Source: Desulfuromonas sp. | GTDB lineage: Bacteria > Desulfobacterota > Desulfuromonadia > Desulfuromonadales > Geopsychrobacteraceae | Reading direction: 5' to 3' | Length of the DNA stretch: 63,518 nucleotides | NCBI GenBank assembly: GCA_002868865.1 | Contig: PKUC01000037.1 | Coordinates: 1 to 63,518, forward strand | Shown: piece after piece, positions 1-63,518 of the stretch | How the letters are laid out: each line of letters opens with the position of its first letter | Numbering within the stretch: position 1 is the stretch's first letter | Notes under the pieces: generated by a model | What the model saw: the letters and a program-made list of their open reading frames with translations, nothing else | Told to the model about the DNA's origin: nothing | Databases searched by the model: none | Position numbers and translations under genes: made by a program

Positions 1-2
1 AC

Positions 3-2651
3 TTTCTCCACGCCACCTCGGAACTGGACAAAAGGCTGCGTAACCTGCAAGAGGTTTTTGCCCTCGACGACATCGTCCTTGCCAGCCCTGACGGCAAAAT
101 GCTCTACCTGAGCAACGCCCACCATGTTCCGCTCTGGCGGGGCCAGCAGATTCCCCTCGAACACAGCGACGACTTGCTCTCTCACGAAACCGTTCACTAT
201 TTTAAAAATGACCATGAGGACGGCCGTTACGGTGTTCTGTTCACAGCCCCAGTCAGATCGATCGACGATCAGGTTATCGGCCTGATCGTACTCGAAGTCG
301 ATATCTCCTCACTTCAAAATATGATCTCAGACTCCACCGGTCTTGGCAGCAGCGGCTTCACTGTCATCAGCAAAAAGCACTCGGAACAGAGCTACCTGTA
401 CCTGACACCTAACAAGAAAGGCGCCCAAAAACCGCCCGTTGATCCGATCGCCTATACCCCTCGCGGCAACCCGATGCAACGCGCCCTAGAGGGCCAAAAC
501 GGCTCAGGAATCGAAACGTCCTGCTCGGGGCAGCAGATCATTGCAGCGTGGCGCCATATCCCATTATTAGAAATGGGCCTGGTATCCAGGCTCGGCGCCA
601 CTGAAGCCTTTGGCACTATCGACCATCTGAGGTTTTTAACGACGGTGATTTCATCGATCGTCTTTATCATCGCTGGCGGTATCGCCCTGCTGGTGTTTCA
701 GACCATTGCAATTCCGCTGATGAGCCTCAAAAAGGGTGCTGAACAGATCGGTGCCGGCAACCTCGATTACCGTGTCCCCATCGATCGCAAAGATGAATTC
801 GGCCTGCTGTCTGCAACCTTCAACGATATGGCCAACAGCCTGAAGATCGTCACTGCCAGCCGCGACGAACTGAACCAGGAGATCTTCGAACGGAAAAAAG
901 CGGTAAAAGCGGTCAAGGAAGAACGGAGTTTTCTGCAGGCCATCATCGATGGCGTCGTCGATCCGATCATGGTGATTTCGTCCAACTATGAAGTGCTGAT
1001 GATGAATCGATCGGCTCAAGAACACCTGCCGCATAATAACGATAAAAACCGTAAATGGCTCTGCCACGAAGCATCACATCGAAGCGACACCCCGTGCATC
1101 GGCATCGACCACCCCTGTCCACTCGTCATGGTCCAGCAGACCAACAAGGCCGCAACGGTGATCCACCAGCACTCGCTGCCCGATGGGCAGGTCCGCAGCT
1201 ACGAACTGCAGGCCTCGCCGCTCTGGAATGAAGATGGGTCGCTACTCGGAATTATCGAAGCGGCGCGTGATATCACCGCACGGATCGAGGTTCAAAGGGA
1301 ACTGGCGGAAAACCAGGAAAAGCTTATGTTCCTGGCTCATCACGATGAACTGACCAAGCTCCCCAATCGCTGGCTGTTCAGTGATCGCCTGCAGCAACTG
1401 ATCACCAAGGCGCAACGGACCAAAAACCAGATTGCGGTTCTGCTGCTTGACGTCGACCGCTTCAAGACAATCAACGATACCCTCGGTCACCCAGTGGGGG
1501 ACAAGGTCCTGCAGGAAGTCGCCAGACGTCTGCAGTCCAGCCTGCGTGAAAGTGATGTGCTTGCCCGTCTGGGCGGGGATGAATTTCTGATCGCCCTCGA
1601 CGAAATAACCGATGCAAATCAGGTCAACATCGTCGTCGCCAAAATCATCCAATCCCTCTCAAAGCCGATGAACATCGATGGCTATGAACTGACAGCGACC
1701 GCAAGTATGGGAATTGCTTTATATCCAGACGATACCATCGACGAGGAAGGTCTGTTCAAATGCGCCGATGTCGCCATGTACCGCGCCAAGGAAATGGGTC
1801 GCAACGGCCACCAGTATTTTACTGCGGACATGAACGAACGGGCCTATGACCGCTTTTCACTGGAAAGCGAACTGCGCAAAGCCCTCGAACTTGACCAGTT
1901 TTTCCTCGAATATCAACCACAGTGCGACATGAGAACCGGCCGGGTGACCGGAGCAGAAGCCCTGATCCGCTGGCATCATCCGGAGCGGGGGCTGATCCCG
2001 CCCTTCGACTTCATTCCTCTGGCCGAAGAAACGGGACTGATCGTCCCGATCGGCGAATGGGTGCTGCGCACCGCCAGCCGACAGTGCAAACAGTGGCAAG
2101 ACGCCGGCTTACCGCCCCTGCGTGTTGCGGTCAACATTTCGGCCCGCCAGTTCAGACAGAAGGACTTCACCGAGTCCGTTGACAAGATCCTTTCCGAAAC
2201 AGGACTGGAGCCCCGTTACCTCGATCTTGAAATTACCGAAACCATCATCATGGAAAACGTCAACGAAGCCATCATGACACTGACCGATTTCAAAGCACGC
2301 GGTTTCCGCCTCTCCATCGACGACTTCGGCACCGGATATTCATCACTGAGCTATCTGAAAAAGTTCCCCATCGACAAGCTGAAGATCGACCGCTCATTCG
2401 TGCGTGACATCACCAACGATGCCAACGACGCAGCCATCGCCACATCGATCATCGCACTGGCCAAAAGTATGGAGATGGACGTTATCGCCGAAGGGGTTGA
2501 AACCGTCGAGCAGCGTTATTTCCTCATCGAAAAAATGTGCACCCTTGGGCAGGGGTACCTGTTCAGCAAGCCGCTCAACACCGAAAAAATGACCGCATTG
2601 TTAGAAGATCGTCCCTTCAGGGCAGGCAATGATCTTTATCTGAATCTGTAG
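3..2651 (+). CDS. Membrane sensor with GGDEF and EAL domains (5' partial)
   Basis: Cyclic-di-GMP turnover protein whose reading frame is open at the left window edge, so the N-terminus is missing; the first internal ATG is at 99. In order, counting from that ATG: the rest of an extracytoplasmic sensor domain (to about residue 175), a hydrophobic membrane segment (about 178-205), a HAMP domain, a PAS domain (about 275-400), a diguanylate cyclase domain with an intact RLGGDEF motif (about residue 490) and a phosphodiesterase domain with the intact motif EALIRW (about 620). Both catalytic signatures look complete, so synthesis, breakdown or both are possible. It is the only rightward gene of the left flank and faces away from the greB cluster. 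Family assignment is firm; ligand and net activity cannot be read. Confidence 0.93.
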   Translation, partial: FLHATSELDKRLRNLQEVFALDDIVLASPDGKMLYLSNAHHVPLWRGQQIPLEHSDDLLSHETVHYFKNDHEDGRYGVLFTAPVRSIDDQVIGLIVLEVDISSLQNMISDSTGLGSSGFTVISKKHSEQSYLYLTPNKKGAQKPPVDPIAYTPRGNPMQRALEGQNGSGIETSCSGQQIIAAWRHIPLLEMGLVSRLGATEAFGTIDHLRFLTTVISSIVFIIAGGIALLVFQTIAIPLMSLKKGAEQIGAGNLDYRVPIDRKDEFGLLSATFNDMANSLKIVTASRDELNQEIFERKKAVKAVKEERSFLQAIIDGVVDPIMVISSNYEVLMMNRSAQEHLPHNNDKNRKWLCHEASHRSDTPCIGIDHPCPLVMVQQTNKAATVIHQHSLPDGQVRSYELQASPLWNEDGSLLGIIEAARDITARIEVQRELAENQEKLMFLAHHDELTKLPNRWLFSDRLQQLITKAQRTKNQIAVLLLDVDRFKTINDTLGHPVGDKVLQEVARRLQSSLRESDVLARLGGDEFLIALDEITDANQVNIVVAKIIQSLSKPMNIDGYELTATASMGIALYPDDTIDEEGLFKCADVAMYRAKEMGRNGHQYFTADMNERAYDRFSLESELRKALELDQFFLEYQPQCDMRTGRVTGAEALIRWHHPERGLIPPFDFIPLAEETGLIVPIGEWVLRTASRQCKQWQDAGLPPLRVAVNISARQFRQKDFTESVDKILSETGLEPRYLDLEITETIIMENVNEAIMTLTDFKARGFRLSIDDFGTGYSSLSYLKKFPIDKLKIDRSFVRDITNDANDAAIATSIIALAKSMEMDVIAEGVETVEQRYFLIEKMCTLGQGYLFSKPLNTEKMTALLEDRPFRAGNDLYLNL

Positions 2652-2726
2652 TTGGGGATCGGGGTGTTCTTTTAGGCAGGGAGATCGCGGGCGATAGCAA
2701 AACCACAATAGGGACTTGACGAATCT

Positions 2727-3239
2727 CTAGCTTTCCAGCGAGCGATAAACGACTGCGACAATCACCAACTCGACCCGTCCCCCCGGCGCGACAAACGACA
2801 CCTCGTCCCCTTCACGGTGTCCGAGCAGGGCACGACCGATCGGTGATGTCCAGCTGACATGACCACGCCCCGGATCGTATTCGTCGACGCCAACGATGCT
2901 GTAGGTCTTCTGCTTACCGTCTTCATGCTCCACGGTGACGGTACAGCCAAACAACACCTGACCGTCTGCCACCTGGCGCTGATGCTCCGGATCGACCACA
3001 ACCGCATCTTCGAGCCGCTTGGTAAGAAACCTGATCCGACCGTCGTATTTTCTCAAGGTCTTTTTAGCGTAGTGGTAGTCCGCGTTCTCGCTGCGGTCGC
3101 CGTTGCTGGCCGCCCAAGCTGCCGTTTTTACCATTTCTGGGCGCAACCGATAGAGCAGATCTTTCAGCTCCGCCCGCAGGCGTTTCTCACACCCCGGGGT
3201 CATGTAGATCGGCGCTGCTTTTTCTTCTGTGTTTGCCAT
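2727..3239 (-). CDS. greB: Transcription elongation factor GreB
   Basis: Cleavage factor that enters the secondary channel of RNA polymerase and rescues backtracked complexes. The 170-residue protein has the expected layout: an N-terminal coiled coil with the typical stretch GDRSENADYHYAKK (about residues 48-61), whose acidic tip residues act at the polymerase active site, and a C-terminal FKBP-like domain ending in a conserved SPIGRALLG segment. The ATG at 3239 is preferred over the in-frame TTG one codon upstream. It is the last gene of a leftward run that starts with small genes at 4253. GreB rather than GreA is favoured by the YHYAKK motif. Confidence 0.93.
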   Translation of the reverse strand: MANTEEKAAPIYMTPGCEKRLRAELKDLLYRLRPEMVKTAAWAASNGDRSENADYHYAKKTLRKYDGRIRFLTKRLEDAVVVDPEHQRQVADGQVLFGCTVTVEHEDGKQKTYSIVGVDEYDPGRGHVSWTSPIGRALLGHREGDEVSFVAPGGRVELVIVAVVYRSLES

Positions 3240-3275
3240 CAAATCATCTTCAAGGTGAGTACCGGGAGCACTGCT

Positions 3276-3668
3276 TCAGCATGAACGATCTTTTTTGAAC
3301 GTATCGGCCAGTGCGGCAAAGGGAGAAAAGGAGAGGTTCTCTCCAGAATCAGCAGACGTATCCGACGCATCGGAATCCCGTCCTTCCTGTACACCGCGGG
3401 TGTGTTCGTGATCGTGGCAGTAGAGACAGAGCAGTTCCCAGTTACTGCCGTCCGGTGGATTGTTGTCGTGATTGTGATCGCGATGATGCACGGTCAGTTC
3501 ACGCAGTTTGGCCCCTTCGAACTCTCGGGCACAGCGACCGCACACCGGCGGATACAGCTTCAGTGCCTGTTCACGATAACCGGCCTGACGGCTGGCCTGT
3601 TCCTGCCGCATTTCTGCCACCAGGCGTTCTCGCTGTTCATCTCCGAGTCGTTTCGAATCCGCCGCCAT
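3276..3668 (-). CDS. YajD-like HNH nuclease family protein
   Basis: Small HNH-fold protein of 130 residues. It shows a CGRC pair (about residues 43-46), the core HHRDHNHDNNPP (about 71-82) and a second pair in CLYCHDHEH (about 92-100), which together match the zinc-supported beta-beta-alpha metal fold of the YajD group. The N-terminal 40 residues are charged and helical. The cellular role of this family is poorly known; nucleic-acid cleavage or binding is inferred from the fold only. The gene begins a few bases after the stop of the 80-residue gene upstream, and lies 36 bp before greB, so these are probably co-transcribed. Confidence 0.85.
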   Translation of the reverse strand: MAADSKRLGDEQRERLVAEMRQEQASRQAGYREQALKLYPPVCGRCAREFEGAKLRELTVHHRDHNHDNNPPDGSNWELLCLYCHDHEHTRGVQEGRDSDASDTSADSGENLSFSPFAALADTFKKDRSC

Positions 3669-3671
3669 GGA

Positions 3672-3914
3672 TCATTCCCCTTCTCCGGAGACAAGTCCCC
3701 ACCGTTGGCGGTACGAATCCCCTGAGACCGGCTCGATCATCTGCGATTTTTGCAACTCGGTAACCAGCGCAACATTCACCTGCTGCCCTCCCTGATCACT
3801 GCCATTTTCCAGCCAGAAGCGATCCGGATAATCCCCGGCATCTGAAAACCACAGCACATGACCGTCTTGCATTTTCTCGAGCAGCCCCCGTGCTTCAGAA
3901 CTGAGTGTGTCCAT
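3672..3914 (-). CDS. Small hypothetical protein (80 aa)
   Basis: Not recognised. An acidic, soluble 80-residue protein without cysteines, signal peptide or membrane segment. An AAAGGA stretch lies upstream of the ATG. It ends three bases before the HNH gene starts, which supports translation as part of the same leftward operon. No function is proposed. Confidence 0.55.
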   Translation of the reverse strand: MDTLSSEARGLLEKMQDGHVLWFSDAGDYPDRFWLENGSDQGGQQVNVALVTELQKSQMIEPVSGDSYRQRWGLVSGEGE

Positions 3915-3995
3915 AGTCGAAAAATCCTTTCCATCCCCGTTCCGTTACGGAGACGCTGTCAGCAATCATAAGATAAATTCCAATCAAAGCAGCCT

Positions 3996-4253
3996 CTACA
4001 TCGCCAGACTGGCGAAGGCGTTACGTATTTTGATTTTGGTTTCGCGGGAATCATCAGAGCCATCGCTAAAGGCCTCTATTTCATCCCGTGAAAAAACGAC
4101 CCGCACCGTATGCTGTGACGTACTGAGGCGCAACCACCACTCGTAGCCCTGATCGACCCATTCAACCGTTTCAGGCTGCAAGCCATGTTGTGACGCGTAA
4201 CGGTTGGCGACCTCGGCAAGACGTACTTGACCCTGTTTAAACTGCTCGTTCAT
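3996..4253 (-). CDS. Small hypothetical protein (85 aa)
   Basis: Not recognised. An 85-residue soluble protein with a tryptophan-rich centre (EWVDQGYEWWLRLS, about residues 30-43) followed by a charged C-terminal half. A GGGGAGC stretch lies about 10 bases before the ATG. It sits between the O-antigen ligase-like gene and the small gene at 3914, on the same strand. No function is proposed. Confidence 0.5.
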   Translation of the reverse strand: MNEQFKQGQVRLAEVANRYASQHGLQPETVEWVDQGYEWWLRLSTSQHTVRVVFSRDEIEAFSDGSDDSRETKIKIRNAFASLAM

Positions 4254-4317
4254 ATCTACGCAAGCTCCCCGTTTATTAATCCATTCAAAGTCAGCCCCAC
4301 AGCAAAGACAAAACGCC

Positions 4318-6180
4318 CTACTTACCGTTTCCCAAAACCACCTTTGAAAACTGTTTTTTCATGCGGCGATCGATCTGTTGGAACAGTTCACCTCGACCAA
4401 GCGCTTCGGCCACCCGTCTTTTTACCCAAAGCACCGGAAGGGAATCAGGATATAGCATAATCAGTTCATCGCACGTTGTCAGAGCCGCACTGTATCGACC
4501 CATAAAGTATTGAGCCCGTGCAAGGCGAAGTCCCGTGTTATGATCCCACGGGGTTAATCGGTAGGCCTTCTCTACCGATTCTACTGCTCGATAGCCACGC
4601 TGCTTGACCCAATGCCAATCACCGTTTGCCAAGTAATAATTTGACCAAAGCAGTCGATGGGCAAAAAACAGAGAGACAATGCAGAGAGCTACCGTCACCC
4701 CAACCACTGCAATCCGAGAAAAACATCCCTTCATACTAACCCAAGAGCAGTCACCATTTCTCGATAAACTGACCACCAACCCAGCACACAGCCAGCCATT
4801 GACCAACGAGGCCGGAATCCTCAAAGGAAATTCGAACAGCATCGCAACGGTAAAAGCGATAAAACCGGCAAATAGCCCTTTGAGCAGAAGCGCCCTGCGC
4901 AAATCACCAGAAGCCAGAGAGCGCGCGATGCCGGTGGCCGCATACCAACTTACAGCCGCAAACAGCGCCACCAAACCGATCAACGCCGTTATCCCGCCCT
5001 CAAGCCAAATCTGTAAATAGTCGTTGTGTGGATAGCGGGGCGAGGTCAACGTCCCCGAATCCTCTTCCCATTTCAGGTAGGAAGCTGCCCGTTCTCCCCA
5101 GTAACGTGGCGCTAAAACTTGATAATGATGCGGACCAGCCCCAAACAATCCCTCATCGGCAATCATCGACATGGTATCGGCCCAGATCTCCCAGCGTGTA
5201 CCTGACTGCTCCGCATCAATACGGGCAAACTGTTCCGTTGGGTTGCGAGACACACTGGCCGTTTGAGGCAACCACCAGGATGAACTTATTATCAGAACAA
5301 AAAATAAAGGAACCAGAAGAAGAAGACTCAGCCGTTTTGCCACTGACAACTGCCCTAGAGCTGATACGGCGCCCAGACGCCCTTCCTGACGAAGCAGCGC
5401 TATTGTCGCCAACAGCATCGCAAGGATATCTCCGACAACGAATCCCACCCATGCGCCACGGGCCGTTGTCAGTACCAGGTGCAGTAACATCAGTAAGGTT
5501 ATCACAGCAGCAAGGCCGCGTACCCAGCCCCGACCAGACATCAGAACTAGCGCTGCTGCGGTCGGAATCAGAGTTATCAGATATTCAGCAGCAAAGTTTT
5601 TGTTCCCTAGCAGCGACCTTGGCACCTCCGAAGGAAACAGGACACCGATCGATCCGAGATCGTAAACCTGGGCAATTCCAACCAGAGCAACAACAGTTGC
5701 CGCGCCGAGAGCAAACCAGCAGATCCTCTTCACCTGGTCTAGCCCCCACTGCCAACTAACCAGTACCAAGAAAAAGAGCAGCGGCAGCAAATAGACCGTA
5801 AACCCGAACTGCATTCCAAGCCACAAATTGTGACTCCGAACCATCCCAATCGAGAGTCCAACAATCATCATCAAGATCGGAACCCACAGTCGTTTTGGAA
5901 GATGGGGAAATTGTGCACGAACTGCCATACAGAGGAGGCCTGCGCCAACACAGAATCCAAGCGTTAAAATTTCACTGACATATTTTTGCGATTCGTTCAG
6001 TAAGATTCCCGCGAAGCGGGGAGTCGGTGTATACCGAAACAACACCAGCAGAAATAACGGGACCACCAGTGCCGGCAGGAGAATCAGCCAACGGAGAACC
6101 CGCGGGGGTGATGAGGGAGCTAATTTCGATCCAGGGAGATGAGCTATCGCTGGTGGATTCTTTGTGGAAGAATCAGACAT
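4318..6180 (-). CDS. O-antigen ligase/polymerase family membrane protein with TPR tail
   Basis: Inner-membrane protein of 620 residues. A short cytoplasmic leader is followed by about ten to twelve hydrophobic segments (about residues 28-500). A large periplasmic loop after the central segments carries the GAGPHHYQVLAP stretch typical of Wzy/WaaL-type O-antigen ligases (residue about 345). The last 110 residues form TPR-like helices, as in family members that act in glycan or glycoprotein assembly. The family moves lipid-linked sugar chains onto lipid A core, protein or other acceptors; the acceptor cannot be told here. The gene starts 15 bp after the selD stop, so it may be read through from the sel operon although it has no link to selenium metabolism. 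Confidence 0.85.
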   Translation of the reverse strand: MSDSSTKNPPAIAHLPGSKLAPSSPPRVLRWLILLPALVVPLFLLVLFRYTPTPRFAGILLNESQKYVSEILTLGFCVGAGLLCMAVRAQFPHLPKRLWVPILMMIVGLSIGMVRSHNLWLGMQFGFTVYLLPLLFFLVLVSWQWGLDQVKRICWFALGAATVVALVGIAQVYDLGSIGVLFPSEVPRSLLGNKNFAAEYLITLIPTAAALVLMSGRGWVRGLAAVITLLMLLHLVLTTARGAWVGFVVGDILAMLLATIALLRQEGRLGAVSALGQLSVAKRLSLLLLVPLFFVLIISSSWWLPQTASVSRNPTEQFARIDAEQSGTRWEIWADTMSMIADEGLFGAGPHHYQVLAPRYWGERAASYLKWEEDSGTLTSPRYPHNDYLQIWLEGGITALIGLVALFAAVSWYAATGIARSLASGDLRRALLLKGLFAGFIAFTVAMLFEFPLRIPASLVNGWLCAGLVVSLSRNGDCSWVSMKGCFSRIAVVGVTVALCIVSLFFAHRLLWSNYYLANGDWHWVKQRGYRAVESVEKAYRLTPWDHNTGLRLARAQYFMGRYSAALTTCDELIMLYPDSLPVLWVKRRVAEALGRGELFQQIDRRMKKQFSKVVLGNGK

Positions 6181-6194
6181 CTCTGATCATCATG

Positions 6195-7238
6195 CTAAAA
6201 TAGTTCGATCTGGCCCACAGGCCCGGCGAAAGCCTCACCGATCCGCGTCGCTGCCACCTTGTGCCTCGCCAATGAATCAAGCAGTACCTCCAGACGGTCC
6301 GGTGCCACAGCCAGTAGTAGGCCACCCGAAGTCTGAGGATCGCACAGCAGATCGATCGCCACGCGATCCACCCGGTCCTGGCCTGTAACCATCGGGAGGT
6401 AGAAATCACGATTGCGATAGGTCCCCTCAGGAATCAGTCCGATGTCGGCCATTTCCAGCGCGCGAGGATACGCTGGCAATGTCTTGGTCTGTAAGCGCAA
6501 ACTCAGGCCACTAGCCTCCGCCAGTTCACAGGCGTGCCCCAGAAGACCGAACCCGGTAATATCTGTACAGGCACTGACGCCGACGTCACGCATCACCCGC
6601 GACGCATCGCGATTAAGGGCCACCATCCCGGCAATCGCCTCGGTCACATCGGACTCGATCAGCACCTCCCCTTTGATGGCGGTCGCGATCAACCCCGTTC
6701 CAAGCGATTTGGTCAGCACTAACTGATCGCCGGGACGGCAACCGGTCGCCATCACCAACTGTTCGCGGGAAGCGACCCCGGTCACCGAAAGGCCATATTT
6801 GGGCTCATCATCCTCAACCGAGTGTCCACCGACAATTACAGCGCCCGCCGTCCGGACGCGTTCGGCTCCACCTTTGAGGATCTCTGCCAGTACTTCGGGG
6901 CCCAAGTGACAGAGCGGAAAACCGACCACATTCAGTGCGGTTAACGGCTCAGCCCCCACCGCGTACAGATCGGACAGCGAGTTGGACGCAGCGATCTGGC
7001 CGTAGGTGAACGGGTCATCCACAACCGGAGTAAAAAAGTCGAGGGACTGCACCAGCATCTGTCCGTTATCCATCCGATAGATGCCTGCATCGGCAAAGGG
7101 GATATCTTGGGACAGAAGGTTCTTGTCGTCAAATTTCGGGATCTGCCCCAGTACCTGGGCCAGGGTCTCAGGACCTATTTTGGCCGCTCAACCCGAACTG
7201 CGCGACAGCGCGGTCAAACGTGGCGCCTGGTTCTCCAT
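6195..7238 (-). CDS. selD: Selenide, water dikinase SelD, a selenoprotein (in-frame TGA = Sec17)
   Basis: Makes selenophosphate from selenide and ATP, the selenium donor for SelA. The apparent open frame begins at 7073, but the frame extends upstream through a single TGA at 7188-7190 to an ATG at 7238, preceded by a GGAG motif. The N-terminus then reads MENQAPRLTALSRSSG-U-AAK. The TGA lies exactly where SelD has its catalytic Cys or Sec, three residues before the essential Lys. The result is 347 residues, the usual SelD length. The rest shows the PurM-like ATP-binding fold with DFFTPVVDDP (about residue 67) and GGHSVEDDEP (about 135). It is last in selA-selB-selD. A conventional caller would truncate it by 55 residues and lose the active site. 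Confidence 0.95.
7158..7190 (-). promoter_or_regulatory. Putative bacterial SECIS element of selD
   Basis: Directly after the Sec codon (7190-7188) the mRNA can fold: an outer stem GGCC (7185-7182) with GGCC (7161-7158), then an apical stem AGGTC (7176-7172) with GACC (7167-7164) closing a short loop. A hairpin at this distance is what SelB needs to deliver Sec-tRNA in bacteria. The fold was drawn by eye, without energy calculation. Confidence 0.6.
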
Positions 7239-7303
7239 AAAAACTCCGTAAAAGTTGAGGTAATATAGTTCAACATCTTGATAAAAAGGGATAAACTTTC
7301 ACA

Positions 7304-9220
7304 TCACACCGACTCAGGAAGGTCCCACGCAACCCGCTCGTCTCCGGCGCGGCGAGTGTACTTGCAGCCGTCGAAATGTTCCAGAAGGCCCTGGGTCAGT
7401 TTACGATTACTGCCGATCAGATCACGGAACTCGGCCAGCGTCAGTCGTTCATTCTGTTTGAAGTAGGCGATCAGTTTTTTAAGGGCCACCTCGTAGCAAT
7501 CGCGGTGAATATAACTTTCGGGGTTGAGTCGGATCAGCCGTTTTTCAACAGTCAACCAGAGGAACAACGGATCAGGATCTGCTCCTTCCAAGTCAAGACG
7601 CTCCAAGGTTTCATTGCGGTTTTTAACCTGCATTCCGCCGCTCTTGAAGATCCCTTCAACCCGATCGAGCAACCGCTGCTGTTTCTCGTCCGGCACCGGG
7701 GTCCAGTCCGGCGTTGCCACCAGATCTCCCCGCACCACAAGCTGTCCGACATCGACAGTTTCCTGCAGAATCAGTTCGAATCCCTTGGTGGCCAGTGCAT
7801 CAGGCAACTTCCCCTTAAGGGTCGCCCGCGGGATACCGTGCAGCAAAGGGTTGTCGGCGTGATAGGCGGCGACCAGTTCCGGCAGTTGCTGTTTCCAGCT
7901 GCGCACCTTTTCAACCACCGCAAACTGATCGGCCAGCTGCACCGCCCAGCCATCCTCAACCATCCGTTCAAGTCCGGCACGAAGTTGCTCGCGGCTGGAG
8001 CCGGTGTGCCGTTCCATATCGCGCAGGCGCGCACAGGTCAGATCATCCAGTTTCTGCAACCAGAACCCCTGCTCGCCGCTCTCCAGCTCTTCTAGGCGCT
8101 GCAGCACCTCCTTGCGAAACCGCTTGTGTTTTGCCGGCTCCGAATCGATCACCCGGCCACCACCGATGGTGGTCATAGGCGAATAGGAGCGGATAATAAA
8201 CAGATCCTGCCGGTGCGCCATCAGCGGCCGGTCCAGATGGATCTGCGCCAGTACTTCGTCGCCCTGTTGCATTTCGTCACGATCGAGCATTGCCACCTCA
8301 CCCACCGCTCGGGCCGTTCCCAGATAAAAATGGACCGGATCCCGGAATTTCAGTGGTTTGGGGGCGTTCTTCAACAGTTTAAGGCGCACATCGATCCGCT
8401 GCGTGGCACGGAACAGGCCCGATGTGCCGATCACCGATCCGCTCGGAATCTGATCCTTGGAGATACCGGAAAGATTCAGCGCCACCCGCTGACCAGCAAA
8501 GGCCGCAGCCACCGATTCGCCATGAACCTGCACATCACGCACCCGCACGGGCAGCATCTTCGGCAACAGTTCGAGGTTATCGCCAACGCGCACCGTCCCC
8601 GACAGCAGGGTCCCGGTAGTCACCGTGCCGAAACCACTGATACTGAAACAGCGATCCACCGGCAAACGCACCGGACCACTGGCGTCACGGGCGTTCAATT
8701 TTTCCATCTGTGCAGTAATGGTTTGCAGCAGATCGGGAATCCCTTCACCGGTAATAGCCGACACCCGGCAGCAGGGAGCGCCCTCTAAAAACGTCCCCTC
8801 AACCTGTTCGCGGACCTCTTCTTCGACGATATCGAGCCAGTCGGGTTCAACCAGATCACACTTGTTCAGCACCAGAATACCGCGCTTGATTTCCAGCAGC
8901 TGCATAATTTGCAGGTGCTCGCGGCTCTGCGGCATGATCCCTTCATTGGCGTCGACCACCATCAATACCAGATCGATACTGGCGACACCAGCGAGCATCT
9001 GCGGGATAAATTTTTCGTGACCGGGGACATCGATCACCCCTGCGATCTGACCATCGGGCAGCTTCAGTGGTGCAAAGCCGAGCTTGATCGAGATGCCCCG
9101 CTCCTTCTCTTCACCGAGGCGGTCGGTCTCGATACCGGTGAGCGCGCGGATCAGCGCTGTTTTACCGTGGTCGACGTGACCGGCGGTGCCGATAATAATC
9201 TGTTCGCGAAACTCTGACAT
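7304..9220 (-). CDS. selB: Selenocysteine-specific elongation factor SelB
   Basis: GTPase that carries Sec-tRNA to the ribosome at UGA codons followed by a SECIS hairpin. The 638-residue protein has the EF-Tu-like G domain at its N-terminus: GHVDHGKT (about residues 14-21), DVPGHEKF (about 64-71) and NKCD (about 118-121). Beta-barrel domains follow, then a C-terminal array of winged helices (about 380-630) that in SelB binds the SECIS. It starts 18 bases after the selA stop and is followed by selD, giving a complete selABD operon. The selenocysteine tRNA gene (selC) is not in this window. Confidence 0.95.
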
Positions 9221-9238
9221 AAGGACGTACTATACCTT

Positions 9239-10645
9239 CTACGAGCGTGCTAAAACGGCTTTCAGGGCCGCAACCAGATTCTCCATCTGCGCATCGGTCA
9301 CAGCCCTGGTATTGACCAGAAAACGTTCATCCTGAAGTCGCCCCATCACCGGCGTTTCACAGGTGCGCAGACGGTAGGCCAACTGCTCCATACTGATCTG
9401 TGTCGGCCGGATGGCGATGGAGGTATCAGCCAACTCGGCCAGCGGCATCGCACCACCACCGACCCGGGCAAAATCCTCGATCATCTCGAGCTCTGCGGCG
9501 ACCTGTCCCTGCAGACTGTCCAGTAAACGCTGACATCGGACCCGCGATCCCTGCTGCTCGGCATCGAGCATACGCAGCAACGGCACATTGTTGATCGCAT
9601 CCTTACGGTCTAGATAAAGCCGCAGGGTCGCCTCCAACGCCGCCAGGGTCAACTTATCGATCCGCAGTGCACGTGCCAGTGGATGATGTTTGATCTTCGC
9701 CAACAGATCGCTGCGACCGACAATGATTCCGGCCTGCGGCCCGCCGAGCAGCTTATCGCCGCTGAAGGTAATCACATCAACCCCGGCCTCGACCGTTTCG
9801 GTCACGGTCGGCTCCTGCGGCAGCCCGTAAGCGGACAGATCGAACAGCATGCCGCTGCCCAGATCTTCAAGAACAATCAAGTCGTGCTGCTTTGCCAGCG
9901 GCACAAGATCCCTGGCGGGCACATCTGAAGTAAACCCGACAATCCGATAGTTGCTGGTATGTGCCTTAACCAGCATCGCCGTCTCATCGCTGATCGCATT
10001 CTCATAATCGCGCAGGTGGGTGCGATTGGTGCTGCCGACCTCCTTCAGGCGCAGACCGCCAGCCTCCATAACATCGGGGATCCGAAAAGCACCGCCGATC
10101 TCCACCAGTTCACCGCGGGATACAATTGCTTCACGCCCTTTACCCAACGCAGTAAGAGCCAGCAGTACCGCACCCGCGTTGTTATTGACCACCAGCGCGG
10201 CCTCTGCACCGGTCAGGCGACAAATCAACGACTCGACATGATCGAAACGGTGACCACGCTTGCCGGTTTCGAGAGTCAGCTCAAGATTGGAATAGCCGCG
10301 GGCTGTCGCACTGATTGCTTCCAGCGCCTGTTCAGCCAGCGGTGCTCGCCCGAGATTGGTATGAAGCAGGGTCCCGGTGGCGTTGATAACAGGCTGCAGT
10401 GAGGGCCGGGACACCCGGCGACACAGAGCCGCGGCTTCTGTAGCAACCGCGTGCGGCAGCAACTGAACATCCGTAACCTCACCGTCCGCCGCCAGCAGAG
10501 ACTGTCGTAAATCGATGATCACCTGCTGGATCGCTTCGGTCACCAGCACCTGAGGAAATTCATCCGCAAGCGCTACAATCGGATCTTCGCGCAGAACCTT
10601 ATCGACCCCCGGCAACGCCCGTAGCCGGTCTTGAATCTTTTTCAT
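9239..10645 (-). CDS. selA: L-seryl-tRNA(Sec) selenium transferase SelA
   Basis: PLP enzyme that turns Ser-tRNA(Sec) into Sec-tRNA(Sec) using selenophosphate. At 468 residues it has the normal length. The N-terminal domain that grips tRNA(Sec) is followed by a fold-type I core; the segment SGDKLLGGPQAG (about residues 290-301) holds the PLP-binding lysine. It is first in the leftward selA-selB-selD operon. The 293 bp between it and the tRNA-Ala gene must hold its promoter, but no strong leftward match was seen there; the clear promoter in that gap faces the tRNA. Confidence 0.95.
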   Translation of the reverse strand: MKKIQDRLRALPGVDKVLREDPIVALADEFPQVLVTEAIQQVIIDLRQSLLAADGEVTDVQLLPHAVATEAAALCRRVSRPSLQPVINATGTLLHTNLGRAPLAEQALEAISATARGYSNLELTLETGKRGHRFDHVESLICRLTGAEAALVVNNNAGAVLLALTALGKGREAIVSRGELVEIGGAFRIPDVMEAGGLRLKEVGSTNRTHLRDYENAISDETAMLVKAHTSNYRIVGFTSDVPARDLVPLAKQHDLIVLEDLGSGMLFDLSAYGLPQEPTVTETVEAGVDVITFSGDKLLGGPQAGIIVGRSDLLAKIKHHPLARALRIDKLTLAALEATLRLYLDRKDAINNVPLLRMLDAEQQGSRVRCQRLLDSLQGQVAAELEMIEDFARVGGGAMPLAELADTSIAIRPTQISMEQLAYRLRTCETPVMGRLQDERFLVNTRAVTDAQMENLVAALKAVLARS

Positions 10646-10895
10646 CCGTCTGACCTTCCTGGCATGGTGAAAAACAAAAGGAACACTGCCCGCGTATTCA
10701 TAGAAAAATTCTCTTCATCCGTCAAGATAACATCTCATAAATGCTCAAGATTCTCACCCCTCAGCACTCATACCCGTTACCGGAAAAACTGCACGCAGTG
10801 TAACACGACCACCCCCCCACTGACACGAACAGTTTTAGCCCATACCCTACCGCAACCGCAAACCCTCCGGCCCACCCGCTGCAAGTATTTTCCTG

Positions 10896-10924
10896 TTGAC
10901 ACTCCCAACATGTCTTGCTATAAA
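10896..10924 (+). promoter_or_regulatory. Sigma-70-type promoter of tRNA-Ala
   Basis: TTGACA (10896-10901) and TATAAA (10919-10924) with a 17-bp spacer, ending 14 bases before the tRNA. This is a near-consensus housekeeping promoter and the only strong signal in the 293-bp gap between selA and the tRNA gene. Confidence 0.75.
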
Positions 10925-10938
10925 TCGCCCACTTCTTT

Positions 10939-11020
<82 letters not shown>

Positions 11021-11022
11021 TC

Positions 11023-11066
11023 AAGCACTTAGAGTTCTTTTTACTCTAGGTGCTTTTTCTTTTTAC
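11023..11066 (+). terminator. Rho-independent terminator after tRNA-Ala, supplied by the island
   Basis: A 13-bp stem (AAGCACTTAGAGT with ACTCTAGGTGCTT, one G-U pair) around a 7-nt loop, followed by a T-rich tract. It lies inside the island, just past attL, and so replaces the chromosomal terminator now found beyond attR. Confidence 0.75.
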
Positions 11067-11071
11067 GGCCA

Positions 11072-11100
11072 GGGTGCCAAGATGGGTGCCAAGATTTGAC
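11072..11100 (+). repeat. Island-end repeat, left copy (two GGGTGCCAAGAT units)
   Basis: Two head-to-tail 12-mers GGGTGCCAAGAT followed by TTGAC. The same 29 bases occur at 60786-60814 in the same orientation, inside the other end of the island. Position and form suggest arm-type binding sites for the integrase or its directionality factor. Confidence 0.7.
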
Positions 11101-11249
11101 AAATCCCGCGTTAAGTCGTTCAATCCCCTTCCTAACGTTTCCCGAAATATCCAATTTTTTAATCCTGACGAGGCAAAATGAGAACCCGCATTTGCTGCCG
11201 CCATTTTTTATTTTACGTTATTACGATTCAATTTTGAAATTTGAATGGA

Positions 11250-11395
11250 CCCACAGTCTGGGGCTTTCCCGCCCGCATAGAGCGATCCACAGGAAGGACC
11301 CGTGAACCCCATACAGTCAGAATTCCTCGGAGGGATGTTTCGGGAATTTTTCTCGTGGCTATTTCTGGGGCTATTTCTTACACTTCAGGGGGGCG
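11250..11395 (+). repeat. ~145-bp direct repeat, copy 1 (left of fic)
   Basis: Begins CCACAGTCTGGGGC and ends in a run of G after TTACACTTCAG. It closely matches 12870-13004 apart from scattered substitutions and about 10 extra bases (ATTTCTGGGG) near its end. The rest of the 11101-11527 gap shows no convincing gene. The repeats flank the fic gene. Confidence 0.75.
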
Positions 11396-11527
11396 GGGTG
11401 AAAAAATCCAATAACCCAATCCAATAACCAGATCACAACTCGGCCTCAACTTGTGCATTGACCACAACCGACCAACGCGGATCTTTAGGGATCCCAGCTA
11501 CTCTCCCCCAGCGATTCCAGGTCGACT

Positions 11528-12715
11528 TTACCAAGGTTCAACTTGACCACGTCCCGGCGGCTCTATACCTCGACTCATAATTTCGATGTAGGCCGTATAG
11601 CTGAAGTGCCGGTTTCTTTGTTGCGCGGTCAACTCCTTAACAATGCCGAGTCTCTCTAGGTGTCCAAGCGCCTTATTGACTGTAGCTGGAGTGACTCCAG
11701 TCTTCTTGACCAATAAGCCTGAGGTGGCGACGGGATGTTCCATGAGCGCCCGGTGAACCCGCAAGGTGGATGCCGCCGCCCTGCCAACCCCGCGAATCTT
11801 TTCGCTGTCCCGGTTCGTCAGGTCGAGAAGTTGCTGAGTTGTTTCTACAGCCTGAGTCGAGGTGACCATAACCGCTTCGGCAAAAAAATCGAGCCAAGCC
11901 TCCCAATCACCGGTCATGCGGACGCCATTAAGCAGCTCGTAGTAACGCTGGCGATGTGTCTTAAAATAGAGGCTGAGGTAGAGCATCGGTTGCTGCAGGA
12001 CCTTCTGCTCGCATAAAAGCAGCGTGATCAGCAGGCGACCGAGACGGCCATTACCGTCGAGGAACGGGTGAATTGTCTCGAACTGAACGTGGGCCAATGC
12101 CGCCTTGAGCAGCACTGGTGTCGGCTCCGGCTGGTCATGAAGGAAAAGCTCCAGCTTGCCCATACATTCCAATACGTCTTCGGCCGGTGGCGGAACAAAG
12201 GCTGCGTTGCCTGGACGAGTCCCGCCGATCCAGTTCTGGCTGCGCCGGAATTCCCCGGGAGCCTGCTTGCTTCCCCTGCCCTTGTTCAGCAGCACGCCGT
12301 GTATCTCTCTGAAGAAGCGTAGCGACAGCGGCAACCCCTTCTTAAGAAGACGTAGCCCATGGTCAAGGGCAGCAACATAATTGCTAACTTCACGCACATC
12401 GTCCAGTGGCACGCCAGGCTGCTGGTCCAACTCAAACAGAAGAAGGTCCGACAGCGACGACTGCGTTCCCTCGATCATGGACGAAAGAACCGCCTCCTTG
12501 CGAACGTACATGTAGAGGAATAGCGAGGTGTCGGGCAGCAGGGTCGAGACACTGTCTAGCCGACCAAGCGCTAACAAAGCCTGATCAAACTTTCTGTTCA
12601 GTTCTGGGGTCCAATCGATAGGCGGATGCGGTGGAAGCGGTGCAGGCACAAAAGCCTGTGCCTTCTCCCCCACCGTCGATATGGTCACGTATCTTCCCTG
12701 AATTTCTCTCTTCAT
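11528..12715 (-). CDS. Fic family protein, probable AMP-transferase with winged-helix tail
   Basis: Fic enzymes attach AMP or related groups to protein hydroxyls. The 395-residue protein carries the complete active-site motif HPFLDGNGRLGR (residues 216-227). It also carries an N-terminal inhibitory helix motif SSMIEG (residues 78-83), the class II arrangement in which the glutamate blocks ATP until relieved. A Fic_N domain precedes the core and the last 90 residues look like a winged helix, so it may control its own promoter, where a palindrome lies. No separate antitoxin gene is seen, in line with self-inhibition. It is first in from attL and flanked by long direct repeats. Confidence 0.92.
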   Translation of the reverse strand: MKREIQGRYVTISTVGEKAQAFVPAPLPPHPPIDWTPELNRKFDQALLALGRLDSVSTLLPDTSLFLYMYVRKEAVLSSMIEGTQSSLSDLLLFELDQQPGVPLDDVREVSNYVAALDHGLRLLKKGLPLSLRFFREIHGVLLNKGRGSKQAPGEFRRSQNWIGGTRPGNAAFVPPPAEDVLECMGKLELFLHDQPEPTPVLLKAALAHVQFETIHPFLDGNGRLGRLLITLLLCEQKVLQQPMLYLSLYFKTHRQRYYELLNGVRMTGDWEAWLDFFAEAVMVTSTQAVETTQQLLDLTNRDSEKIRGVGRAAASTLRVHRALMEHPVATSGLLVKKTGVTPATVNKALGHLERLGIVKELTAQQRNRHFSYTAYIEIMSRGIEPPGRGQVEPW

Positions 12716-12732
12716 CCTGCCTGCCTCGAAAG

Positions 12733-12757
12733 TAAAATAAGGCCCACTCTTATTTTA
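12733..12757. promoter_or_regulatory. Palindrome upstream of fic, candidate operator
   Basis: TAAAATAAG (12733-12741), 7-bp spacer, CTTATTTTA (12749-12757): a perfect 9-bp inverted repeat 18 bp before the fic start codon. A further half site TAAAATAA follows at 12774-12781. Binding by the winged helix at the Fic C-terminus is a guess. Confidence 0.5.
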
Positions 12758-12869
12758 GACCCAACCACTTTCCTAAAATAATGAATTGGCCCGAAAAATT
12801 CAAGTGGAATGCCGAGGCAAGTCCCAAAAGTTGCTCTGCCCGGCGCTTGGAAAAGGATCAGCGCGGAGT

Positions 12870-13004
12870 CCCACAGTCTGGAGCTTTCCCGCCCGCATAG
12901 AGCGATCCACAGGAAGACCTGTAAACGCCATACCGTCAGAATTCCTCGGAGGGATGTTTCGGGAATTTTTCTCGTGGCTGTTTCTTACACTTCAGGGGGC
13001 CGGG
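12870..13004 (+). repeat. ~135-bp direct repeat, copy 2 (right of fic)
   Basis: Second copy of the sequence at 11250-11395, same orientation. Together they bracket 1.6 kb containing only fic and its control region. The remaining gap between fic and the next gene (12716-13212) shows no other supported feature. Confidence 0.75.
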
Positions 13005-13212
13005 GAAATTCGTTGTGATGAACCCCTCCGAAACGAGTCCTGTTAAGCACTCAAGCGTGCACCGCCTGTGAAAGCAGAATCCAAATAGTGCATTCAATGT
13101 CGACCAGCGGGACAAATCCAGAGCCTTCATCACTTCCATTACTTCCACGGCGCTGCTACTTGGTCGGTTGCGATCGCCCTAGCCAGCTAAACAAGGTTTG
13201 CCATTAAAATTA

Positions 13213-13497
13213 TCAGAAAGCATCATCTGCACTAAATATGTACTCCAATCGATCTGCTTCAACCGCCAATACATAGGAGCAGTATATAAATTCCTCCCAG
13301 TCGAGGCTCTCAACAGGATGCAAAACACGCCCTGTAATACCTCCATCAAAATCAAGAAGAAATTCTGCCACATCGATATACTTATTTCTTAACCAAGTAC
13401 ATTCTATTATTTTTTTATCTCCATCCCCCCCCCAATGCACTGACCTGATCGGCGCTAACCGCCTTACTGAGAAACAAACAATATCCTCCCGACTCAC
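13213..13497 (-). CDS. Possible small protein, or out-of-frame C-terminal extension of the SNF2 helicase
   Basis: Not recognised. A 94-codon frame (GTG start at 13497) overlaps the end of the helicase gene in another frame. The part after the overlap, about 72 residues beginning GDGDKKIIECTW, is acidic, rich in aromatic residues and has normal protein character. No good ribosome binding site precedes the GTG. Removal of one base from the nine-G run at 13425-13433 would join these residues in frame to the helicase. The segment is therefore either a small overlapping gene or an extension reached by slippage or interrupted by a frameshift. Confidence 0.4.
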   Translation of the reverse strand: MSREDIVCFSVRRLAPIRSVHWGGDGDKKIIECTWLRNKYIDVAEFLLDFDGGITGRVLHPVESLDWEEFIYCSYVLAVEADRLEYIFSADDAF

Positions 13498-16400
13498 AGA
13501 TCAAGACGCTTTGACTCCGGGGCAGACTATTGTCACCAAAATGAAATTTTAACGCCAAGTCACTTTCACTTTCGAGCAACTCAACCTGAACATCAAGTTT
13601 CTGCCCATTCAAATGAACTGGACCATTAGTTGCTCGCTTAACATATCCGAGAATCTTAGCTGAAGTCGGGCGCTGATATTCCCTCTGGTTAAATGTCACC
13701 GTAAAACGGCTAAAGAAGCTTTCTACATCCCCCGACTGGGTCACACGGTCATCACCAACCAGCATCTCAACATTCTTAGTCAACCGATAACAACCTGAAC
13801 CAATTTCCTCCGCCTGAGTCCGATAGAGTGTTCTCCATGAGTTATCGAGCATCCACTGCTTCAAACTACTATCACCCAGCGTATAATCACCATTTTTACA
13901 TTCGGCTATCAATATGCTCTCACCACACCCACGTGCGGAATCAAGACGAACACGCAAGTGAGTGCCATCAGAAAGATCGCACCCATTGAGAAAAACACCA
14001 ACTCCGCAAATCTGCTCTACCAGATCGTGGACATACTCTAGGACAAACTGCCCCTTCTCACACAGAGCCAAAACCTCCCACTCTCTTGTCAGGTCACATT
14101 GCTCTGGGACCTGGGCCTCATAGGGTGACTTCAGAAAGTTCCAAATTTGCTCAGGAACGTCTGATTTGTCCGACAAAGCACGAACCGTATCAACCTGATC
14201 CTGGGACGGCTCTGGCCTGGAACCAACTTCGTGCAGAGATTCGATAAATCGATTGATATTTTGACAGAGCTGACGGACCTGAAGTTGTTCAATGCTCTCC
14301 TTCACATAAGGGAATCGGACTTGAATGAGATCGTCCTTATCAGCCGTCTTTTGATAACAAGACAAACGCCGCTGAGCCATAGAGTTGACCCGATCAACCC
14401 TGCCCGTCTTCTGTTCAATACTGACCGGGGAACCGGAGAGCCCGTAGTGAACGACACTGTCGCAGAAGGTATGCAAGTCTTCGCCTTCTTGGAAAACATC
14501 GGTGGTAATCAATGCCAACGGATAGCCCGGCATACGAAACTTGCGCGCCTGTGCCGATCGACTACCAACGGTTTCGCCCGAGGCACCAATCACCGGAGAA
14601 ACTGGATTCAGCTGATGGCTGACATAGGTACGTCGACGCTCGCGTGACTCGTCGAACACCCCCGGGATGTTGTTCCTAATGATCAGGTCCAACTGATCGG
14701 ACAATCCCTTCAGTTCGCGATAAGTCGAGAACTCGTTGCATTCTGCCTGGCCTTTGAGGCATTGCATCAGATTGCGCAACCAGCTGCGCCGAGTCTCTGG
14801 GGTGAGTTTCTCCGCTCCCTGGCGCAAACGGGCAAGGTAGAAATCGACAATCCCATGCCCAGTGCGCAGGCAGAGGCTGACCAGGTGGCCATGGGTGTCT
14901 AGCCGGTCGAGCAGCTCAGCATCGCAAGACCCTGCCTTAAGCGCGTCGTAGACCTTCTGCTGCAACGGGAAAAGTGTGCTGGCCAGATCATGTTTGCGCA
15001 GCTTGGTGAATAACGTCTCCTGCTGCAGGTTACTCGCTAATGTTTCGAGGGTGATCTCAACCGGTCTAACACTCTTCTCGGTCGGCAGCAGGTAGTTAAT
15101 CAGCGGCTCCAGGTCGACGGTCCCGGGCTGTTCGTTGTACCACTCGAGGAAACCAAGCTGGCAGGCCCAGTAGATATCTTGGTAATCCTCGTTCCGCGCA
15201 CCGGTTATGTAGCGCCGTGTCCGCAACAAAATCTCTGGACCAGATGTGGTCAAAATCTCATCCAGACGGATTCCTTCTTCCTCCGCTAAAAACATGGTCC
15301 AGTTCAGCTCCATCAGCAAGCTGACCAGCTGATTCTTTGCCGTCAGATTTCTACGAAGCTGGTCCGGTGTAGTCAGCGTCAATTCATACGGAGATAGAAC
15401 ATTAGACACTCCCGACGCCAACCCCCCGCGAAAAAACCAAGTAAAAAGGGTATCATTCTTCGGCGGCTGGTTGTCCTCAGTGTCTCCTTGGGAGCCTTCT
15501 AAAAATTCCCCGCCTGAGATATCACCATCCTTCTTTCGGCTTTGCTCCTGATATGTGGCATAAAGTTTATCGAAAAACTCTCGAAGCAATGCGTGACCGG
15601 CCAACTGGTCGCGGATGTAATCGATCAACCATTCACTATAGTGATCGTCGAGCTTGCTCTTAAGCTCACCAACACTTTTGACCCGTCGGACGAAGACAAG
15701 CTGCTTTTTGCCGCTGTGCACCTCGTCAGCCAGTTGCTGACAGATTCTGTCCATTTTAGGGTGCGGCAGAGTCCTGCCAAGCTTTGCCTCCTTGTAGCTT
15801 TCAACAATATGGCCAACCACGTGACGGTCGCGTGCATCCTTTTCTACTTTCTCAACCACATCGCCATCGAACTGCACGACCTCGGCACGAGCTGTTTGAG
15901 CATAACTTTCGAAAGAAGCCATCATGCCAATCTGGTAAGCAGGACTAGCATCCTTTCGGTTGAGCATTTCACCCACCTTCTTCTGAACAAGGGCGGTAAC
16001 CAACTTCTGCTCATCAGAACCGAGAGCTATCTCGGCCCGGGAGCCCCGACGGTGCTCATACCGATACATATTGCGGGTGTGCTGAACATTGTTAATTTCA
16101 AGGGTATTTAATCTCCGCACCATGAACCGCCGGAGATAATGAACTATTTCATCCTTCTGTGATGATTCTACCTTGTCCGGAATCAGTTCGCGTTTTCCGA
16201 CTAGGCTTAACTGGTTACGCAGCTGGTTAATATCGCGATCGTAAGGGGTTGCCGACAACAGCAGTGCCTTATCGACTCGTGAGAAATAGCCCTTCTCGCC
16301 ACTAAACCCAAGTACCCGCGAGAGAACCCGATTGCGATCACTGCTTTCGAAATTGTGCTTAAAATTGTGGGCCTCATCAATCACCACCAGATCAAATCTC

Positions 16401-17008
16401 GGCAGAACATAATTGAGCGCCCGTGCATACTGCTCTTTGACCTCTTGTTTACTAGACACAAGGCCCTGCCATTCACGAGCAGGAATCATTTTTTTCAGTT
16501 CTCGAACCTTCCGGTTCCACTCATCCTTTTGCGCGCTCTCATCGTTAGCCAGACTAATACTGAAGCTGTCCTTACCAACAAAGTAATCAGCATAATAACC
16601 CGTTGAGGCCATGCGTATCATTTCGGACACATTTCGGCAGCTGACCATCGGCACTGCAGACTTGCCACTCGGTGTGCGAATACGTAGCTGGGTCGCCAGA
16701 ACATTCTTCTTGATAAAATGTCCGTACTCGCGCCCCCACTTCTCCTGCACATTGCGGCTCGGGCAGATATAAAGCACCTTAAGTGTTGGATTGAAACACC
16801 GCATCAAGGCGACCACAGCCAAGGCGACATATGTCTTCCCCATACCAACTTCATCTGCTAAGTAGCCAAGTCTCACTTCGGGATCGGCTACCATATTATA
16901 CAGGGCGACCGCCCCTTTAAGCTGATTTCGAGCCAGTGTTTCGAGGGCCGGATCGCCGCCGGAGAGGTTGACAACTCGTTGAGCCGTAACCAGATCAAGA
17001 GGCTTCAT
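13415..17008 (-). CDS. SNF2-like superfamily 2 DNA helicase/translocase
   Basis: Large ATP-driven DNA translocase of 1197 residues. Motif I is DEVGMGKT (about 52-59), motif II IDEAHNFKH (about 225) and motif III LLLSATPYD (about 260). The second RecA-like lobe carries ITTDVFQEGEDLH and the motif VI stretch QKTGRVDRVNS (about 860-910). A unique C-terminal region of about 290 residues follows. The ATG at 17008 overlaps the end of the PLD gene by 14 bp, so the two are probably translated together. Helicase-PLD pairs recur in bacterial defence loci, but this exact set was not recognised. The gene ends at a nine-G tract that may affect its C-terminus. Confidence 0.88.
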   Translation of the reverse strand: MKPLDLVTAQRVVNLSGGDPALETLARNQLKGAVALYNMVADPEVRLGYLADEVGMGKTYVALAVVALMRCFNPTLKVLYICPSRNVQEKWGREYGHFIKKNVLATQLRIRTPSGKSAVPMVSCRNVSEMIRMASTGYYADYFVGKDSFSISLANDESAQKDEWNRKVRELKKMIPAREWQGLVSSKQEVKEQYARALNYVLPRFDLVVIDEAHNFKHNFESSDRNRVLSRVLGFSGEKGYFSRVDKALLLSATPYDRDINQLRNQLSLVGKRELIPDKVESSQKDEIVHYLRRFMVRRLNTLEINNVQHTRNMYRYEHRRGSRAEIALGSDEQKLVTALVQKKVGEMLNRKDASPAYQIGMMASFESYAQTARAEVVQFDGDVVEKVEKDARDRHVVGHIVESYKEAKLGRTLPHPKMDRICQQLADEVHSGKKQLVFVRRVKSVGELKSKLDDHYSEWLIDYIRDQLAGHALLREFFDKLYATYQEQSRKKDGDISGGEFLEGSQGDTEDNQPPKNDTLFTWFFRGGLASGVSNVLSPYELTLTTPDQLRRNLTAKNQLVSLLMELNWTMFLAEEEGIRLDEILTTSGPEILLRTRRYITGARNEDYQDIYWACQLGFLEWYNEQPGTVDLEPLINYLLPTEKSVRPVEITLETLASNLQQETLFTKLRKHDLASTLFPLQQKVYDALKAGSCDAELLDRLDTHGHLVSLCLRTGHGIVDFYLARLRQGAEKLTPETRRSWLRNLMQCLKGQAECNEFSTYRELKGLSDQLDLIIRNNIPGVFDESRERRRTYVSHQLNPVSPVIGASGETVGSRSAQARKFRMPGYPLALITTDVFQEGEDLHTFCDSVVHYGLSGSPVSIEQKTGRVDRVNSMAQRRLSCYQKTADKDDLIQVRFPYVKESIEQLQVRQLCQNINRFIESLHEVGSRPEPSQDQVDTVRALSDKSDVPEQIWNFLKSPYEAQVPEQCDLTREWEVLALCEKGQFVLEYVHDLVEQICGVGVFLNGCDLSDGTHLRVRLDSARGCGESILIAECKNGDYTLGDSSLKQWMLDNSWRTLYRTQAEEIGSGCYRLTKNVEMLVGDDRVTQSGDVESFFSRFTVTFNQREYQRPTSAKILGYVKRATNGPVHLNGQKLDVQVELLESESDLALKFHFGDNSLPRSQSVLICESGGYCLFLSKAVSADQVSALGGGWR
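13425..13433. repeat. Homopolymer C9 (G9 on the coding strand) at the helicase 3' end
   Basis: Nine identical bases six codons before the helicase stop. Eight G would fuse the downstream 72 codons; ten would end the protein a few residues later. Such tracts are prone to slippage in cells and in sequencing. Confidence 0.8.
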
Positions 17009-19040
17009 CAATCACCTCCGCAACCGATGTCATGGCGACATATTCTTTTGAAAACTGATCTTCGAACCATGCGAAGAATCGGGTGCGCTTATCCGGGTCC
17101 TCTTGTTCCAACCGGATCGCCGGACCTGCCTTGAGTTCAGTCAGCAAAACCTCCACATAAACTAGTTGCGCTGCAACATTACCCCTTTCAGAAAAGCAGC
17201 CATCACGGTAGAGATCTCTTATCGACAGGATCAGAAGATAGGCGGTCACACCGTTATAGTTTTCTCCGGCCGTGTCACAAGCTCGCTCAAGCAGAGCGGG
17301 AAGGCTATCCATTCCTGCTCCGGTCAGATAATAGTCGAGTTGCACTTCATCCTGCTTTTCCAAAGCTGTCTGCAACCGCTGTCGAAACATGCGGAAGGCA
17401 TGGAAGATTTCAGCGTATTCGCAGAAAAACTGGGTGTGCCCTGTCTCAGCTTGGTCGAAGGTCATTTCACCGCCCCGGTTGCTCAAGACAAGCAGCTGAA
17501 CCTTGGCATTCATCAGCAGCAGCTGGCGACGCTCTTCCGACATTCCAGCATAAATTTCGAGAATCTGCTCCGGACTGAGGCTCGGCAGATCGATCGGTTT
17601 ATGGGTCCAGCCGGTCTGCTGCAACAGCACTTTGTGCTCGGCGTAGGCTTCACCCGTCGCCATATTCTTCCCACAAACGGTCACCAAAGACCCCTGGTGC
17701 AACAGATCTTCAAGGGCCTCCACCGGCTGTCCGCAAAAACACTCAGCGCCAGTCAAAAGCCAGGCGCTGATAACCGTCTGCCCTTCAGCATTCTTGATAT
17801 TGACCTCGTACTGTTGGTTTTGTGTTGTACGACCTTTGAGTTGTCGGTTGAGCCAGTCATAACTGAGATGCAGTTCCGGCAGGCACTCAGACTCTAAATG
17901 GCCTGCCACTGTAGCTGAACTGTCGGTGGTTGGATCGAATTTCTCAACGATCTCATGCTCAGCGAGCGACTCGAGTAATGGTTCAACTTTGTCAAGACGC
18001 ACCAGGAAACCAGCCTCAACGTTGTCACGGAACGCCTTGTGGCTAAAGTTGACCGAGCCGACAAAGGCCCAGGCTTGACGACCGTTGTAGAAATGGTAAA
18101 TCTTGGCATGTACGCGGCGAAACAATTCAGAGGTCATACCGAGGGCTTTGCCGATGTCAGAACGCCACCGAGCCCAGCAGATATTGTCTGACTTGTCGAT
18201 ATTCAGGTAGTATTCTTGACAACAGAGCGCCGTACCGGCTTGATCTAACGGCAATAGCATGCGGATCGATTCTACATCGAACAGCTCAAAGAACCTCTTG
18301 TGCAACGTATTGTTCGGGTCTTCGGAAAAGAATGGCGAAATAATCTCAAGAGTCCAATTCTGATCGTTCTCCAGACTGTTTCCCCACACTCCGTCCAAAA
18401 AGCTAAAGACGTCCTGTATACTGCCCGGCCCATAGTAGTAAACCGGCTCGGCAGCTATTGCTCCGCGGCATTCCGCTAAAAAAACACGTATCTTTTCAAG
18501 AGCAAAATCTGCATCGAGACTACGTTTTTCAACCAGCCAGTCAATGTCCTGACGTAATCCGTCTATAAAGATCTGCGAAGTTTCACCGGAGATGATCTCC
18601 TCCCAGTGCTGGGCTTCAATGTTTTCCCACCAGCCAGCCCGAGTCAGGTTGTTCGATCCTGCGGCAACCAGCAGCCGCTGCGGTTTATCCTCGCACTCAT
18701 CGAGCAACAGATAGATGCTCTTGGCATGGAAGGCGCTGTTGCCTGAATTGACACCGTGACAGAGATATTCCATCTCCGGCGACCGCTCCGCGCTCTGCCG
18801 GAAAATCGGGAGATCATAAAAAACCTCAAGCTGCAGACCGGACTCACGCAGCGCTTCCCGAACCTGGAAGGTTTTGACACGATCGTCCGAGGAAAACGGC
18901 ACCCTTTTGGGCAAAAGCAACGGAATAACATCAAGTTCAAAAAAATCGGGTTCGAAATTGAACGTCGTAAAAACTCCGGCGACAACTCTCTGGTCTCCGA
19001 TCAACTGGGTCAATTGATCGGAAATGACAATTTTATCCAT
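16995..19040 (-). CDS. Phospholipase D-family protein with two HKD-like motifs
   Basis: A 681-residue protein with paired PLD active-site motifs: HAKSIYLLLDE with GSNNLTRAG (about residues 107-135) and HAKIYHFYNG with GSVNFSHKAF (about 315-340). Paired motifs form one phosphodiesterase site; members near helicases usually act on nucleic acid rather than lipid. The C-terminal 300 residues are unassigned. The start was set at the ATG at 19040, preceded by GAGGGGAC and overlapping the upstream stop as ATGGATAA; further upstream codons lie inside the preceding gene. The adjoining helicase gene overlaps its end, pointing to a complex. Confidence 0.85.
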   Translation of the reverse strand: MDKIVISDQLTQLIGDQRVVAGVFTTFNFEPDFFELDVIPLLLPKRVPFSSDDRVKTFQVREALRESGLQLEVFYDLPIFRQSAERSPEMEYLCHGVNSGNSAFHAKSIYLLLDECEDKPQRLLVAAGSNNLTRAGWWENIEAQHWEEIISGETSQIFIDGLRQDIDWLVEKRSLDADFALEKIRVFLAECRGAIAAEPVYYYGPGSIQDVFSFLDGVWGNSLENDQNWTLEIISPFFSEDPNNTLHKRFFELFDVESIRMLLPLDQAGTALCCQEYYLNIDKSDNICWARWRSDIGKALGMTSELFRRVHAKIYHFYNGRQAWAFVGSVNFSHKAFRDNVEAGFLVRLDKVEPLLESLAEHEIVEKFDPTTDSSATVAGHLESECLPELHLSYDWLNRQLKGRTTQNQQYEVNIKNAEGQTVISAWLLTGAECFCGQPVEALEDLLHQGSLVTVCGKNMATGEAYAEHKVLLQQTGWTHKPIDLPSLSPEQILEIYAGMSEERRQLLLMNAKVQLLVLSNRGGEMTFDQAETGHTQFFCEYAEIFHAFRMFRQRLQTALEKQDEVQLDYYLTGAGMDSLPALLERACDTAGENYNGVTAYLLILSIRDLYRDGCFSERGNVAAQLVYVEVLLTELKAGPAIRLEQEDPDKRTRFFAWFEDQFSKEYVAMTSVAEVIDEAS

Positions 19041-20277
19041 AAACAGTCCCCTCGAGATAAGTCCTGGCCATCGACAAATAGGAGCCGAGAAAATAGTCAT
19101 AATCCCAGCGCTGTTCAAGCCGGTCTAGGCTAGCCAAAGCGGCGGTCTCACTTTTCACACGAACTCGGAGCTTGCCCATACTCTCAAGCTCGACCCAGGG
19201 TGCACCACTGCGTTGTTTCATCACGTGGCTATTGAGCTCAAATAATTTCTGTATTGTTCGTTTGTAATCACCTTCCTTGAGCGCATTGAGGGCGGATTGA
19301 ATGGTCTCCTTGCGAGAGAATTCCTTCTCAGGTAGGTGTGTAGGGAGATACGAGTAGGAATAGTTCTGCATCTCCAGATTTCGAATAATGGTTTCTACAT
19401 CCTCTCCGTCCTTACGACGACAGTAATGGAAGATGTTATTCAGAGCGACCAAGACCCGCTCGACCTGGCTGACCTCCTGCAAAGCCTGCTGCAATCCCCC
19501 TGAGAGTCCTGTCTTTTTTAAAGCGTTGACATAGGCATTCAGGACGTCGCCCTGCGGACCGGGCAAAGCCCCTTCTTTATGAAGCTGACAGGTTTTGTCC
19601 CAGAGTTCTCTTTGCAATGCGTGCGACTCTGATCCGACCATTAGCGCAGTGACCAGTTGTTGGCACATCTCCGGATTACCGATCGCCGCCATATACGCTT
19701 TAGCACATCGCTCAACTTCAGCCTTTTTCACTGAACGAGCCCTGAGCATCTGAAAGTAAACCTGTTTATCGAGCGACTGCTCAATTAACCGGACAATTGC
19801 CGTGCCCTTATCAGTTAATACCCGCTCACTCCCCTTAACCAGACCGGTATCACGCATGGCTGCCGAATAGAGCCCCCAAAGTCCGTAGCTGGCCTGATCA
19901 CTCAGTATCTGCTCATCCGCTCCCATCCCTATATCGTAGGCAGATAATTTTTCGTCGCGAGCACGCTTGGCAACCCGGGTAATCCCCATAATTGATTTGG
20001 ATTCTTCGGCAAAACGCAAATAAGCCGCAATCTGCTCATAACGCAGAAACGTCTCACGCACAGCTTTCTGCAGAGAGTCCTTGTCCGTACCGGCGCAAAG
20101 TTCGTTTGCCCAGTGAAAACCAAGCAGGGCTACAGCAAAACCTTCCAACGATGACGTGATGGTCGTCAGGTTACCAACCACTTGCCGACCGAAATAAGAC
20201 CAGACCAGCTCGAAGCCAAGCGGATCTCGCGACCCCTTCGGCTTGGCGCGATCATCAAGAAGCGAGATAAAAGCCAC
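19033..20277 (-). CDS. Unknown helical protein (414 aa) of the AddAB/PLD/SNF2 operon
   Basis: Not recognised. A 414-residue soluble, mostly helical protein without visible catalytic motif, cysteine pattern or membrane segment. A GTG start at 20277 follows AGGGGG at good spacing. Its stop overlaps the start of the PLD gene by 8 bp. The tight coupling suggests a structural or adaptor part of the same machine. Confidence 0.75.
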   Translation of the reverse strand: MAFISLLDDRAKPKGSRDPLGFELVWSYFGRQVVGNLTTITSSLEGFAVALLGFHWANELCAGTDKDSLQKAVRETFLRYEQIAAYLRFAEESKSIMGITRVAKRARDEKLSAYDIGMGADEQILSDQASYGLWGLYSAAMRDTGLVKGSERVLTDKGTAIVRLIEQSLDKQVYFQMLRARSVKKAEVERCAKAYMAAIGNPEMCQQLVTALMVGSESHALQRELWDKTCQLHKEGALPGPQGDVLNAYVNALKKTGLSGGLQQALQEVSQVERVLVALNNIFHYCRRKDGEDVETIIRNLEMQNYSYSYLPTHLPEKEFSRKETIQSALNALKEGDYKRTIQKLFELNSHVMKQRSGAPWVELESMGKLRVRVKSETAALASLDRLEQRWDYDYFLGSYLSMARTYLEGTVYG

Positions 20278-20331
20278 TGTTTACCCCCTGAACCACAAAA
20301 GATCGTAACCACAGAAAACATGATGAAGCTA

Positions 20332-21036
20332 TTACCGACTGGTAATCTTCCATTTTTTCCATTCTTCTTTTCCCTCAGCATCAGATTTTTCCGTGCGAGT
20401 CACCCTCTTCAAAGATTCTCTATGCAGATTTGTCATTGGCAAAAAAGACAACTTACCATTTTCTGCCAACATCCACTTTGGGTATCCCTTAAGTACAATG
20501 CCCTTTGTTTTCCCATCGTGGCGATATGGTGGCTCAGTTGGGGAGTTCATCAGGAAATATGGCTTCACATTCTCCCAGCGCCCCCCATCGTCGTGAAAAA
20601 TCTGCTTTAGGCGTAGCGCTTTTGAACGCATTTGTGTATTACCCCAGCTGGTCACGCCTTTGGCTTCGATGAGAATCAGATGTGTGACACCATCAAGATC
20701 AAAAGCAATCAACAGGTCTGCATCTTCCTGCTGTCCCTGAATCATCCTCTTCTGCTTCTGTTCACCAGCGACTTTCTCCAACACGTTTTCATGGGAACCG
20801 CCAGGCCCGGAACCTTCAGGCCCATACACGGCAACATGCAACGCCGCATAGAGCCAATCGAGATGATAGTCCATTGCCACAAAAGCATCCTTGGGGACCA
20901 TAACCCCTAATTTCTGACTCAATTGACCACGAAAAAACGGACCGAGCTGAAGTGCATCCTGGTCCTGCACATAAGCGAGCAGGAAATAGCGTTCCTTGGC
21001 GTTAAATGCCTTCAACCACTTAATTAGTTCTGACAT
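20332..21036 (-). CDS. Probable PD-(D/E)XK-type nuclease-like protein
   Basis: A 234-residue protein with the segment EDADLLIAFDLDG followed by LILIEAKG (about residues 104-127). This fits the D...(E)xK metal site of the restriction endonuclease-like fold, as seen in Mrr and Holliday-junction-type nucleases. The start was placed at the ATG at 21036, which has GGAGGAG just upstream, rather than at earlier in-frame codons. It follows the AddA-like gene by about 15 bp. The fold call rests on one motif and should be tested by structure comparison. Confidence 0.68.
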   Translation of the reverse strand: MSELIKWLKAFNAKERYFLLAYVQDQDALQLGPFFRGQLSQKLGVMVPKDAFVAMDYHLDWLYAALHVAVYGPEGSGPGGSHENVLEKVAGEQKQKRMIQGQQEDADLLIAFDLDGVTHLILIEAKGVTSWGNTQMRSKALRLKQIFHDDGGRWENVKPYFLMNSPTEPPYRHDGKTKGIVLKGYPKWMLAENGKLSFLPMTNLHRESLKRVTRTEKSDAEGKEEWKKWKITSR

Positions 21037-21051
21037 CACTCCTCCAAACAC

Positions 21052-24000
21052 CTATGGCAGCGCCATCAGCGCCACCTGACCATAACTAACCCAATTAATC
21101 CCCACACCCAGCACCGGCTTCTCCGGATCGATACGTCGCAGCGCTTCTACGTAACAGAGCAGTTGCGGCAGATGCTCCAGGAAGCGGACACTGCGCTCCT
21201 CGACTTGATCTGACTTGTGATCGATGATCCAGTACCCCTGTTCGGTTTCAACCAGCAGATCGATAAAACCCGAAACCACACTCGCCTGCTCATTGAGGAC
21301 GAGGACCGACTGTTCGTGCTGGCAATGCACCGGCGTGAACCGCCTGCTCAACCAATCATTAAAACCGCCGACATGCGCCTGCAGAGCAGTAAACTGCTCC
21401 TCAGTCAAGGGATACTCCGCCGCGCGACAAACCACATCCCGGCTGCGATGACCATCGATCACCTCAAAACAGCGATGAAGCAGTGTCCCGCGTTCTGACG
21501 CCGTCAGGTCAAACGAAGTACTCAGCGCAGACGCATAGCTCTCTTCGATCAACGTTGTCGAATCAACCGCCACTTCTACCTCCAGGGCCGACGGTTGAAC
21601 AGCGTCAGGGGTTAACCCTTCCGGCATCGCTCTAACCTGCAGGGCCCTCCGACCCAAAACCGGCAGATCCGGCATCTGGTCCAAGTCCTCACCTTCAAAA
21701 AGCGGATCACGGTCCTTGTCGAGTTGGGTCACACGACAATCGAAAGCTTGTCCCCCCAGGGTCAACTGATGACCGGACAAAGCCATGCCGGTATCGGCAA
21801 TCAGTTGTTCCCAATAGGTAAAATCCTTACGCTCTTTGCCGTTATCCAAAAACCCCGGCCACTCCAGAATGATCTTCTCGCGCGCACGGGTCAGCGCAAC
21901 ATAGAGCAAACGCCGGGCACTATCGACATCCTCGGGCCAAAGCTGAGCGCGAAACACCTCATTTTTTTCGGGGGCAGCAAACTCAGGATAGAAATCCAGC
22001 CGGGCCTTTTCAAGGATGTGGTCAAGCTCAGAAAAATCCTCGTAATTGATTTTAAAATTCGGCAGCAGACACTTAATGTCGCTGTCTGTGCCACACACCG
22101 CAACCACCGGCCACTCACGTCCCTTCGAACGATGCCAGGTCATCAACTGCACCGCATCTTCGTCCAGAACCCGGGGATCCGGCTGAGCGTTTTCACGTTC
22201 GGCCCGGGCCTTAATCCAACAAAGGAAGGTTTTCAGATCGGTGCCGTGGTATCCGCTTGCAGCCAGAGCATCCCGGTTCGACGCGACAAACTCTGCCGCC
22301 TCATTCTCAAGACGCAACAGATTCGCGCGTGCCTGTTCACTGTCTGGCCAAACGGCAACCCGGCCATAAAGATCGAGCGCATCAATCACCCCGGGCAGAA
22401 GAGAAGCGGGCAGTCCCTCATGACAACCGGCACGCAACGGACGAAGGGCATCCAAAAGTGAACTCTCCGGTTCTTTGCCCTCAAGCATCAATTCGATGGC
22501 AGACTGCAGGGATTCGGTCCCCAGCTCAGTCACCGACAGGTACAGAGCCGCATGGCGATCGAGAGGGTCAGCAACATAGCAGAGAGCGTAATACGCCAGC
22601 TGCACAATCCGCGATTGAAACCACCCATCGGCACCGATCCGTGCCCGGATTCCGAGCCGCCGCAACGCTTTTGCATAAACTTCCAGTCGCGTATTGGTGG
22701 GGCAGATAATGGCGACATCGCCCCCGCGAATCGGCCGAGTCTTTTTGAGTGCCTTGTCCCACACACATGTTGCAGGATCATCAAGCAGGGCCTTGATCCG
22801 GGCCACGGTATGTTCCGCCCGGTAGCCGTTATTGCTTCGCGCTCTAAACTCCATGACATCCAGCGCCCCAAGCTGACTTGGAAAATCGGCCTTGGGTTCA
22901 AGTGCTGTATAGCTGCTGCCAAACAGACCGGTCCCCAGACCGTTCACCCACGCCATCAGCCCGGGATGCGAGCGCCAATTGGACACCAGCGGTGCCACCG
23001 CCTCGGAGTTCTGGTCCTGCAGTTCCTCCAACAAGCGCGAATCCGCATCCTGAAATCCCATAATCGCCTGTTTAAGGTCACCGACAATCAGGGTCGGGAC
23101 TCCCGCCCGGTACAGGCTCCACAGCAGTGCAAATTGCAGTGGATTGGTGTCCTGAAATTCATCGATCACCAGACAGTCAACCCGTGCCTTAAGGGCCGTC
23201 AACACCTCGGGCTGCTCATCAAGAATCGTAAATGCCAGTGCGAGCATATCGGTGTAATCGACCAACCCACGCTCCGCTTTGCCCTGCGCAAATCGGGAGA
23301 GCGAATCCTGCGCCGCCCCAAAGAGAGCACGCATATGGATTACGGATTCATCCAAGGGCCCAGGATGTGCCAAAAGACCATCAGCCGCTGACATCACATC
23401 ACACGCCAAGCGCTCATAATCCTCAGGGAGAGTATTGCGCGCCGTCGAGGTTTGTAGATTCCGTAGCCGATTCCACAAAAACCATCTGTCTTTAAGAGCT
23501 CCATCCTGACCCGCCCGCCGCAGATACTTATGGTCATCGCGCAACGACCGGGCAACACCTTTTGTCTTGGCCAGCCCCCCGACATCCTGCGGGAACTGCT
23601 CTAGCAAAGACGCAATGGCACGCTGCAGGGCTTCGGTCAATTGCTCTGGATCTTTTACGGGCCCATAGTGTTTGCCGATCAACTCAGCAGCCCAATGAGC
23701 CAGCGGCATCTCATCGACCCCCGGACCGAGGGTCCGCAGCCGCCGGATCACCTCTAAAACCCGATCCCGAAACTTTTCCTCTTCTCCTTTACCGCTGGTA
23801 AAGTCCCACTGATAACCATACCGATACAGATCGCCCATGATCCCTTCGGCCTTATCGGTGGCCGCCAGCGCCAGCCGGACCAAAACGCCCTGTTCATCCT
23901 CAGTCAGCAAGCGCGGCAGCGGATTAAACCCGGCATCGAGAGCAAACTCGGTCAGAATCCTCAAACCAAAGGAGTGAATGGTCGAAATGTACGACTGATC

Positions 24001-24216
24001 AAGGCCAAGGGCATCCTCAAGCCGCCCTTGCGTCACCAACTCGGTCCGGATCCTCTCGCGCAATTCCGACGCAGCCGCTTCGGTAAACGTCACGGCCACA
24101 ATCTTCTCCGGAGCGACTTTACGCTGCCGGACCCACTCGGCCAGACGCGTCTGAATGGTATAGGTCTTACCGGAACCAGCCCCGGCCGGAATAATGGTCA
24201 ATGCGGGTAAACTCAT
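21052..24216 (-). CDS. AddA/RecB-like UvrD-family helicase-nuclease
   Basis: A 1054-residue superfamily 1A helicase fused to a RecB-type nuclease domain, the AddA layout. Visible are motif I AGAGSGKTYT (about 11-20), VTFTEAAASELRERI (about 43-57), motif II IDEFQDT (about 345-351) and motif VI ALTRAREK (about 780). The C-terminal nuclease has RGTLLHRCFE (about 910), the active-site run GFIDLLVE / IIDHKS (about 975-995) and QLLCYVEAL. AddAB pairs resect double-strand ends. Here the gene overlaps its AddB-like partner as ATGA and belongs to a WYL-led operon with extra nucleases, so a defence role rather than housekeeping repair is inferred. Confidence 0.9.
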   Translation of the reverse strand: MSLPALTIIPAGAGSGKTYTIQTRLAEWVRQRKVAPEKIVAVTFTEAAASELRERIRTELVTQGRLEDALGLDQSYISTIHSFGLRILTEFALDAGFNPLPRLLTEDEQGVLVRLALAATDKAEGIMGDLYRYGYQWDFTSGKGEEEKFRDRVLEVIRRLRTLGPGVDEMPLAHWAAELIGKHYGPVKDPEQLTEALQRAIASLLEQFPQDVGGLAKTKGVARSLRDDHKYLRRAGQDGALKDRWFLWNRLRNLQTSTARNTLPEDYERLACDVMSAADGLLAHPGPLDESVIHMRALFGAAQDSLSRFAQGKAERGLVDYTDMLALAFTILDEQPEVLTALKARVDCLVIDEFQDTNPLQFALLWSLYRAGVPTLIVGDLKQAIMGFQDADSRLLEELQDQNSEAVAPLVSNWRSHPGLMAWVNGLGTGLFGSSYTALEPKADFPSQLGALDVMEFRARSNNGYRAEHTVARIKALLDDPATCVWDKALKKTRPIRGGDVAIICPTNTRLEVYAKALRRLGIRARIGADGWFQSRIVQLAYYALCYVADPLDRHAALYLSVTELGTESLQSAIELMLEGKEPESSLLDALRPLRAGCHEGLPASLLPGVIDALDLYGRVAVWPDSEQARANLLRLENEAAEFVASNRDALAASGYHGTDLKTFLCWIKARAERENAQPDPRVLDEDAVQLMTWHRSKGREWPVVAVCGTDSDIKCLLPNFKINYEDFSELDHILEKARLDFYPEFAAPEKNEVFRAQLWPEDVDSARRLLYVALTRAREKIILEWPGFLDNGKERKDFTYWEQLIADTGMALSGHQLTLGGQAFDCRVTQLDKDRDPLFEGEDLDQMPDLPVLGRRALQVRAMPEGLTPDAVQPSALEVEVAVDSTTLIEESYASALSTSFDLTASERGTLLHRCFEVIDGHRSRDVVCRAAEYPLTEEQFTALQAHVGGFNDWLSRRFTPVHCQHEQSVLVLNEQASVVSGFIDLLVETEQGYWIIDHKSDQVEERSVRFLEHLPQLLCYVEALRRIDPEKPVLGVGINWVSYGQVALMALP

Positions 24217-24968
24217 GCGTCCTCCCCCTCAACTGGATGCATAAACAGTCTGAGCAGTGGGCTATTGTCGAGAGCATAGAGCTTGATTCCGGCGTTCTTG
24301 TCGTACCATTTTTCATCATCGGCTCTATTCAGTCTCACCCTGCCATTCTGCATCTCAACAAGACGCTGCCGGATCAATTGAAGGGCCTGGCTCGACACAT
24401 CACCCGCCAACTCTTCGATGTCGTCCAAACCGGCCTGCAACCAGCTGTCGGTATCGGTCAGCACCACCTGATCATTCAACAGATAGTAGAGGACACCGAT
24501 CTCTTTGGCCTGCCGGATCGCCTGCGCGGTTCCGGTCTCCTGCTCCGATTTAACCCCACCGGTCTCAAGCATAATCCGGTAGAGCGAGGCCTGGCTGTCA
24601 TAGGCCGCCTGCATCCGCTCTTTACGTTTTTTACTCTTGCTCTTCTTGTAATCGACAACAAACAGACGACCGTCCGGCAGACCGAGCAACAGATCGGCGG
24701 CACCGTGCAACGGAATCCCTTCAAGCTCACCCTCCAGCCAGACTTCGGCCCCAACAACGCGTGCTCCCAACTGATCGAGCAGCGCGCGCCACCGCAGGGC
24801 CGCAACCAGAGTCTCGTTCTCCAAATGGTTGCGCTCAACCTGCCATTCCGGCCCAAGCAAAAACGGTTTGATGGTCATGATCGCCTGATTCAACAACCCC
24901 GGAACCCGCTTTCGAATCTCTGCCTCTGTGGGCAATTCCGTCCCGACCGGGAAAAGCCACTCAAACAC
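24213..24968 (-). CDS. AddB-like nuclease domain, 3' part of a gene split by an in-frame TAA
   Basis: A 251-residue PD-(D/E)XK nuclease domain of AddB/RecB type: HGAADLLLG and VVDYKKSK (about residues 89-107) and the following QASLYRIML helix. It lies in exactly the same frame as the upstream AddB-like frame; the codons between the TAA (25007-25005) and the GTG at 24968 read LDVASKGTLAHA. The GTLAHAVFE run, which belongs to the nuclease domain of this family, spans the GTG. Restart at that GTG is possible (an AAGGGG lies upstream) but would clip the domain. Its stop overlaps the AddA-like start as ATGA. Confidence 0.72.
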   Translation of the reverse strand: MFEWLFPVGTELPTEAEIRKRVPGLLNQAIMTIKPFLLGPEWQVERNHLENETLVAALRWRALLDQLGARVVGAEVWLEGELEGIPLHGAADLLLGLPDGRLFVVDYKKSKSKKRKERMQAAYDSQASLYRIMLETGGVKSEQETGTAQAIRQAKEIGVLYYLLNDQVVLTDTDSWLQAGLDDIEELAGDVSSQALQLIRQRLVEMQNGRVRLNRADDEKWYDKNAGIKLYALDNSPLLRLFMHPVEGEDA

Positions 24969-25004
24969 AGCGTGGGCCAGCGTCCCCTTGCTCGCAACAT
25001 CGAG

Positions 25005-26939
25005 TTATTCCGGGGCCCACTCTCTCGGTTCCAAACCAGAGCGCCCCAGCACCCAGGCCAGAGGCGACACCATCAGGGTCTCAAGACGGCTTGGCGACAT
25101 CGGATAGAGCGTGCCGTCTTTCTTTTTGTGTCGCGCCAACAGGTCGCTGCCTAAATTCAGATCGGACACCTGACAGACCCGGGGTAAAACCGGCGGTTCA
25201 GACTGCGCCAGGCTCAGCCCAGCGGCCCTGTTCCGTCCGGTATCAGTCTCCAGCTCACAGATAAGATCTTCGGGTTCATCAGCGCCGAACAGCTGCGCCA
25301 TAAAGGTTAAGCTCGCCGCAGGGGCCAAAGCCGTCCCATCGGCCTGACGGCGGGAGAGCAGAAAATGGATTTTTTCAGTCGCGCATTCCAGCTGCCTGAC
25401 AAACAGCTGGCGATTGAGTTCAGCGCGTTCGCCGGGAGTCTCGATCGCCAGGGCAGACTTGCTGCGCAGCATCTCAAGATCTGCCGCCGAAAAAACAGCA
25501 GAGCCGCCCACGTTCCTGGGATAGTGCCCTGCATTAAAACCCAGAACAAACAACTGTCGGACCGAACGCCAGGGCTCCTCCGCTTCAGCAAAAACGGTAA
25601 TGCCCTCCCGTGTCCTTGGTCCTTCAATGGTCCGGGTCTGTGACTGAGGGGTCACCCGGGTTAAAAGCTCGTCCCAGATTGGGGTCCTTTGCTTCTTGAG
25701 CTCAGTGGTCGCCGTTGCAAGCCCCTCTCGGGCCCGATCGATCGCCGCGGGGTATGGACTCTCCGGATCCAGCAGTTTCTCTGCCTCGGCCAGGACATGC
25801 AGCGCCGCCTCCGTTGTGTCTGCGCCCTTCACCACAGCAGACAAAAACGGGGCACTGTTTGGCGGCCAGGCCATCTTTTCTAAACGGAAATTTCCATCCA
25901 TCACCGCCTGCGACAAGACCAGGCCAGCCTCTCGCCCCCACGACAGCAGCGGCGAGCAGAGAAGCGCCGCCAGCGACATAGTCGGAGCTGGTCGTTTCAG
26001 AACTTTAAGGAGATAAAAAACAAATTCATGTCCCAGGTCGCGCACCGACTCATGTCGACTCAGCCCGGACAATGGCAATCCAGACCGACCAAACACATCA
26101 TGTATGGCCTGAGCGTAGATCTGATTTGAGGGCAACAACAGCCCGATCTCGGACAGCTCCGTATCGGAATCGCTATCACGAAGCTGCTGAATCATTCCGG
26201 CAGCAACTTCAGCTTCCTGCAGATAATCACGTACGGCCATCCACTGAAGCGACGCATCCAAAGCAGAGACCCGATCTGTTTTTTGGTACAGATGATTCTG
26301 CAAAACGCTCAAACTTGCTGTTTGATCAGTGCAACTAGGGCGCTGCAATGCAGCATCGAACAGCGCCTGCAGCGCATCATCTGCCAGTGAGGTCGCCCGA
26401 CGATTCAGTTCATCGACCAGCGCCTGCTGCCAGGGATCAAGTAAGCAACCCTCCGATGGGGTATAAACCCTGACCGGCCTCAGAGCCGTGTCAGGATCAG
26501 CCTTAAGAACATCGCCTATAACCACAAGCTCCGGGGGCAAGCTGTACCCCATGGCCGCATGGAGCTCAGCAAGCTCGGCGTAATGGCGCTGACCGCGTAC
26601 CGACAACGCCTGGGTCTCTATATCCTGCAGAACGCCCTCAGGGCCGACCGCATGCACAAGACGCCGCAATTCCCGGTCGAGGATATCCAGGGTTTCAGTT
26701 TCGGCCAGCGAAAGACTCCGGGCCCAAAAGGCCCCATCCATCTGGCTGGCGGCTGTCTGAAGAGCCGAACTCCAGCTTTCCTCGGGCACATCTAAAAGAT
26801 AAGAGGAGCGGACATGCTCCAGAAGTTCCGGCCACGATCCCACCACTAGGCCAAGGCCGGGACGGAGAGTCGCAACATGGCGACGGACCCGGCGAGCAGC
26901 CGAACGATCCGCGCATAAAAGAAATGATAGTGTCGACAA
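25005..26939 (-). CDS. AddB-like helicase-fold protein, 5' part of a gene split by an in-frame TAA
   Basis: A 644-residue protein resembling the inactive-helicase part of AddB/RecC. It ends in the conserved SPSRLETLMVSPLAW stretch that normally leads straight into the nuclease domain. Here the frame meets TAA at 25007-25005 and then continues with that nuclease domain at 24968-24213. The full frame would give about 907 residues. A TTG start at 26939 with AGAAGGAGG before it is preferred over an upstream GTG at 26987. The N-terminus (MSTLSFLLCADRSAARRV) lacks a Walker A motif. A nonsense mutation, an assembly error or deliberate splitting are all open; TAA excludes selenocysteine. Confidence 0.75.
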   Translation of the reverse strand: MSTLSFLLCADRSAARRVRRHVATLRPGLGLVVGSWPELLEHVRSSYLLDVPEESWSSALQTAASQMDGAFWARSLSLAETETLDILDRELRRLVHAVGPEGVLQDIETQALSVRGQRHYAELAELHAAMGYSLPPELVVIGDVLKADPDTALRPVRVYTPSEGCLLDPWQQALVDELNRRATSLADDALQALFDAALQRPSCTDQTASLSVLQNHLYQKTDRVSALDASLQWMAVRDYLQEAEVAAGMIQQLRDSDSDTELSEIGLLLPSNQIYAQAIHDVFGRSGLPLSGLSRHESVRDLGHEFVFYLLKVLKRPAPTMSLAALLCSPLLSWGREAGLVLSQAVMDGNFRLEKMAWPPNSAPFLSAVVKGADTTEAALHVLAEAEKLLDPESPYPAAIDRAREGLATATTELKKQRTPIWDELLTRVTPQSQTRTIEGPRTREGITVFAEAEEPWRSVRQLFVLGFNAGHYPRNVGGSAVFSAADLEMLRSKSALAIETPGERAELNRQLFVRQLECATEKIHFLLSRRQADGTALAPAASLTFMAQLFGADEPEDLICELETDTGRNRAAGLSLAQSEPPVLPRVCQVSDLNLGSDLLARHKKKDGTLYPMSPSRLETLMVSPLAWVLGRSGLEPREWAPE

Positions 26940-27085
26940 AACCCCTCCTTCTCTCAGTTCTAAAAACGATGCCCTTCGCAGGGCCACTCTGAAAAAACGC
27001 TTTTATCCCCTTGTCCTGACGTCCAAAAGACTCCAGGGCACAATACCATAAGGACCCTCTAATCAACAGTAATTCTTAGGACAAC

Positions 27086-28096
27086 TCAACTCCGATAGCA
27101 ACTCATCATCTTGCTTGCAGTTGCGGCAAACTCCTGTCGCAGCGACTCCGGTGCAAGAACCTCAGCACCCTCACCAAAACTCAACAACCACCAACGCAGT
27201 TGGTGCGTATCGAGAACCTGTGCCTCAACCAGAAGGTCGCCATTGCCCTGCTCCGTGATCGTTTGCGTTTCGCTCAAGGGGCTCTCATGTAAATGCATGC
27301 CGGCCTGTTTGTTAAACAGAACCCGGATCGCAATTGTCGCCCCATCCGACACCGGAAACCCAAGTGCCCCACCCTTTAAGTAGCTGTCCAGAGAAAACCC
27401 CTCCGGCTTTTTAACCAGTTGAAAACCGATGTCGATCGACTGAAAACGGTGCACGGCCAACAGCTTGATGTCCTGATAATCCCAGAGCGTCGCCACCAGA
27501 TAGAGCACCGGATCGGCAACAACGAGCCCCAAAGGATTGACCTGATACTCGACTGGAGCAGCGTCCCCCCTGCGGAGATAGGTCCCCGTAAAGCGCCGGT
27601 CCCGAAACAGGGCCTCGTAGATCTGATCGAGGAGATCAGGATCGATATCAGGCGGGTTCAACGGCTGGCTACGGGGCACAACCCGCACCTTGTCCGGCCA
27701 GCCGCAGTAGCTCTCCCCCCCGAGGTCTTCAAGAACGGCTTCGGCCCGCCGCAGGTTTGGCCCCAGCGACTCAAGGCATGTTTTGGGCAACAGCCGTCCC
27801 ATAAATTCACCGACCATCTTTAACGTCAGCGCCGCTGTGCGGTCCATCCCGGGGATATCAAACGACAAAGCGTGACGATCCCACCGCCACGAGATCGGCT
27901 TGCCCGGTTTGGCCGTCACCGGGAAAACCTCCATCAGCTCTTTAAGGTCCCGCTGCACAGTTCTCAGATCAACGGCAAACCCCTCATTCTCAAGCTCTTC
28001 TCTGAGTGTCGCCGCATCCTTGGCGCGCCGGGTAGGAAGCAATTGCAGCATCTTCCACTGCCGCAGCAGCGCATAATATTTTTTCGACTTTGTCAT
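27086..28096 (-). CDS. HTH-WYL domain transcriptional regulator
   Basis: A 336-residue regulator with an N-terminal winged helix (TLREELENEG...VDLRTVQRDL, about residues 28-52) and a WYL domain (about 140-240, with VNPLGLVVADPVLYLVATL and the HRFQSIDI run). A WCX-like C-terminal domain follows. WYL regulators commonly silence defence operons until a nucleic-acid signal is sensed. GGAG precedes the ATG. It heads the leftward AddB-AddA-PLD-SNF2 operon and faces the AAA+ gene pair across a 161-bp gap containing two identical-pattern palindromes, its likely operators. Confidence 0.88.
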   Translation of the reverse strand: MTKSKKYYALLRQWKMLQLLPTRRAKDAATLREELENEGFAVDLRTVQRDLKELMEVFPVTAKPGKPISWRWDRHALSFDIPGMDRTAALTLKMVGEFMGRLLPKTCLESLGPNLRRAEAVLEDLGGESYCGWPDKVRVVPRSQPLNPPDIDPDLLDQIYEALFRDRRFTGTYLRRGDAAPVEYQVNPLGLVVADPVLYLVATLWDYQDIKLLAVHRFQSIDIGFQLVKKPEGFSLDSYLKGGALGFPVSDGATIAIRVLFNKQAGMHLHESPLSETQTITEQGNGDLLVEAQVLDTHQLRWWLLSFGEGAEVLAPESLRQEFAATASKMMSCYRS

Positions 28097-28121
28097 CGTG
28101 TAATCTCCTACCGCAGCTTAA

Positions 28122-28136
28122 CGACAAAATGCGTCG
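28122..28136. promoter_or_regulatory. Candidate WYL operator 1 (CGAC-N7-GTCG)
   Basis: ACGACAAAATGCGTCGCA around 28121-28138 contains CGAC, 7 bp, GTCG. The same pattern, with further matching flanks, recurs at 28190-28204. It lies 26 bp before the regulator start codon, suitable for autorepression. Confidence 0.5.
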
Positions 28137-28189
28137 CATTCAGAATCCTACGCTCGATTTCTGACAAAAATTTTTCCTGACACACAAAA

Positions 28190-28204
28190 CGACACAACTT
28201 GTCG
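28190..28204. promoter_or_regulatory. Candidate WYL operator 2 (CGAC-N7-GTCG)
   Basis: ACGACACAACTTGTCGCT around 28189-28206, with the centre 68 bp from that of operator 1. It lies 54 bp before the start of the AAA+ gene, so one regulator could govern both directions. Confidence 0.5.
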
Positions 28205-28257
28205 CTGCACTATGTTTTTTTGGTCAGCATCATGACCATTTCAACTTGGAGGACACC

Positions 28258-30336
28258 ATGATCGAACCCTTTGAACAACTCACCATCATCCGCTATATCC
28301 AGAACATCCTGGCGCGGGACCTCTCATCTCAGGCATTCAAGGAAATCTGCGACTTTCTGGAAACGGGCATGCCCTTTCTCGGTATCGAGGGAAATCTCGA
28401 TGACATCCTCGATACCATCGACGAGTACCAAAATGCCGTCAGAAAGAACACGGGCTCCCGCAGCCTCTTCAGAGCGCTCCATCTTGAAATCAATGCACTA
28501 TTACAGCAGCGGATCAACATCATCAAAGATGCTCGGTCCGGGGCCATCGAAAAAAACATCCGAACAATTTCTGACGAACTGGAACTCGACCCGATCGAAG
28601 CTGATTTTTTCGCTCTGCTGGTCCGTTATCGGACCCATGACCAGCTCTATTCCCTGCTGAACGATCTCACCAGAGAACACATCGGAATTCTTGATCTTTG
28701 TTCAACCTGTATTGGGAAAAATCGCACACCACTTGCCGAACGTCTCGGGCAGGGCAGTCGGCTGATCACGACCGGCGTCATCATCCAGAAATCGCGCAGC
28801 GGCAAGGACCTTGACGATCATTTTGACGTCACTGATATTATTTCCTCCGCCATGCAAAAGACCCTCAACAACCTGGAGGATGTCCGGACCTATATTCTCG
28901 GCACCCCCCAGCCCCACACCCTCGAATGGACCGACTTTGATCATCTCGGTCCGACACGCGACAAACTGGCCGCCTTTTTAACCGAAGCAACGCGAAAGAA
29001 AATCCCAGGCGTCAATATTCTGCTATGGGGTCCTCCCGGCACCGGCAAGACTGAATTCTGTAAGACCCTCGCCGCCCAACTGAACCTCAACCTGTACTCT
29101 CTTGGTGAAGTTGATGACGAAGGCGATGAACCGAACCGTAAAGAACGCACCAGCGCCCTGCAGATCGCTCAGAATTTACTCCGGCACCAAAGCAATAACC
29201 TGCTGCTGTTTGATGAAATGGACGATCTGTTTGAAAATAAAGGGATAGCCATGCTCTTCGGAGCCAAGTTTTCATCCGGTTCCAAAGTCTTTACCAATCG
29301 CCTGTTCGAAAACAATCCTGTCCCCACCATCTGGACCATCAATCAACCGTCACATCTTGATGAAAGCGTAATCAGGCGCATGGCCCTGGCCATCGAGATC
29401 AAGGTCCCAACAGCCACATCGCGAAAAACGGTTTGGAAACGACTGCTGGATAAAAACAATCTGTCGGTTCCGGACGACGCACTCACAAAACTCGCCGAAA
29501 TCGAGGTTTCACCGGCGGTAGCCAGCAACGCGGTAAAGTTTGCTGGAATCGTTGGATCGTCTTATGACGATTTCCATTTTGCGACCGAGGGCATCATCAA
29601 AGCCACCAAAGGACGCGCCCCCAAGCCCACCTTAAAGAACGACGGACCCTACCTCCCGGCATTGATCCACACCGACACCGATGTCGGCACACTGGCCGAT
29701 CGTCTTGCAACAACGCGCGCCCGTGATTTTTCGCTATGCCTTTACGGACCGCCCGGCACCGGCAAGTCAGCCTACGTGCGCTACCTGGCCGAACGAACCC
29801 AAATGCCGGTGTTGTTTAAGCGCGCCTCGGATCTTCTTTCGACCTGGGTGGGTGGAAGCGAAAAAAACATCGCCACTGCCTTCGAAGAAGCACAGGACAA
29901 AGAAGCGTTTTTAGTCTTTGATGAAGCGGATTCGCTATTAAGCGACCGGCGCTATGCGCGTCAATCCTGGGAGGTGTCCCAAGTCAACGAAATGCTCACC
30001 TGGATGGAGAGCCACCCCCTGCCTTTTGCCTGCACCACCAATCTCAAAGAGCGGCTGGATCAGGCTGCGATGCGCCGCTTTACCTTCAAGTGTCACTTCG
30101 GCTATCTCACGTCGGACCAGGTGCCGATCGCCTTCCGGCACTTCTTTGGGCAGAACTTGGGTCCTAACGATGCCAGAAGGCTATCGACCCTCACCCCTGG
30201 CGATTTTGCCGTCGTCCGCAAAAAAATCCGTTTTTTCGAAAAAGAGCAGAGCAGTGCACAACTGATTGATCTACTTCAGCAGGAGGTCGAAGCCAAAAAC
30301 GAAATTCATCAACGCACCATCGGGTTTTCTCTGTGA
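28258..30336 (+). CDS. Tandem AAA+ ATPase (Cdc48-like double ATPase)
   Basis: A 692-residue protein with an N-terminal helical region (about 1-220) and two AAA+ modules. The first has WGPPGTGKTEF (about residue 257) and LLLFDEMDDLF (about 318). The second has YGPPGTGKSAYV (about 496) and FLVFDEADSLLSDR (about 555). Double-ring ATPases of this type unfold or remodel protein complexes. The ATG at 28258 follows GGAGG. The stop overlaps the next start as GTGA, so the two rightward genes form one unit. It shares its control region with the WYL gene. Its target cannot be read; disassembly of phage or host complexes is only a guess. Confidence 0.88.
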   Translation: MIEPFEQLTIIRYIQNILARDLSSQAFKEICDFLETGMPFLGIEGNLDDILDTIDEYQNAVRKNTGSRSLFRALHLEINALLQQRINIIKDARSGAIEKNIRTISDELELDPIEADFFALLVRYRTHDQLYSLLNDLTREHIGILDLCSTCIGKNRTPLAERLGQGSRLITTGVIIQKSRSGKDLDDHFDVTDIISSAMQKTLNNLEDVRTYILGTPQPHTLEWTDFDHLGPTRDKLAAFLTEATRKKIPGVNILLWGPPGTGKTEFCKTLAAQLNLNLYSLGEVDDEGDEPNRKERTSALQIAQNLLRHQSNNLLLFDEMDDLFENKGIAMLFGAKFSSGSKVFTNRLFENNPVPTIWTINQPSHLDESVIRRMALAIEIKVPTATSRKTVWKRLLDKNNLSVPDDALTKLAEIEVSPAVASNAVKFAGIVGSSYDDFHFATEGIIKATKGRAPKPTLKNDGPYLPALIHTDTDVGTLADRLATTRARDFSLCLYGPPGTGKSAYVRYLAERTQMPVLFKRASDLLSTWVGGSEKNIATAFEEAQDKEAFLVFDEADSLLSDRRYARQSWEVSQVNEMLTWMESHPLPFACTTNLKERLDQAAMRRFTFKCHFGYLTSDQVPIAFRHFFGQNLGPNDARRLSTLTPGDFAVVRKKIRFFEKEQSSAQLIDLLQQEVEAKNEIHQRTIGFSL

Positions 30337-30947
30337 TAATCGACTGCAACAAGGAGCCGATAGTACTCGGTCCCGAAGGGCACGTTCTCTGGAACAGGGC
30401 CGTCGCCATAACAGAGGATTGTCCTGCCATCAGAAAAGAAGCTTACTTGCGCCTCACGGAGATTCTGGTTCACTACCCGGACATTGATCGCATCGAAAAA
30501 TACCTGTTCGAATTCGACAAGGACCCAAGGGGCCCCTCACGAAGTCAGGCGTATCTGCATTTCTTGCGCGCCAAGCTAAGCCAGATGACATCGGATCAGT
30601 GGCATCAACAGCCACACCAACATTTCGACGAGTACATGCAGGTCATCACAGACAGAATCAAGCAGAAGCCGCTTTACCATGAAGCGACTCTCGATCTGGC
30701 CCGGACCTGCATAAAATACGGCCCCCATGACCTCAGCGAGTGGGGGCATGTTATCGAGCAGAACTATCGAATCTTTTTAAATCTGCAATGGCAGCCGCCT
30801 GCCCCACTGTTCGAAACGTATTTTAATTCCGATGATCCCACTTACGAAACCGAGGCTTTAAAACGCTTTCATCTGGTTTTGAATGAGCTCTTGCTGATCA
30901 TAGCCCGGTCAGCTTCACCCAACAAAGATCGCCAAAGACAACCGTGA
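30333..30947 (+). CDS. Unknown partner of the tandem AAA+ ATPase (204 aa)
   Basis: Not recognised. A 204-residue soluble, helical protein with TPR- or HEAT-like amphipathic helices (for example AIRKEAYLRLTEILVHYPD, about residues 32-50). No catalytic motif is visible. The GTG start overlaps the ATPase stop by 4 bp, which makes a substrate adaptor for the ATPase plausible. It ends 9 bp from the convergent sbcC-like gene. Confidence 0.65.
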   Translation: MIIDCNKEPIVLGPEGHVLWNRAVAITEDCPAIRKEAYLRLTEILVHYPDIDRIEKYLFEFDKDPRGPSRSQAYLHFLRAKLSQMTSDQWHQQPHQHFDEYMQVITDRIKQKPLYHEATLDLARTCIKYGPHDLSEWGHVIEQNYRIFLNLQWQPPAPLFETYFNSDDPTYETEALKRFHLVLNELLLIIARSASPNKDRQRQP

Positions 30948-30956
30948 CCATGGTCT

Positions 30957-33900
30957 TTACGCGCCGCCTTCAACCGCTCCAGCATAGCATCCCGGCCCGG
31001 AAATTCGACTTTTCCCACCGGGAAGAGGCGTCACCTGAATCTGGGTGCCGATCCTCTCTTTGAGCGCGTTGACGTGTGAAATAACCCCGATCAGCTTGCC
31101 GTCCTGCTGCAGACCCGCGAGAGTTTCCAAGGCGGTATCGAGGGCTTCCTCGTCCAGCGTGCCGAAGCCTTCATCCAGAAACAGCGAATCGACCCGGACG
31201 TTTTTGCTGGCCATGTGAGATAACCCCAAGGCCAGGGACAGGCTCACAACAAAGCTCTCTCCCCCAGAGAGGTTCTTGGTGGACCGAATCTCACCGGCCT
31301 GATAGTTATCGACCACGTTCAACTCCAGGGGCTGAGCCGTGTCGCGGGTCAACAGATAGCGGTCGGTCATTTTCTGCAGTTGCCGGTTGGCGTAACCGAC
31401 CATGATCTCAAACGTGAGCCCCTGAGCAAAATTGCGAAACTTCTTGCCGTCTGCCGAGCCGATCAAGTCGTGCAGGTTGTCCCAGCGGCGACACTCTTTC
31501 TTCTGGGCGTCGATAGCCGCCTGCTTTTCCTTAATCCGCTCTTTTGCCGCCTCATTCTCTCTGATCTCGTGATTCAGAGCGGCAATATCATCCCGCATCC
31601 CGTTGAGCGCAGCCTCGTTCTCCTTGAGCTTCGGTTCGAGCTCTTCGAGCGACTTGTCGGTGACCTTACGGGCTTCCTCCGTGCGCAGACGTGCCTGCCG
31701 ATCGTTCTGTCTGGCACTGAGGTCAGTGTGCCGATCATCCAGCTCCTTGGCTCGTACAGATAGGACGTTTCGCTGCTCTTGGGTCAGTCTGGCCTCAAGA
31801 AAAGCAGGCTCGTCTGCAAAGCCTGCCGGGACCAGGGCTGTCAAAAAATCGTTTTGTGCTTTTAGCAACTCCGGTTCTCTGCGCTCGATGCGCGTCGTTA
31901 ACGATTCGATCTGGGTTCTGGCCGTTGTCAGCTGGCGCTGCAGCTCGTTGTTGAGCTCGCGTGCCTTTTTCTCGGCCACCTCAGCTGCGGCGATGGCTTC
32001 ACTCAACCGCGCCTCTTCGGTGTCTGGTTGTTTGTCGCCATAGAGCTGTTTGCGCTGCCCCTCTACGGCCGCCAGATCCTTTTGCCGTTGCGTCAGTTGC
32101 TTTTGCTTTGCCGCCAGGGCCGAGCTTTGCGTATCGATCACGGCATTCAGACGTTTCAACTCGCTATCGATCTCGCTCCGCTGTTTTTCGATATCGGTCT
32201 TCTGTTTGACCTGCTCCTGCCAGGACGTCAGTCTCAACCGGAGGGTCTCGAGCACAGACTCGATCCCTGACTCCGGCAGGTCAGAGATACCAAGGGGCTT
32301 AAGCTTTTTGGAGACAGACAGCTTGAGGTCAACAAAGTCGGCCCCAAGCTTTGTGAGGGTTTGCTTCAGTTCAGCGCAGGTTTTTTCAGCGGCCCTTTTG
32401 TTATTAGCGGCTTCGACTTCCAGCTTCTCGCTGTCATTCAGGTTGTTGCGGGCAGCGGTTTCCGCCTGTTCCAGCTTATTGATGGTGGCTTCCAGGGCTT
32501 CCGCCTTGTCGATCAGTTCGGTCAGGGTTTCAATCTTTTGCTCGATCTCATCAAGAGCCGGAATATTCCCTTGTGCATAGGGATGCTCGACAGCGCCACA
32601 GAGTGGACAGGGTGTGCCGTCTTCCAGTTTGGCCCGATGGTCTTCAAGCTCTGCGATTTTGGTTCGATACGCCATTTCACGCAGCAGGGTCTCCTTCTCG
32701 ATGCGATATTCCCGCAGTAGTTTCCCCTCCAGCAGCGCGCTCAGAGTATTCTTTTCTTGCCGCAGATTTTCAGCGGCGGATTTCAGCTCCTGTTGTTTGA
32801 AGGCGCATTGCCTGGTGGCGTCCTCCAGTTTTTTAACGGCTCCTGATGCGGCCGCATCGGCCATTTTGAGCTCCGCTTCTTTCTGTGTAATGTCCCCCTG
32901 TTTGCTAAGCAGGTTATCAAACTGCTCTTCAATCCCGGCAAGCCCGCCGATCAGCCATTCGTCCTTCGCATTGATTTTGAGGTACTGCTCTACGCCCGCC
33001 AACGCTGTCTCGGCTGTGGTCCTCTGTTCTTGTGCCGTCTGCCTGGCCTGCTTGTCGGTGTCGATCTTTGCGGCCTCTTTGGCACAATCCTCTGCTCCTT
33101 CTTCGACAGCCTTCGCCAGTTCGGTCCTGGTTTGATCGAGTGAGCGGACCTGCTGGATCAATGGGGCCGCTGTTTTGAGCGCGTCTTTGGCCTGCTGGGT
33201 GGTCCGCTCGGCGGCTGTGAGGGCTTCGGCTTGATCGTGGGCTGAGGATTCACGGTCAGGAAGTGCAGCCCTATCCGTTGCCAAGGCGGCCTGGTCATCC
33301 GTCTGTTGTTGACGGAGGGCACTCAGTGTGGCGTATGCACCGTCCAGTGCGGCAGCGCTCAAAGCTCGTTCCAGCGTGTCACGATCCGGCTTAAATGCGT
33401 CCATATCACCCTTCAGCTTGTTCCCTTCTTCGGCCAAGCCACCGATCTCCTTCTTTAACCCATCGATGGTGGTCAGCCAGGCGACGGCCTTTTCAATCAC
33501 GGTGGATTGGGCGGCCATCAGGGACTCGTCCTTTTGCCTGGCTTCGAGTGCCTGCTGCTTCTCCTGTTCCTGCTCGGGCTCAAGAATCGTGATGCCAGCC
33601 GTTTCTGCCAGGAGCTGTTTGAGCTGGTCTCTCTCATCGCGCTGTCGTTCGTGGACCCGTATGGAGATCTGACTGTAAATCTCAGTGCCAGTAATCTGCT
33701 CCAGAATCGGTGCCCTGCCATCGGGCGCAGCCTGAAGAAACGCGGCAAATCCTCCCTGGGCCAGCAGCATCGAGCGGGTAAAACGATCAAAGTCCATGCC
33801 GGTCGCGGACTCGATCCGGTCGGCGACGCCCCTGATACTGGCCTCAAAGATTTCACCAGTGTCGGCATTGGCAATCTCGTGCTTTGGAGCCTGGAGTTCA

Positions 33901-34220
33901 CCATCAGATTTTTTACGTGCTCGGCGCTGGCTCCAGTGGCAGCGGTAGCGCCCTTCTTGCGTTTCGAAGGTCACCTCAGAAAAACAGTCCCCGGTCTGGC
34001 GGGACATAATTTCATTGCCGCTTTTCGTGACCCTGGCAAGCCTGGGAGTCCGCCCGTACAGAGCCAGACAGATGGCATCAAGGATTGTGCTTTTCCCAGC
34101 ACCGGTCGGCCCGGTGATGGCGAAGATGCCATCGGCCGCATAGTCCGGATGCGCCAGATCGACATGCCATTCCCCCGCCAGTGAGTTCAGATTTTTAAAC
34201 CGGACCTGAAGTATCTTCAT
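30957..34220 (-). CDS. sbcC: SbcC-type SMC-like exonuclease subunit
   Basis: ATPase arm of the SbcCD (Mre11-Rad50-like) complex, which opens blocked DNA ends and hairpins. The 1087-residue protein has an N-terminal P-loop GPTGAGKST (about residues 36-44) and long coiled coils. A zinc hook CPLC lies at mid-length (about 535). At the C-terminus come the signature LSGGESFVVSLSLALG and Walker B LFLDEGFGTLD (about 1000-1040). The ATG at 34220 was chosen because earlier in-frame codons fall inside sbcD. The start overlaps no other gene and lies 10 bp after the sbcD stop. Whether the host has another SbcCD outside this window is unknown. Confidence 0.93.
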   Translation of the reverse strand: MKILQVRFKNLNSLAGEWHVDLAHPDYAADGIFAITGPTGAGKSTILDAICLALYGRTPRLARVTKSGNEIMSRQTGDCFSEVTFETQEGRYRCHWSQRRARKKSDGELQAPKHEIANADTGEIFEASIRGVADRIESATGMDFDRFTRSMLLAQGGFAAFLQAAPDGRAPILEQITGTEIYSQISIRVHERQRDERDQLKQLLAETAGITILEPEQEQEKQQALEARQKDESLMAAQSTVIEKAVAWLTTIDGLKKEIGGLAEEGNKLKGDMDAFKPDRDTLERALSAAALDGAYATLSALRQQQTDDQAALATDRAALPDRESSAHDQAEALTAAERTTQQAKDALKTAAPLIQQVRSLDQTRTELAKAVEEGAEDCAKEAAKIDTDKQARQTAQEQRTTAETALAGVEQYLKINAKDEWLIGGLAGIEEQFDNLLSKQGDITQKEAELKMADAAASGAVKKLEDATRQCAFKQQELKSAAENLRQEKNTLSALLEGKLLREYRIEKETLLREMAYRTKIAELEDHRAKLEDGTPCPLCGAVEHPYAQGNIPALDEIEQKIETLTELIDKAEALEATINKLEQAETAARNNLNDSEKLEVEAANNKRAAEKTCAELKQTLTKLGADFVDLKLSVSKKLKPLGISDLPESGIESVLETLRLRLTSWQEQVKQKTDIEKQRSEIDSELKRLNAVIDTQSSALAAKQKQLTQRQKDLAAVEGQRKQLYGDKQPDTEEARLSEAIAAAEVAEKKARELNNELQRQLTTARTQIESLTTRIERREPELLKAQNDFLTALVPAGFADEPAFLEARLTQEQRNVLSVRAKELDDRHTDLSARQNDRQARLRTEEARKVTDKSLEELEPKLKENEAALNGMRDDIAALNHEIRENEAAKERIKEKQAAIDAQKKECRRWDNLHDLIGSADGKKFRNFAQGLTFEIMVGYANRQLQKMTDRYLLTRDTAQPLELNVVDNYQAGEIRSTKNLSGGESFVVSLSLALGLSHMASKNVRVDSLFLDEGFGTLDEEALDTALETLAGLQQDGKLIGVISHVNALKERIGTQIQVTPLPGGKSRISGPGCYAGAVEGGA

Positions 34221-34230
34221 GGTCGTCCCC

Positions 34231-35460
34231 CTATTCCGCCTGCCGGTCGTGCTGTGCAAGTGATTCACAGACTTCGTTGTAGGCCCGGGTTAGCTCATCC
34301 CTCTGGTCTTCGGGCACATCATGGGCGGCAAGGCAGCGCTCAAAGACCTCTGTTTCGTTCAACTCATCAAGAGTCTCCTCGTTATGGGTTTGGCCCAGCA
34401 CCCGATCAATGATGCGGTTGTTCTTGATCCGCAGGATGACCATTTGTGTCCCGGCGGTCTCAGCCTCCAGACGTTCCCGCAGATCGCCGATTATCTCCGT
34501 GCCGTCATAGACTACCTCGAGCCAGCCGTCATAATCGGCTGCCGACAGTTCGAACATGCGGCTTTGAATCTTGTCCCAGTTGCCCTTGATCCGTTCGAGC
34601 TTCTGGAACATCGGCACCTCGATCAGCTCAACCGACGCCGCAGTGCTATTGAACGCGATCTGGCAAATGCTCTTTTGCTGTTTTGCCTCTCCAAACCCCA
34701 TGGCGATAGGAGAGCCGCTGTAACGGATGGTTTCAAGTCCGCCGACCTTCTGCGGGACATGCAGATGCCCCAGCGCCGTATAATCAAAACAGTCAGGAAA
34801 GATCATGCTGGTCACATGCGCCAGCGACCCGACATAAAGCTCGCGGACACCATCCCCATCGGCGGTCTTGCCTCCGGCGGTAAACAGGTGCCCCATACCG
34901 ACGATCGGGATCTCTTCGCCCAGCTCTGAACGGGTCTGCACTGCCAAATCACCGACCGCCGCATAGTGATCCTTCAGGCCTTCCACCAGCTTGCGGCCCT
35001 TATCATCCACGGTTTCTCCGGACTCGGCCGAGCGGATATCGCGATCACGGAGGTAGGGCACGGCGCAGACGATCAGCTCGGGCTGCCCGTTTTCATCGTG
35101 CAGCACCAGAACTTCGTCCCGAACCTCATCAGCACAGCGGCCGACGACATGCACATTAAGGGCTTTAAGGAGCTCACGGGGAGCGTTAAGAAAGGACGGG
35201 GAATCGTGGTTTCCTGCGACAATCACGATATGACGGCAGGGCGAAGCGGCAACGCGGCATAGGAACCGGTAATAGAGTTCCTGGGCCCTGTTGCTCGGCG
35301 TACTGGTATCAAAGATATCCCCAGCCACCAGCAGCGCGTCGATGTGTTGCTGGTGAATTGTTTCGGCCAACCAGCTTAAAAAGGCTTCAAACTCCTCGTA
35401 GCGCTTACGGCCAAAAAGAGTCCGGCCGATATGCCAGTCGGACGTATGGAGAATTTTCAT
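34231..35460 (-). CDS. sbcD: SbcD-type Mre11-like nuclease subunit
   Basis: Metallophosphoesterase nuclease of SbcCD, 409 residues. The phosphoesterase motifs are complete: HTSDWHIG (about 4-11), AGDIFDT (about 46-52), AGNHDSP (about 81-87) and a later GHLHVPQ (about 228-234). It precedes sbcC on the same strand and follows a 158-residue gene at about 50 bp. The complex acts as a double-strand exonuclease and as a single-strand or hairpin endonuclease. Confidence 0.95.
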   Translation of the reverse strand: MKILHTSDWHIGRTLFGRKRYEEFEAFLSWLAETIHQQHIDALLVAGDIFDTSTPSNRAQELYYRFLCRVAASPCRHIVIVAGNHDSPSFLNAPRELLKALNVHVVGRCADEVRDEVLVLHDENGQPELIVCAVPYLRDRDIRSAESGETVDDKGRKLVEGLKDHYAAVGDLAVQTRSELGEEIPIVGMGHLFTAGGKTADGDGVRELYVGSLAHVTSMIFPDCFDYTALGHLHVPQKVGGLETIRYSGSPIAMGFGEAKQQKSICQIAFNSTAASVELIEVPMFQKLERIKGNWDKIQSRMFELSAADYDGWLEVVYDGTEIIGDLRERLEAETAGTQMVILRIKNNRIIDRVLGQTHNEETLDELNETEVFERCLAAHDVPEDQRDELTRAYNEVCESLAQHDRQAE

Positions 35461-35509
35461 TTCACCCCCCTAAATACCGCGATACAAATGGAGTCAAATT
35501 GCGATGAGC

Positions 35510-35986
35510 TTATTTGACACAAATCTGACCAACTCGACTAATTTCACAGAGCAACACCTCAATGCGCTCTAGCAGAGAGGAGCGTAGGGCCTCTGGTGCA
35601 ATGGTCGGTTTTTCCTTGAGCACGTAATAGCACATCATTTCGTAGCGGCCATTTTCCTTGGCTTTCAGTTCCGATAAGCTTACAAACAGCTTTGCAGATT
35701 TAAGCTGCCCTCGAACCTCCCTTGCACGACGGATCGCATCAAAGGTCAGCTTCATAGCCAGCTTTCCTTCCTGGGTCGGCGCGAACAGAATCTGGTAAAG
35801 CCCTGTCGATTCTGCCAGAGGCACATCAGCATTAGCGTAAACCTCTCCATGCACATTCCCGATATCAGAATCCTTGAGAGTAAAACCATTCTCTTCAAGT
35901 AGACTGGCTACTTCTGCTTTCATTCCACTCCAAATGTCATGATAAAACTTTTGATGTTGGGCAAGAGCATTCCTGTAATCCGCCAT
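35510..35986 (-). CDS. Unknown protein upstream of sbcDC (158 aa)
   Basis: Not recognised. A 158-residue soluble protein with an N-terminal helical half and a C-terminal half rich in leucine and lysine. GGGAGG precedes the ATG at good spacing, so translation is likely. It could be the first gene of an sbcDC unit. A 30-bp piece of this gene (35828-35857) recurs with two mismatches at 39217-39246, beside the insertion sequence. Confidence 0.6.
   Translation of the reverse strand: MADYRNALAQHQKFYHDIWSGMKAEVASLLEENGFTLKDSDIGNVHGEVYANADVPLAESTGLYQILFAPTQEGKLAMKLTFDAIRRAREVRGQLKSAKLFVSLSELKAKENGRYEMMCYYVLKEKPTIAPEALRSSLLERIEVLLCEISRVGQICVK
35828..35857. repeat. 30-bp dispersed repeat, copy in the 158-aa gene
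   Basis: 28 of 30 bases match 39217-39246 (starting AGCATTAGCGTAAA). Two mismatches, same orientation, 3.4 kb apart. See the finding on a possible gene remnant. Confidence 0.55.
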
Positions 35987-36048
35987 GACAATCCTCCCTT
36001 TTTTAAGTTTAAATCAGGGATATTAGCCCACCAGAGAGACCGAATACG

Positions 36049-37776
36049 TCACACTAAGAACCACTCCTGCAATTGCTGGTTCACCTTCAGTCGAACCCTC
36101 TGATTATGGACTCCGCGCAATATCATCTCGCTATCAATTTCTGTGCGCCCGATACCGCAAACCGGCAATGATGACTTCGCCTCAACGAGAAATCTTTCGC
36201 TTATGACATCTCCGGAATAGGCCTCACCCCACCAGTTCAGAATTCGCTCTTCTGCCTTTTCTAGCGCTTCCGCAGAAGGTAACTTCCCCGACTTGCTGTT
36301 GTTCACTTTTGGATGAGCTGGCATCAAATTCCATAGGTCGTTATTGGGCCAATGGGCAAAAGGCAGGCAATGGTCAACATCAAAATCATGACGTAAAGCC
36401 TTTCCAGACCAGACACAATGAATTGATTTCCCCCTTGATCTCATGCCGTCTATTATTGATCTGACTTCACTGGTATTGCGTTCAGCGTCAAACCAGGCCA
36501 GATGTCTGAGGTAATCCTCAAGGGGATGTTTGCGCTCTGCCCTTAAATCGTACCCTTGCATCAGTGAGCACCATTCACTGACAACCGCTGGCTCAATCCA
36601 GCAGGCGTATTGGCTCATCGCATTCCACAGGGCCACGGGCACTTTGAAGGTTCCAAAGGAGGACAAGAATTCGCTATCCAGCCTGAACGATGGAATCATG
36701 CTGTCCGTTGCTTTTTCGCATGGGAACACCGGCTCATCGCTGTTCGGATAAGTCGTATAAAGGGCAGGCATTTTCTTTATCGTGTTCCGTGAGTCTCTTA
36801 TGGCCATAAAAAGATTACGGGCATCTTGCCCTTCAAACGATGCCCCAACGCGAAGGTCATATGGCGACACGTCCTTTAACGCATTAAATCCCTCTTTGAC
36901 AAACCCCAAGCCCGCAGTTGAAGATGGTTGCTGCAAATAGCCTGCATCCAGCACAAGGGGCTTGAATGCTTTGACCCAATAGAGCGCAACCAGACCAAAG
37001 GGCAGTGTGACATAGTCCGCATCTCGGCAAAGAACCGCCCCCTGAGCTCCATCGGCAATCCTCAACAGAACCCGCAACAGCGCCAGCTTGTATGTCGATG
37101 ATTTTGCATCGTTGATGATGACGTGGCGCAATAACGGCAGAGCGCCCGTCCCATCATCGGGCAACCTGAAGACAATAACCTCCCAGGAAACGTCTTTTCG
37201 CCCCAACTGGTCATCAGAAACTGATTCCTGTACGACTTCCAGCACATGACCATTGGCGAGCTGATTCAGCTCCTGCGAGGAAACTGGATGAAACTCTCTT
37301 CCATCACCCGCCGGGCCATGTCTGAGGGAGATAATCAACTTTCCTCCGGGCTTGAGCAGGTTGACCAGTTTACGGAATGCTCTTTCTCGATCAGCTGGCT
37401 TTACGTGCATCCAGACAGCGCTTAAAAGGATGAGATCAAATTTGAGGTCAAGCCGGTATGTTTCAGACAAAGCGGGGAGGGTATCGTTAATCCATTGAAT
37501 TGAAGCTGAGCCTCCTATCGACTGGGCTTTTTCAAGCATCCCCGCCGCAGGCTCTACGGAAACGACCTCATGGCCTTTGCCCGCCAGCCAGCGCGCATCA
37601 CGACCGGACCCGGCCCCAACATCCAGAATTTGTGATTTTGTAGAAGGGAGATGCTGCGCCCACGAAGCGTGGACCTGCTCGGGGTCCAGTCCTTCGTATT
37701 GCTGGAACAGTGAATCAACGTTGCTGGAGTAATAACTGGTCAATGCTGTGTTCCTGTTGTTGTTATTGATAGACAC
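36049..37776 (-). CDS. SAM methyltransferase fused to an HNH endonuclease-like domain
   Basis: A 575-residue two-domain protein. The first 200 residues form a class I methyltransferase with the SAM motif LDVGAGSGRDARWL (about 51-64) and acidic VEPAAGM. No NPPY or PC catalytic motif of DNA methyltransferases is visible, so the substrate is probably a small molecule or protein. The C-terminus holds DVDHCLPFAHWPNND and NLMPAHPKVNNSKSG (about 455-490), a good HNH nuclease core preceded by WSGK. The middle is unassigned. The GTG start at 37776 lacks a strong ribosome site. The insertion sequence ends about 96 bp upstream and may have replaced or supplied its promoter. Confidence 0.78.
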   Translation of the reverse strand: MSINNNNRNTALTSYYSSNVDSLFQQYEGLDPEQVHASWAQHLPSTKSQILDVGAGSGRDARWLAGKGHEVVSVEPAAGMLEKAQSIGGSASIQWINDTLPALSETYRLDLKFDLILLSAVWMHVKPADRERAFRKLVNLLKPGGKLIISLRHGPAGDGREFHPVSSQELNQLANGHVLEVVQESVSDDQLGRKDVSWEVIVFRLPDDGTGALPLLRHVIINDAKSSTYKLALLRVLLRIADGAQGAVLCRDADYVTLPFGLVALYWVKAFKPLVLDAGYLQQPSSTAGLGFVKEGFNALKDVSPYDLRVGASFEGQDARNLFMAIRDSRNTIKKMPALYTTYPNSDEPVFPCEKATDSMIPSFRLDSEFLSSFGTFKVPVALWNAMSQYACWIEPAVVSEWCSLMQGYDLRAERKHPLEDYLRHLAWFDAERNTSEVRSIIDGMRSRGKSIHCVWSGKALRHDFDVDHCLPFAHWPNNDLWNLMPAHPKVNNSKSGKLPSAEALEKAEERILNWWGEAYSGDVISERFLVEAKSSLPVCGIGRTEIDSEMILRGVHNQRVRLKVNQQLQEWFLV

Positions 37777-37863
37777 ATTAGACGCTTAGCTATTTGGGGG
37801 GGATTTCTAAGACGTTCCTAAGAATTCAACCAAGCATCAGCTTCTGAAACTTTATTAACCTCT

Positions 37864-37872
37864 ACTTAAATT
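37864..37872. repeat. Target-site duplication of the IS, left copy
   Basis: ACTTAAATT directly before the left inverted repeat; the identical 9 bases follow the right end at 39124-39132. Confidence 0.85.
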
Positions 37873-39123
37873 CACTGCTGTCCCACAGTTTGATCAATAA
37901 ATAGAAGGCTCGGAACCCGTTTGTGTTATAATGATTTCGCCAAAAAACACAATAACGACAAGGAGTTCCAAGCCATGGCACATTGTAGCACCGTTCTTTC
38001 ACAAATAGTACGAATTTTCCCGAAACATGAATTTCAATCTCTGGCGAACACGTATCACGCCGGGCAGAAATTCCGCTCGTTTTCCCGCTGGATGCAGTTC
38101 GTTGCTCTGATGACCGCCCAGTTGACGGGTCGTGACAGCCTGCGGGATATCGTTGAGAACATGTCCGCTCAAGCTGGCAAGCTCTATCATCTCGGAATTA
38201 AGCCGTTTGGACGGTCAACTTTAGCCCGAACCAACGAGACGCAACCGCATCAGATGTACGAAGCCTTGTTTCATCGGTTGCTGGTTCGCTGTCAAGGGCT
38301 GGCACCGAAGAAGCGTTTCAAGTTCAAGGAAAAAGTCTACCTGCTTGACGCTTCGATGATTGATCTCACCTTGTCGCTCTTCCCTTGGGCCAAGTACCGC
38401 AAAAGCAAGGGCGCAGCGAAACTCCATATCGGCCTGGATGCCGATGGCTACCTGCCTGCATTTGTCGATTTAACCGAAGGCAAGGAGCATGAAATCAACA
38501 TGGCCAGAGAGTTGGTGTTGCCCAAGGGCTCATACGTTGTTTTCGACCGTGGTTACACCGACTACACCTGGTATCAAGATCTCTGCGAAGAGGAAATCCG
38601 CTTTGTGACTCGACTTAAGCGCAATGCCGTGACGATTCCTGGCCCAAAGCGCAGAGGGCGTAAAAGCCCTGGTGTGCTTCTGGACCAAGAGGTCCAACTC
38701 AAAGGTGTCGCCGGAAAGTACCGCAAGGTTGTGTATCTCGATGCGGAGACCGATATCACCTACGAGTTTCTGACCAATGCGCTGGATATCCCCGCGACCA
38801 CAGTCGCCGAATTGTACAAAGAACGCTGGCAGATCGAACTGTTCTTCAAATGGATCAAGCAAAACCTGCGCGTGAAAAGCTTTCTGGGGACTTCACGCAA
38901 CGCCGTGATGACGCAACTCTGGGTCGCACTGTGTGCCTACCTGGTGCTAGCGTTTCTGAAGTTTCAGTCGAAACTTGGACACTCCATGCAGCAGATGTTG
39001 CGGTTATTGCAGCTAAATTTATTTGAACGGCGTGATTTCATGGAGCTGTTTGCGCCACCTAAGCCAAAATTATCGTTATGTGACAAGCAGTTGTCGCTCA
39101 TTTGAAACTATGGGACAGCAGTG
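37873..39123 (+). mobile_element. IS4-family insertion sequence, 1251 bp, intact
   Basis: Terminal inverted repeats CACTGCTGTCCCACAGTTT (left) and its complement with one mismatch (right, AAACTATGGGACAGCAGTG). They enclose a single full transposase gene and are flanked by a 9-bp duplication ACTTAAATT. Intact ends and duplication point to a fairly recent insertion. It sits between the DrmC-like gene and the methyltransferase-HNH gene and breaks no recognised reading frame. Confidence 0.93.
37975..39105 (+). CDS. IS4-family DDE transposase
   Basis: A 376-residue transposase that cuts and joins the ends of the element. An N-terminal DNA-binding region is followed by the catalytic core: LLDASMIDL (first Asp, about 124), VVFDRGYTDY (second Asp, about 190) and the YREK signature in YKERWQIELFFKWIK (about 280-294, with the catalytic Glu). 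AAGGAG lies 9 bp before the ATG at 37975. The frame is uninterrupted, so the enzyme is probably active. Confidence 0.93.
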   Translation: MAHCSTVLSQIVRIFPKHEFQSLANTYHAGQKFRSFSRWMQFVALMTAQLTGRDSLRDIVENMSAQAGKLYHLGIKPFGRSTLARTNETQPHQMYEALFHRLLVRCQGLAPKKRFKFKEKVYLLDASMIDLTLSLFPWAKYRKSKGAAKLHIGLDADGYLPAFVDLTEGKEHEINMARELVLPKGSYVVFDRGYTDYTWYQDLCEEEIRFVTRLKRNAVTIPGPKRRGRKSPGVLLDQEVQLKGVAGKYRKVVYLDAETDITYEFLTNALDIPATTVAELYKERWQIELFFKWIKQNLRVKSFLGTSRNAVMTQLWVALCAYLVLAFLKFQSKLGHSMQQMLRLLQLNLFERRDFMELFAPPKPKLSLCDKQLSLI

Positions 39124-39132
39124 ACTTAAATT
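39124..39132. repeat. Target-site duplication of the IS, right copy
   Basis: ACTTAAATT directly after the right inverted repeat, identical to 37864-37872. Confidence 0.85.
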
Positions 39133-39216
39133 CTTCTTTAAGTTAATACCGCCAGCACCTGTGTCCGAGCGACTTCATCATGAAACTTTTTGAAAATTTT
39201 TTGCCCCTTGTAATTT

Positions 39217-39246
39217 AGCATTAGCGTAAATCTCTCCATGAACATT
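39217..39246. repeat. 30-bp dispersed repeat, copy next to the IS
   Basis: 28 of 30 bases match the inside of the 158-residue gene at 35828-35857, in the same orientation. It lies in the 157-bp non-coding gap between the IS and the DrmC-like gene. Confidence 0.5.
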
Positions 39247-39280
39247 GCTAACACAATCGAAGAAGTAAAGAAGGGGCAGA

Positions 39281-40120
39281 TTAATCTGGCAAGCTGAGAC
39301 CATCCAAATGTGAAGCCAGGGAGTCGGTCCATTCAGCGAGTTTTTTCACCAGCACGCCCTCAAAAACAATTCCGATTTCCACACTTAAGTTCATTCCGTT
39401 GCCGGTGAGGTTGGCGCTGCCCAGATAGGCTTTTTTTCGGTCAACGATGATCGTTTTTGCGTGAATCATGCTGGGGTGTTTGTGCACATTTGTGTGGTTC
39501 AGTGTTTTTACGGTTACGGTCATGCCATTTGCTTTCAGCAAACGACAGAAATCCATCAGAGCTTCGAAGTCTTTGTTTTTCAGGATGCTATTGGTCAAGA
39601 TATCCACATTAACGCCTTGCAGTTTCAGCAGACTGAGGCGACTTATGATCGGTTGCAGGCCATGTTCACTCCAATAGGGGTTGATGATCTGGATATGGGA
39701 TCTCGCTTTGGAGATGATTTCTGCAATGCTGTCCAGCACCGATCCGTCATGAATTCCGGTCTTTTTGATTGTGTCCCACATTTCTTCACGCAGGTGAGCC
39801 GGAAGGCTGCAAACCAGCTGCGGGGAGACAACCTGCTCCAGCACATTGTGGACTTCCGGAACATGGAGAGATCGGTAGGCACGCCAACCGGCATCGAGCG
39901 TGTTGAGGTTCGCTTCGGTTTTCTGCAGAAGTCCTGCACAGACTCTCCAGACACTTTTATCAATCCCATCCGGGGATGAACCCGCCGGCAGGCCGGCCAT
40001 TTTGCGGTTCAGAAAATTGGTCGTTCCGACTGCTATCGCCTCTGCCTTTTGTCGGGGTAAGGGCGACATGATTTCTGCGAGCGCTGCGATAAGGCTCTCA
40101 GATGTAAGATGTGTCCCCAT
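39281..40120 (-). CDS. DrmC-like phospholipase D protein (DISARM-like)
   Basis: A 279-residue PLD-family protein with one perfect HKD motif, HAKTIIVD followed by GSANLTGNG (about residues 222-245). The N-terminal 120 residues are helical. Single-HKD proteins of this size next to DrmA and DrmB are the DrmC component of DISARM, where their contribution is variable. The ATG at 40120 lies within the DrmB-like gene (23-bp overlap) with AAGGA just upstream, so translation is coupled. It is last in the operon; an insertion sequence follows 158 bp further on. Confidence 0.78.
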   Translation of the reverse strand: MGTHLTSESLIAALAEIMSPLPRQKAEAIAVGTTNFLNRKMAGLPAGSSPDGIDKSVWRVCAGLLQKTEANLNTLDAGWRAYRSLHVPEVHNVLEQVVSPQLVCSLPAHLREEMWDTIKKTGIHDGSVLDSIAEIISKARSHIQIINPYWSEHGLQPIISRLSLLKLQGVNVDILTNSILKNKDFEALMDFCRLLKANGMTVTVKTLNHTNVHKHPSMIHAKTIIVDRKKAYLGSANLTGNGMNLSVEIGIVFEGVLVKKLAEWTDSLASHLDGLSLPD

Positions 40121-42155
40121 GCCAGAATCCTTTTTGTATCAACTGAGAATTCGCGTCTTCCCCGGTTTCCCCTCCATACAGATAGGCGCGTGAAACTCCT
40201 CGGTTGAAAGTTTCACAACCGATAACTCTTTGCACGCAGCCATTGCAGGAACAGCCGCTTTCTGAGCAAACCGGATCAAAAACGCACTGAAATGCATAAT
40301 TGCTGGCATCATTAAACCACGGGAGCAGGTAGTGTTTGAACAGGGTCAGCAAGCCGCCTGCGGTATAGTTCTGAACGGAGGCAACATAGAGCAGCATTGA
40401 CAGGTCCTGGGGGAAAAGATATTCACCCAGACTCTTTTCGTCATAGCCGGTATGGCGCTTTGCTACCGACAATAGACAATGACTGACGGTATGCATGAGA
40501 TGAAACGGTGCGGATTCGCGAAGTGGCCGATCCGCCATTTCTCGAATTGCCACGGACGGGGAGAAGGTCAGGGCCGGGCATTCTTTTAACAGGTGTGCGT
40601 GTGAAGCGGTTTTGTCTTTAAGAATTTCTTTGTCTGGCAGACTTACGCCAAACTCTTCAGAACACCACTTCAAGACCTTGCGCGGATCAAAGCGAATGTG
40701 CAGAGCCTCAGTTTTTGCTGACATGGCATAAGCAATTGCTTTGCCTGACATGCTCTGGTCGAGATTTTCCTCAAAAGGCTGCAGAACCAGAGGGACCTCA
40801 TCGGTTGATTCGGTATAGGGAGAGCGTTTTTCTCGGGTATATCCAAAGGCTGCAAGAACAACATTGAGATCGGAGATATGCAGGATATCGTCAATCCCGT
40901 AGCTCTTTTTCAATTCGCTCCATTGCTGACTGATCGATTCTCTGACCTGTGTGTCCGTTTCATCTTCAAGCCGATCGGTAATCGAGTACTCGTTGAATGC
41001 TTTGCGCAAAAATACCGCCTCCTGGGCCCGGCGATCTGTCGCAATTTCACCGATAAAGCTTTCTTCGCTGATATGGTTCCGAACGGTACTGAATACCCCT
41101 TGAGCGTTTGCCAGCTGTTCTTCCAGATCTTCAATGTCTCCACGAACACTGTTGAGAATGTCTGCAAACATCGGATCATCGTGCATATTCTCGTACTTTT
41201 GCAAAGCTGCCTGTTTGGTTTCGATCTGACACTGCAGCTCCTTGACCTGGTTTTCGTCCTGCCCACCATCGTGCAGTAACTTCCGAATGCTTTTTTTCAA
41301 AACGTTTGGATCATGGAGGCCCAGTAGTCCAGAAACAATTCCCTCTGCGAAATCCATCCCGACACCAGTCGGCGTTGTGTCCGGTAGAAAATAAGAACTA
41401 ATCTCCGTCAGCAGTTCGCCATCTTTTTCGTTTAGACTGATATATTGCGCCGTTTGTGGATAGAACGCATGACCACTGGTAATCGGAGTACCTCGCTGTG
41501 CAATCCCTTTCCCCCCGGGGAATCGGTTCTGACAGGCTCTACAATTCAGTGACAGGGCGTTGGTAATCTTTTCATCCGTATCCAGGTTGTGAAAAGAGGA
41601 GGTAATAAATGAATTTCCGCGATCCCTGAATGCTGCGTTGGCAACGGCGAAGACCTGTCCCGGGATGTTGATATGGTCCATCGATCCACACCGATGGACG
41701 GAGAGGTAGCGCAGCTGAACCATATATCCACTGCAGGTCGGGCGCCTGCATTTAACCCTGTGGGGAGCTCCGTGGGTCAGGCGCTTGCGCATCCTGTTGA
41801 GAATTGCCTCTTCTGACTGTCTTGAATAAAAATCGATCGTTTCACACACGGAGCACTTCAAGACCAGCGGAAAGGGAGAAACAAATACATCTCCGGGACA
41901 CTGAAGTTGCAGGGAGTTGTCATTCAGTGCATCCAGAAGCGCTGAGCTTACTTCCGCTCCAGTCATGTTCTGCCAAGCGAATACATAGCCTCTCACAACG
42001 TTCAGAAGCTGAGTGCGATCAATATGTTCACGCTCGGCACTGTTATCCCTGACACCAATGATTTTGCCGAAACTTCCGTTTCGTAAACTGACGACGCCAC
42101 CAGGCAGATAGGTACCACGGAAAACACGACTTTTTGCAATACTTTCGTTTTTCAA
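40098..42155 (-). CDS. DrmB-like DUF1998 protein (DISARM-like)
   Basis: A 685-residue protein. The C-terminal third shows the DUF1998 pattern: HLMHTVSHCLLS (about 545), then the cluster CSESGCSCNGCVQ (about 638-650), probably a metal site; earlier Cys pairs (CSVCE about 88, CRRPTC about 116) may bind zinc as well. DrmB pairs with the DrmA helicase in DISARM. The TTG start at 42155 is supported by AGGAGG five bases before it, overlapping the end of drmA. An internal coiled-coil region lies around residues 300-350. Confidence 0.8.
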   Translation of the reverse strand: MKNESIAKSRVFRGTYLPGGVVSLRNGSFGKIIGVRDNSAEREHIDRTQLLNVVRGYVFAWQNMTGAEVSSALLDALNDNSLQLQCPGDVFVSPFPLVLKCSVCETIDFYSRQSEEAILNRMRKRLTHGAPHRVKCRRPTCSGYMVQLRYLSVHRCGSMDHINIPGQVFAVANAAFRDRGNSFITSSFHNLDTDEKITNALSLNCRACQNRFPGGKGIAQRGTPITSGHAFYPQTAQYISLNEKDGELLTEISSYFLPDTTPTGVGMDFAEGIVSGLLGLHDPNVLKKSIRKLLHDGGQDENQVKELQCQIETKQAALQKYENMHDDPMFADILNSVRGDIEDLEEQLANAQGVFSTVRNHISEESFIGEIATDRRAQEAVFLRKAFNEYSITDRLEDETDTQVRESISQQWSELKKSYGIDDILHISDLNVVLAAFGYTREKRSPYTESTDEVPLVLQPFEENLDQSMSGKAIAYAMSAKTEALHIRFDPRKVLKWCSEEFGVSLPDKEILKDKTASHAHLLKECPALTFSPSVAIREMADRPLRESAPFHLMHTVSHCLLSVAKRHTGYDEKSLGEYLFPQDLSMLLYVASVQNYTAGGLLTLFKHYLLPWFNDASNYAFQCVFDPVCSESGCSCNGCVQRVIGCETFNRGVSRAYLYGGETGEDANSQLIQKGFWHGDTSYI

Positions 42156-42157
42156 GG

Positions 42158-45100
42158 CTACCTCCTGAATGCGCTGAAAATTTCTTCGTCGGTTGGCCGA
42201 GCTGGCAGAACCGATACCTGTCGTTCAATATCTCTGAAAGATCGGAATGGAGGATGCCGATAGATCTTTTTCAAAGCCTCGCTCAACTGCATATCTAGTT
42301 GTGTGCCACTCCAAGTTTCTAGACGGTTCAGTCCTCGTTGAACTTCTGTTTTCAGGTTTTCTGTGAATTCTTTGACGACCCTTGGGTCGAACCATTCGGC
42401 ACCCTGCCTTCTGCTGACATACAGGGCGGCTAAGGCCGCTCTTTCAAGCTCTCGGATAGCAACACCCCCCTCGTTCAAGACTTTGTGAACCTCCGCCATG
42501 TTCCCTCGAGTGCCGTCGAACCATGGCTGACAAACCGCCCAATTTAAGACGATTGCCGACATGATGCCGGGCAGCGTTCTTTCCAGTACGTTCGGGGCAA
42601 AACGGTTAATCGGAACGGATTCGACCATTTTTTCCATAAACATGTGGTAGTCACTGAAATTCAGGAAAACATTATGCTCATACAGGTTGTAGTAGGAGAG
42701 CATTGTTAGCACGATCCCCGGATGAACACGGCCTGCTCGTGCAGAGGCCTGAATGTATTCCGCAGTTGAAGTCGGACAACCTGCCAGAATCATGAAATTC
42801 AACCGCTCGATATCGACCCCGTGAGAAATAACGCTGGTCGCGATCAACTGGCGTAGCGGGTCACCGGGAGTTTTTGTTTCCACATGCTCAATGGCGTCCT
42901 GAATTTCGTCCAGACTGCTTTCTCCGTCCAGACGAGCGGTGTAACGATCAACCCCTCTGCTGCCAGCCTCCTCAGCCAAATATTCTTCGATTTCTGAGAT
43001 ATTCCGTTTCTTGTTGACGTACATCAGGTTCGTATTGAGGTTGTCTTCAAGATAGTTGAGAGCATCCACTGCTTTAAGTGCTGGGATGTTGAGTTTCTGT
43101 GCGGTACCAGTCAAGTCAGCGGCCAAAGCGGCTCTGAGTTCGTCAACCAGATCCAGAAAGCGGGAACTGACATCGCTGACTGTTCGCATCGGATTGCGGT
43201 TCTGGGTAATCGGCAGCAGGCTCGTAAAATAGCGGCGGACACTGTCTTTCCTTCTGGAATAAAATGATTCTCCTTCGTTAATACCCGGAGCCGGATAGCG
43301 GCGGGCGGCCTTTTGGTACAGATGGTGAATATGGTGCTGGTAGTCTTTGATAGTTGCCGTTGCGGCCAATATTTTAGGCGGGTGTCCGCCATGCAGCACC
43401 TGCAGGGTCTGCAGCAGCGTTTCATAGTGGCCGTTAAAGTTTCCCAGCAACTCTCTGAGCAGGTGCAGCTCATCCTGAATGGTGAACTGAAACCCGGGAT
43501 CGAGCATGGGGTTGAGGATGACTGTTTTTACGACAGAGGTTCGGGTGTTGTTTCCACACCGGACAGAAGTCGGTTGCCCAGCGTTGTCCGTGCCGAACCG
43601 AAAATAGTCACACTTTGTACCGGTGATAAACCCATGCGTAGGGCAATAATGTTTTGCCGAGCCAAAAAACTTACTGAACCGGATATTGTGAGCAATTACG
43701 GCCAATCGATCTACCGTGCCGACCATAATGGTTGGCAGATAGCGGTAACATTCCTCATCGGAGACATAAATTCCAATCTCTCCCCGAATGCCTTCTCCAT
43801 GCACCCCTTCGGACGCATGCGTATTTGACCAACACTGCTCATTTTTACAAACATGCTTTACGCGGACATTCGTCAAATCACGGATGACTTCGATGCTGTG
43901 TTTCTCATCGCAATACGGACAATCATTGATAAACCTGAGGCTTTTTAACCGATCACTTGAAATGGTCGGCAAAAAGGTGCTGGCTTGATCGTCATAAGGA
44001 CTGCTGATATGGGAAGGGGTTCCGGTACCGGTAAAATATCCGATGGTAAAAGGATGTCCGCCAAGGGCTTTTTCCTGCCGAAGAATATTGGCCTGCGCAA
44101 CGACATAGGAAAGGCGCTGAAATTGCTGAACGGACAGCATCCTGAGCGGGAAGCGCAACCATGCGGTTGTTCCGTATTCTCGACCTTTGAGGCGTCCATA
44201 CAGCATTCCCATGCAGATCAGACCGAGATAGGCTTCCGTTTTCCCGCCGCCAGTGGAGAACAACAAAATGTCTGCGGTGTCCCAACTGGGAGTTTCAGTC
44301 TGCACACCGTCATAGCGCTCATAAATCGCTTCGATCTGAGTAAGAATGAAGCCCAACTGAAACAGGCGCCAGCCTTTGAACGGCTTGCCCTGCCGCTCGA
44401 TCCCCGCTTTCATGGCGGCATTCATCCAGCGGAAACAATCACAAAGCTCCGCATGACTGGACAGTAACGTACAACCACGTTGAACGTTTTCAATTTCGTT
44501 CTGGAATGCTTCGACTTCCTTTTCCGCAATGGACGCTTCCTCTAGGTGCCCGTCTTTTTTCATCTGGCCAATTCTGCCCAGCCATGTCTGCCTGTAGCGC
44601 TTAAGAGCTTCTATGAGCTCTTCCAGAACCGGAAGCGGGTTATCTGCAAGCGCCTCAAAGGTCGGCTTAACACTCATGCCGACATCTTCAGGGGTTGGCG
44701 TTTCAAAGGTCGGCTGCTGAACAACGGGCAGGCAGTTGGTGATAAAGTTCCCCTGCTCAGTTTTTTCGACTGCGCAATTGATCCCATATCCTTCCAATCC
44801 ATCTCCTTCATAGAGGCGGTAGTCTTCCGGCTTCAGTTTGTGTGGCAGTAGATGGTGATTTCCAGCGGTAAGCTCGGTTTCCAGAACACAATCGAGCAGA
44901 TAGGGGCGCTCAAGTCCGTAAGTCTGGGCGACTGCGCTCTCGGTACGATTGGTCAGAGAAATTTCCAGCAGCAGTCCACCTTTTAATTTCGTCAAGGACG
45001 GTGGGGCAGGTCGCAGCCGGCCTTTGACTTCCACCTTGTAGTCCAGAGGGCTGGTGGCGCCATTTTCAAAAATTTCATTGATGACAATGGCGTTGAGGTC

Positions 45101-45697
45101 ATCCTGTGTTCTCATTGATTCCGAGTAGTGAAAGTCGATCTTCGCTTTCTGATTACGTGGGTAGAGCTGGCAGGATTTAAAAATTCTCGGATCTTGAGCC
45201 AGTTGTGCATCCAAGGCTGCCAGCTGGTTTTTTTCTATGGCATCGCTGCTGACCCACTTTAAAAGGTCGGCAGGAACGTCAAAGGTCAGTTCTATGTCTT
45301 CGAAGGGAACTGAAAAACGCTTATAGGATGGAACTATTCTCTGCGTTGCGCGGGGAACTCCTTTATCGTAGGCTAGCTCTCTTAACATGTGGTCGATATC
45401 CGGGATGTAACGATGACTGACATCAAACCGCCCTTTAAGAGAACAGGTCACTTTGCCGCTGCAGTCCGGTGTTACAAGCAGAACCTTGCCGATGTAGTTT
45501 GGGGGTTGTGTCCCCCCAAAATCCGGGTTCGGCTGATTGGCAATTGTTCCCAAAATATTCTGAATGGTCGGAGCGGTGGTGTTGAGCTGGAGTCCGGATG
45601 GTGGCAGGACTGGTTGATCTTTCCCGGTCAGCCGTTGTTTGAACAGAGCGAGAAATTCTTCGGTCAGACTGTTTTTTTCAAGGTCAGAAAGCCCCAT
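42158..45697 (-). CDS. DrmA-like superfamily 2 helicase (DISARM-like)
   Basis: An 1179-residue helicase. Motif I is STGGGKTEAYLG (about 478), motif II the variant box DELHLLRELLGN (about 740), motif III ATATIKDYQ (about 775). The second lobe has IATSVISHGVDIERLN (about 950) and motif VI QASARAGR (about 985). The STGGGKTEAY and DELHLL forms are those of DrmA, the translocase of DISARM. About 470 residues precede the helicase core. It starts 8 bp after the stop of the DrmE-like gene and is directly followed by the DrmB-like gene, giving a conserved DrmA-DrmB-DrmC order. Confidence 0.88.
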   Translation of the reverse strand: MGLSDLEKNSLTEEFLALFKQRLTGKDQPVLPPSGLQLNTTAPTIQNILGTIANQPNPDFGGTQPPNYIGKVLLVTPDCSGKVTCSLKGRFDVSHRYIPDIDHMLRELAYDKGVPRATQRIVPSYKRFSVPFEDIELTFDVPADLLKWVSSDAIEKNQLAALDAQLAQDPRIFKSCQLYPRNQKAKIDFHYSESMRTQDDLNAIVINEIFENGATSPLDYKVEVKGRLRPAPPSLTKLKGGLLLEISLTNRTESAVAQTYGLERPYLLDCVLETELTAGNHHLLPHKLKPEDYRLYEGDGLEGYGINCAVEKTEQGNFITNCLPVVQQPTFETPTPEDVGMSVKPTFEALADNPLPVLEELIEALKRYRQTWLGRIGQMKKDGHLEEASIAEKEVEAFQNEIENVQRGCTLLSSHAELCDCFRWMNAAMKAGIERQGKPFKGWRLFQLGFILTQIEAIYERYDGVQTETPSWDTADILLFSTGGGKTEAYLGLICMGMLYGRLKGREYGTTAWLRFPLRMLSVQQFQRLSYVVAQANILRQEKALGGHPFTIGYFTGTGTPSHISSPYDDQASTFLPTISSDRLKSLRFINDCPYCDEKHSIEVIRDLTNVRVKHVCKNEQCWSNTHASEGVHGEGIRGEIGIYVSDEECYRYLPTIMVGTVDRLAVIAHNIRFSKFFGSAKHYCPTHGFITGTKCDYFRFGTDNAGQPTSVRCGNNTRTSVVKTVILNPMLDPGFQFTIQDELHLLRELLGNFNGHYETLLQTLQVLHGGHPPKILAATATIKDYQHHIHHLYQKAARRYPAPGINEGESFYSRRKDSVRRYFTSLLPITQNRNPMRTVSDVSSRFLDLVDELRAALAADLTGTAQKLNIPALKAVDALNYLEDNLNTNLMYVNKKRNISEIEEYLAEEAGSRGVDRYTARLDGESSLDEIQDAIEHVETKTPGDPLRQLIATSVISHGVDIERLNFMILAGCPTSTAEYIQASARAGRVHPGIVLTMLSYYNLYEHNVFLNFSDYHMFMEKMVESVPINRFAPNVLERTLPGIMSAIVLNWAVCQPWFDGTRGNMAEVHKVLNEGGVAIRELERAALAALYVSRRQGAEWFDPRVVKEFTENLKTEVQRGLNRLETWSGTQLDMQLSEALKKIYRHPPFRSFRDIERQVSVLPARPTDEEIFSAFRR

Positions 45698-45705
45698 CGT
45701 TTCTC

Positions 45706-48522
45706 CTATGATTTTCTGGTGAACAGGTGTTTCCCTGCATGGTGAATGACAATTTTGGATTCATCGGCGTCCCAGGTGAAGTGAACACGCAAGGTAGTTG
45801 CAGGATCATGGGTTGTACCGATACAGATATGCGGACCGATATCTATTTTTTCTCCTTTGTACCTCACGTCATAGTCGCTGGACTTTCCTTGCGTGACTTG
45901 TGACATGGCGAATTTTGCTTCCATGCCTACCCGTTTAAATTCATTCTTCAGGTCAAACCGGTTAATTCCCCCGGCATAATGCTCCCACAGGGGGCCGGCA
46001 ATAGACTGAAAGCAAAGCAGAGCTTTATCGAGGTTCCGGTAGGGAGAGTCATCCATCGATTTTTTTGCCCGAGTGGTCAGGATAATTCTATCCTGATACT
46101 TTTCTTCAATTACTGGAACAAGATCGGCGAACTTTTTCGGTTGTGCTCCCTTGATTACTTCGGCTGGCACTTTGACACTGTTGACGATTTCCAACTGGAG
46201 AATTTCATCCAACTGCTCAGTGCTAACTCTTGTGCTGCCGATCGTAATGCGGGTCGCCCCTGCAGCACGATTGACCAGAGCTTTTTTCAAGGTTTTACCG
46301 ATGATCCTGTGTTCGTCTCCGATCTTCCGAACCGCCCGATGAATCCTGCGGTAATGCTTGGCGTACAGTTCATTATTTACCGCCAGTGCCAGATGTTTGA
46401 TCGCTTCATCGTTGTCCGGGCCAATCACTTTTTTATTCCACCAGTTTCTTGCCGTCTGAGGACTGACGGAAGTGCCCTGCTTTGCCAGAGCGGCAAGCAG
46501 GTCTTTGGGTGACCGATATTTTTCTTTTGCTGCATCAATCAGGGATTGCCAGTATCTGGCCCAGCGCATCAGCTCTTCGGTCTGAGGACTGGAATCAAAG
46601 GCTTCAAAGAGGCGGAAAAGAATCTCTTCATGAGCATCGTTGCTTTTAAACAGGAGAATCTGGTCGCCTGGCACCAGATCGGTAACTTTTTTCGGCTCTA
46701 CTTCGGTATCGACAATCGTGTGAACTGTCCAAGACAGATTCCAGGGGATGCCTTCCGTTGAACTTTCCAGAAAAATATAAGCACAGTTCTCTTCACACAG
46801 GCCATCACTCCACCCGCTATCTAAAGTTTCGGGATCTTCTTCTGTGCTGAGAAGTTCATCAAGCCACTTCATCGAATCGAAGGATTTCTGTTCGATCGTT
46901 ATTTCTTTTGGAATTACGTAACAGCCTTTGCAGTCATCGAATACCTGACGCTTTGCCCATGCTTCAGGGTCGGTTGCCTGGAGGTCTTTCAAATGGCCTT
47001 CTTTCGGCCAGGCCATTTTTAACAAAGATGTTTTTACTCCCCCTTCACGCGGGCTGGCAGCGGAATACTTTCGGATCCAGTCGTTCAGATGATTTTCTAT
47101 CCAGGCAACTTCAAATGGATAGCAAAGCCAGTAAACCTCTTTAGCAACACCGGCCAGCCACCACTGCTCTTTATCCCAGAGGCGGCCCATGATGACACAA
47201 CAACTGTAGGTCTTTTGAGAACTGAGAAGCGGGCGCACGCTGTTTTTCGGCTGAACAGTCAACAGTTTGTTGTCTACCGGAGCAACGTTGAGACTATTGA
47301 TAAAGTCGACCAGCGCATCTTCTTCTGCCTTGTTGCTGACCAGGAAGATTGTTGATTTATTGTCCTTTGCCGCCAGGCGAACCATTTTTTCAACGGCCTG
47401 AGCTTTTCCGGTGAACCCTTTTTCGATTAGGTCATAGAGGTTCTGTAGATCGGTATGGACTTTTTTCCGGGTCGCATCAACCTCACCATACTTCAGTTCG
47501 GTTTCTTCGAGAATTTCAAGCTCTCTGGAGATAGGTCGCACACCAAAAGGGCCTCCGCGAATCTGTCGATGCAGGCTGGCCTCCCGGAACGAAAGAGGCA
47601 TTGCCAAAGAGGCAAACGCCTGCTGCACCTTGGCCGCTTTTCCGTAGGTCAACTGCTTTTTCTGCGCAGAATCGGCTGACACCTGATTGCGAAGATTCTG
47701 AATATCCAAACTGCAGTCGGTCAGCAGGCTGGAAATTGTTTTGTCGGGGATTTCGATCACGCGGTAAACAGATTTTTCTTCTGCCGGTGGGGAGGACTGG
47801 TTTCGCGTGGCCCATAAATACTGGTCGGCAATCCGATGTGTCCACTGGTGCACAGGGGTTCGCTGCAGGTCGGTATCCGCCTGTCGATCCCCAAGGGCTG
47901 AAAACAGCAGAACTGGAACATTCGGGAAATAGATCGACAGGTTATCCCACAGGTCTTTGAGATTTTCCCGCAGACCTGACTGAGTTGCGTCAATCACAAA
48001 AAGAAACGGTCTTGTTTTCTCCAGCAGCAGGTCGAGGGTGTCAAAGTGATTCTGCGTACAGGAAACCAGAGGGGTGCGAGCGATTCGTTCGTTTTCGCTG
48101 TGCCCCTTTCTTTTTTGCGGCGTTTTTCTGGTGATCCGGCAGGGATTAAGCCCGGCGATATCATCCAGTGCCCCTTTGACCTGTGTTGTTCTGCCGAACC
48201 AGACCAAATCATTGTTGTCCCAGAGATTGGTCGACTGAAAATAGGACCCCAGAATGCATCCGCTTAACGCATCCATGCGGATGCGATGCAGATACATCAG
48301 CAGTTTTACGAACAGCGATCGGTCAGGACACGGCAATGAGACGGCAAGCGACTTTCCATCTTTTGCCAGGCGACCACACAAGCCGAGCAGTAGAGCCTCG
48401 TTGTCCCTGATTTCAGAAAGGCCCATTTTCTCCAGCTCTGTGGCCGACAGAGAAAGAAAGGCGCTTCCCGGAAATGCAATCAGGCGATCATCGGCGATTT
48501 TTACCCATTCTGGATCAGGCAT
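45706..48522 (-). CDS. DrmE-like protein of unknown activity (DISARM-like operon)
   Basis: A 938-residue protein with helicase-like traces but no intact Walker A: FLFVIDATQSG and VLLFSALGD (about 172-205), STIFLVSNKAEEDALV (about 395). A C-terminal helical region carries SPQTARNWWNKKVIGPDND (about 685-703) followed by HRAVRKIGDEHRIIGKTL. This order (degenerate helicase, HTH-like W-x-x-x-x-IGP, then a charged helix) recalls DrmE of class 2 DISARM, and the gene lies beside drmA as expected; the match was made from memory and is tentative. Its ATG overlaps the stop of the giant ATPase gene by 8 bp. Confidence 0.6.
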   Translation of the reverse strand: MPDPEWVKIADDRLIAFPGSAFLSLSATELEKMGLSEIRDNEALLLGLCGRLAKDGKSLAVSLPCPDRSLFVKLLMYLHRIRMDALSGCILGSYFQSTNLWDNNDLVWFGRTTQVKGALDDIAGLNPCRITRKTPQKRKGHSENERIARTPLVSCTQNHFDTLDLLLEKTRPFLFVIDATQSGLRENLKDLWDNLSIYFPNVPVLLFSALGDRQADTDLQRTPVHQWTHRIADQYLWATRNQSSPPAEEKSVYRVIEIPDKTISSLLTDCSLDIQNLRNQVSADSAQKKQLTYGKAAKVQQAFASLAMPLSFREASLHRQIRGGPFGVRPISRELEILEETELKYGEVDATRKKVHTDLQNLYDLIEKGFTGKAQAVEKMVRLAAKDNKSTIFLVSNKAEEDALVDFINSLNVAPVDNKLLTVQPKNSVRPLLSSQKTYSCCVIMGRLWDKEQWWLAGVAKEVYWLCYPFEVAWIENHLNDWIRKYSAASPREGGVKTSLLKMAWPKEGHLKDLQATDPEAWAKRQVFDDCKGCYVIPKEITIEQKSFDSMKWLDELLSTEEDPETLDSGWSDGLCEENCAYIFLESSTEGIPWNLSWTVHTIVDTEVEPKKVTDLVPGDQILLFKSNDAHEEILFRLFEAFDSSPQTEELMRWARYWQSLIDAAKEKYRSPKDLLAALAKQGTSVSPQTARNWWNKKVIGPDNDEAIKHLALAVNNELYAKHYRRIHRAVRKIGDEHRIIGKTLKKALVNRAAGATRITIGSTRVSTEQLDEILQLEIVNSVKVPAEVIKGAQPKKFADLVPVIEEKYQDRIILTTRAKKSMDDSPYRNLDKALLCFQSIAGPLWEHYAGGINRFDLKNEFKRVGMEAKFAMSQVTQGKSSDYDVRYKGEKIDIGPHICIGTTHDPATTLRVHFTWDADESKIVIHHAGKHLFTRKS

Positions 48523-51500
48523 GGACCTTTTCCAAGTTGGCCTTTACAGCGGGCTGAACCTGATACAGTGGCAGGTCTGACTGACGTTTCCTGGGCATCA
48601 TTTCAATGATGCTCAATCGGGTGAGCCATTCCAGTGCCTGAGCTACATCGTCTTCAGTCAGGTCGGGCAGACCGTCCATTTCGATCAGGGCCAACTTCAT
48701 GTCCTCTTCATTGAACCCTTCCCCATTCAGCTCTTTCATCAAGGTCAACAACAGTGGCACACCCCAAGGCACGTCGTTAATACCTGTGAAATCAAGGAAC
48801 GCTTGAGCATTGTTGATGGTCAGGTCTGTAATTTTTTTGAACTTTGCCCCGAATTTACGGATCGTTGTAACTTCCGGGCTGCTTTTTTTCAGTTCACTCA
48901 GATAGTCCAGAGGCGCATGCCAGCCATGGGTAAACTCTTTAAGAGTGTCCAGTGGCATCTGTGTGTTGGTAAAGCCAATTTTCTCAAGCAGCGCGGACAG
49001 CGCATTATCTTTCCAGCGATTCAGGCTGATGTGAGACAGGGTCTGTTCCTGCCGGGCGATCTCCTGTGCCCCGGATAGCCAGTTCCAGAGAGCTCTAGGG
49101 GAGGCAGAAAAAACCACTTTGCAGTTTTTATAACTGTTGCGGAAACTGTCTTTGGCCTGATGTGCAATATCTAGTGCCGCGTACATTTCCTCATCCGACC
49201 ATTTCCCCGTCAGTTTGACATAAATGATCTGAGGATTTTTTTCGGACAGTTTGATCTGCTTCTGCAGGCGAGCACCGAATCCCTTAAGTCCGGAAAAGCT
49301 GGTGTCGGAGAAGGTGACCAATTTGTATGTCTGATCATTGGAGGTCCAGTCGAGGGAATAGTCCTCGGTGTAGGGCAAGGTTTTTTCCAAGGCATCCAGA
49401 CCTAAGGCTTTGGAACCGGAAATCAGACTCACGGTATACGCCTGTACCTTTTTAATACTGTTGGGCTTAGCCTTTTCGTCATTGGTCAACGTGCCGAGCA
49501 GTTGCTTTTCGTCTCGATAGGTCAGAGCTGAAGGAACGTGCAGTTTGTCGATGTATGCATGCAGATCAAGCGGATCATCGTTCTGCAGACTGTCCTGGGC
49601 GCCAAGCAGTTTCATCTCAATAGTCGATTGCGTTCCCAGCAGAGAAAGAACGTTTGAGTTGCGTAATGCAAAAGTGTTGCCTGCCGTTTTGCGCAAAACA
49701 CCCAGTCCGACCAGCTCCTCCAGAATTGCTTCGATCTGCATGTTGGTCTTGTTGGCCAGTTCAGGAAGCCAGGGCTTCGCCGAATCGCGAACCTGTGCGG
49801 CAGAAAAAGGTTCCACCCCTCTGCGCTCCAGAGCCAGACTGTAGATAATGATGGCGTAGCGCTTGTCAAGATTCATCGTCATTTCAAAGCGCTGACGAAT
49901 CAGTCTTTTTACTTCTTCGCTTTCTGACACCCGGGCAACATCCGAGTCGGTAATCACCTGTTCGGCTATATCTCCGGAAAAGTTGTACGCCAAGTGTTTG
50001 GTCAACTCTTTACAGAAGATCTGAATCAAACTGGGATGCCGGTTGGTGTAAGAGAGAATCCGCCGGGCTACCAGCGGGTTCTCAAAGCGATAACCGAAGG
50101 TCTGCAGCGGTTCTTTGATCAATTTGGTTGCATCGGCAACAGACATGATAGAGATATTCAGCGACCCGCCTAGCTGGTTCAGCGGATAGTTCGGGGAGTC
50201 TTCAAAGCGCTTGACGTTGTGCAGGCCGCCAATGATGAACTTGAACTGACCCTCGGTTTCCGTAGAACTAACCAGCGCTCGAATGCCGCGCATGATGGCA
50301 AAATCATCTGCATGGTCAAGACTCAGCAGTTTGTCGCTCTCATCAAACAACACCATGACGCGCAGATCTTTTTTCTTGATCAGGCAGTGGGTGATATCTG
50401 CACGCATGGCCTCTGTAGATTTATCTGATTTCCCTTGAATCAGCCCGGCACCGCAGAACTTTTCGTGGATCATTGACCATACTCGACGCTCTCTTTGTTC
50501 CGCAGTACTCTCTGCCAGACGGTCTTTGTCGACTTTGAGTTCAAACGCATACTTCTTGTTCAGTGGGTCATGGAAATGTTCTTTGACCTGGAACAGAATG
50601 GTCGATTTACCAAGCTGACGGCCGCCAAAGGCAATCGCTGCTCCACGATTCATGCCCAGCAATTGCTGAATTTCGTTGGCCCGTCCATAACGCATTTCCG
50701 GTTCCGGCGGCTCCTGCTTGTCTCCGACATATGTGTTGTAGTACGTCATCGGGACTGACAGATGCAGGAAGTTGCGGATGGTATCGGCATTACTGGTTGT
50801 GGTTGGCAGAGACCCCAGATACAGCAGGGCAACTGGATCGATCAGAAAGACCGTGCGGTGCGTATCCTTGCAATAAGCGGCAAATTGATTCCGCTGCGTC
50901 CGATTCAGAGGCGCGGTAGAGATCATGACAAATCGTTGCGTTACCGCCGGAATCTGTTCAATCGCTTTTTCAAAGCGATCCTGATCCCACATTTTGTGGG
51001 CAATCAAAACCTCCAGTTCAGCCCCCTGATTTTTACCAAAATCACTGAAAGGAGCTCCGGCATTACACGGGTCAACATTCAGCTGCAGGTATGTGAGGCC
51101 TTCCACAATTTTGAAGCGGCTTTTCCTCACGAGGTCGGCGCTGTGTTTCTCCCTCGCAATCAAGCCAAGTGGTTGCAGAAGAACCACTATATTTTCGTAA
51201 GTTGTCTTATCCAGCGTTGATTTGGGGCGACTGCTGCGTAAAGAAGCAATAGCTCTGACTGCTGTTCGGATGCTGGTTCTGTTGTCCGGCTCTGTAAGCC
51301 CGACAGGTCCTTCTGAATCATAAGCAGTCATGATCTCCGAAGGATCGTTGGTTTGAGAGAGAAAACGGTAAAGCGTTTCTTCGTTTTTTAAGAATTCGGG
51401 AAAAATACTGTTGGAATTGATGGAGTCGAGACGGATTTTATTGCCGGCGTTTGATGCATTTTCAAGCGTTTCCAGCATTTCTTCTACAACTGGAATGTCC

Positions 51501-54500
51501 TTGTTCTGGAATGCGTCTTCAATCAACCGGCGCCATTCATCGGTCACTACTTCTGGGCCGACGTTTGCGAGGGCCGTATTCAGCAGCGAATCATACTGAT
51601 TCTTCAGGTCGCGCAGTGGAGCCGTAAAAAGAGCATCGACCTCGCGTTCCATCTCTTTTAATGGCTCGCTGATTTTCCTCAGGTCCGTGTACATCGAGCG
51701 ACTTTTGATTTCTTCCTCAATGTACTCTAGCTCTGAAACAATCTGACTGTGCCGTTCGGGCTGAATCAGGCCGGAGAAGCTGGCGGTATTAGCTCCCAGA
51801 GCAACATGGTCTTTGCAGCGGTTCAGTTCCAGAAGCTCCTCTCCAACAGCTTTTTGGAGAGCCGCCGCCTCTGCGGACATGTCTTTATTTTCATCCGACA
51901 GAGTTTCCAGCAGCAGATGGGCAATATGGTAGGCCTCGCACTTAAAGGCACCCTGATACATCTGGACAACATCAAACCCGGATTCTACCTGGTTCAGAAC
52001 CCATTTGATCAGCTGATTCGGGGATGCGTCTGGCTTGAACCCACTCATCAGAGGTTTTGCCGCGTTGAGCCAGAGCTCAAGCCTGGCGTCCGGCCAGAGC
52101 AGGGATTCTCGGCCATCGATGACAGCAAGCAACCGTCGTAGCGAATTCAACATCAGAGTGTTCGCCAGGCAGGTTGAAGAATCGTTGTTCTGATCAAGAT
52201 TCTTGTCAGCGCTGGTGATAAATTTTTCCAGTCGGGTGATCAACTGGTGGGACATGTTTTTGATCTCTTCCCGAAGATCTTTTCTTTGTGGCACACCGGC
52301 CATCCAGAGCTGGCCGATTTCTCTCAGTTCGTCAACGGTCCTTCGGAAAGACTCGAAAGCAAAGGTTTCGATTTTTGCCGCGTCCAGTTCGTTGGCCATT
52401 TTTTGAAGCAGATTTCTGGATTTGTCGGAATTGCCATATTCGCTGACAAACTGCTGAACTTCTTTTATGGCGGATTTGTCGTCTGAATCAATGATTTTGA
52501 CGACTCTGGTAAAGGCACCATCCTTTAAGCATTTCGACAGTGATTGGCGAAGCGGAGCCCAACCTTTGGTGGTCTGTGTGATTTTGTCCTGCCAGTCTTT
52601 CAGACGAACTTTTGCACTTAGCCCGGTGTTTTCGGTGCCCCCTTCAATCTTATTGATCTTCTCAAGCGAGAAGGTAGCACCCTTGTTCCAGAGGGGGGTC
52701 AGATCTGTAATCAATTCTTGCAAGAGCGGGTCAAGGTAAAGCTTGATTTGAGACAGGATCTGCGGTGCCAGCGTGTTGATGCCGCCCCAAAGTGCCGGTT
52801 GCAGGCAAGCCGAAAAAAGCAACGGAGGAACCGCACGGGAAGTGACTCTGTTTTCCAGCCAGCCTTCAATTTTTCTCGGATCGAAAGTGTTCAGAATTCG
52901 TTGCGAGTGTTCAAAGGTCCGATCGGTTGACGCCCATGTGTTCCGCCCATAGAAAACGGCTTCCAGCAATTTCTCCGGCAAGAAGCCTGGTTCCGGGTTT
53001 TCCATTTCTTCGGCAACGCACAGAACCTGATGAGCAAGATTGATAAAGCCTTTTTCCGCACACTGAAGCGATAACTGGTTCGCATCAGCAGGCGCAATCT
53101 GATTGTATTTCTTCAAAGAAACTTCGATCCGCGTTTTCAGTGGGGTTTTACTGTCAATCCGGAGCGCCGGGTCCTCTTCCTGAGGGAGTTCTTTTACTGC
53201 AGGCGCCTCGGCTTGTACGGGCTTTTTTTCGACCGGCTCAGGTTCCTGCGGTTCGGGAATTTCAGCCTCGATGTCCGGTTGGTCTTCTTTTGCCTCAATG
53301 TTATTTTGCGGTTCGGTAATTCCTTCCGGCCCTTCAGGAACTTCCGGGTGGACTTCGACAGGAGCATCTTCTTCCGGAGAAGCTTCAGTTTCCTCTTGTT
53401 CTTCTGGAGGTTCTTCAACCAGGGCTTGAGAGGGTTCAGTCAACGCTTCCAGTACAGCCTGGAGACCTTCCATCGCCTGCTTTTTTATCGCCGGATAACT
53501 GTCATGCGGGACTTTTTCTTCTTGCCCGACCTGATCAAAAGAGGAACCTTCCGGCAGGATGGCCTCATGCAGCGGAATTTCCGTTTCGCTCAAGTTCTGT
53601 TTGCAGGAAGCGATTTCACCTTCAAGCTTGGTGATTTCTTCTTTTGCTTTTATCCGCGAAACAAAATCAGCGGGCAAAGCAGTTTGAAGCTGGTTCAAGT
53701 TCTCTTCTGTCTGAGTGATGGTGGTCAGGTATTCGCGGCGACTGGCTGCAATCGCTGAAACATTGTCCTTAACCTGTTTCAGGATATGGACTGTGTCGTC
53801 AGACGGAGAAATGTTTTCGGGGTATTCTGCGAAGTGTCGACACCACTCGTTGTGCACAAACTCTCGGAACCCCGCATCCTGCATGCCACTGATCTCTGCT
53901 TGTTCGGCCAGAGTGTCCAGGTAGTTGTGAATCAGACGGATAGCCTCTTCGAAGCGCTCCGTAGAGGTTTCGGTTTCAGCAAGCCGGCCGATGTGAATAG
54001 TCAGCTCCGCGAGATGCTTCAGGTGGTCGACATTCAACCCGGAAGGCACCAATTCGCCAACCTGACCTTTCAGCAGCTCCAGACATTTTTTTATGTCCTC
54101 CGGAAAGTCATCCTCCGGCTCGACAGCTTTTGCAGCGGTTTTGGCAGAAATTTCTTTACTTTGCGGGAGTTGTATCGGTGGTTTCGGGGATTCAATCACC
54201 TCTATTTTTACGTTTTTTTTGGCTGGTGCCTTCTTTATCGGGGTCAGTTCCTTCTGAATGTAGGTCAGCTCATCAAAAGCTGGAGGATAAATTTCAATGG
54301 CTTTTTTGAAGAATTCCGGCCCCAGAACCGTTGCAAATGCCATAATCATCGGTCCGGCACAAACATCATCTTTGTCCATCCAGAATTTGTTGGAGAGTCT
54401 GTTGCTGGCTTTATCCCAAAGATTGAGTACCGGTACAATGTCGTCTTCTGTGAGATTGTATTTTTCAATGATGGTTTTGTCGACCAAGGCATAGTCTTCC

Positions 54501-54937
54501 GGTAGTTCTTCGGGTTTTTCTGCATCCAGAAAAAAGTCTTTCAGCTTTCTTTCTTTTCTGTCGTCTTCTGTCAGTTCATAGGAGAAGTCGTTGAAAAGCT
54601 GTTTAAAGCAGCCATATTCAATGCTGATGCTCGGCTTGTGCGCAAGGGTTTTTAAGGTCTTTTTTTCTATATGCTTGATGAAAAACCAGAAAATCCCCCT
54701 GCGGAATTCCTGATTCATGTAGATATCAAAAAGTTTGGTTTTTTTGTTTAATGACATAAAGGATGGGGCTGTTTTTCTGAAAAACTTTTCGCACCCCTTG
54801 CGGGTGTGTCTTGGAAATGGGCTTAAATAATCCCAGAGGACAGAATCTGAAGGCTTCCAGTTTTTGTCCAGAATCATTTGGTCGGCAAGGCCAGATGTAG
54901 TCAATGTGAATTCGGATTCAGCAATACAACTATTCAT
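48515..54937 (-). CDS. Giant P-loop ATPase (2140 aa) heading the DISARM-like operon
   Basis: Family not recognised. An N-terminal region (about 1-250) of unknown fold leads to coiled-coil helices and then a long Pro/Glu-rich acidic linker (about 502-590). A large helical middle (about 600-1330) follows. Next comes an AAA/STAND-like ATPase with FGGRQLGKSTIL (Walker A, about 1430) and VMVLFDESDKLL (Walker B, about 1525), then winged-helix-like segments. The C-terminal ~450 residues are unassigned. Protein size and layout recall signal-sensing NTPases. It is the first gene of the operon and overlaps the DrmE-like gene by 8 bp, which argues that all five proteins work together. No methyltransferase motif is present. 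Confidence 0.85.
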   Translation of the reverse strand: MNSCIAESEFTLTTSGLADQMILDKNWKPSDSVLWDYLSPFPRHTRKGCEKFFRKTAPSFMSLNKKTKLFDIYMNQEFRRGIFWFFIKHIEKKTLKTLAHKPSISIEYGCFKQLFNDFSYELTEDDRKERKLKDFFLDAEKPEELPEDYALVDKTIIEKYNLTEDDIVPVLNLWDKASNRLSNKFWMDKDDVCAGPMIMAFATVLGPEFFKKAIEIYPPAFDELTYIQKELTPIKKAPAKKNVKIEVIESPKPPIQLPQSKEISAKTAAKAVEPEDDFPEDIKKCLELLKGQVGELVPSGLNVDHLKHLAELTIHIGRLAETETSTERFEEAIRLIHNYLDTLAEQAEISGMQDAGFREFVHNEWCRHFAEYPENISPSDDTVHILKQVKDNVSAIAASRREYLTTITQTEENLNQLQTALPADFVSRIKAKEEITKLEGEIASCKQNLSETEIPLHEAILPEGSSFDQVGQEEKVPHDSYPAIKKQAMEGLQAVLEALTEPSQALVEEPPEEQEETEASPEEDAPVEVHPEVPEGPEGITEPQNNIEAKEDQPDIEAEIPEPQEPEPVEKKPVQAEAPAVKELPQEEDPALRIDSKTPLKTRIEVSLKKYNQIAPADANQLSLQCAEKGFINLAHQVLCVAEEMENPEPGFLPEKLLEAVFYGRNTWASTDRTFEHSQRILNTFDPRKIEGWLENRVTSRAVPPLLFSACLQPALWGGINTLAPQILSQIKLYLDPLLQELITDLTPLWNKGATFSLEKINKIEGGTENTGLSAKVRLKDWQDKITQTTKGWAPLRQSLSKCLKDGAFTRVVKIIDSDDKSAIKEVQQFVSEYGNSDKSRNLLQKMANELDAAKIETFAFESFRRTVDELREIGQLWMAGVPQRKDLREEIKNMSHQLITRLEKFITSADKNLDQNNDSSTCLANTLMLNSLRRLLAVIDGRESLLWPDARLELWLNAAKPLMSGFKPDASPNQLIKWVLNQVESGFDVVQMYQGAFKCEAYHIAHLLLETLSDENKDMSAEAAALQKAVGEELLELNRCKDHVALGANTASFSGLIQPERHSQIVSELEYIEEEIKSRSMYTDLRKISEPLKEMEREVDALFTAPLRDLKNQYDSLLNTALANVGPEVVTDEWRRLIEDAFQNKDIPVVEEMLETLENASNAGNKIRLDSINSNSIFPEFLKNEETLYRFLSQTNDPSEIMTAYDSEGPVGLTEPDNRTSIRTAVRAIASLRSSRPKSTLDKTTYENIVVLLQPLGLIAREKHSADLVRKSRFKIVEGLTYLQLNVDPCNAGAPFSDFGKNQGAELEVLIAHKMWDQDRFEKAIEQIPAVTQRFVMISTAPLNRTQRNQFAAYCKDTHRTVFLIDPVALLYLGSLPTTTSNADTIRNFLHLSVPMTYYNTYVGDKQEPPEPEMRYGRANEIQQLLGMNRGAAIAFGGRQLGKSTILFQVKEHFHDPLNKKYAFELKVDKDRLAESTAEQRERRVWSMIHEKFCGAGLIQGKSDKSTEAMRADITHCLIKKKDLRVMVLFDESDKLLSLDHADDFAIMRGIRALVSSTETEGQFKFIIGGLHNVKRFEDSPNYPLNQLGGSLNISIMSVADATKLIKEPLQTFGYRFENPLVARRILSYTNRHPSLIQIFCKELTKHLAYNFSGDIAEQVITDSDVARVSESEEVKRLIRQRFEMTMNLDKRYAIIIYSLALERRGVEPFSAAQVRDSAKPWLPELANKTNMQIEAILEELVGLGVLRKTAGNTFALRNSNVLSLLGTQSTIEMKLLGAQDSLQNDDPLDLHAYIDKLHVPSALTYRDEKQLLGTLTNDEKAKPNSIKKVQAYTVSLISGSKALGLDALEKTLPYTEDYSLDWTSNDQTYKLVTFSDTSFSGLKGFGARLQKQIKLSEKNPQIIYVKLTGKWSDEEMYAALDIAHQAKDSFRNSYKNCKVVFSASPRALWNWLSGAQEIARQEQTLSHISLNRWKDNALSALLEKIGFTNTQMPLDTLKEFTHGWHAPLDYLSELKKSSPEVTTIRKFGAKFKKITDLTINNAQAFLDFTGINDVPWGVPLLLTLMKELNGEGFNEEDMKLALIEMDGLPDLTEDDVAQALEWLTRLSIIEMMPRKRQSDLPLYQVQPAVKANLEKVHA

Positions 54938-54957
54938 AAAAGACCCTTTTTTTGATT

Positions 54958-55104
54958 TTAGAAAGGTTTACTGAGGTCGATCAGCGAGTTAAACTCATCG
55001 ACAATCTGACCCTCGGTGATCCTGAGCGCGCCGATTTCTAAAATACGATGGCCACGCGCATAAGAAAGACCTGTGGTCTCGATATCGAAGACAACTGCGT
55101 TCAT
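54958..55104 (-). pseudogene. N-terminal fragment of a DnaQ-like 3'-5' exonuclease
   Basis: Forty-eight codons beginning MNAVVFDIETTGLSYARG, the ExoI motif (D-x-E) of DEDD exonucleases, then RILEIGALRI. AGGGA precedes the ATG. The frame stops after SLIDLSKPF, before the ExoII and ExoIII motifs needed for activity; family members have about 170 residues or more. It ends 20 bp before the giant ATPase gene, so the arrival of the DISARM-like operon probably cut it. Confidence 0.65.
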
Positions 55105-55163
55105 TGATTTCCCTGCCAGGGGTGGCGTTCATTGCCTTGCGACGGGAGGTCGCCCGTCAGGCA

Positions 55164-55207
55164 CAAAAAAGCCGATCAAAACTCTTTGCAGAATCTCGAT
55201 CGGCTTT
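55164..55207 (-). terminator. Terminator downstream of the DUF927 gene
   Basis: A 10-bp inverted repeat, AAAGCCGATC with GATCGGCTTT, around a 20-nt loop; on the minus strand it is followed by a run of T. It separates the replication genes from the exonuclease fragment and DISARM-like operon. A smaller GACGGG/CCCGTC hairpin lies just beyond, at about 55141-55158. Confidence 0.65.
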
Positions 55208-55361
55208 CAAAATAAATGTCTGTCATATTTTCCCCCGCTGTTATGGACAAGAGCATACTCCTTTGTTTCCAGAATGAAAACAAATAATCCCTTCTGAAAA
55301 ACCTGAAAACCGCTATCCACATGCGAACACACGGATACATAGGGGGGGTCCCCTAAAAAGA

Positions 55362-55511
55362 GGGTAACAAGGGTAACACGGGTAACAACCTTGATATCAT
55401 TGACCTTTTCCGTTCCCCTGACTGTTACCCTTTTTTTATTTTGGGTAACAGCCAAGGAAACAAAAAACCTGAGTTATTTCGGGCGTGTTACCCTTGTTAC
55501 CCGTGTTACCC
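55362..55511. repeat. Iteron cluster (eight GGGTAACA units), candidate origin of replication
   Basis: Three tandem 9-mers GGGTAACA[A/C] at 55362-55388; one inverted copy at 55423-55430; one direct copy at 55443-55450; three tandem inverted copies at 55485-55511. The array is nearly symmetrical around an AT-rich centre (TTTTTTTATTTT, about 55431-55442). It follows the DUF927 gene by one base. P4-type satellites carry GGTGAACA iterons bound by their primase-helicase; the likeness in sequence and place suggests an origin. The rest of the 54938-55512 gap holds only the fragment and terminator described. Confidence 0.65.
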
Positions 55512-55512
55512 A

Positions 55513-57411
55513 TTAAAATGGACAGTCTGTACTTTCATTCTCCACCGGTTGATAGACGGAGTCCTTTTCGTACGTGACACCGAAATGATAAACCTTCTTG
55601 GGTCCCATTCCCGGCAGCCGGTGGGTCGACTGCGGTTTGCCATCTCGACCGGGAAACAGCAGTCCCTTTTTGATCAGCACCCTTGACGCCCAACGGGTCT
55701 CAAATCCGGCACAGAGTTCATCCCGGTAGGCCGAAGGCAGCACAAAGTACTCAAGAGCGCTCTCGTCAAGGTCAAGACTCTCCCCGGTCGGCACTAAGCG
55801 ATAAAAGCCCGCCCGGTTCGGTGGTGGCGTCCCGCGTGATTTGGACTCCCAGGGCTGAAAGCGAGATCCGCCGTAACGCTCAAAAAACGCACTGACCTGT
55901 TGCAGCAGTTGTGACTCCTCCCCCTGTCCGGCCGTGCCCCGTCGTGCCAGCCAGCTATTGAAGCAGTTGATCGCCGCTGACAGCGCTTCTCCTGACGGCC
56001 ATCCGGTCAAGCCGTAATAGCTCGCCAGCTCTCCTCCGGCAGCGACCAAGGCAAAGCGTGCCGCAACCCGGTGAACCTGACCACTGGCCCCGATCGGCAG
56101 CGACTGCGCGTTGAACTTCTGCTCCACCTCACCAATCCAGTGCACCCATGCCGCTTTGCGGTCCGTGCCATTGCTGCCAACCAGTGTGGTCAGATACTCC
56201 CAGAGCAAGCTTCCATGATACTGACCGGCCGCCGTCCGCAAATGATCAGCAAAGGCCGCTGCGTTAGCGAAGCCGTGAATCGTTTCGAACAGGCCGTACC
56301 CATTGCCGGGATCCGCTTCAATATCGGCCAGACGCAACTCCTGGCCCGCATAGGTCCGTCGTCCACTGCTGCGCATCATGTCGACCAGGTCCGTTTCTCC
56401 GGTGGTTAAAAACAGGATGCGCCACTGACGCCGTTCACGGGCATTGCCGTTCTGATCGGCCCGTCCCCGACCGATACCACCGGCAAGTTTATAGACCACC
56501 TGTCCGATCCCTTCAGGGTGGGCCTGTCCCAGTTCGTCCAACAGCAACACACTGTCACTGTGCTGAGCAGCGGTACTCTCCAGACTGTTGGCAGTAGCAT
56601 CACAGGTTTTGATCTGTCCGTTTGGGGGACCCGAGACCGATGCGGCGACATGCAGCGCGGTGGTCTTGCCGCAGGAGGACGGCCCGACAAGATTAAAACC
56701 ACCTCCCCCCATCCCCCGCAGAAACAGCAAGGGCGCAGCCAGTGGCAGACAGCAGGCAAAGATCAGGCGGCTGTTGCCGCTACAATACCGGCCGATCTGC
56801 TGTTGCCAATCATTCAGTGTGCCGTTGATGCTGTAGTCCGGTGCGCCTGCACCGTAGTTGGTTAAGACCACCTTCTCTTGTCCCAGGGTCCCGATGGTGT
56901 CGTGTGGTAAGACAAAAGCGGCCTGATCTGCCGATGTGATCCAGCCGGTTGACGAGGTCAGGGTAATGCGCGGCAGAGTGCGCGGATGACGGACGAAGCT
57001 CTTGATCAGATCGGAGAACCCCGAACGCTCTCGGGTTCCCGGTCCAAAGGCTCCGCCCTTCTTGACGAATTCAACCCGGGCTTCTTCGCCACCGCTACGG
57101 AAGATGGCTTCCTGGCTCAGCAGCCAGGTCTTTTTACGCCCATCCATGTCGGTCATGTTCAGGATCAGGGTGTAATCCCCTCCGTCGGTGGTGCGGGCGA
57201 TCCCTTCGGGTTCAAGGCGGGTACAGAAATAAACCTCCTCGGTGGTGTCGTCCTTATAGGTGACGATCTGATAGACCCCATCGGGTTTGACGATGTAGCG
57301 CCCAAAGGGACGTCCTTTGTTGGCGTCGGTGATGTGTGTGATATTGTCCTTGACGGCTTTAAGCCCTTTCTTCTGGGCCAGGTCATTAAAGTCGCTGTTG
57401 TGATGGCTCAT
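55513..57411 (-). CDS. DUF927-domain ATPase, replication helicase-like
   Basis: A 632-residue protein with a DUF927 domain. The P-loop is VGPSSCGKTTAL (about 238-249) and Walker B LLLDELGQ (about 290). The lysine-rich N-terminal 60 residues probably contact DNA, and the C-terminal 100 residues form a possible winged helix. In P4-like elements such proteins follow a Toprim primase and act as its helicase. The ATG at 57411 overlaps the primase stop as ATGA; earlier in-frame codons lie inside that gene. Its stop borders directly on the iteron cluster. Confidence 0.87.
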   Translation of the reverse strand: MSHHNSDFNDLAQKKGLKAVKDNITHITDANKGRPFGRYIVKPDGVYQIVTYKDDTTEEVYFCTRLEPEGIARTTDGGDYTLILNMTDMDGRKKTWLLSQEAIFRSGGEEARVEFVKKGGAFGPGTRERSGFSDLIKSFVRHPRTLPRITLTSSTGWITSADQAAFVLPHDTIGTLGQEKVVLTNYGAGAPDYSINGTLNDWQQQIGRYCSGNSRLIFACCLPLAAPLLFLRGMGGGGFNLVGPSSCGKTTALHVAASVSGPPNGQIKTCDATANSLESTAAQHSDSVLLLDELGQAHPEGIGQVVYKLAGGIGRGRADQNGNARERRQWRILFLTTGETDLVDMMRSSGRRTYAGQELRLADIEADPGNGYGLFETIHGFANAAAFADHLRTAAGQYHGSLLWEYLTTLVGSNGTDRKAAWVHWIGEVEQKFNAQSLPIGASGQVHRVAARFALVAAGGELASYYGLTGWPSGEALSAAINCFNSWLARRGTAGQGEESQLLQQVSAFFERYGGSRFQPWESKSRGTPPPNRAGFYRLVPTGESLDLDESALEYFVLPSAYRDELCAGFETRWASRVLIKKGLLFPGRDGKPQSTHRLPGMGPKKVYHFGVTYEKDSVYQPVENESTDCPF

Positions 57412-58244
57412 GATCCGTATGTCTCTCTTTCTGAAAATTGAGGTTCGATCCAAAGACCGTCTACGGCTTCGGCGGCCTGCGCGGCTTTGCTACGTCCAAC
57501 ATCGTCAGCATCGGCACAGAGGATGATCTGTGACTTGGGATAGTGGTGACGCAGGGCCAGGGCAACCGGCTTGAGGTTGCCTGCATTAAAGGCGATGACG
57601 CAGGGATATCCGGTGGCTTCATGGAGGGAGGCTGCAGTGGCGAAGCCTTCGGCGATCAGCAGGGGATCGTTTGGATGGGGAGGGTTTCCGATCGTGGTGT
57701 AGCACCCGGCGATCTGTCCGCCACTGAGAAAGCGTTTGTCTCCGGTGGCGTCGATGAATTGCAGACTGGTGATGGTCCCGGTGCTGTTGCGGATGGCGAT
57801 CACCAGTGAGGTCTCGAGTTGACGCAAGGTATGGGGTTTAATCCCTTTACGCGTCAGATACGGATGATTGGCCGCAGCGGGCTGGGCCTTTTCCCAGAGG
57901 TGCTGGGCTTTGTGGGCAGCGCGCCTGTGGCGCTGTGCTTCGGTCTCTGCCAAACGTTTACGATCGTCTGCGATCTTTTGGGCGTAGGCGCGTCGCTGTG
58001 CGGTGGTTAGCTGGCGGTGAGGTTTGCCCGAGAACCAGGTCCCGGTCAGACCGTGCTTGTAGTCACCGAACTTTCCGCCAGTACTGCCGTCTCCGTTATC
58101 GAACAGGATAATCCAGCCGGACTTGGCGTGGAGCCTGTCTCCTTCGACGGCAAAGCGGTGCACCCGCCCGTCTGCGATCTGTGGTACGTCACAGGCCGGG
58201 CGGATGCCGGTGTTCACAATGGCGGCGATCAGTCCTTGGAACAT
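57408..58244 (-). CDS. Toprim-domain primase
   Basis: A 278-residue primase-like protein. An N-terminal region (FDNGDGSTGGKFGDYKHG, about 48-65) precedes a charged helix. The Toprim domain shows LLIAEGFATAASLHEATG (about 193-210, with the catalytic Glu) and ILCADADDVGRSKAAQ (about 240-255, with the DxD). The ATG at 58244 was taken as start because upstream codons run through the AlpA-like gene, which it overlaps by 16 bp. It probably starts replication of the island with the DUF927 ATPase. Confidence 0.85.
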   Translation of the reverse strand: MFQGLIAAIVNTGIRPACDVPQIADGRVHRFAVEGDRLHAKSGWIILFDNGDGSTGGKFGDYKHGLTGTWFSGKPHRQLTTAQRRAYAQKIADDRKRLAETEAQRHRRAAHKAQHLWEKAQPAAANHPYLTRKGIKPHTLRQLETSLVIAIRNSTGTITSLQFIDATGDKRFLSGGQIAGCYTTIGNPPHPNDPLLIAEGFATAASLHEATGYPCVIAFNAGNLKPVALALRHHYPKSQIILCADADDVGRSKAAQAAEAVDGLWIEPQFSERETYGS

Positions 58245-58483
58245 GGGACGGTACCCTGCGAGCGTTGACGCAGCCAGGCGGCTAAGGAGGCCGCTTCGTA
58301 GCAACGCTTGCCGCCAATCTTGACAGACGGGGGAACAGGCTGCCCAACAGAGCGTAGATTGGCGAGGGTTTTTCCGCTGACGGCTCCGCCGGAGAATTGC
58401 TTCACCAGGGGGGAGGCGACGACCGTGGATGGCCATTTATCAGCCATGCGGTCGAACAGGTCGGGTCGTTGTGTATTGCTCAT
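58229..58483 (-). CDS. AlpA-like helix-turn-helix regulator
   Basis: An 84-residue protein with a MerR/AlpA-type winged helix: VSGKTLANLRSVGQPVPPS followed by KIGGKRCYEAASLAAWL. Such small proteins regulate or direct excision in P4-like islands. GGAGAG precedes the ATG. It stands immediately before the primase gene and within 2.3 kb of the integrase. Confidence 0.72.
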   Translation of the reverse strand: MSNTQRPDLFDRMADKWPSTVVASPLVKQFSGGAVSGKTLANLRSVGQPVPPSVKIGGKRCYEAASLAAWLRQRSQGTVPCSKD

Positions 58484-58635
58484 GTCTTACTCTCCTATGC
58501 GCTAAGGTTGTTCGGGGCGTCCCCCGGTGGGTTTGTGCGCGCAAGGTGAGAAGACCATAATAAAACCGCATCACGGGATAGCATGAATGCGGTTTTTTGG
58601 TTTCAATAAACGAGAATGAAATTCCGGAATTTTGT

Positions 58636-59415
58636 TCAATCCTCCTGAAGCCATGCTTCAAGATGCGGATATCCTGTGAGATTTTCTAATCCAATATCTC
58701 GAAGCAATGCCCGGCGATTTTCATTAGTTGGCGGGTTTCTTTCCCAATAAACCTCATGTTCCTTCATCAGCCCTTTCTTTTTTATGTCGGCATATTCGGC
58801 CGCCAGTGCTGCTCGCCCTTTAATCCTTTCGGATTTCCATTCGCCCGTCATGTCCTTTTGAGCTTGTTCCAGTTGAAGAGCAACAATATCTAAAGCTGAT
58901 TTTTGCGTACAATCAAACCACTTACGAAGCTTATGAATATTCAAACATGCGGTCGAAATCGGCCGTGAATAAACGTATTTTTTAAAGTCAGACCGCCGGG
59001 CGCTATCTCTTGACTCTTCAAAGTATTCGCCTAAAAATCGATCCTTGCCCTCCATGTTGTCACTGATATAGCGAGAAAATCGTTGATAAAGATCATTCAT
59101 GATCCACGCAGGAGGGTACACAGCCATTTTTTGGCACAAACAGAAAAGGCCTATCGTTTCAATTGGATCAACAGGACCTATCCTATCGGGCAAATCAGAC
59201 AAATAAAGAGTCACCATATCTGCGGAACTATCTGGATTCTTTTCGGTCTGTTGCTTGCACAACTCAAGCGCATCAATCCAAAAATCCCAATGGCGTAAAG
59301 CATCTTGATATTCTTCCAGAGGTTTTTCATTGGGTGACCCCGGCCATAAATCTGGCCGCTTGATGTAATGACGGTCTTTAAATTTCTGTTCCTGCTTGTC
59401 CTGTTCGGCAGCCAT
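58636..59415 (-). CDS. Hypothetical island protein (259 aa)
   Basis: Not recognised. A soluble, mostly helical 259-residue protein rich in charged and aromatic residues, with no cysteine cluster or P-loop. It lies between the integrase and the AlpA-like gene on the same strand, so it probably belongs to the mobility core. Confidence 0.62.
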   Translation of the reverse strand: MAAEQDKQEQKFKDRHYIKRPDLWPGSPNEKPLEEYQDALRHWDFWIDALELCKQQTEKNPDSSADMVTLYLSDLPDRIGPVDPIETIGLFCLCQKMAVYPPAWIMNDLYQRFSRYISDNMEGKDRFLGEYFEESRDSARRSDFKKYVYSRPISTACLNIHKLRKWFDCTQKSALDIVALQLEQAQKDMTGEWKSERIKGRAALAAEYADIKKKGLMKEHEVYWERNPPTNENRRALLRDIGLENLTGYPHLEAWLQED

Positions 59416-59498
59416 AAAAACTCCTGTACCCCGATGTTAAAACGACCCGACAGAGACTGGCTCCTGTTCGCTCAATCTGTCTCTCAGGGTCAGTGGGT

Positions 59499-60767
59499 TC
59501 ACTTTTCAATCACAATGCTCTCCGAAGGGTTCAAAACCGACGCCAGCCTGTCTGCAGTATTTTTGAGCGTTTCATTGGAGAGATGAGCATACCGTTGTTC
59601 AGTCATAGCCAGTTTGCTATGACGCAGTAACTTCGAAACACGATAAATATCCTCCCCCTGCTCCAGCAGCCAGGTCGCGGTGGTGTGTCGAAGGCTGTGA
59701 AACGTCAATTTCTCCCGCTGTTCGCGCCCCTCGTTCAGCTTGAGCTCGTCGATTGTGCGCTGAACCGTGTCTGAGACTTCACGGATCTGGCCTTTCTTGC
59801 GACTGGCAACGAGCAAGCTCACATCATCTGGCGATTCAGCCAGCATCATTTTTAAATGCTCGGCGGCCCCGTCACTTATTTGAAGGTGCTGGCTGCGAGA
59901 TTTTTTGGGCGAACGCAGAAACAACAGGTGCCTGTCGAGATCTATGTCCTGCTTTTCCAGCTTAAAAATCTCACTGGCTCGCAAACCAGTCAAAAGCGAC
60001 AAAAGACAGATATGATGCCACTGGACGCTTCGGAGCTTGATGGCTTCGAAAAACGCCCTTGCTTCCTCGGGAGTAAAGGCACGGGTCTTTTCGTTATCGA
60101 TGGGTGGCAGGTTGAGAGTTTTTCGGCGTGGTGGTTGAATGTCAATCAACTTGAGATCAAAAGCAAGCCCCCATATCTGCAAGAGGACACTCACCACATA
60201 ATGAACGGTCCTCGGGGAGCGTTTGGCGTTCAAAATTTTTCTCGACAATCGCGCAAAATCGAGCGTCGTCAGATCTGACAGGCGCTTGCTCCCAATGGAT
60301 TTTTTCAGCCAGGTGTCATAAAGCGCTTTTTCACTTCCGATGGTCCGGGGTTTTTTATTGCCGGTTTCCATTGACGGCAAATAGTGATCGGTCCAAAGGG
60401 TGTTAATCGTCAGATTTTTTCGCTGTTGCTCAGTCTGCTGTCTCTCCTGCTCCGCTTTTTTAGCGACTGCCTGTCGTAGCTCATCGGCTTTACAGACGGG
60501 GCGCTTTGCCAACTCGTCAAGTTCAGGGTGCAGCTGATTATATTCATCGTTCGCTCGATAGCGTTCTGCGGTCTTGATGGCTTCGCCTTCAGTTATACCA
60601 TCAACCTGAATCCAGCCCAGTGTTGAGAGACGCGTTTTCCCGCCTAGCGTCTGACGAATAACCCACTGCCGATCTTTCTTTCGCGTCTTACCAATTTTCC
60701 TTGTGGGGTGCTCACGATAAAACAAGCCTGGGGTATCGGTGCTGACCAAGCCACTTCGAGATGCCAT
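59499..60767 (-). CDS. int: Tyrosine recombinase (island integrase)
   Basis: A 422-residue integrase of the P4 type. An N-terminal arm-binding domain (about 1-90, containing the usual TLGWIQVDGITEGEAI stretch) and a core-binding domain (about 115-215) precede the catalytic domain. Catalytic residues are visible as TGLRASEI (Arg, about 262), HSLRHTTATWL (His-x-x-Arg, about 358), HSKLAMTEQRY (His and the nucleophile Tyr, about 380-391). It lies just inside attR with its promoter side towards the att site and the GGGTGCCAAGAT repeats. It should catalyse exchange between the two 55-bp repeats. Confidence 0.94.
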   Translation of the reverse strand: MASRSGLVSTDTPGLFYREHPTRKIGKTRKKDRQWVIRQTLGGKTRLSTLGWIQVDGITEGEAIKTAERYRANDEYNQLHPELDELAKRPVCKADELRQAVAKKAEQERQQTEQQRKNLTINTLWTDHYLPSMETGNKKPRTIGSEKALYDTWLKKSIGSKRLSDLTTLDFARLSRKILNAKRSPRTVHYVVSVLLQIWGLAFDLKLIDIQPPRRKTLNLPPIDNEKTRAFTPEEARAFFEAIKLRSVQWHHICLLSLLTGLRASEIFKLEKQDIDLDRHLLFLRSPKKSRSQHLQISDGAAEHLKMMLAESPDDVSLLVASRKKGQIREVSDTVQRTIDELKLNEGREQREKLTFHSLRHTTATWLLEQGEDIYRVSKLLRHSKLAMTEQRYAHLSNETLKNTADRLASVLNPSESIVIEK

Positions 60768-60785
60768 CTCATCCCCCGATTAAAT

Positions 60786-60831
60786 GGGTGCCAAGATGGG
60801 TGCCAAGATTTGACCGTTTTCCTTGGCACCC
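60786..60831 (+). repeat. Island-end repeat, right copy (GGGTGCCAAGAT x2 plus an inverted unit)
   Basis: Bases 60786-60814 equal 11072-11100. An inverted unit CTTGGCACCC follows at 60822-60831. The set lies between the integrase start and attR, consistent with arm sites that could also control the integrase promoter. The rest of 60768-60934 is AT-rich and shows no gene. Confidence 0.7.
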
Positions 60832-60934
60832 ACGCGATTTCCTGAACTTTCCTGAAATTTAATTATAATTCGAAAGCTTTTGATTTTAAAAGAGAAAATA
60901 GCACATTTGGGAAGGTCAAGGAAACCATTAACGT

Positions 60935-60989
60935 TTGAATGGCATTCAAGAGGTCCGCGGTTCGATCCCGCGTAGCTCCACCAAAGAAA
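60935..60989 (+). repeat. attR: 55-bp copy of the tRNA-Ala 3' part
   Basis: Perfect copy of 10966-11020. It lacks the first 27 nucleotides of the tRNA, so it is a fragment and not a second tRNA gene. Confidence 0.92.
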
Positions 60990-60991
60990 AC

Positions 60992-61027
60992 AAAGGGTTA
61001 GCTGACATATTCAGCTAACCCTTTTTT
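60992..61027 (+). terminator. Original chromosomal terminator of tRNA-Ala
   Basis: A 14-bp perfect stem AAAGGGTTAGCTGA with its complement, 5-nt loop, then a T run. It lies directly after attR and would follow the tRNA if the island were excised. The same stem recurs at 63273. Confidence 0.78.
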
Positions 61028-61047
61028 ATTTTCTCATTCTGGGTTCC

Positions 61048-61089
61048 AAGACAAAGGGGGGAGCGTCGATTCGCTCCCCCCTTTGTCTT
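61048..61089 (-). terminator. Terminator downstream of nrfA (bidirectional form)
   Basis: A perfect 18-bp inverted repeat AAGACAAAGGGGGGAGCG around a 6-nt loop (TCGATT), 20 bp after the nrfA stop. A strong GC stem with a moderate T tract on either side. Confidence 0.7.
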
Positions 61090-61109
61090 ATCTGGAGTGT
61101 AATGCTTTT

Positions 61110-62537
61110 TTAGTTGTATGACGTGTTATCACTCATCCCCTTTTTGATGGCCGGGTCAAGTTTTCCGGCGTCGACTGCGCTCTTTCCCCATTTTTTTAAC
61201 AGCCCTTTGCGAAACGCTTCTTTATCATCGACCAGTTTTTTGAGCGGCACACCAGCAAGTTTTTGTGCCTTTTCTTTTGTGGAAAAGTCTGGAGCCACAA
61301 AGCCTGCCGCACCATGTTTTGCCAGGACCTTGGCCAGCTTCAAGCGTGCTTCTTGGGCAAGGTTATTCGCATTACCGAGCAACCGGAGCGTTTCCTCGGG
61401 AGCGTGAAAGAACGAACCGTGGCTGGCGATCGAATAATCCCAACGCCATTGCGCGTGACGGATATCCTGAAGAATCGCGGCCATCTCGGCTTCAGTAGCA
61501 CCGGATTCCCAAGCTTTGCCGGCCTCAAGGTGGGCCTTGCCGAGGTTATTCATGGCTATTTCCATCAGCTCTTCCTTACGCTCAAACTTGGTCTGTACGA
61601 CTTCCTTCAAAACATCCTTACTGGTATCGTGGCACTGCAAGCAGGTGTCGTCCATGTTTTCTAAGGGGTTGCTTACGTTGTGCGTGCCATTGGGCATATG
61701 GCAGTTGGCACAGGTGACACCATTTTTGAAATGGATTCCGGTCGTGAAAATTTCATAACCCGGATGCTGAGCCTTCAGCATAGGCGCCTTGCTAATTTTA
61801 TGGGTCCAATCTTTGAAATCACGGGCGTCATAGTAGGTTTCCATCTCTTCGGCAGACACGCCATTCTGCCACGGGAAGGTCACGACCTTAGCGGTTTTCT
61901 CGTTACCCTTGGAATCCGTCCATGCTGTCGCTTTAAAATAATACTCGGAATGGCACTGCGCACACACCAGGTTGCCCAATTCGTTTGCATTGGCCTTATC
62001 CGCATCGATCCCAATCTCCTTAAACCCTCGCTTCGCGTAATCACGCGTTATAGCCAGCTCCGCGGTTCCGCTGACATGGCAGTCAGCACACCCGATGGAG
62101 TTGGCAATCTCTTCGCCGTATTTAGCCCATTTGCCGGTGAAGTATTCTTCTTCGCCGTCTTCGTCAATCATACGAACGACATCCGGAGATTTACAGGTCC
62201 AGCAGGCAGTTGGCATCGGTCCGGTCTGACTGTCAATCGGCGCTCCGGTTCGCAGGGTATTTTGGTTGCTCTGAAGAGCATAAAAATGACCGCGGGGAGC
62301 GTTATAGTCTTTTGCAAAACCATAACCTGCCCACAGGATCGCCAACTGTGGTTTTTCTTTGAGCATGTCCTTGATTTGGTCGCTTTTTGAAGTTTCCTTC
62401 CAGGTTGCATACTGTTCAGGAAAATCTTTTGCCCACTCGCTATTATTGCTGATAACTTTGCCCGCGAGAGCATTCGATGCCATAAACAGACATACGCCCA
62501 TAAGCACGACAGCAGAAATACGCATAACTCTAAACAT
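61110..62537 (-). CDS. nrfA: Cytochrome c nitrite reductase NrfA (pentahaem)
   Basis: Periplasmic enzyme that reduces nitrite to ammonium with six electrons. The 475-residue precursor starts at the ATG at 62537, which has AAAGGAG upstream. A signal peptide runs to about residue 25 (ending ASNALA). All five haem sites are present: CWTCK with the lysine-ligated catalytic haem, then CADCH, CAQCH, CANCH and CLQCH. The small electron-donating partner NrfH, often encoded beside nrfA, is not seen up- or downstream in this window. The gene is first after attR and ends in a strong hairpin. Confidence 0.96.
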   Translation of the reverse strand: MFRVMRISAVVLMGVCLFMASNALAGKVISNNSEWAKDFPEQYATWKETSKSDQIKDMLKEKPQLAILWAGYGFAKDYNAPRGHFYALQSNQNTLRTGAPIDSQTGPMPTACWTCKSPDVVRMIDEDGEEEYFTGKWAKYGEEIANSIGCADCHVSGTAELAITRDYAKRGFKEIGIDADKANANELGNLVCAQCHSEYYFKATAWTDSKGNEKTAKVVTFPWQNGVSAEEMETYYDARDFKDWTHKISKAPMLKAQHPGYEIFTTGIHFKNGVTCANCHMPNGTHNVSNPLENMDDTCLQCHDTSKDVLKEVVQTKFERKEELMEIAMNNLGKAHLEAGKAWESGATEAEMAAILQDIRHAQWRWDYSIASHGSFFHAPEETLRLLGNANNLAQEARLKLAKVLAKHGAAGFVAPDFSTKEKAQKLAGVPLKKLVDDKEAFRKGLLKKWGKSAVDAGKLDPAIKKGMSDNTSYN

Positions 62538-62633
62538 GTTGACTCCTTTCGGGGTGATCTTTGACAGGGTAAATTGCGACGAAACGCCATAAAATATTCG
62601 TGTCAACTATTGCAGAGATTACTCAGCTGTCAA

Positions 62634-62647
62634 TTGATGCAAGTCAA
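62634..62647. promoter_or_regulatory. FNR/CRP-like box upstream of nrfA
   Basis: TTGATGCAAGTCAA matches TTGAT-N4-ATCAA with one difference. On the minus strand an AATAGT -10-like element lies near 62606-62611, which puts the box centre at about -41.5 if transcription starts near 62599. Control by an anaerobic activator fits nrfA but is inferred only from spacing. Confidence 0.42.
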
Positions 62648-62806
62648 ATTTGAAATGATTTTCCGACTCTGCTAGTATTTCGTAGTTTTTTACACACGGT
62701 CGTTCAAAAGGCTGGTTGATGGCATTTTCCCATATCAGAGAAAGTCTCCCTCGACCGGCACAAGACCATTTCCTCTCTTATAACAAACAAGACCCAAAGG
62801 ACACTT

Positions 62807-63211
62807 ATGCTGCTCACGATCTATTCTAGGCAACGCCTCACAAAGTCGATGTTCGACACAAATTTCAACAAATTATCCGCTGAAACAACGGTCCCCTTCA
62901 ATATCAATATCAACCACGCACTGACCGATGGCGGTCATCTGAAAGTTGCACTGGCCATAAAAGGAGGGACGGACGAAACGCCTTTTACCTGTGAATTTCT
63001 GACCGAAGCTCTTTTTGAGATCACTCAGAAAGCCAAGGACGAACAGATCAAAAAAGCCGTATTTACCGAAGCGGCCCCCCTCATGTACGCTGTAGTAGAC
63101 GAATACTTCAAAGACCTGTGCCGAAAAGCACTCCTCCCGATCGGCGATCTGCCGCGTATGAACTTCGAAGATTTTCACAAGAACAGCCTGAAAGAACAGA
63201 CTGCAAATTAA
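62807..63211 (+). CDS. Hypothetical protein (134 aa)
   Basis: Not recognised. A 134-residue soluble protein; the central part (FNININHALTDGGHLKVAL) looks like beta strands and the C-terminal half is helical. AAGGAC lies five bases before the ATG at 62807; an internal ATG at 62849 is the alternative start. It is transcribed away from nrfA and ends in its own terminator. Confidence 0.62.
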   Translation: MLLTIYSRQRLTKSMFDTNFNKLSAETTVPFNININHALTDGGHLKVALAIKGGTDETPFTCEFLTEALFEITQKAKDEQIKKAVFTEAAPLMYAVVDEYFKDLCRKALLPIGDLPRMNFEDFHKNSLKEQTAN

Positions 63212-63272
63212 AAAAAACTTCAGGGCACAACCGACACAGGAATCAACATTCCCCCCCGTTTGTGAAAAAACC

Positions 63273-63308
63273 AAAGGGTTAGCTGAAACTATGCAGCTAA
63301 CCCTTTTT
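63273..63308 (+). terminator. Rho-independent terminator after the 134-aa gene
   Basis: A 13-bp stem AAAGGGTTAGCTG with CAGCTAACCCTTT, 8-nt loop and T tract. The stem equals that of the terminator at 60992. The remaining 63309-63518 is AT-rich; a TATAAT at 63492-63497 has no good -35 partner, and no gene is seen. Confidence 0.75.
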
Positions 63309-63518
63309 ATTTAGGCCCAATCTGTCGACCAACAAAACATATTTGATCTTGTCTCAAAGCATACTCACCTATTAAAATCTCGAGAAAATAGTTCAATTTT
63401 CATAACGATCTTCTCTTTCAGATTGACGATCAAATATGGATTGAATGTGTTTAAAATTAGATCTTATCGATGAAAACTTGAAAAATAGCGGTATAATGAA
63501 TCCATAAAAATAGCGAAA

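Follow-up and report, generated by a model that had tools for sequence, protein, structure and literature searches.

DISARM systems combine DrmA, DrmB and DrmC with a DNA methyltransferase (DrmMI or DrmMII), by which self DNA is usually marked, and with either DrmD, in class 1, or DrmE, in class 2. Besides these two classes, the papers searched describe ARMADA, BRIGADE, TALON and systems akin to BREX (PMC12458937, PMC9142583, PMC12839542). In ARMADA the helicase and the DUF1998 domain are fused and are accompanied by BrxHII-like and PglX-like genes (PMC12458937), while BREX of the BrxC or DUF499 type places a large STAND/ORC-class ATPase beside a helicase effector (PMC12839542). Some DISARM-like operons contain RmuC-type ShdA proteins (PMC10270631). 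A preprint on YprA helicases mentions "many uncharacterized DISARM-like" classes, and those it describes do not include the branch considered here, whose operons are headed by a giant ATPase. A search confined for the most part to papers outside subscription gave no account of a DISARM operon containing a giant STAND ATPase.

The operon in question lies in a stretch of 63,518 nucleotides from a Desulfuromonas contig (PKUC01000037.1), the whole of which was analysed and is called the window. The initial annotation had recognized there a tightly packed, leftward operon of five genes, with products resembling DrmA, DrmB, DrmC and DrmE and a very large P-loop ATPase. The open reading frames, their strand, their coordinates and their spacing (two overlaps, of 8 and 23 bp, and two gaps, of 8 and 2 bp) proved exact:

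48515 to 54937, minus strand: giant STAND-type ATPase, 2140 aa, the operon's first gene (an open reading frame that comes first in 12 of 12 operons; predicted STAND/NLR fold)
45706 to 48522, minus strand: DrmE-family protein, 938 aa (NF038316 over its cut-off, and DrmE_C; predicted helicase fold)
42158 to 45697, minus strand: DrmA helicase, 1179 aa, with GGGKT, QDELH and QASARAGR (profiles, motifs, own clade at 100/100)
40098 to 42155, minus strand: DrmB-like protein, 685 aa, TTG start, C-terminal cysteine motif (profiles and motif)
39281 to 40120, minus strand: DrmC-like PLD nuclease, 279 aa, HxK(x4)D at residue 220 (profiles and motif)

Searches with PADLOC, NCBIfam and Pfam profiles bore out the four Drm identities, as divergent members of their families. 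DrmA was matched at 5e-103 by PADLOC and 1e-107 by NCBIfam, DrmB at 8e-25 and 4e-19 (DrmB_fam), and DrmC at 1e-17 and 5e-16 (NCBIfam DrmC). The scores of all three fall well under the NCBI equivalog cut-offs, which is why I call them divergent. The helicase motifs of DrmA are intact, and DrmB is a separate protein of the DUF1998 type. The nuclease DrmC, dispensable in DISARM (PMC9142583), is found in the window's operon and in 6 of the 12 such operons overall. The alignments to 7s9v stop short of both the trigger loop and the valine that contacts DNA bases (V1296 in Serratia); a sequence conserved near the C-terminus of DrmA, SFRDI or SLRDV, is a candidate only. A profile search for RmuC gave no match among the operon's proteins.

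The first gene is harder to place. No family in Pfam, NCBIfam or PADLOC matches the giant above its cut-off, the match to ATPase_2 is weak, and one to PADLOC's RT_UG9_small (E 0.0085) was treated as noise. That it is a P-loop ATPase is nonetheless plain from its motifs, with Walker A at residue 1438 and Walker B at residue 1530:

49628 to 50716, minus strand: STAND ATPase domain of the giant, residues ~1408-1770 (VIA-align Z 19.0 to 2qen, 17-18 to NLR resistosomes and ORC2)
50603 to 50626, minus strand: Walker A, GGRQLGKS, nearly invariant among 18 giants
50333 to 50350, minus strand: Walker B, LFDESD, the D, E and D columns invariant among 18 giants

The structure was predicted for residues 1150-2140, with middling confidence (pLDDT 67). 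Over residues ~1408-1770 the model resembles archaeal ATPase_2 proteins most closely (Z 19.0 and 18.7), then ORC2 (17.9), then plant NLR resistosomes and CED-4 (16-17.6). The core of the giant is thus predicted to have the fold of STAND/NLR signalling ATPases, with Walker A and B conserved, and a fold of that kind makes the role of a sensor or switch plausible. It shares fold and Walker motifs with STAND NTPases, NLRs and archaeal ATPase_2 proteins and differs from them in its size and in an N-terminal half to which no family is assigned.

The second protein belongs to the DrmE family by the broader of two standards: it scores 128 bits against NF038316 (DrmE_fam, cut-off 80) and 44 bits against the DISARM_DrmE equivalog, which demands 250. 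Pfam's DrmE_C matches it at 3e-18, and comparison of profiles establishes homology between this domain and its counterpart in class 2 DrmE (E 2e-10). Over residues 10-530 the predicted structure (pLDDT 73, again middling) resembles SF2 helicases, SNF2 among them, with Z of about 14. Neither Walker A nor DExH could be found at the expected positions of the alignment in any homologue. A helicase fold that has lost both motifs in all of these homologues is probably a dead helicase. The protein ends in an extra domain:

45706 to 46176, minus strand: C-terminal domain of the DrmE-like protein, residues 783-938, motif ..HHAGxHLxT (matches the C-terminus of PADLOC HEC-07)

The same domain occurs in shorter plasmid proteins and in viral contigs, and it is the only part of the DrmE-like protein that those viral contigs match; the giant has no match in phage records.

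Is the operon a peculiarity of one genome? A profile search of ~85,000 species genomes with an alignment of the DrmE-like protein produced ten loci, of which eight have the order giant, DrmE, DrmA, DrmB: four in Pseudomonas, two in Paraburkholderia and one each in Rubrivivax and Collimonas. (A single giant sequence used as query retrieved nothing from the genome contigs, where the DrmE alignment did.) Two further genomes of the window's class carry the operon, and a tblastn search of plasmids added one from Cupriavidus oxalaticus (L004), where it is whole except that drmA is split by an insertion. With the window included, the order is complete in 12 loci, representing at least 8 genera. The giant and DrmE genes overlap by 4 bp, in the window's class by 8 bp, or else lie 2 bp apart. 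At two loci the giant and DrmE stand without DrmAB, namely L003 in Burkholderia arboris and L019 in a Methylobacter MAG, the giant in the latter being in two frames. A further locus, L016, is a contig fragment.

The trees tell the same story. The DrmA proteins of giant operons form one clade (100/100) against seven other DrmA proteins, and the giants of these operons, with those of L003 and L019 nested among them, form one clade (100/99) against ten other giants. Both trees divide along the same lines, with the window's class, Pseudomonas and Burkholderiales as their three main groups. Matching clades so strongly supported argue that the association of giant and DrmA is inherited. The same conclusion is suggested from the opposite direction, when the window's DrmA is used as an unconditional query. 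In its own class two genomes have a relative at 57% identity, and both carry the giant and DrmE. The remaining relatives, four in the class and ten in a sample of the phylum, have at most 36% identity, and none is in a giant-positive genome. The initial annotation would have counted it as a refutation had the giant never accompanied DrmABC elsewhere; it does recur with DrmAB, and in congruent trees.

Then there is the matter of the missing methyltransferase. The initial annotation had seen none in the operon or in the island around it, and none emerged from family and motif scans of ORFs across the island, which turned up one incidental NPPH, in a Toprim protein. The island itself can be delimited:

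10966 to 11020, plus strand: attL, a direct repeat of 55 bp in the 3' end of tRNA-Ala(GGC) (exact repeat)
60935 to 60989, plus strand: attR, the repeat's other copy, identical over all 55 bp, adjoining the integrase
59499 to 60767, minus strand: tyrosine integrase of the carrier element
37921 to 39105, plus strand: DDE transposase (DUF4372), context outside the operon, on the opposite strand
36049 to 37776, minus strand: fusion of a Methyltransf_25-type SAM methyltransferase with an HNH nuclease, 1.5 kb past DrmC, beyond the opposite-strand transposase
30957 to 35460, minus strand: SbcC/SbcD-like pair, a neighbour also found beside the operon at L035

Perfect repeats of 55 bp, one in the tRNA-Ala gene and one by the integrase, indicate that the operon rides an integrative element of ~50 kb. 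Its other cargo includes a DUF927 protein, a Toprim protein, and further nuclease, helicase and SbcCD-like genes. The Methyltransf_25-HNH gene was considered as the missing methylase and rejected: it has no NPPY-type motif and is not conserved beside related operons.

None was found beside the related operons either, and the other finding that the initial annotation would have taken as a refutation, a methylase regularly encoded next to homologous operons, did not appear. By motif or annotation, none of the 12 has one within the flanks covered (0.2-13 kb a side), whereas 13 of the 15 other DrmA loci do. Fisher's exact test gives p = 6e-6 for this difference, a value that overstates the evidence in that the loci are related. 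The motif scan handles cytosine enzymes poorly, having missed two that are annotated (L024, L025), so for C5 methylases the negative result depends on the Pfam scans of ORFs in the flanks, which found no DNA-methylase family at the giant operons.

With the helicase, DrmB, DrmC and DrmE all recognizable and the methyltransferase lacking, the operon is best called DISARM-related and not canonical DISARM. It comes closest to class 2, whose genes encode DrmE, DrmA, DrmB and DrmC with the cytosine methyltransferase DrmMII: the DrmE family, the split between DrmA and DrmB and the order from DrmE to DrmC are the same, though DrmC is present in only half of the operons. It departs from class 2 in being headed by a giant STAND ATPase with no methyltransferase, in the extra C-terminal domain of its DrmE and in its DrmA, which forms a separate clade, at about 24-33% identity to the others. 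The same layout of five slots is seen in DISARM headed by an N6-methyltransferase (for example L027, L028, L072, L073), where methyltransferase, a ~900-aa protein, DrmA, DrmB and DrmC follow one another; there the methyltransferase fills the first slot, which here belongs to the giant. Homology between that ~900-aa protein and the DrmE-like protein was not significant.

More distant systems share single features. A YprA-family helicase with a partner domain of the DUF1998 type is the core of ARMADA and Druantia also. Membership in ARMADA can be rejected, as helicase and DUF1998 here occupy separate genes and neither a PglX-like methyltransferase nor a BrxHII-like helicase is present. BREX of the BrxC or DUF499 type likewise has a large STAND/ORC-class ATPase adjoining a helicase effector, but the giant matches neither DUF499 nor BrxC, and systems of the BREX type keep an adenine methyltransferase. 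What is new here, then, is the predicted STAND fold of the giant, the partners it has outside DISARM, and a DrmE-like protein with a helicase fold lacking the motifs and with an added domain.

Outside these operons the giant has relatives in Streptomyces, Salinibacter, Thiodictyon, Azospirillum, Brasilonema, Euzebya and genomes of the window's phylum. Where the context is readable, most are followed directly by a gene for a protein of ~380-420 aa, or for a larger protein with such a region, and most of these partners carry a C-terminal motif of the RNxxAH type. Three of them match HEPN_Swt1, weakly and below the Pfam cut-off (E 0.0006-0.03). Homology between them and the DrmE-like protein was tried and found not significant. 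In Brasilonema a PLD-SNF2 helicase comes directly after the giant, and in Azospirillum a pPIWI-RE gene precedes it. These arrangements suggest that the giant is a sensor module with exchangeable effectors. The initial annotation had proposed a distinct branch of DISARM in which the giant may stand in for modification as another way to license or trigger DrmAB. The branch stands, having its own clades, a conserved giant and no DNA methylase; the giant as a replacement for the DISARM methylase is too narrow a description of a protein that dispenses with DrmAB at L003 and L019 and elsewhere serves other effectors.

Rare and yet conserved, the cluster is probably an anti-virus defence, and its architecture is well supported. 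I propose that it is a defence operon derived from DISARM, in which the giant STAND (NLR-class) ATPase is both the sensor of infection and the switch that gates DrmAB, by way of the DrmE-like adaptor and without methylation made by the operon. I would give this an even chance of being right. Under the proposal, an infection cue would bind the variable N-terminal half of the giant, its C-terminal domains, or both, and the STAND domain would swap its nucleotide. The signal might then pass to the DrmE-like protein, a catalytically dead adaptor with a helicase fold, and from it to the complex of DrmA and DrmB, a route suggested by the order of the operon, the overlaps of 4-8 bp at most loci and joint inheritance. 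Activated DrmAB, if it behaves as in canonical DISARM, would load onto phage DNA and block or unwind it, with DrmC or a host nuclease degrading the DNA when available. Self-protection would come from the gating by the sensor and from the preference of DrmAB for certain DNA structures, in place of methylation encoded by the operon.

An additional licence may not be strictly needed, since canonical DrmAB has a trigger loop that keeps it autoinhibited, discriminates by DNA structure and is able to attack phage that lack methylation sites (PMC9142583). The main rival, which I consider unlikely, builds on this. It holds that the DrmAB of this branch tells self from nonself by DNA structure alone, loading onto 5'-overhangs past the autoinhibitory loop, and that the giant and DrmE are an added effector or a back-up suicide arm. 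The trigger loop of DrmA in Serratia does admit DNA with a 5'-overhang, and methylation there does no more than lower the ATPase activity (PMC9142583); the HEPN-like RNase candidates paired with other giants may be suicide modules. It is less easy to see why, on this account, DrmAB should follow giant and DrmE in 12 complete operons, tightly spaced and with congruent trees, or why DrmA of this clade was never seen without the giant in the window's class and the sample of its phylum.

The loci that have giant and DrmE without DrmAB imply that these two may serve some purpose by themselves. From there it is one step to supposing that the two genes are an independent defence system that merely sits beside a remnant of DISARM, as giants elsewhere sit in two-gene modules with an unrelated partner. 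I find this improbable: 12 of the 14 loci with readable context keep the four core genes in fixed order, DrmA diverges along with the giant, and L003 and L019, nested within the clade, look like losses. About as improbable is that the operon works like any other DISARM, its self-methylation coming in trans from an unlinked methyltransferase of the host or of an element, for though 5-methylcytosine lowers the ATPase activity of canonical DrmAB (PMC9142583), and the methylase search extended only over the flanks of each locus, the unlinked enzyme would have to be on hand across several genera and for mobile copies (the Cupriavidus plasmid and the tRNA-Ala element), while most other DrmA loci have a methyltransferase nearby.

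The proposal of a giant that gates DrmAB can be widened. The giant may be an immune-receptor module of prokaryotes, portable and spread over several phyla, that plugs into unrelated effectors: HEPN-like RNases, a PLD-SNF2 helicase, a locus beside pPIWI-RE, or DrmAB, and in the DISARM branch gating through the dead helicase DrmE would replace the marking of self by methylation. I offer this wider view tentatively, as somewhat less probable than its failure.

The operon scores under the equivalog cut-offs published for DISARM, so loci of this kind would be annotated in part only. How DISARM avoids its own host's DNA is debated, methylation and DNA structure being the two contenders, and a branch of DrmAB with no linked methyltransferase makes the question directly testable. 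If the giant is the gate, then NLR-like sensing would be tied to an effector that translocates on DNA, and DrmE would gain a testable function as a pseudo-helicase adaptor.

An integrative element of about 50 kb lies in the window, bounded by the two copies of a 55-bp perfect direct repeat:

10966-11020, first copy, at the 3' end of tRNA-Ala(GGC)
60935-60989, second copy, beside the integrase

A DUF927 protein is encoded upstream of the giant STAND ATPase at a surveyed locus, L044 (16061-18709), and a similar one upstream of the window's DISARM-related operon, which suggests that the elements carrying the two are related.

An SbcC/SbcD-like pair adjoins the operon, both in the window (30957-35460) and in a genome of the same class (L035 1-2523). 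There is also an unusual fusion of HNH to a Methyltransf_25-type SAM methyltransferase (window 36049-37776), which matches mad2 of MADS in part. A second cluster, defence-like in content, occupies 13415-30947 of the window and includes:

a 1198-aa ResIII/SNF2-type helicase
a 707-aa PLD protein
a 1054-aa UvrD-PDDEXK protein
a WYL regulator
a 696-aa AAA protein

The giants also keep company other than DrmAB. In Burkholderia arboris (L003 13051-27224), DrmAB is replaced, after the giant and the DrmE-like protein, by two others:

a metallo-beta-lactamase-fold candidate
an E2/E1/JAB-type protein

The operon of a Cupriavidus plasmid has its drmA interrupted by an inserted segment that holds an ORF on the opposite strand (L004 25246-26453). 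The Azospirillum locus (L007 5473-16919) has consecutive genes for pPIWI-RE, a giant ATPase and a HEPN-like/AAA_33 fusion. In several phyla a giant and a HEPN-like protein of about 380-420 aa form a two-gene module, apparently an undescribed candidate defence system:

L042 4745-11542
L044 6230-13335
L006 8773-15692
L008 8125-15398

The C-terminal domain of the DrmE-like protein (motif HHAGxHLxT) recurs in shorter proteins of conjugative plasmids and in viral contigs (L065-L068; L046; L047), as if it were an independently mobile domain.
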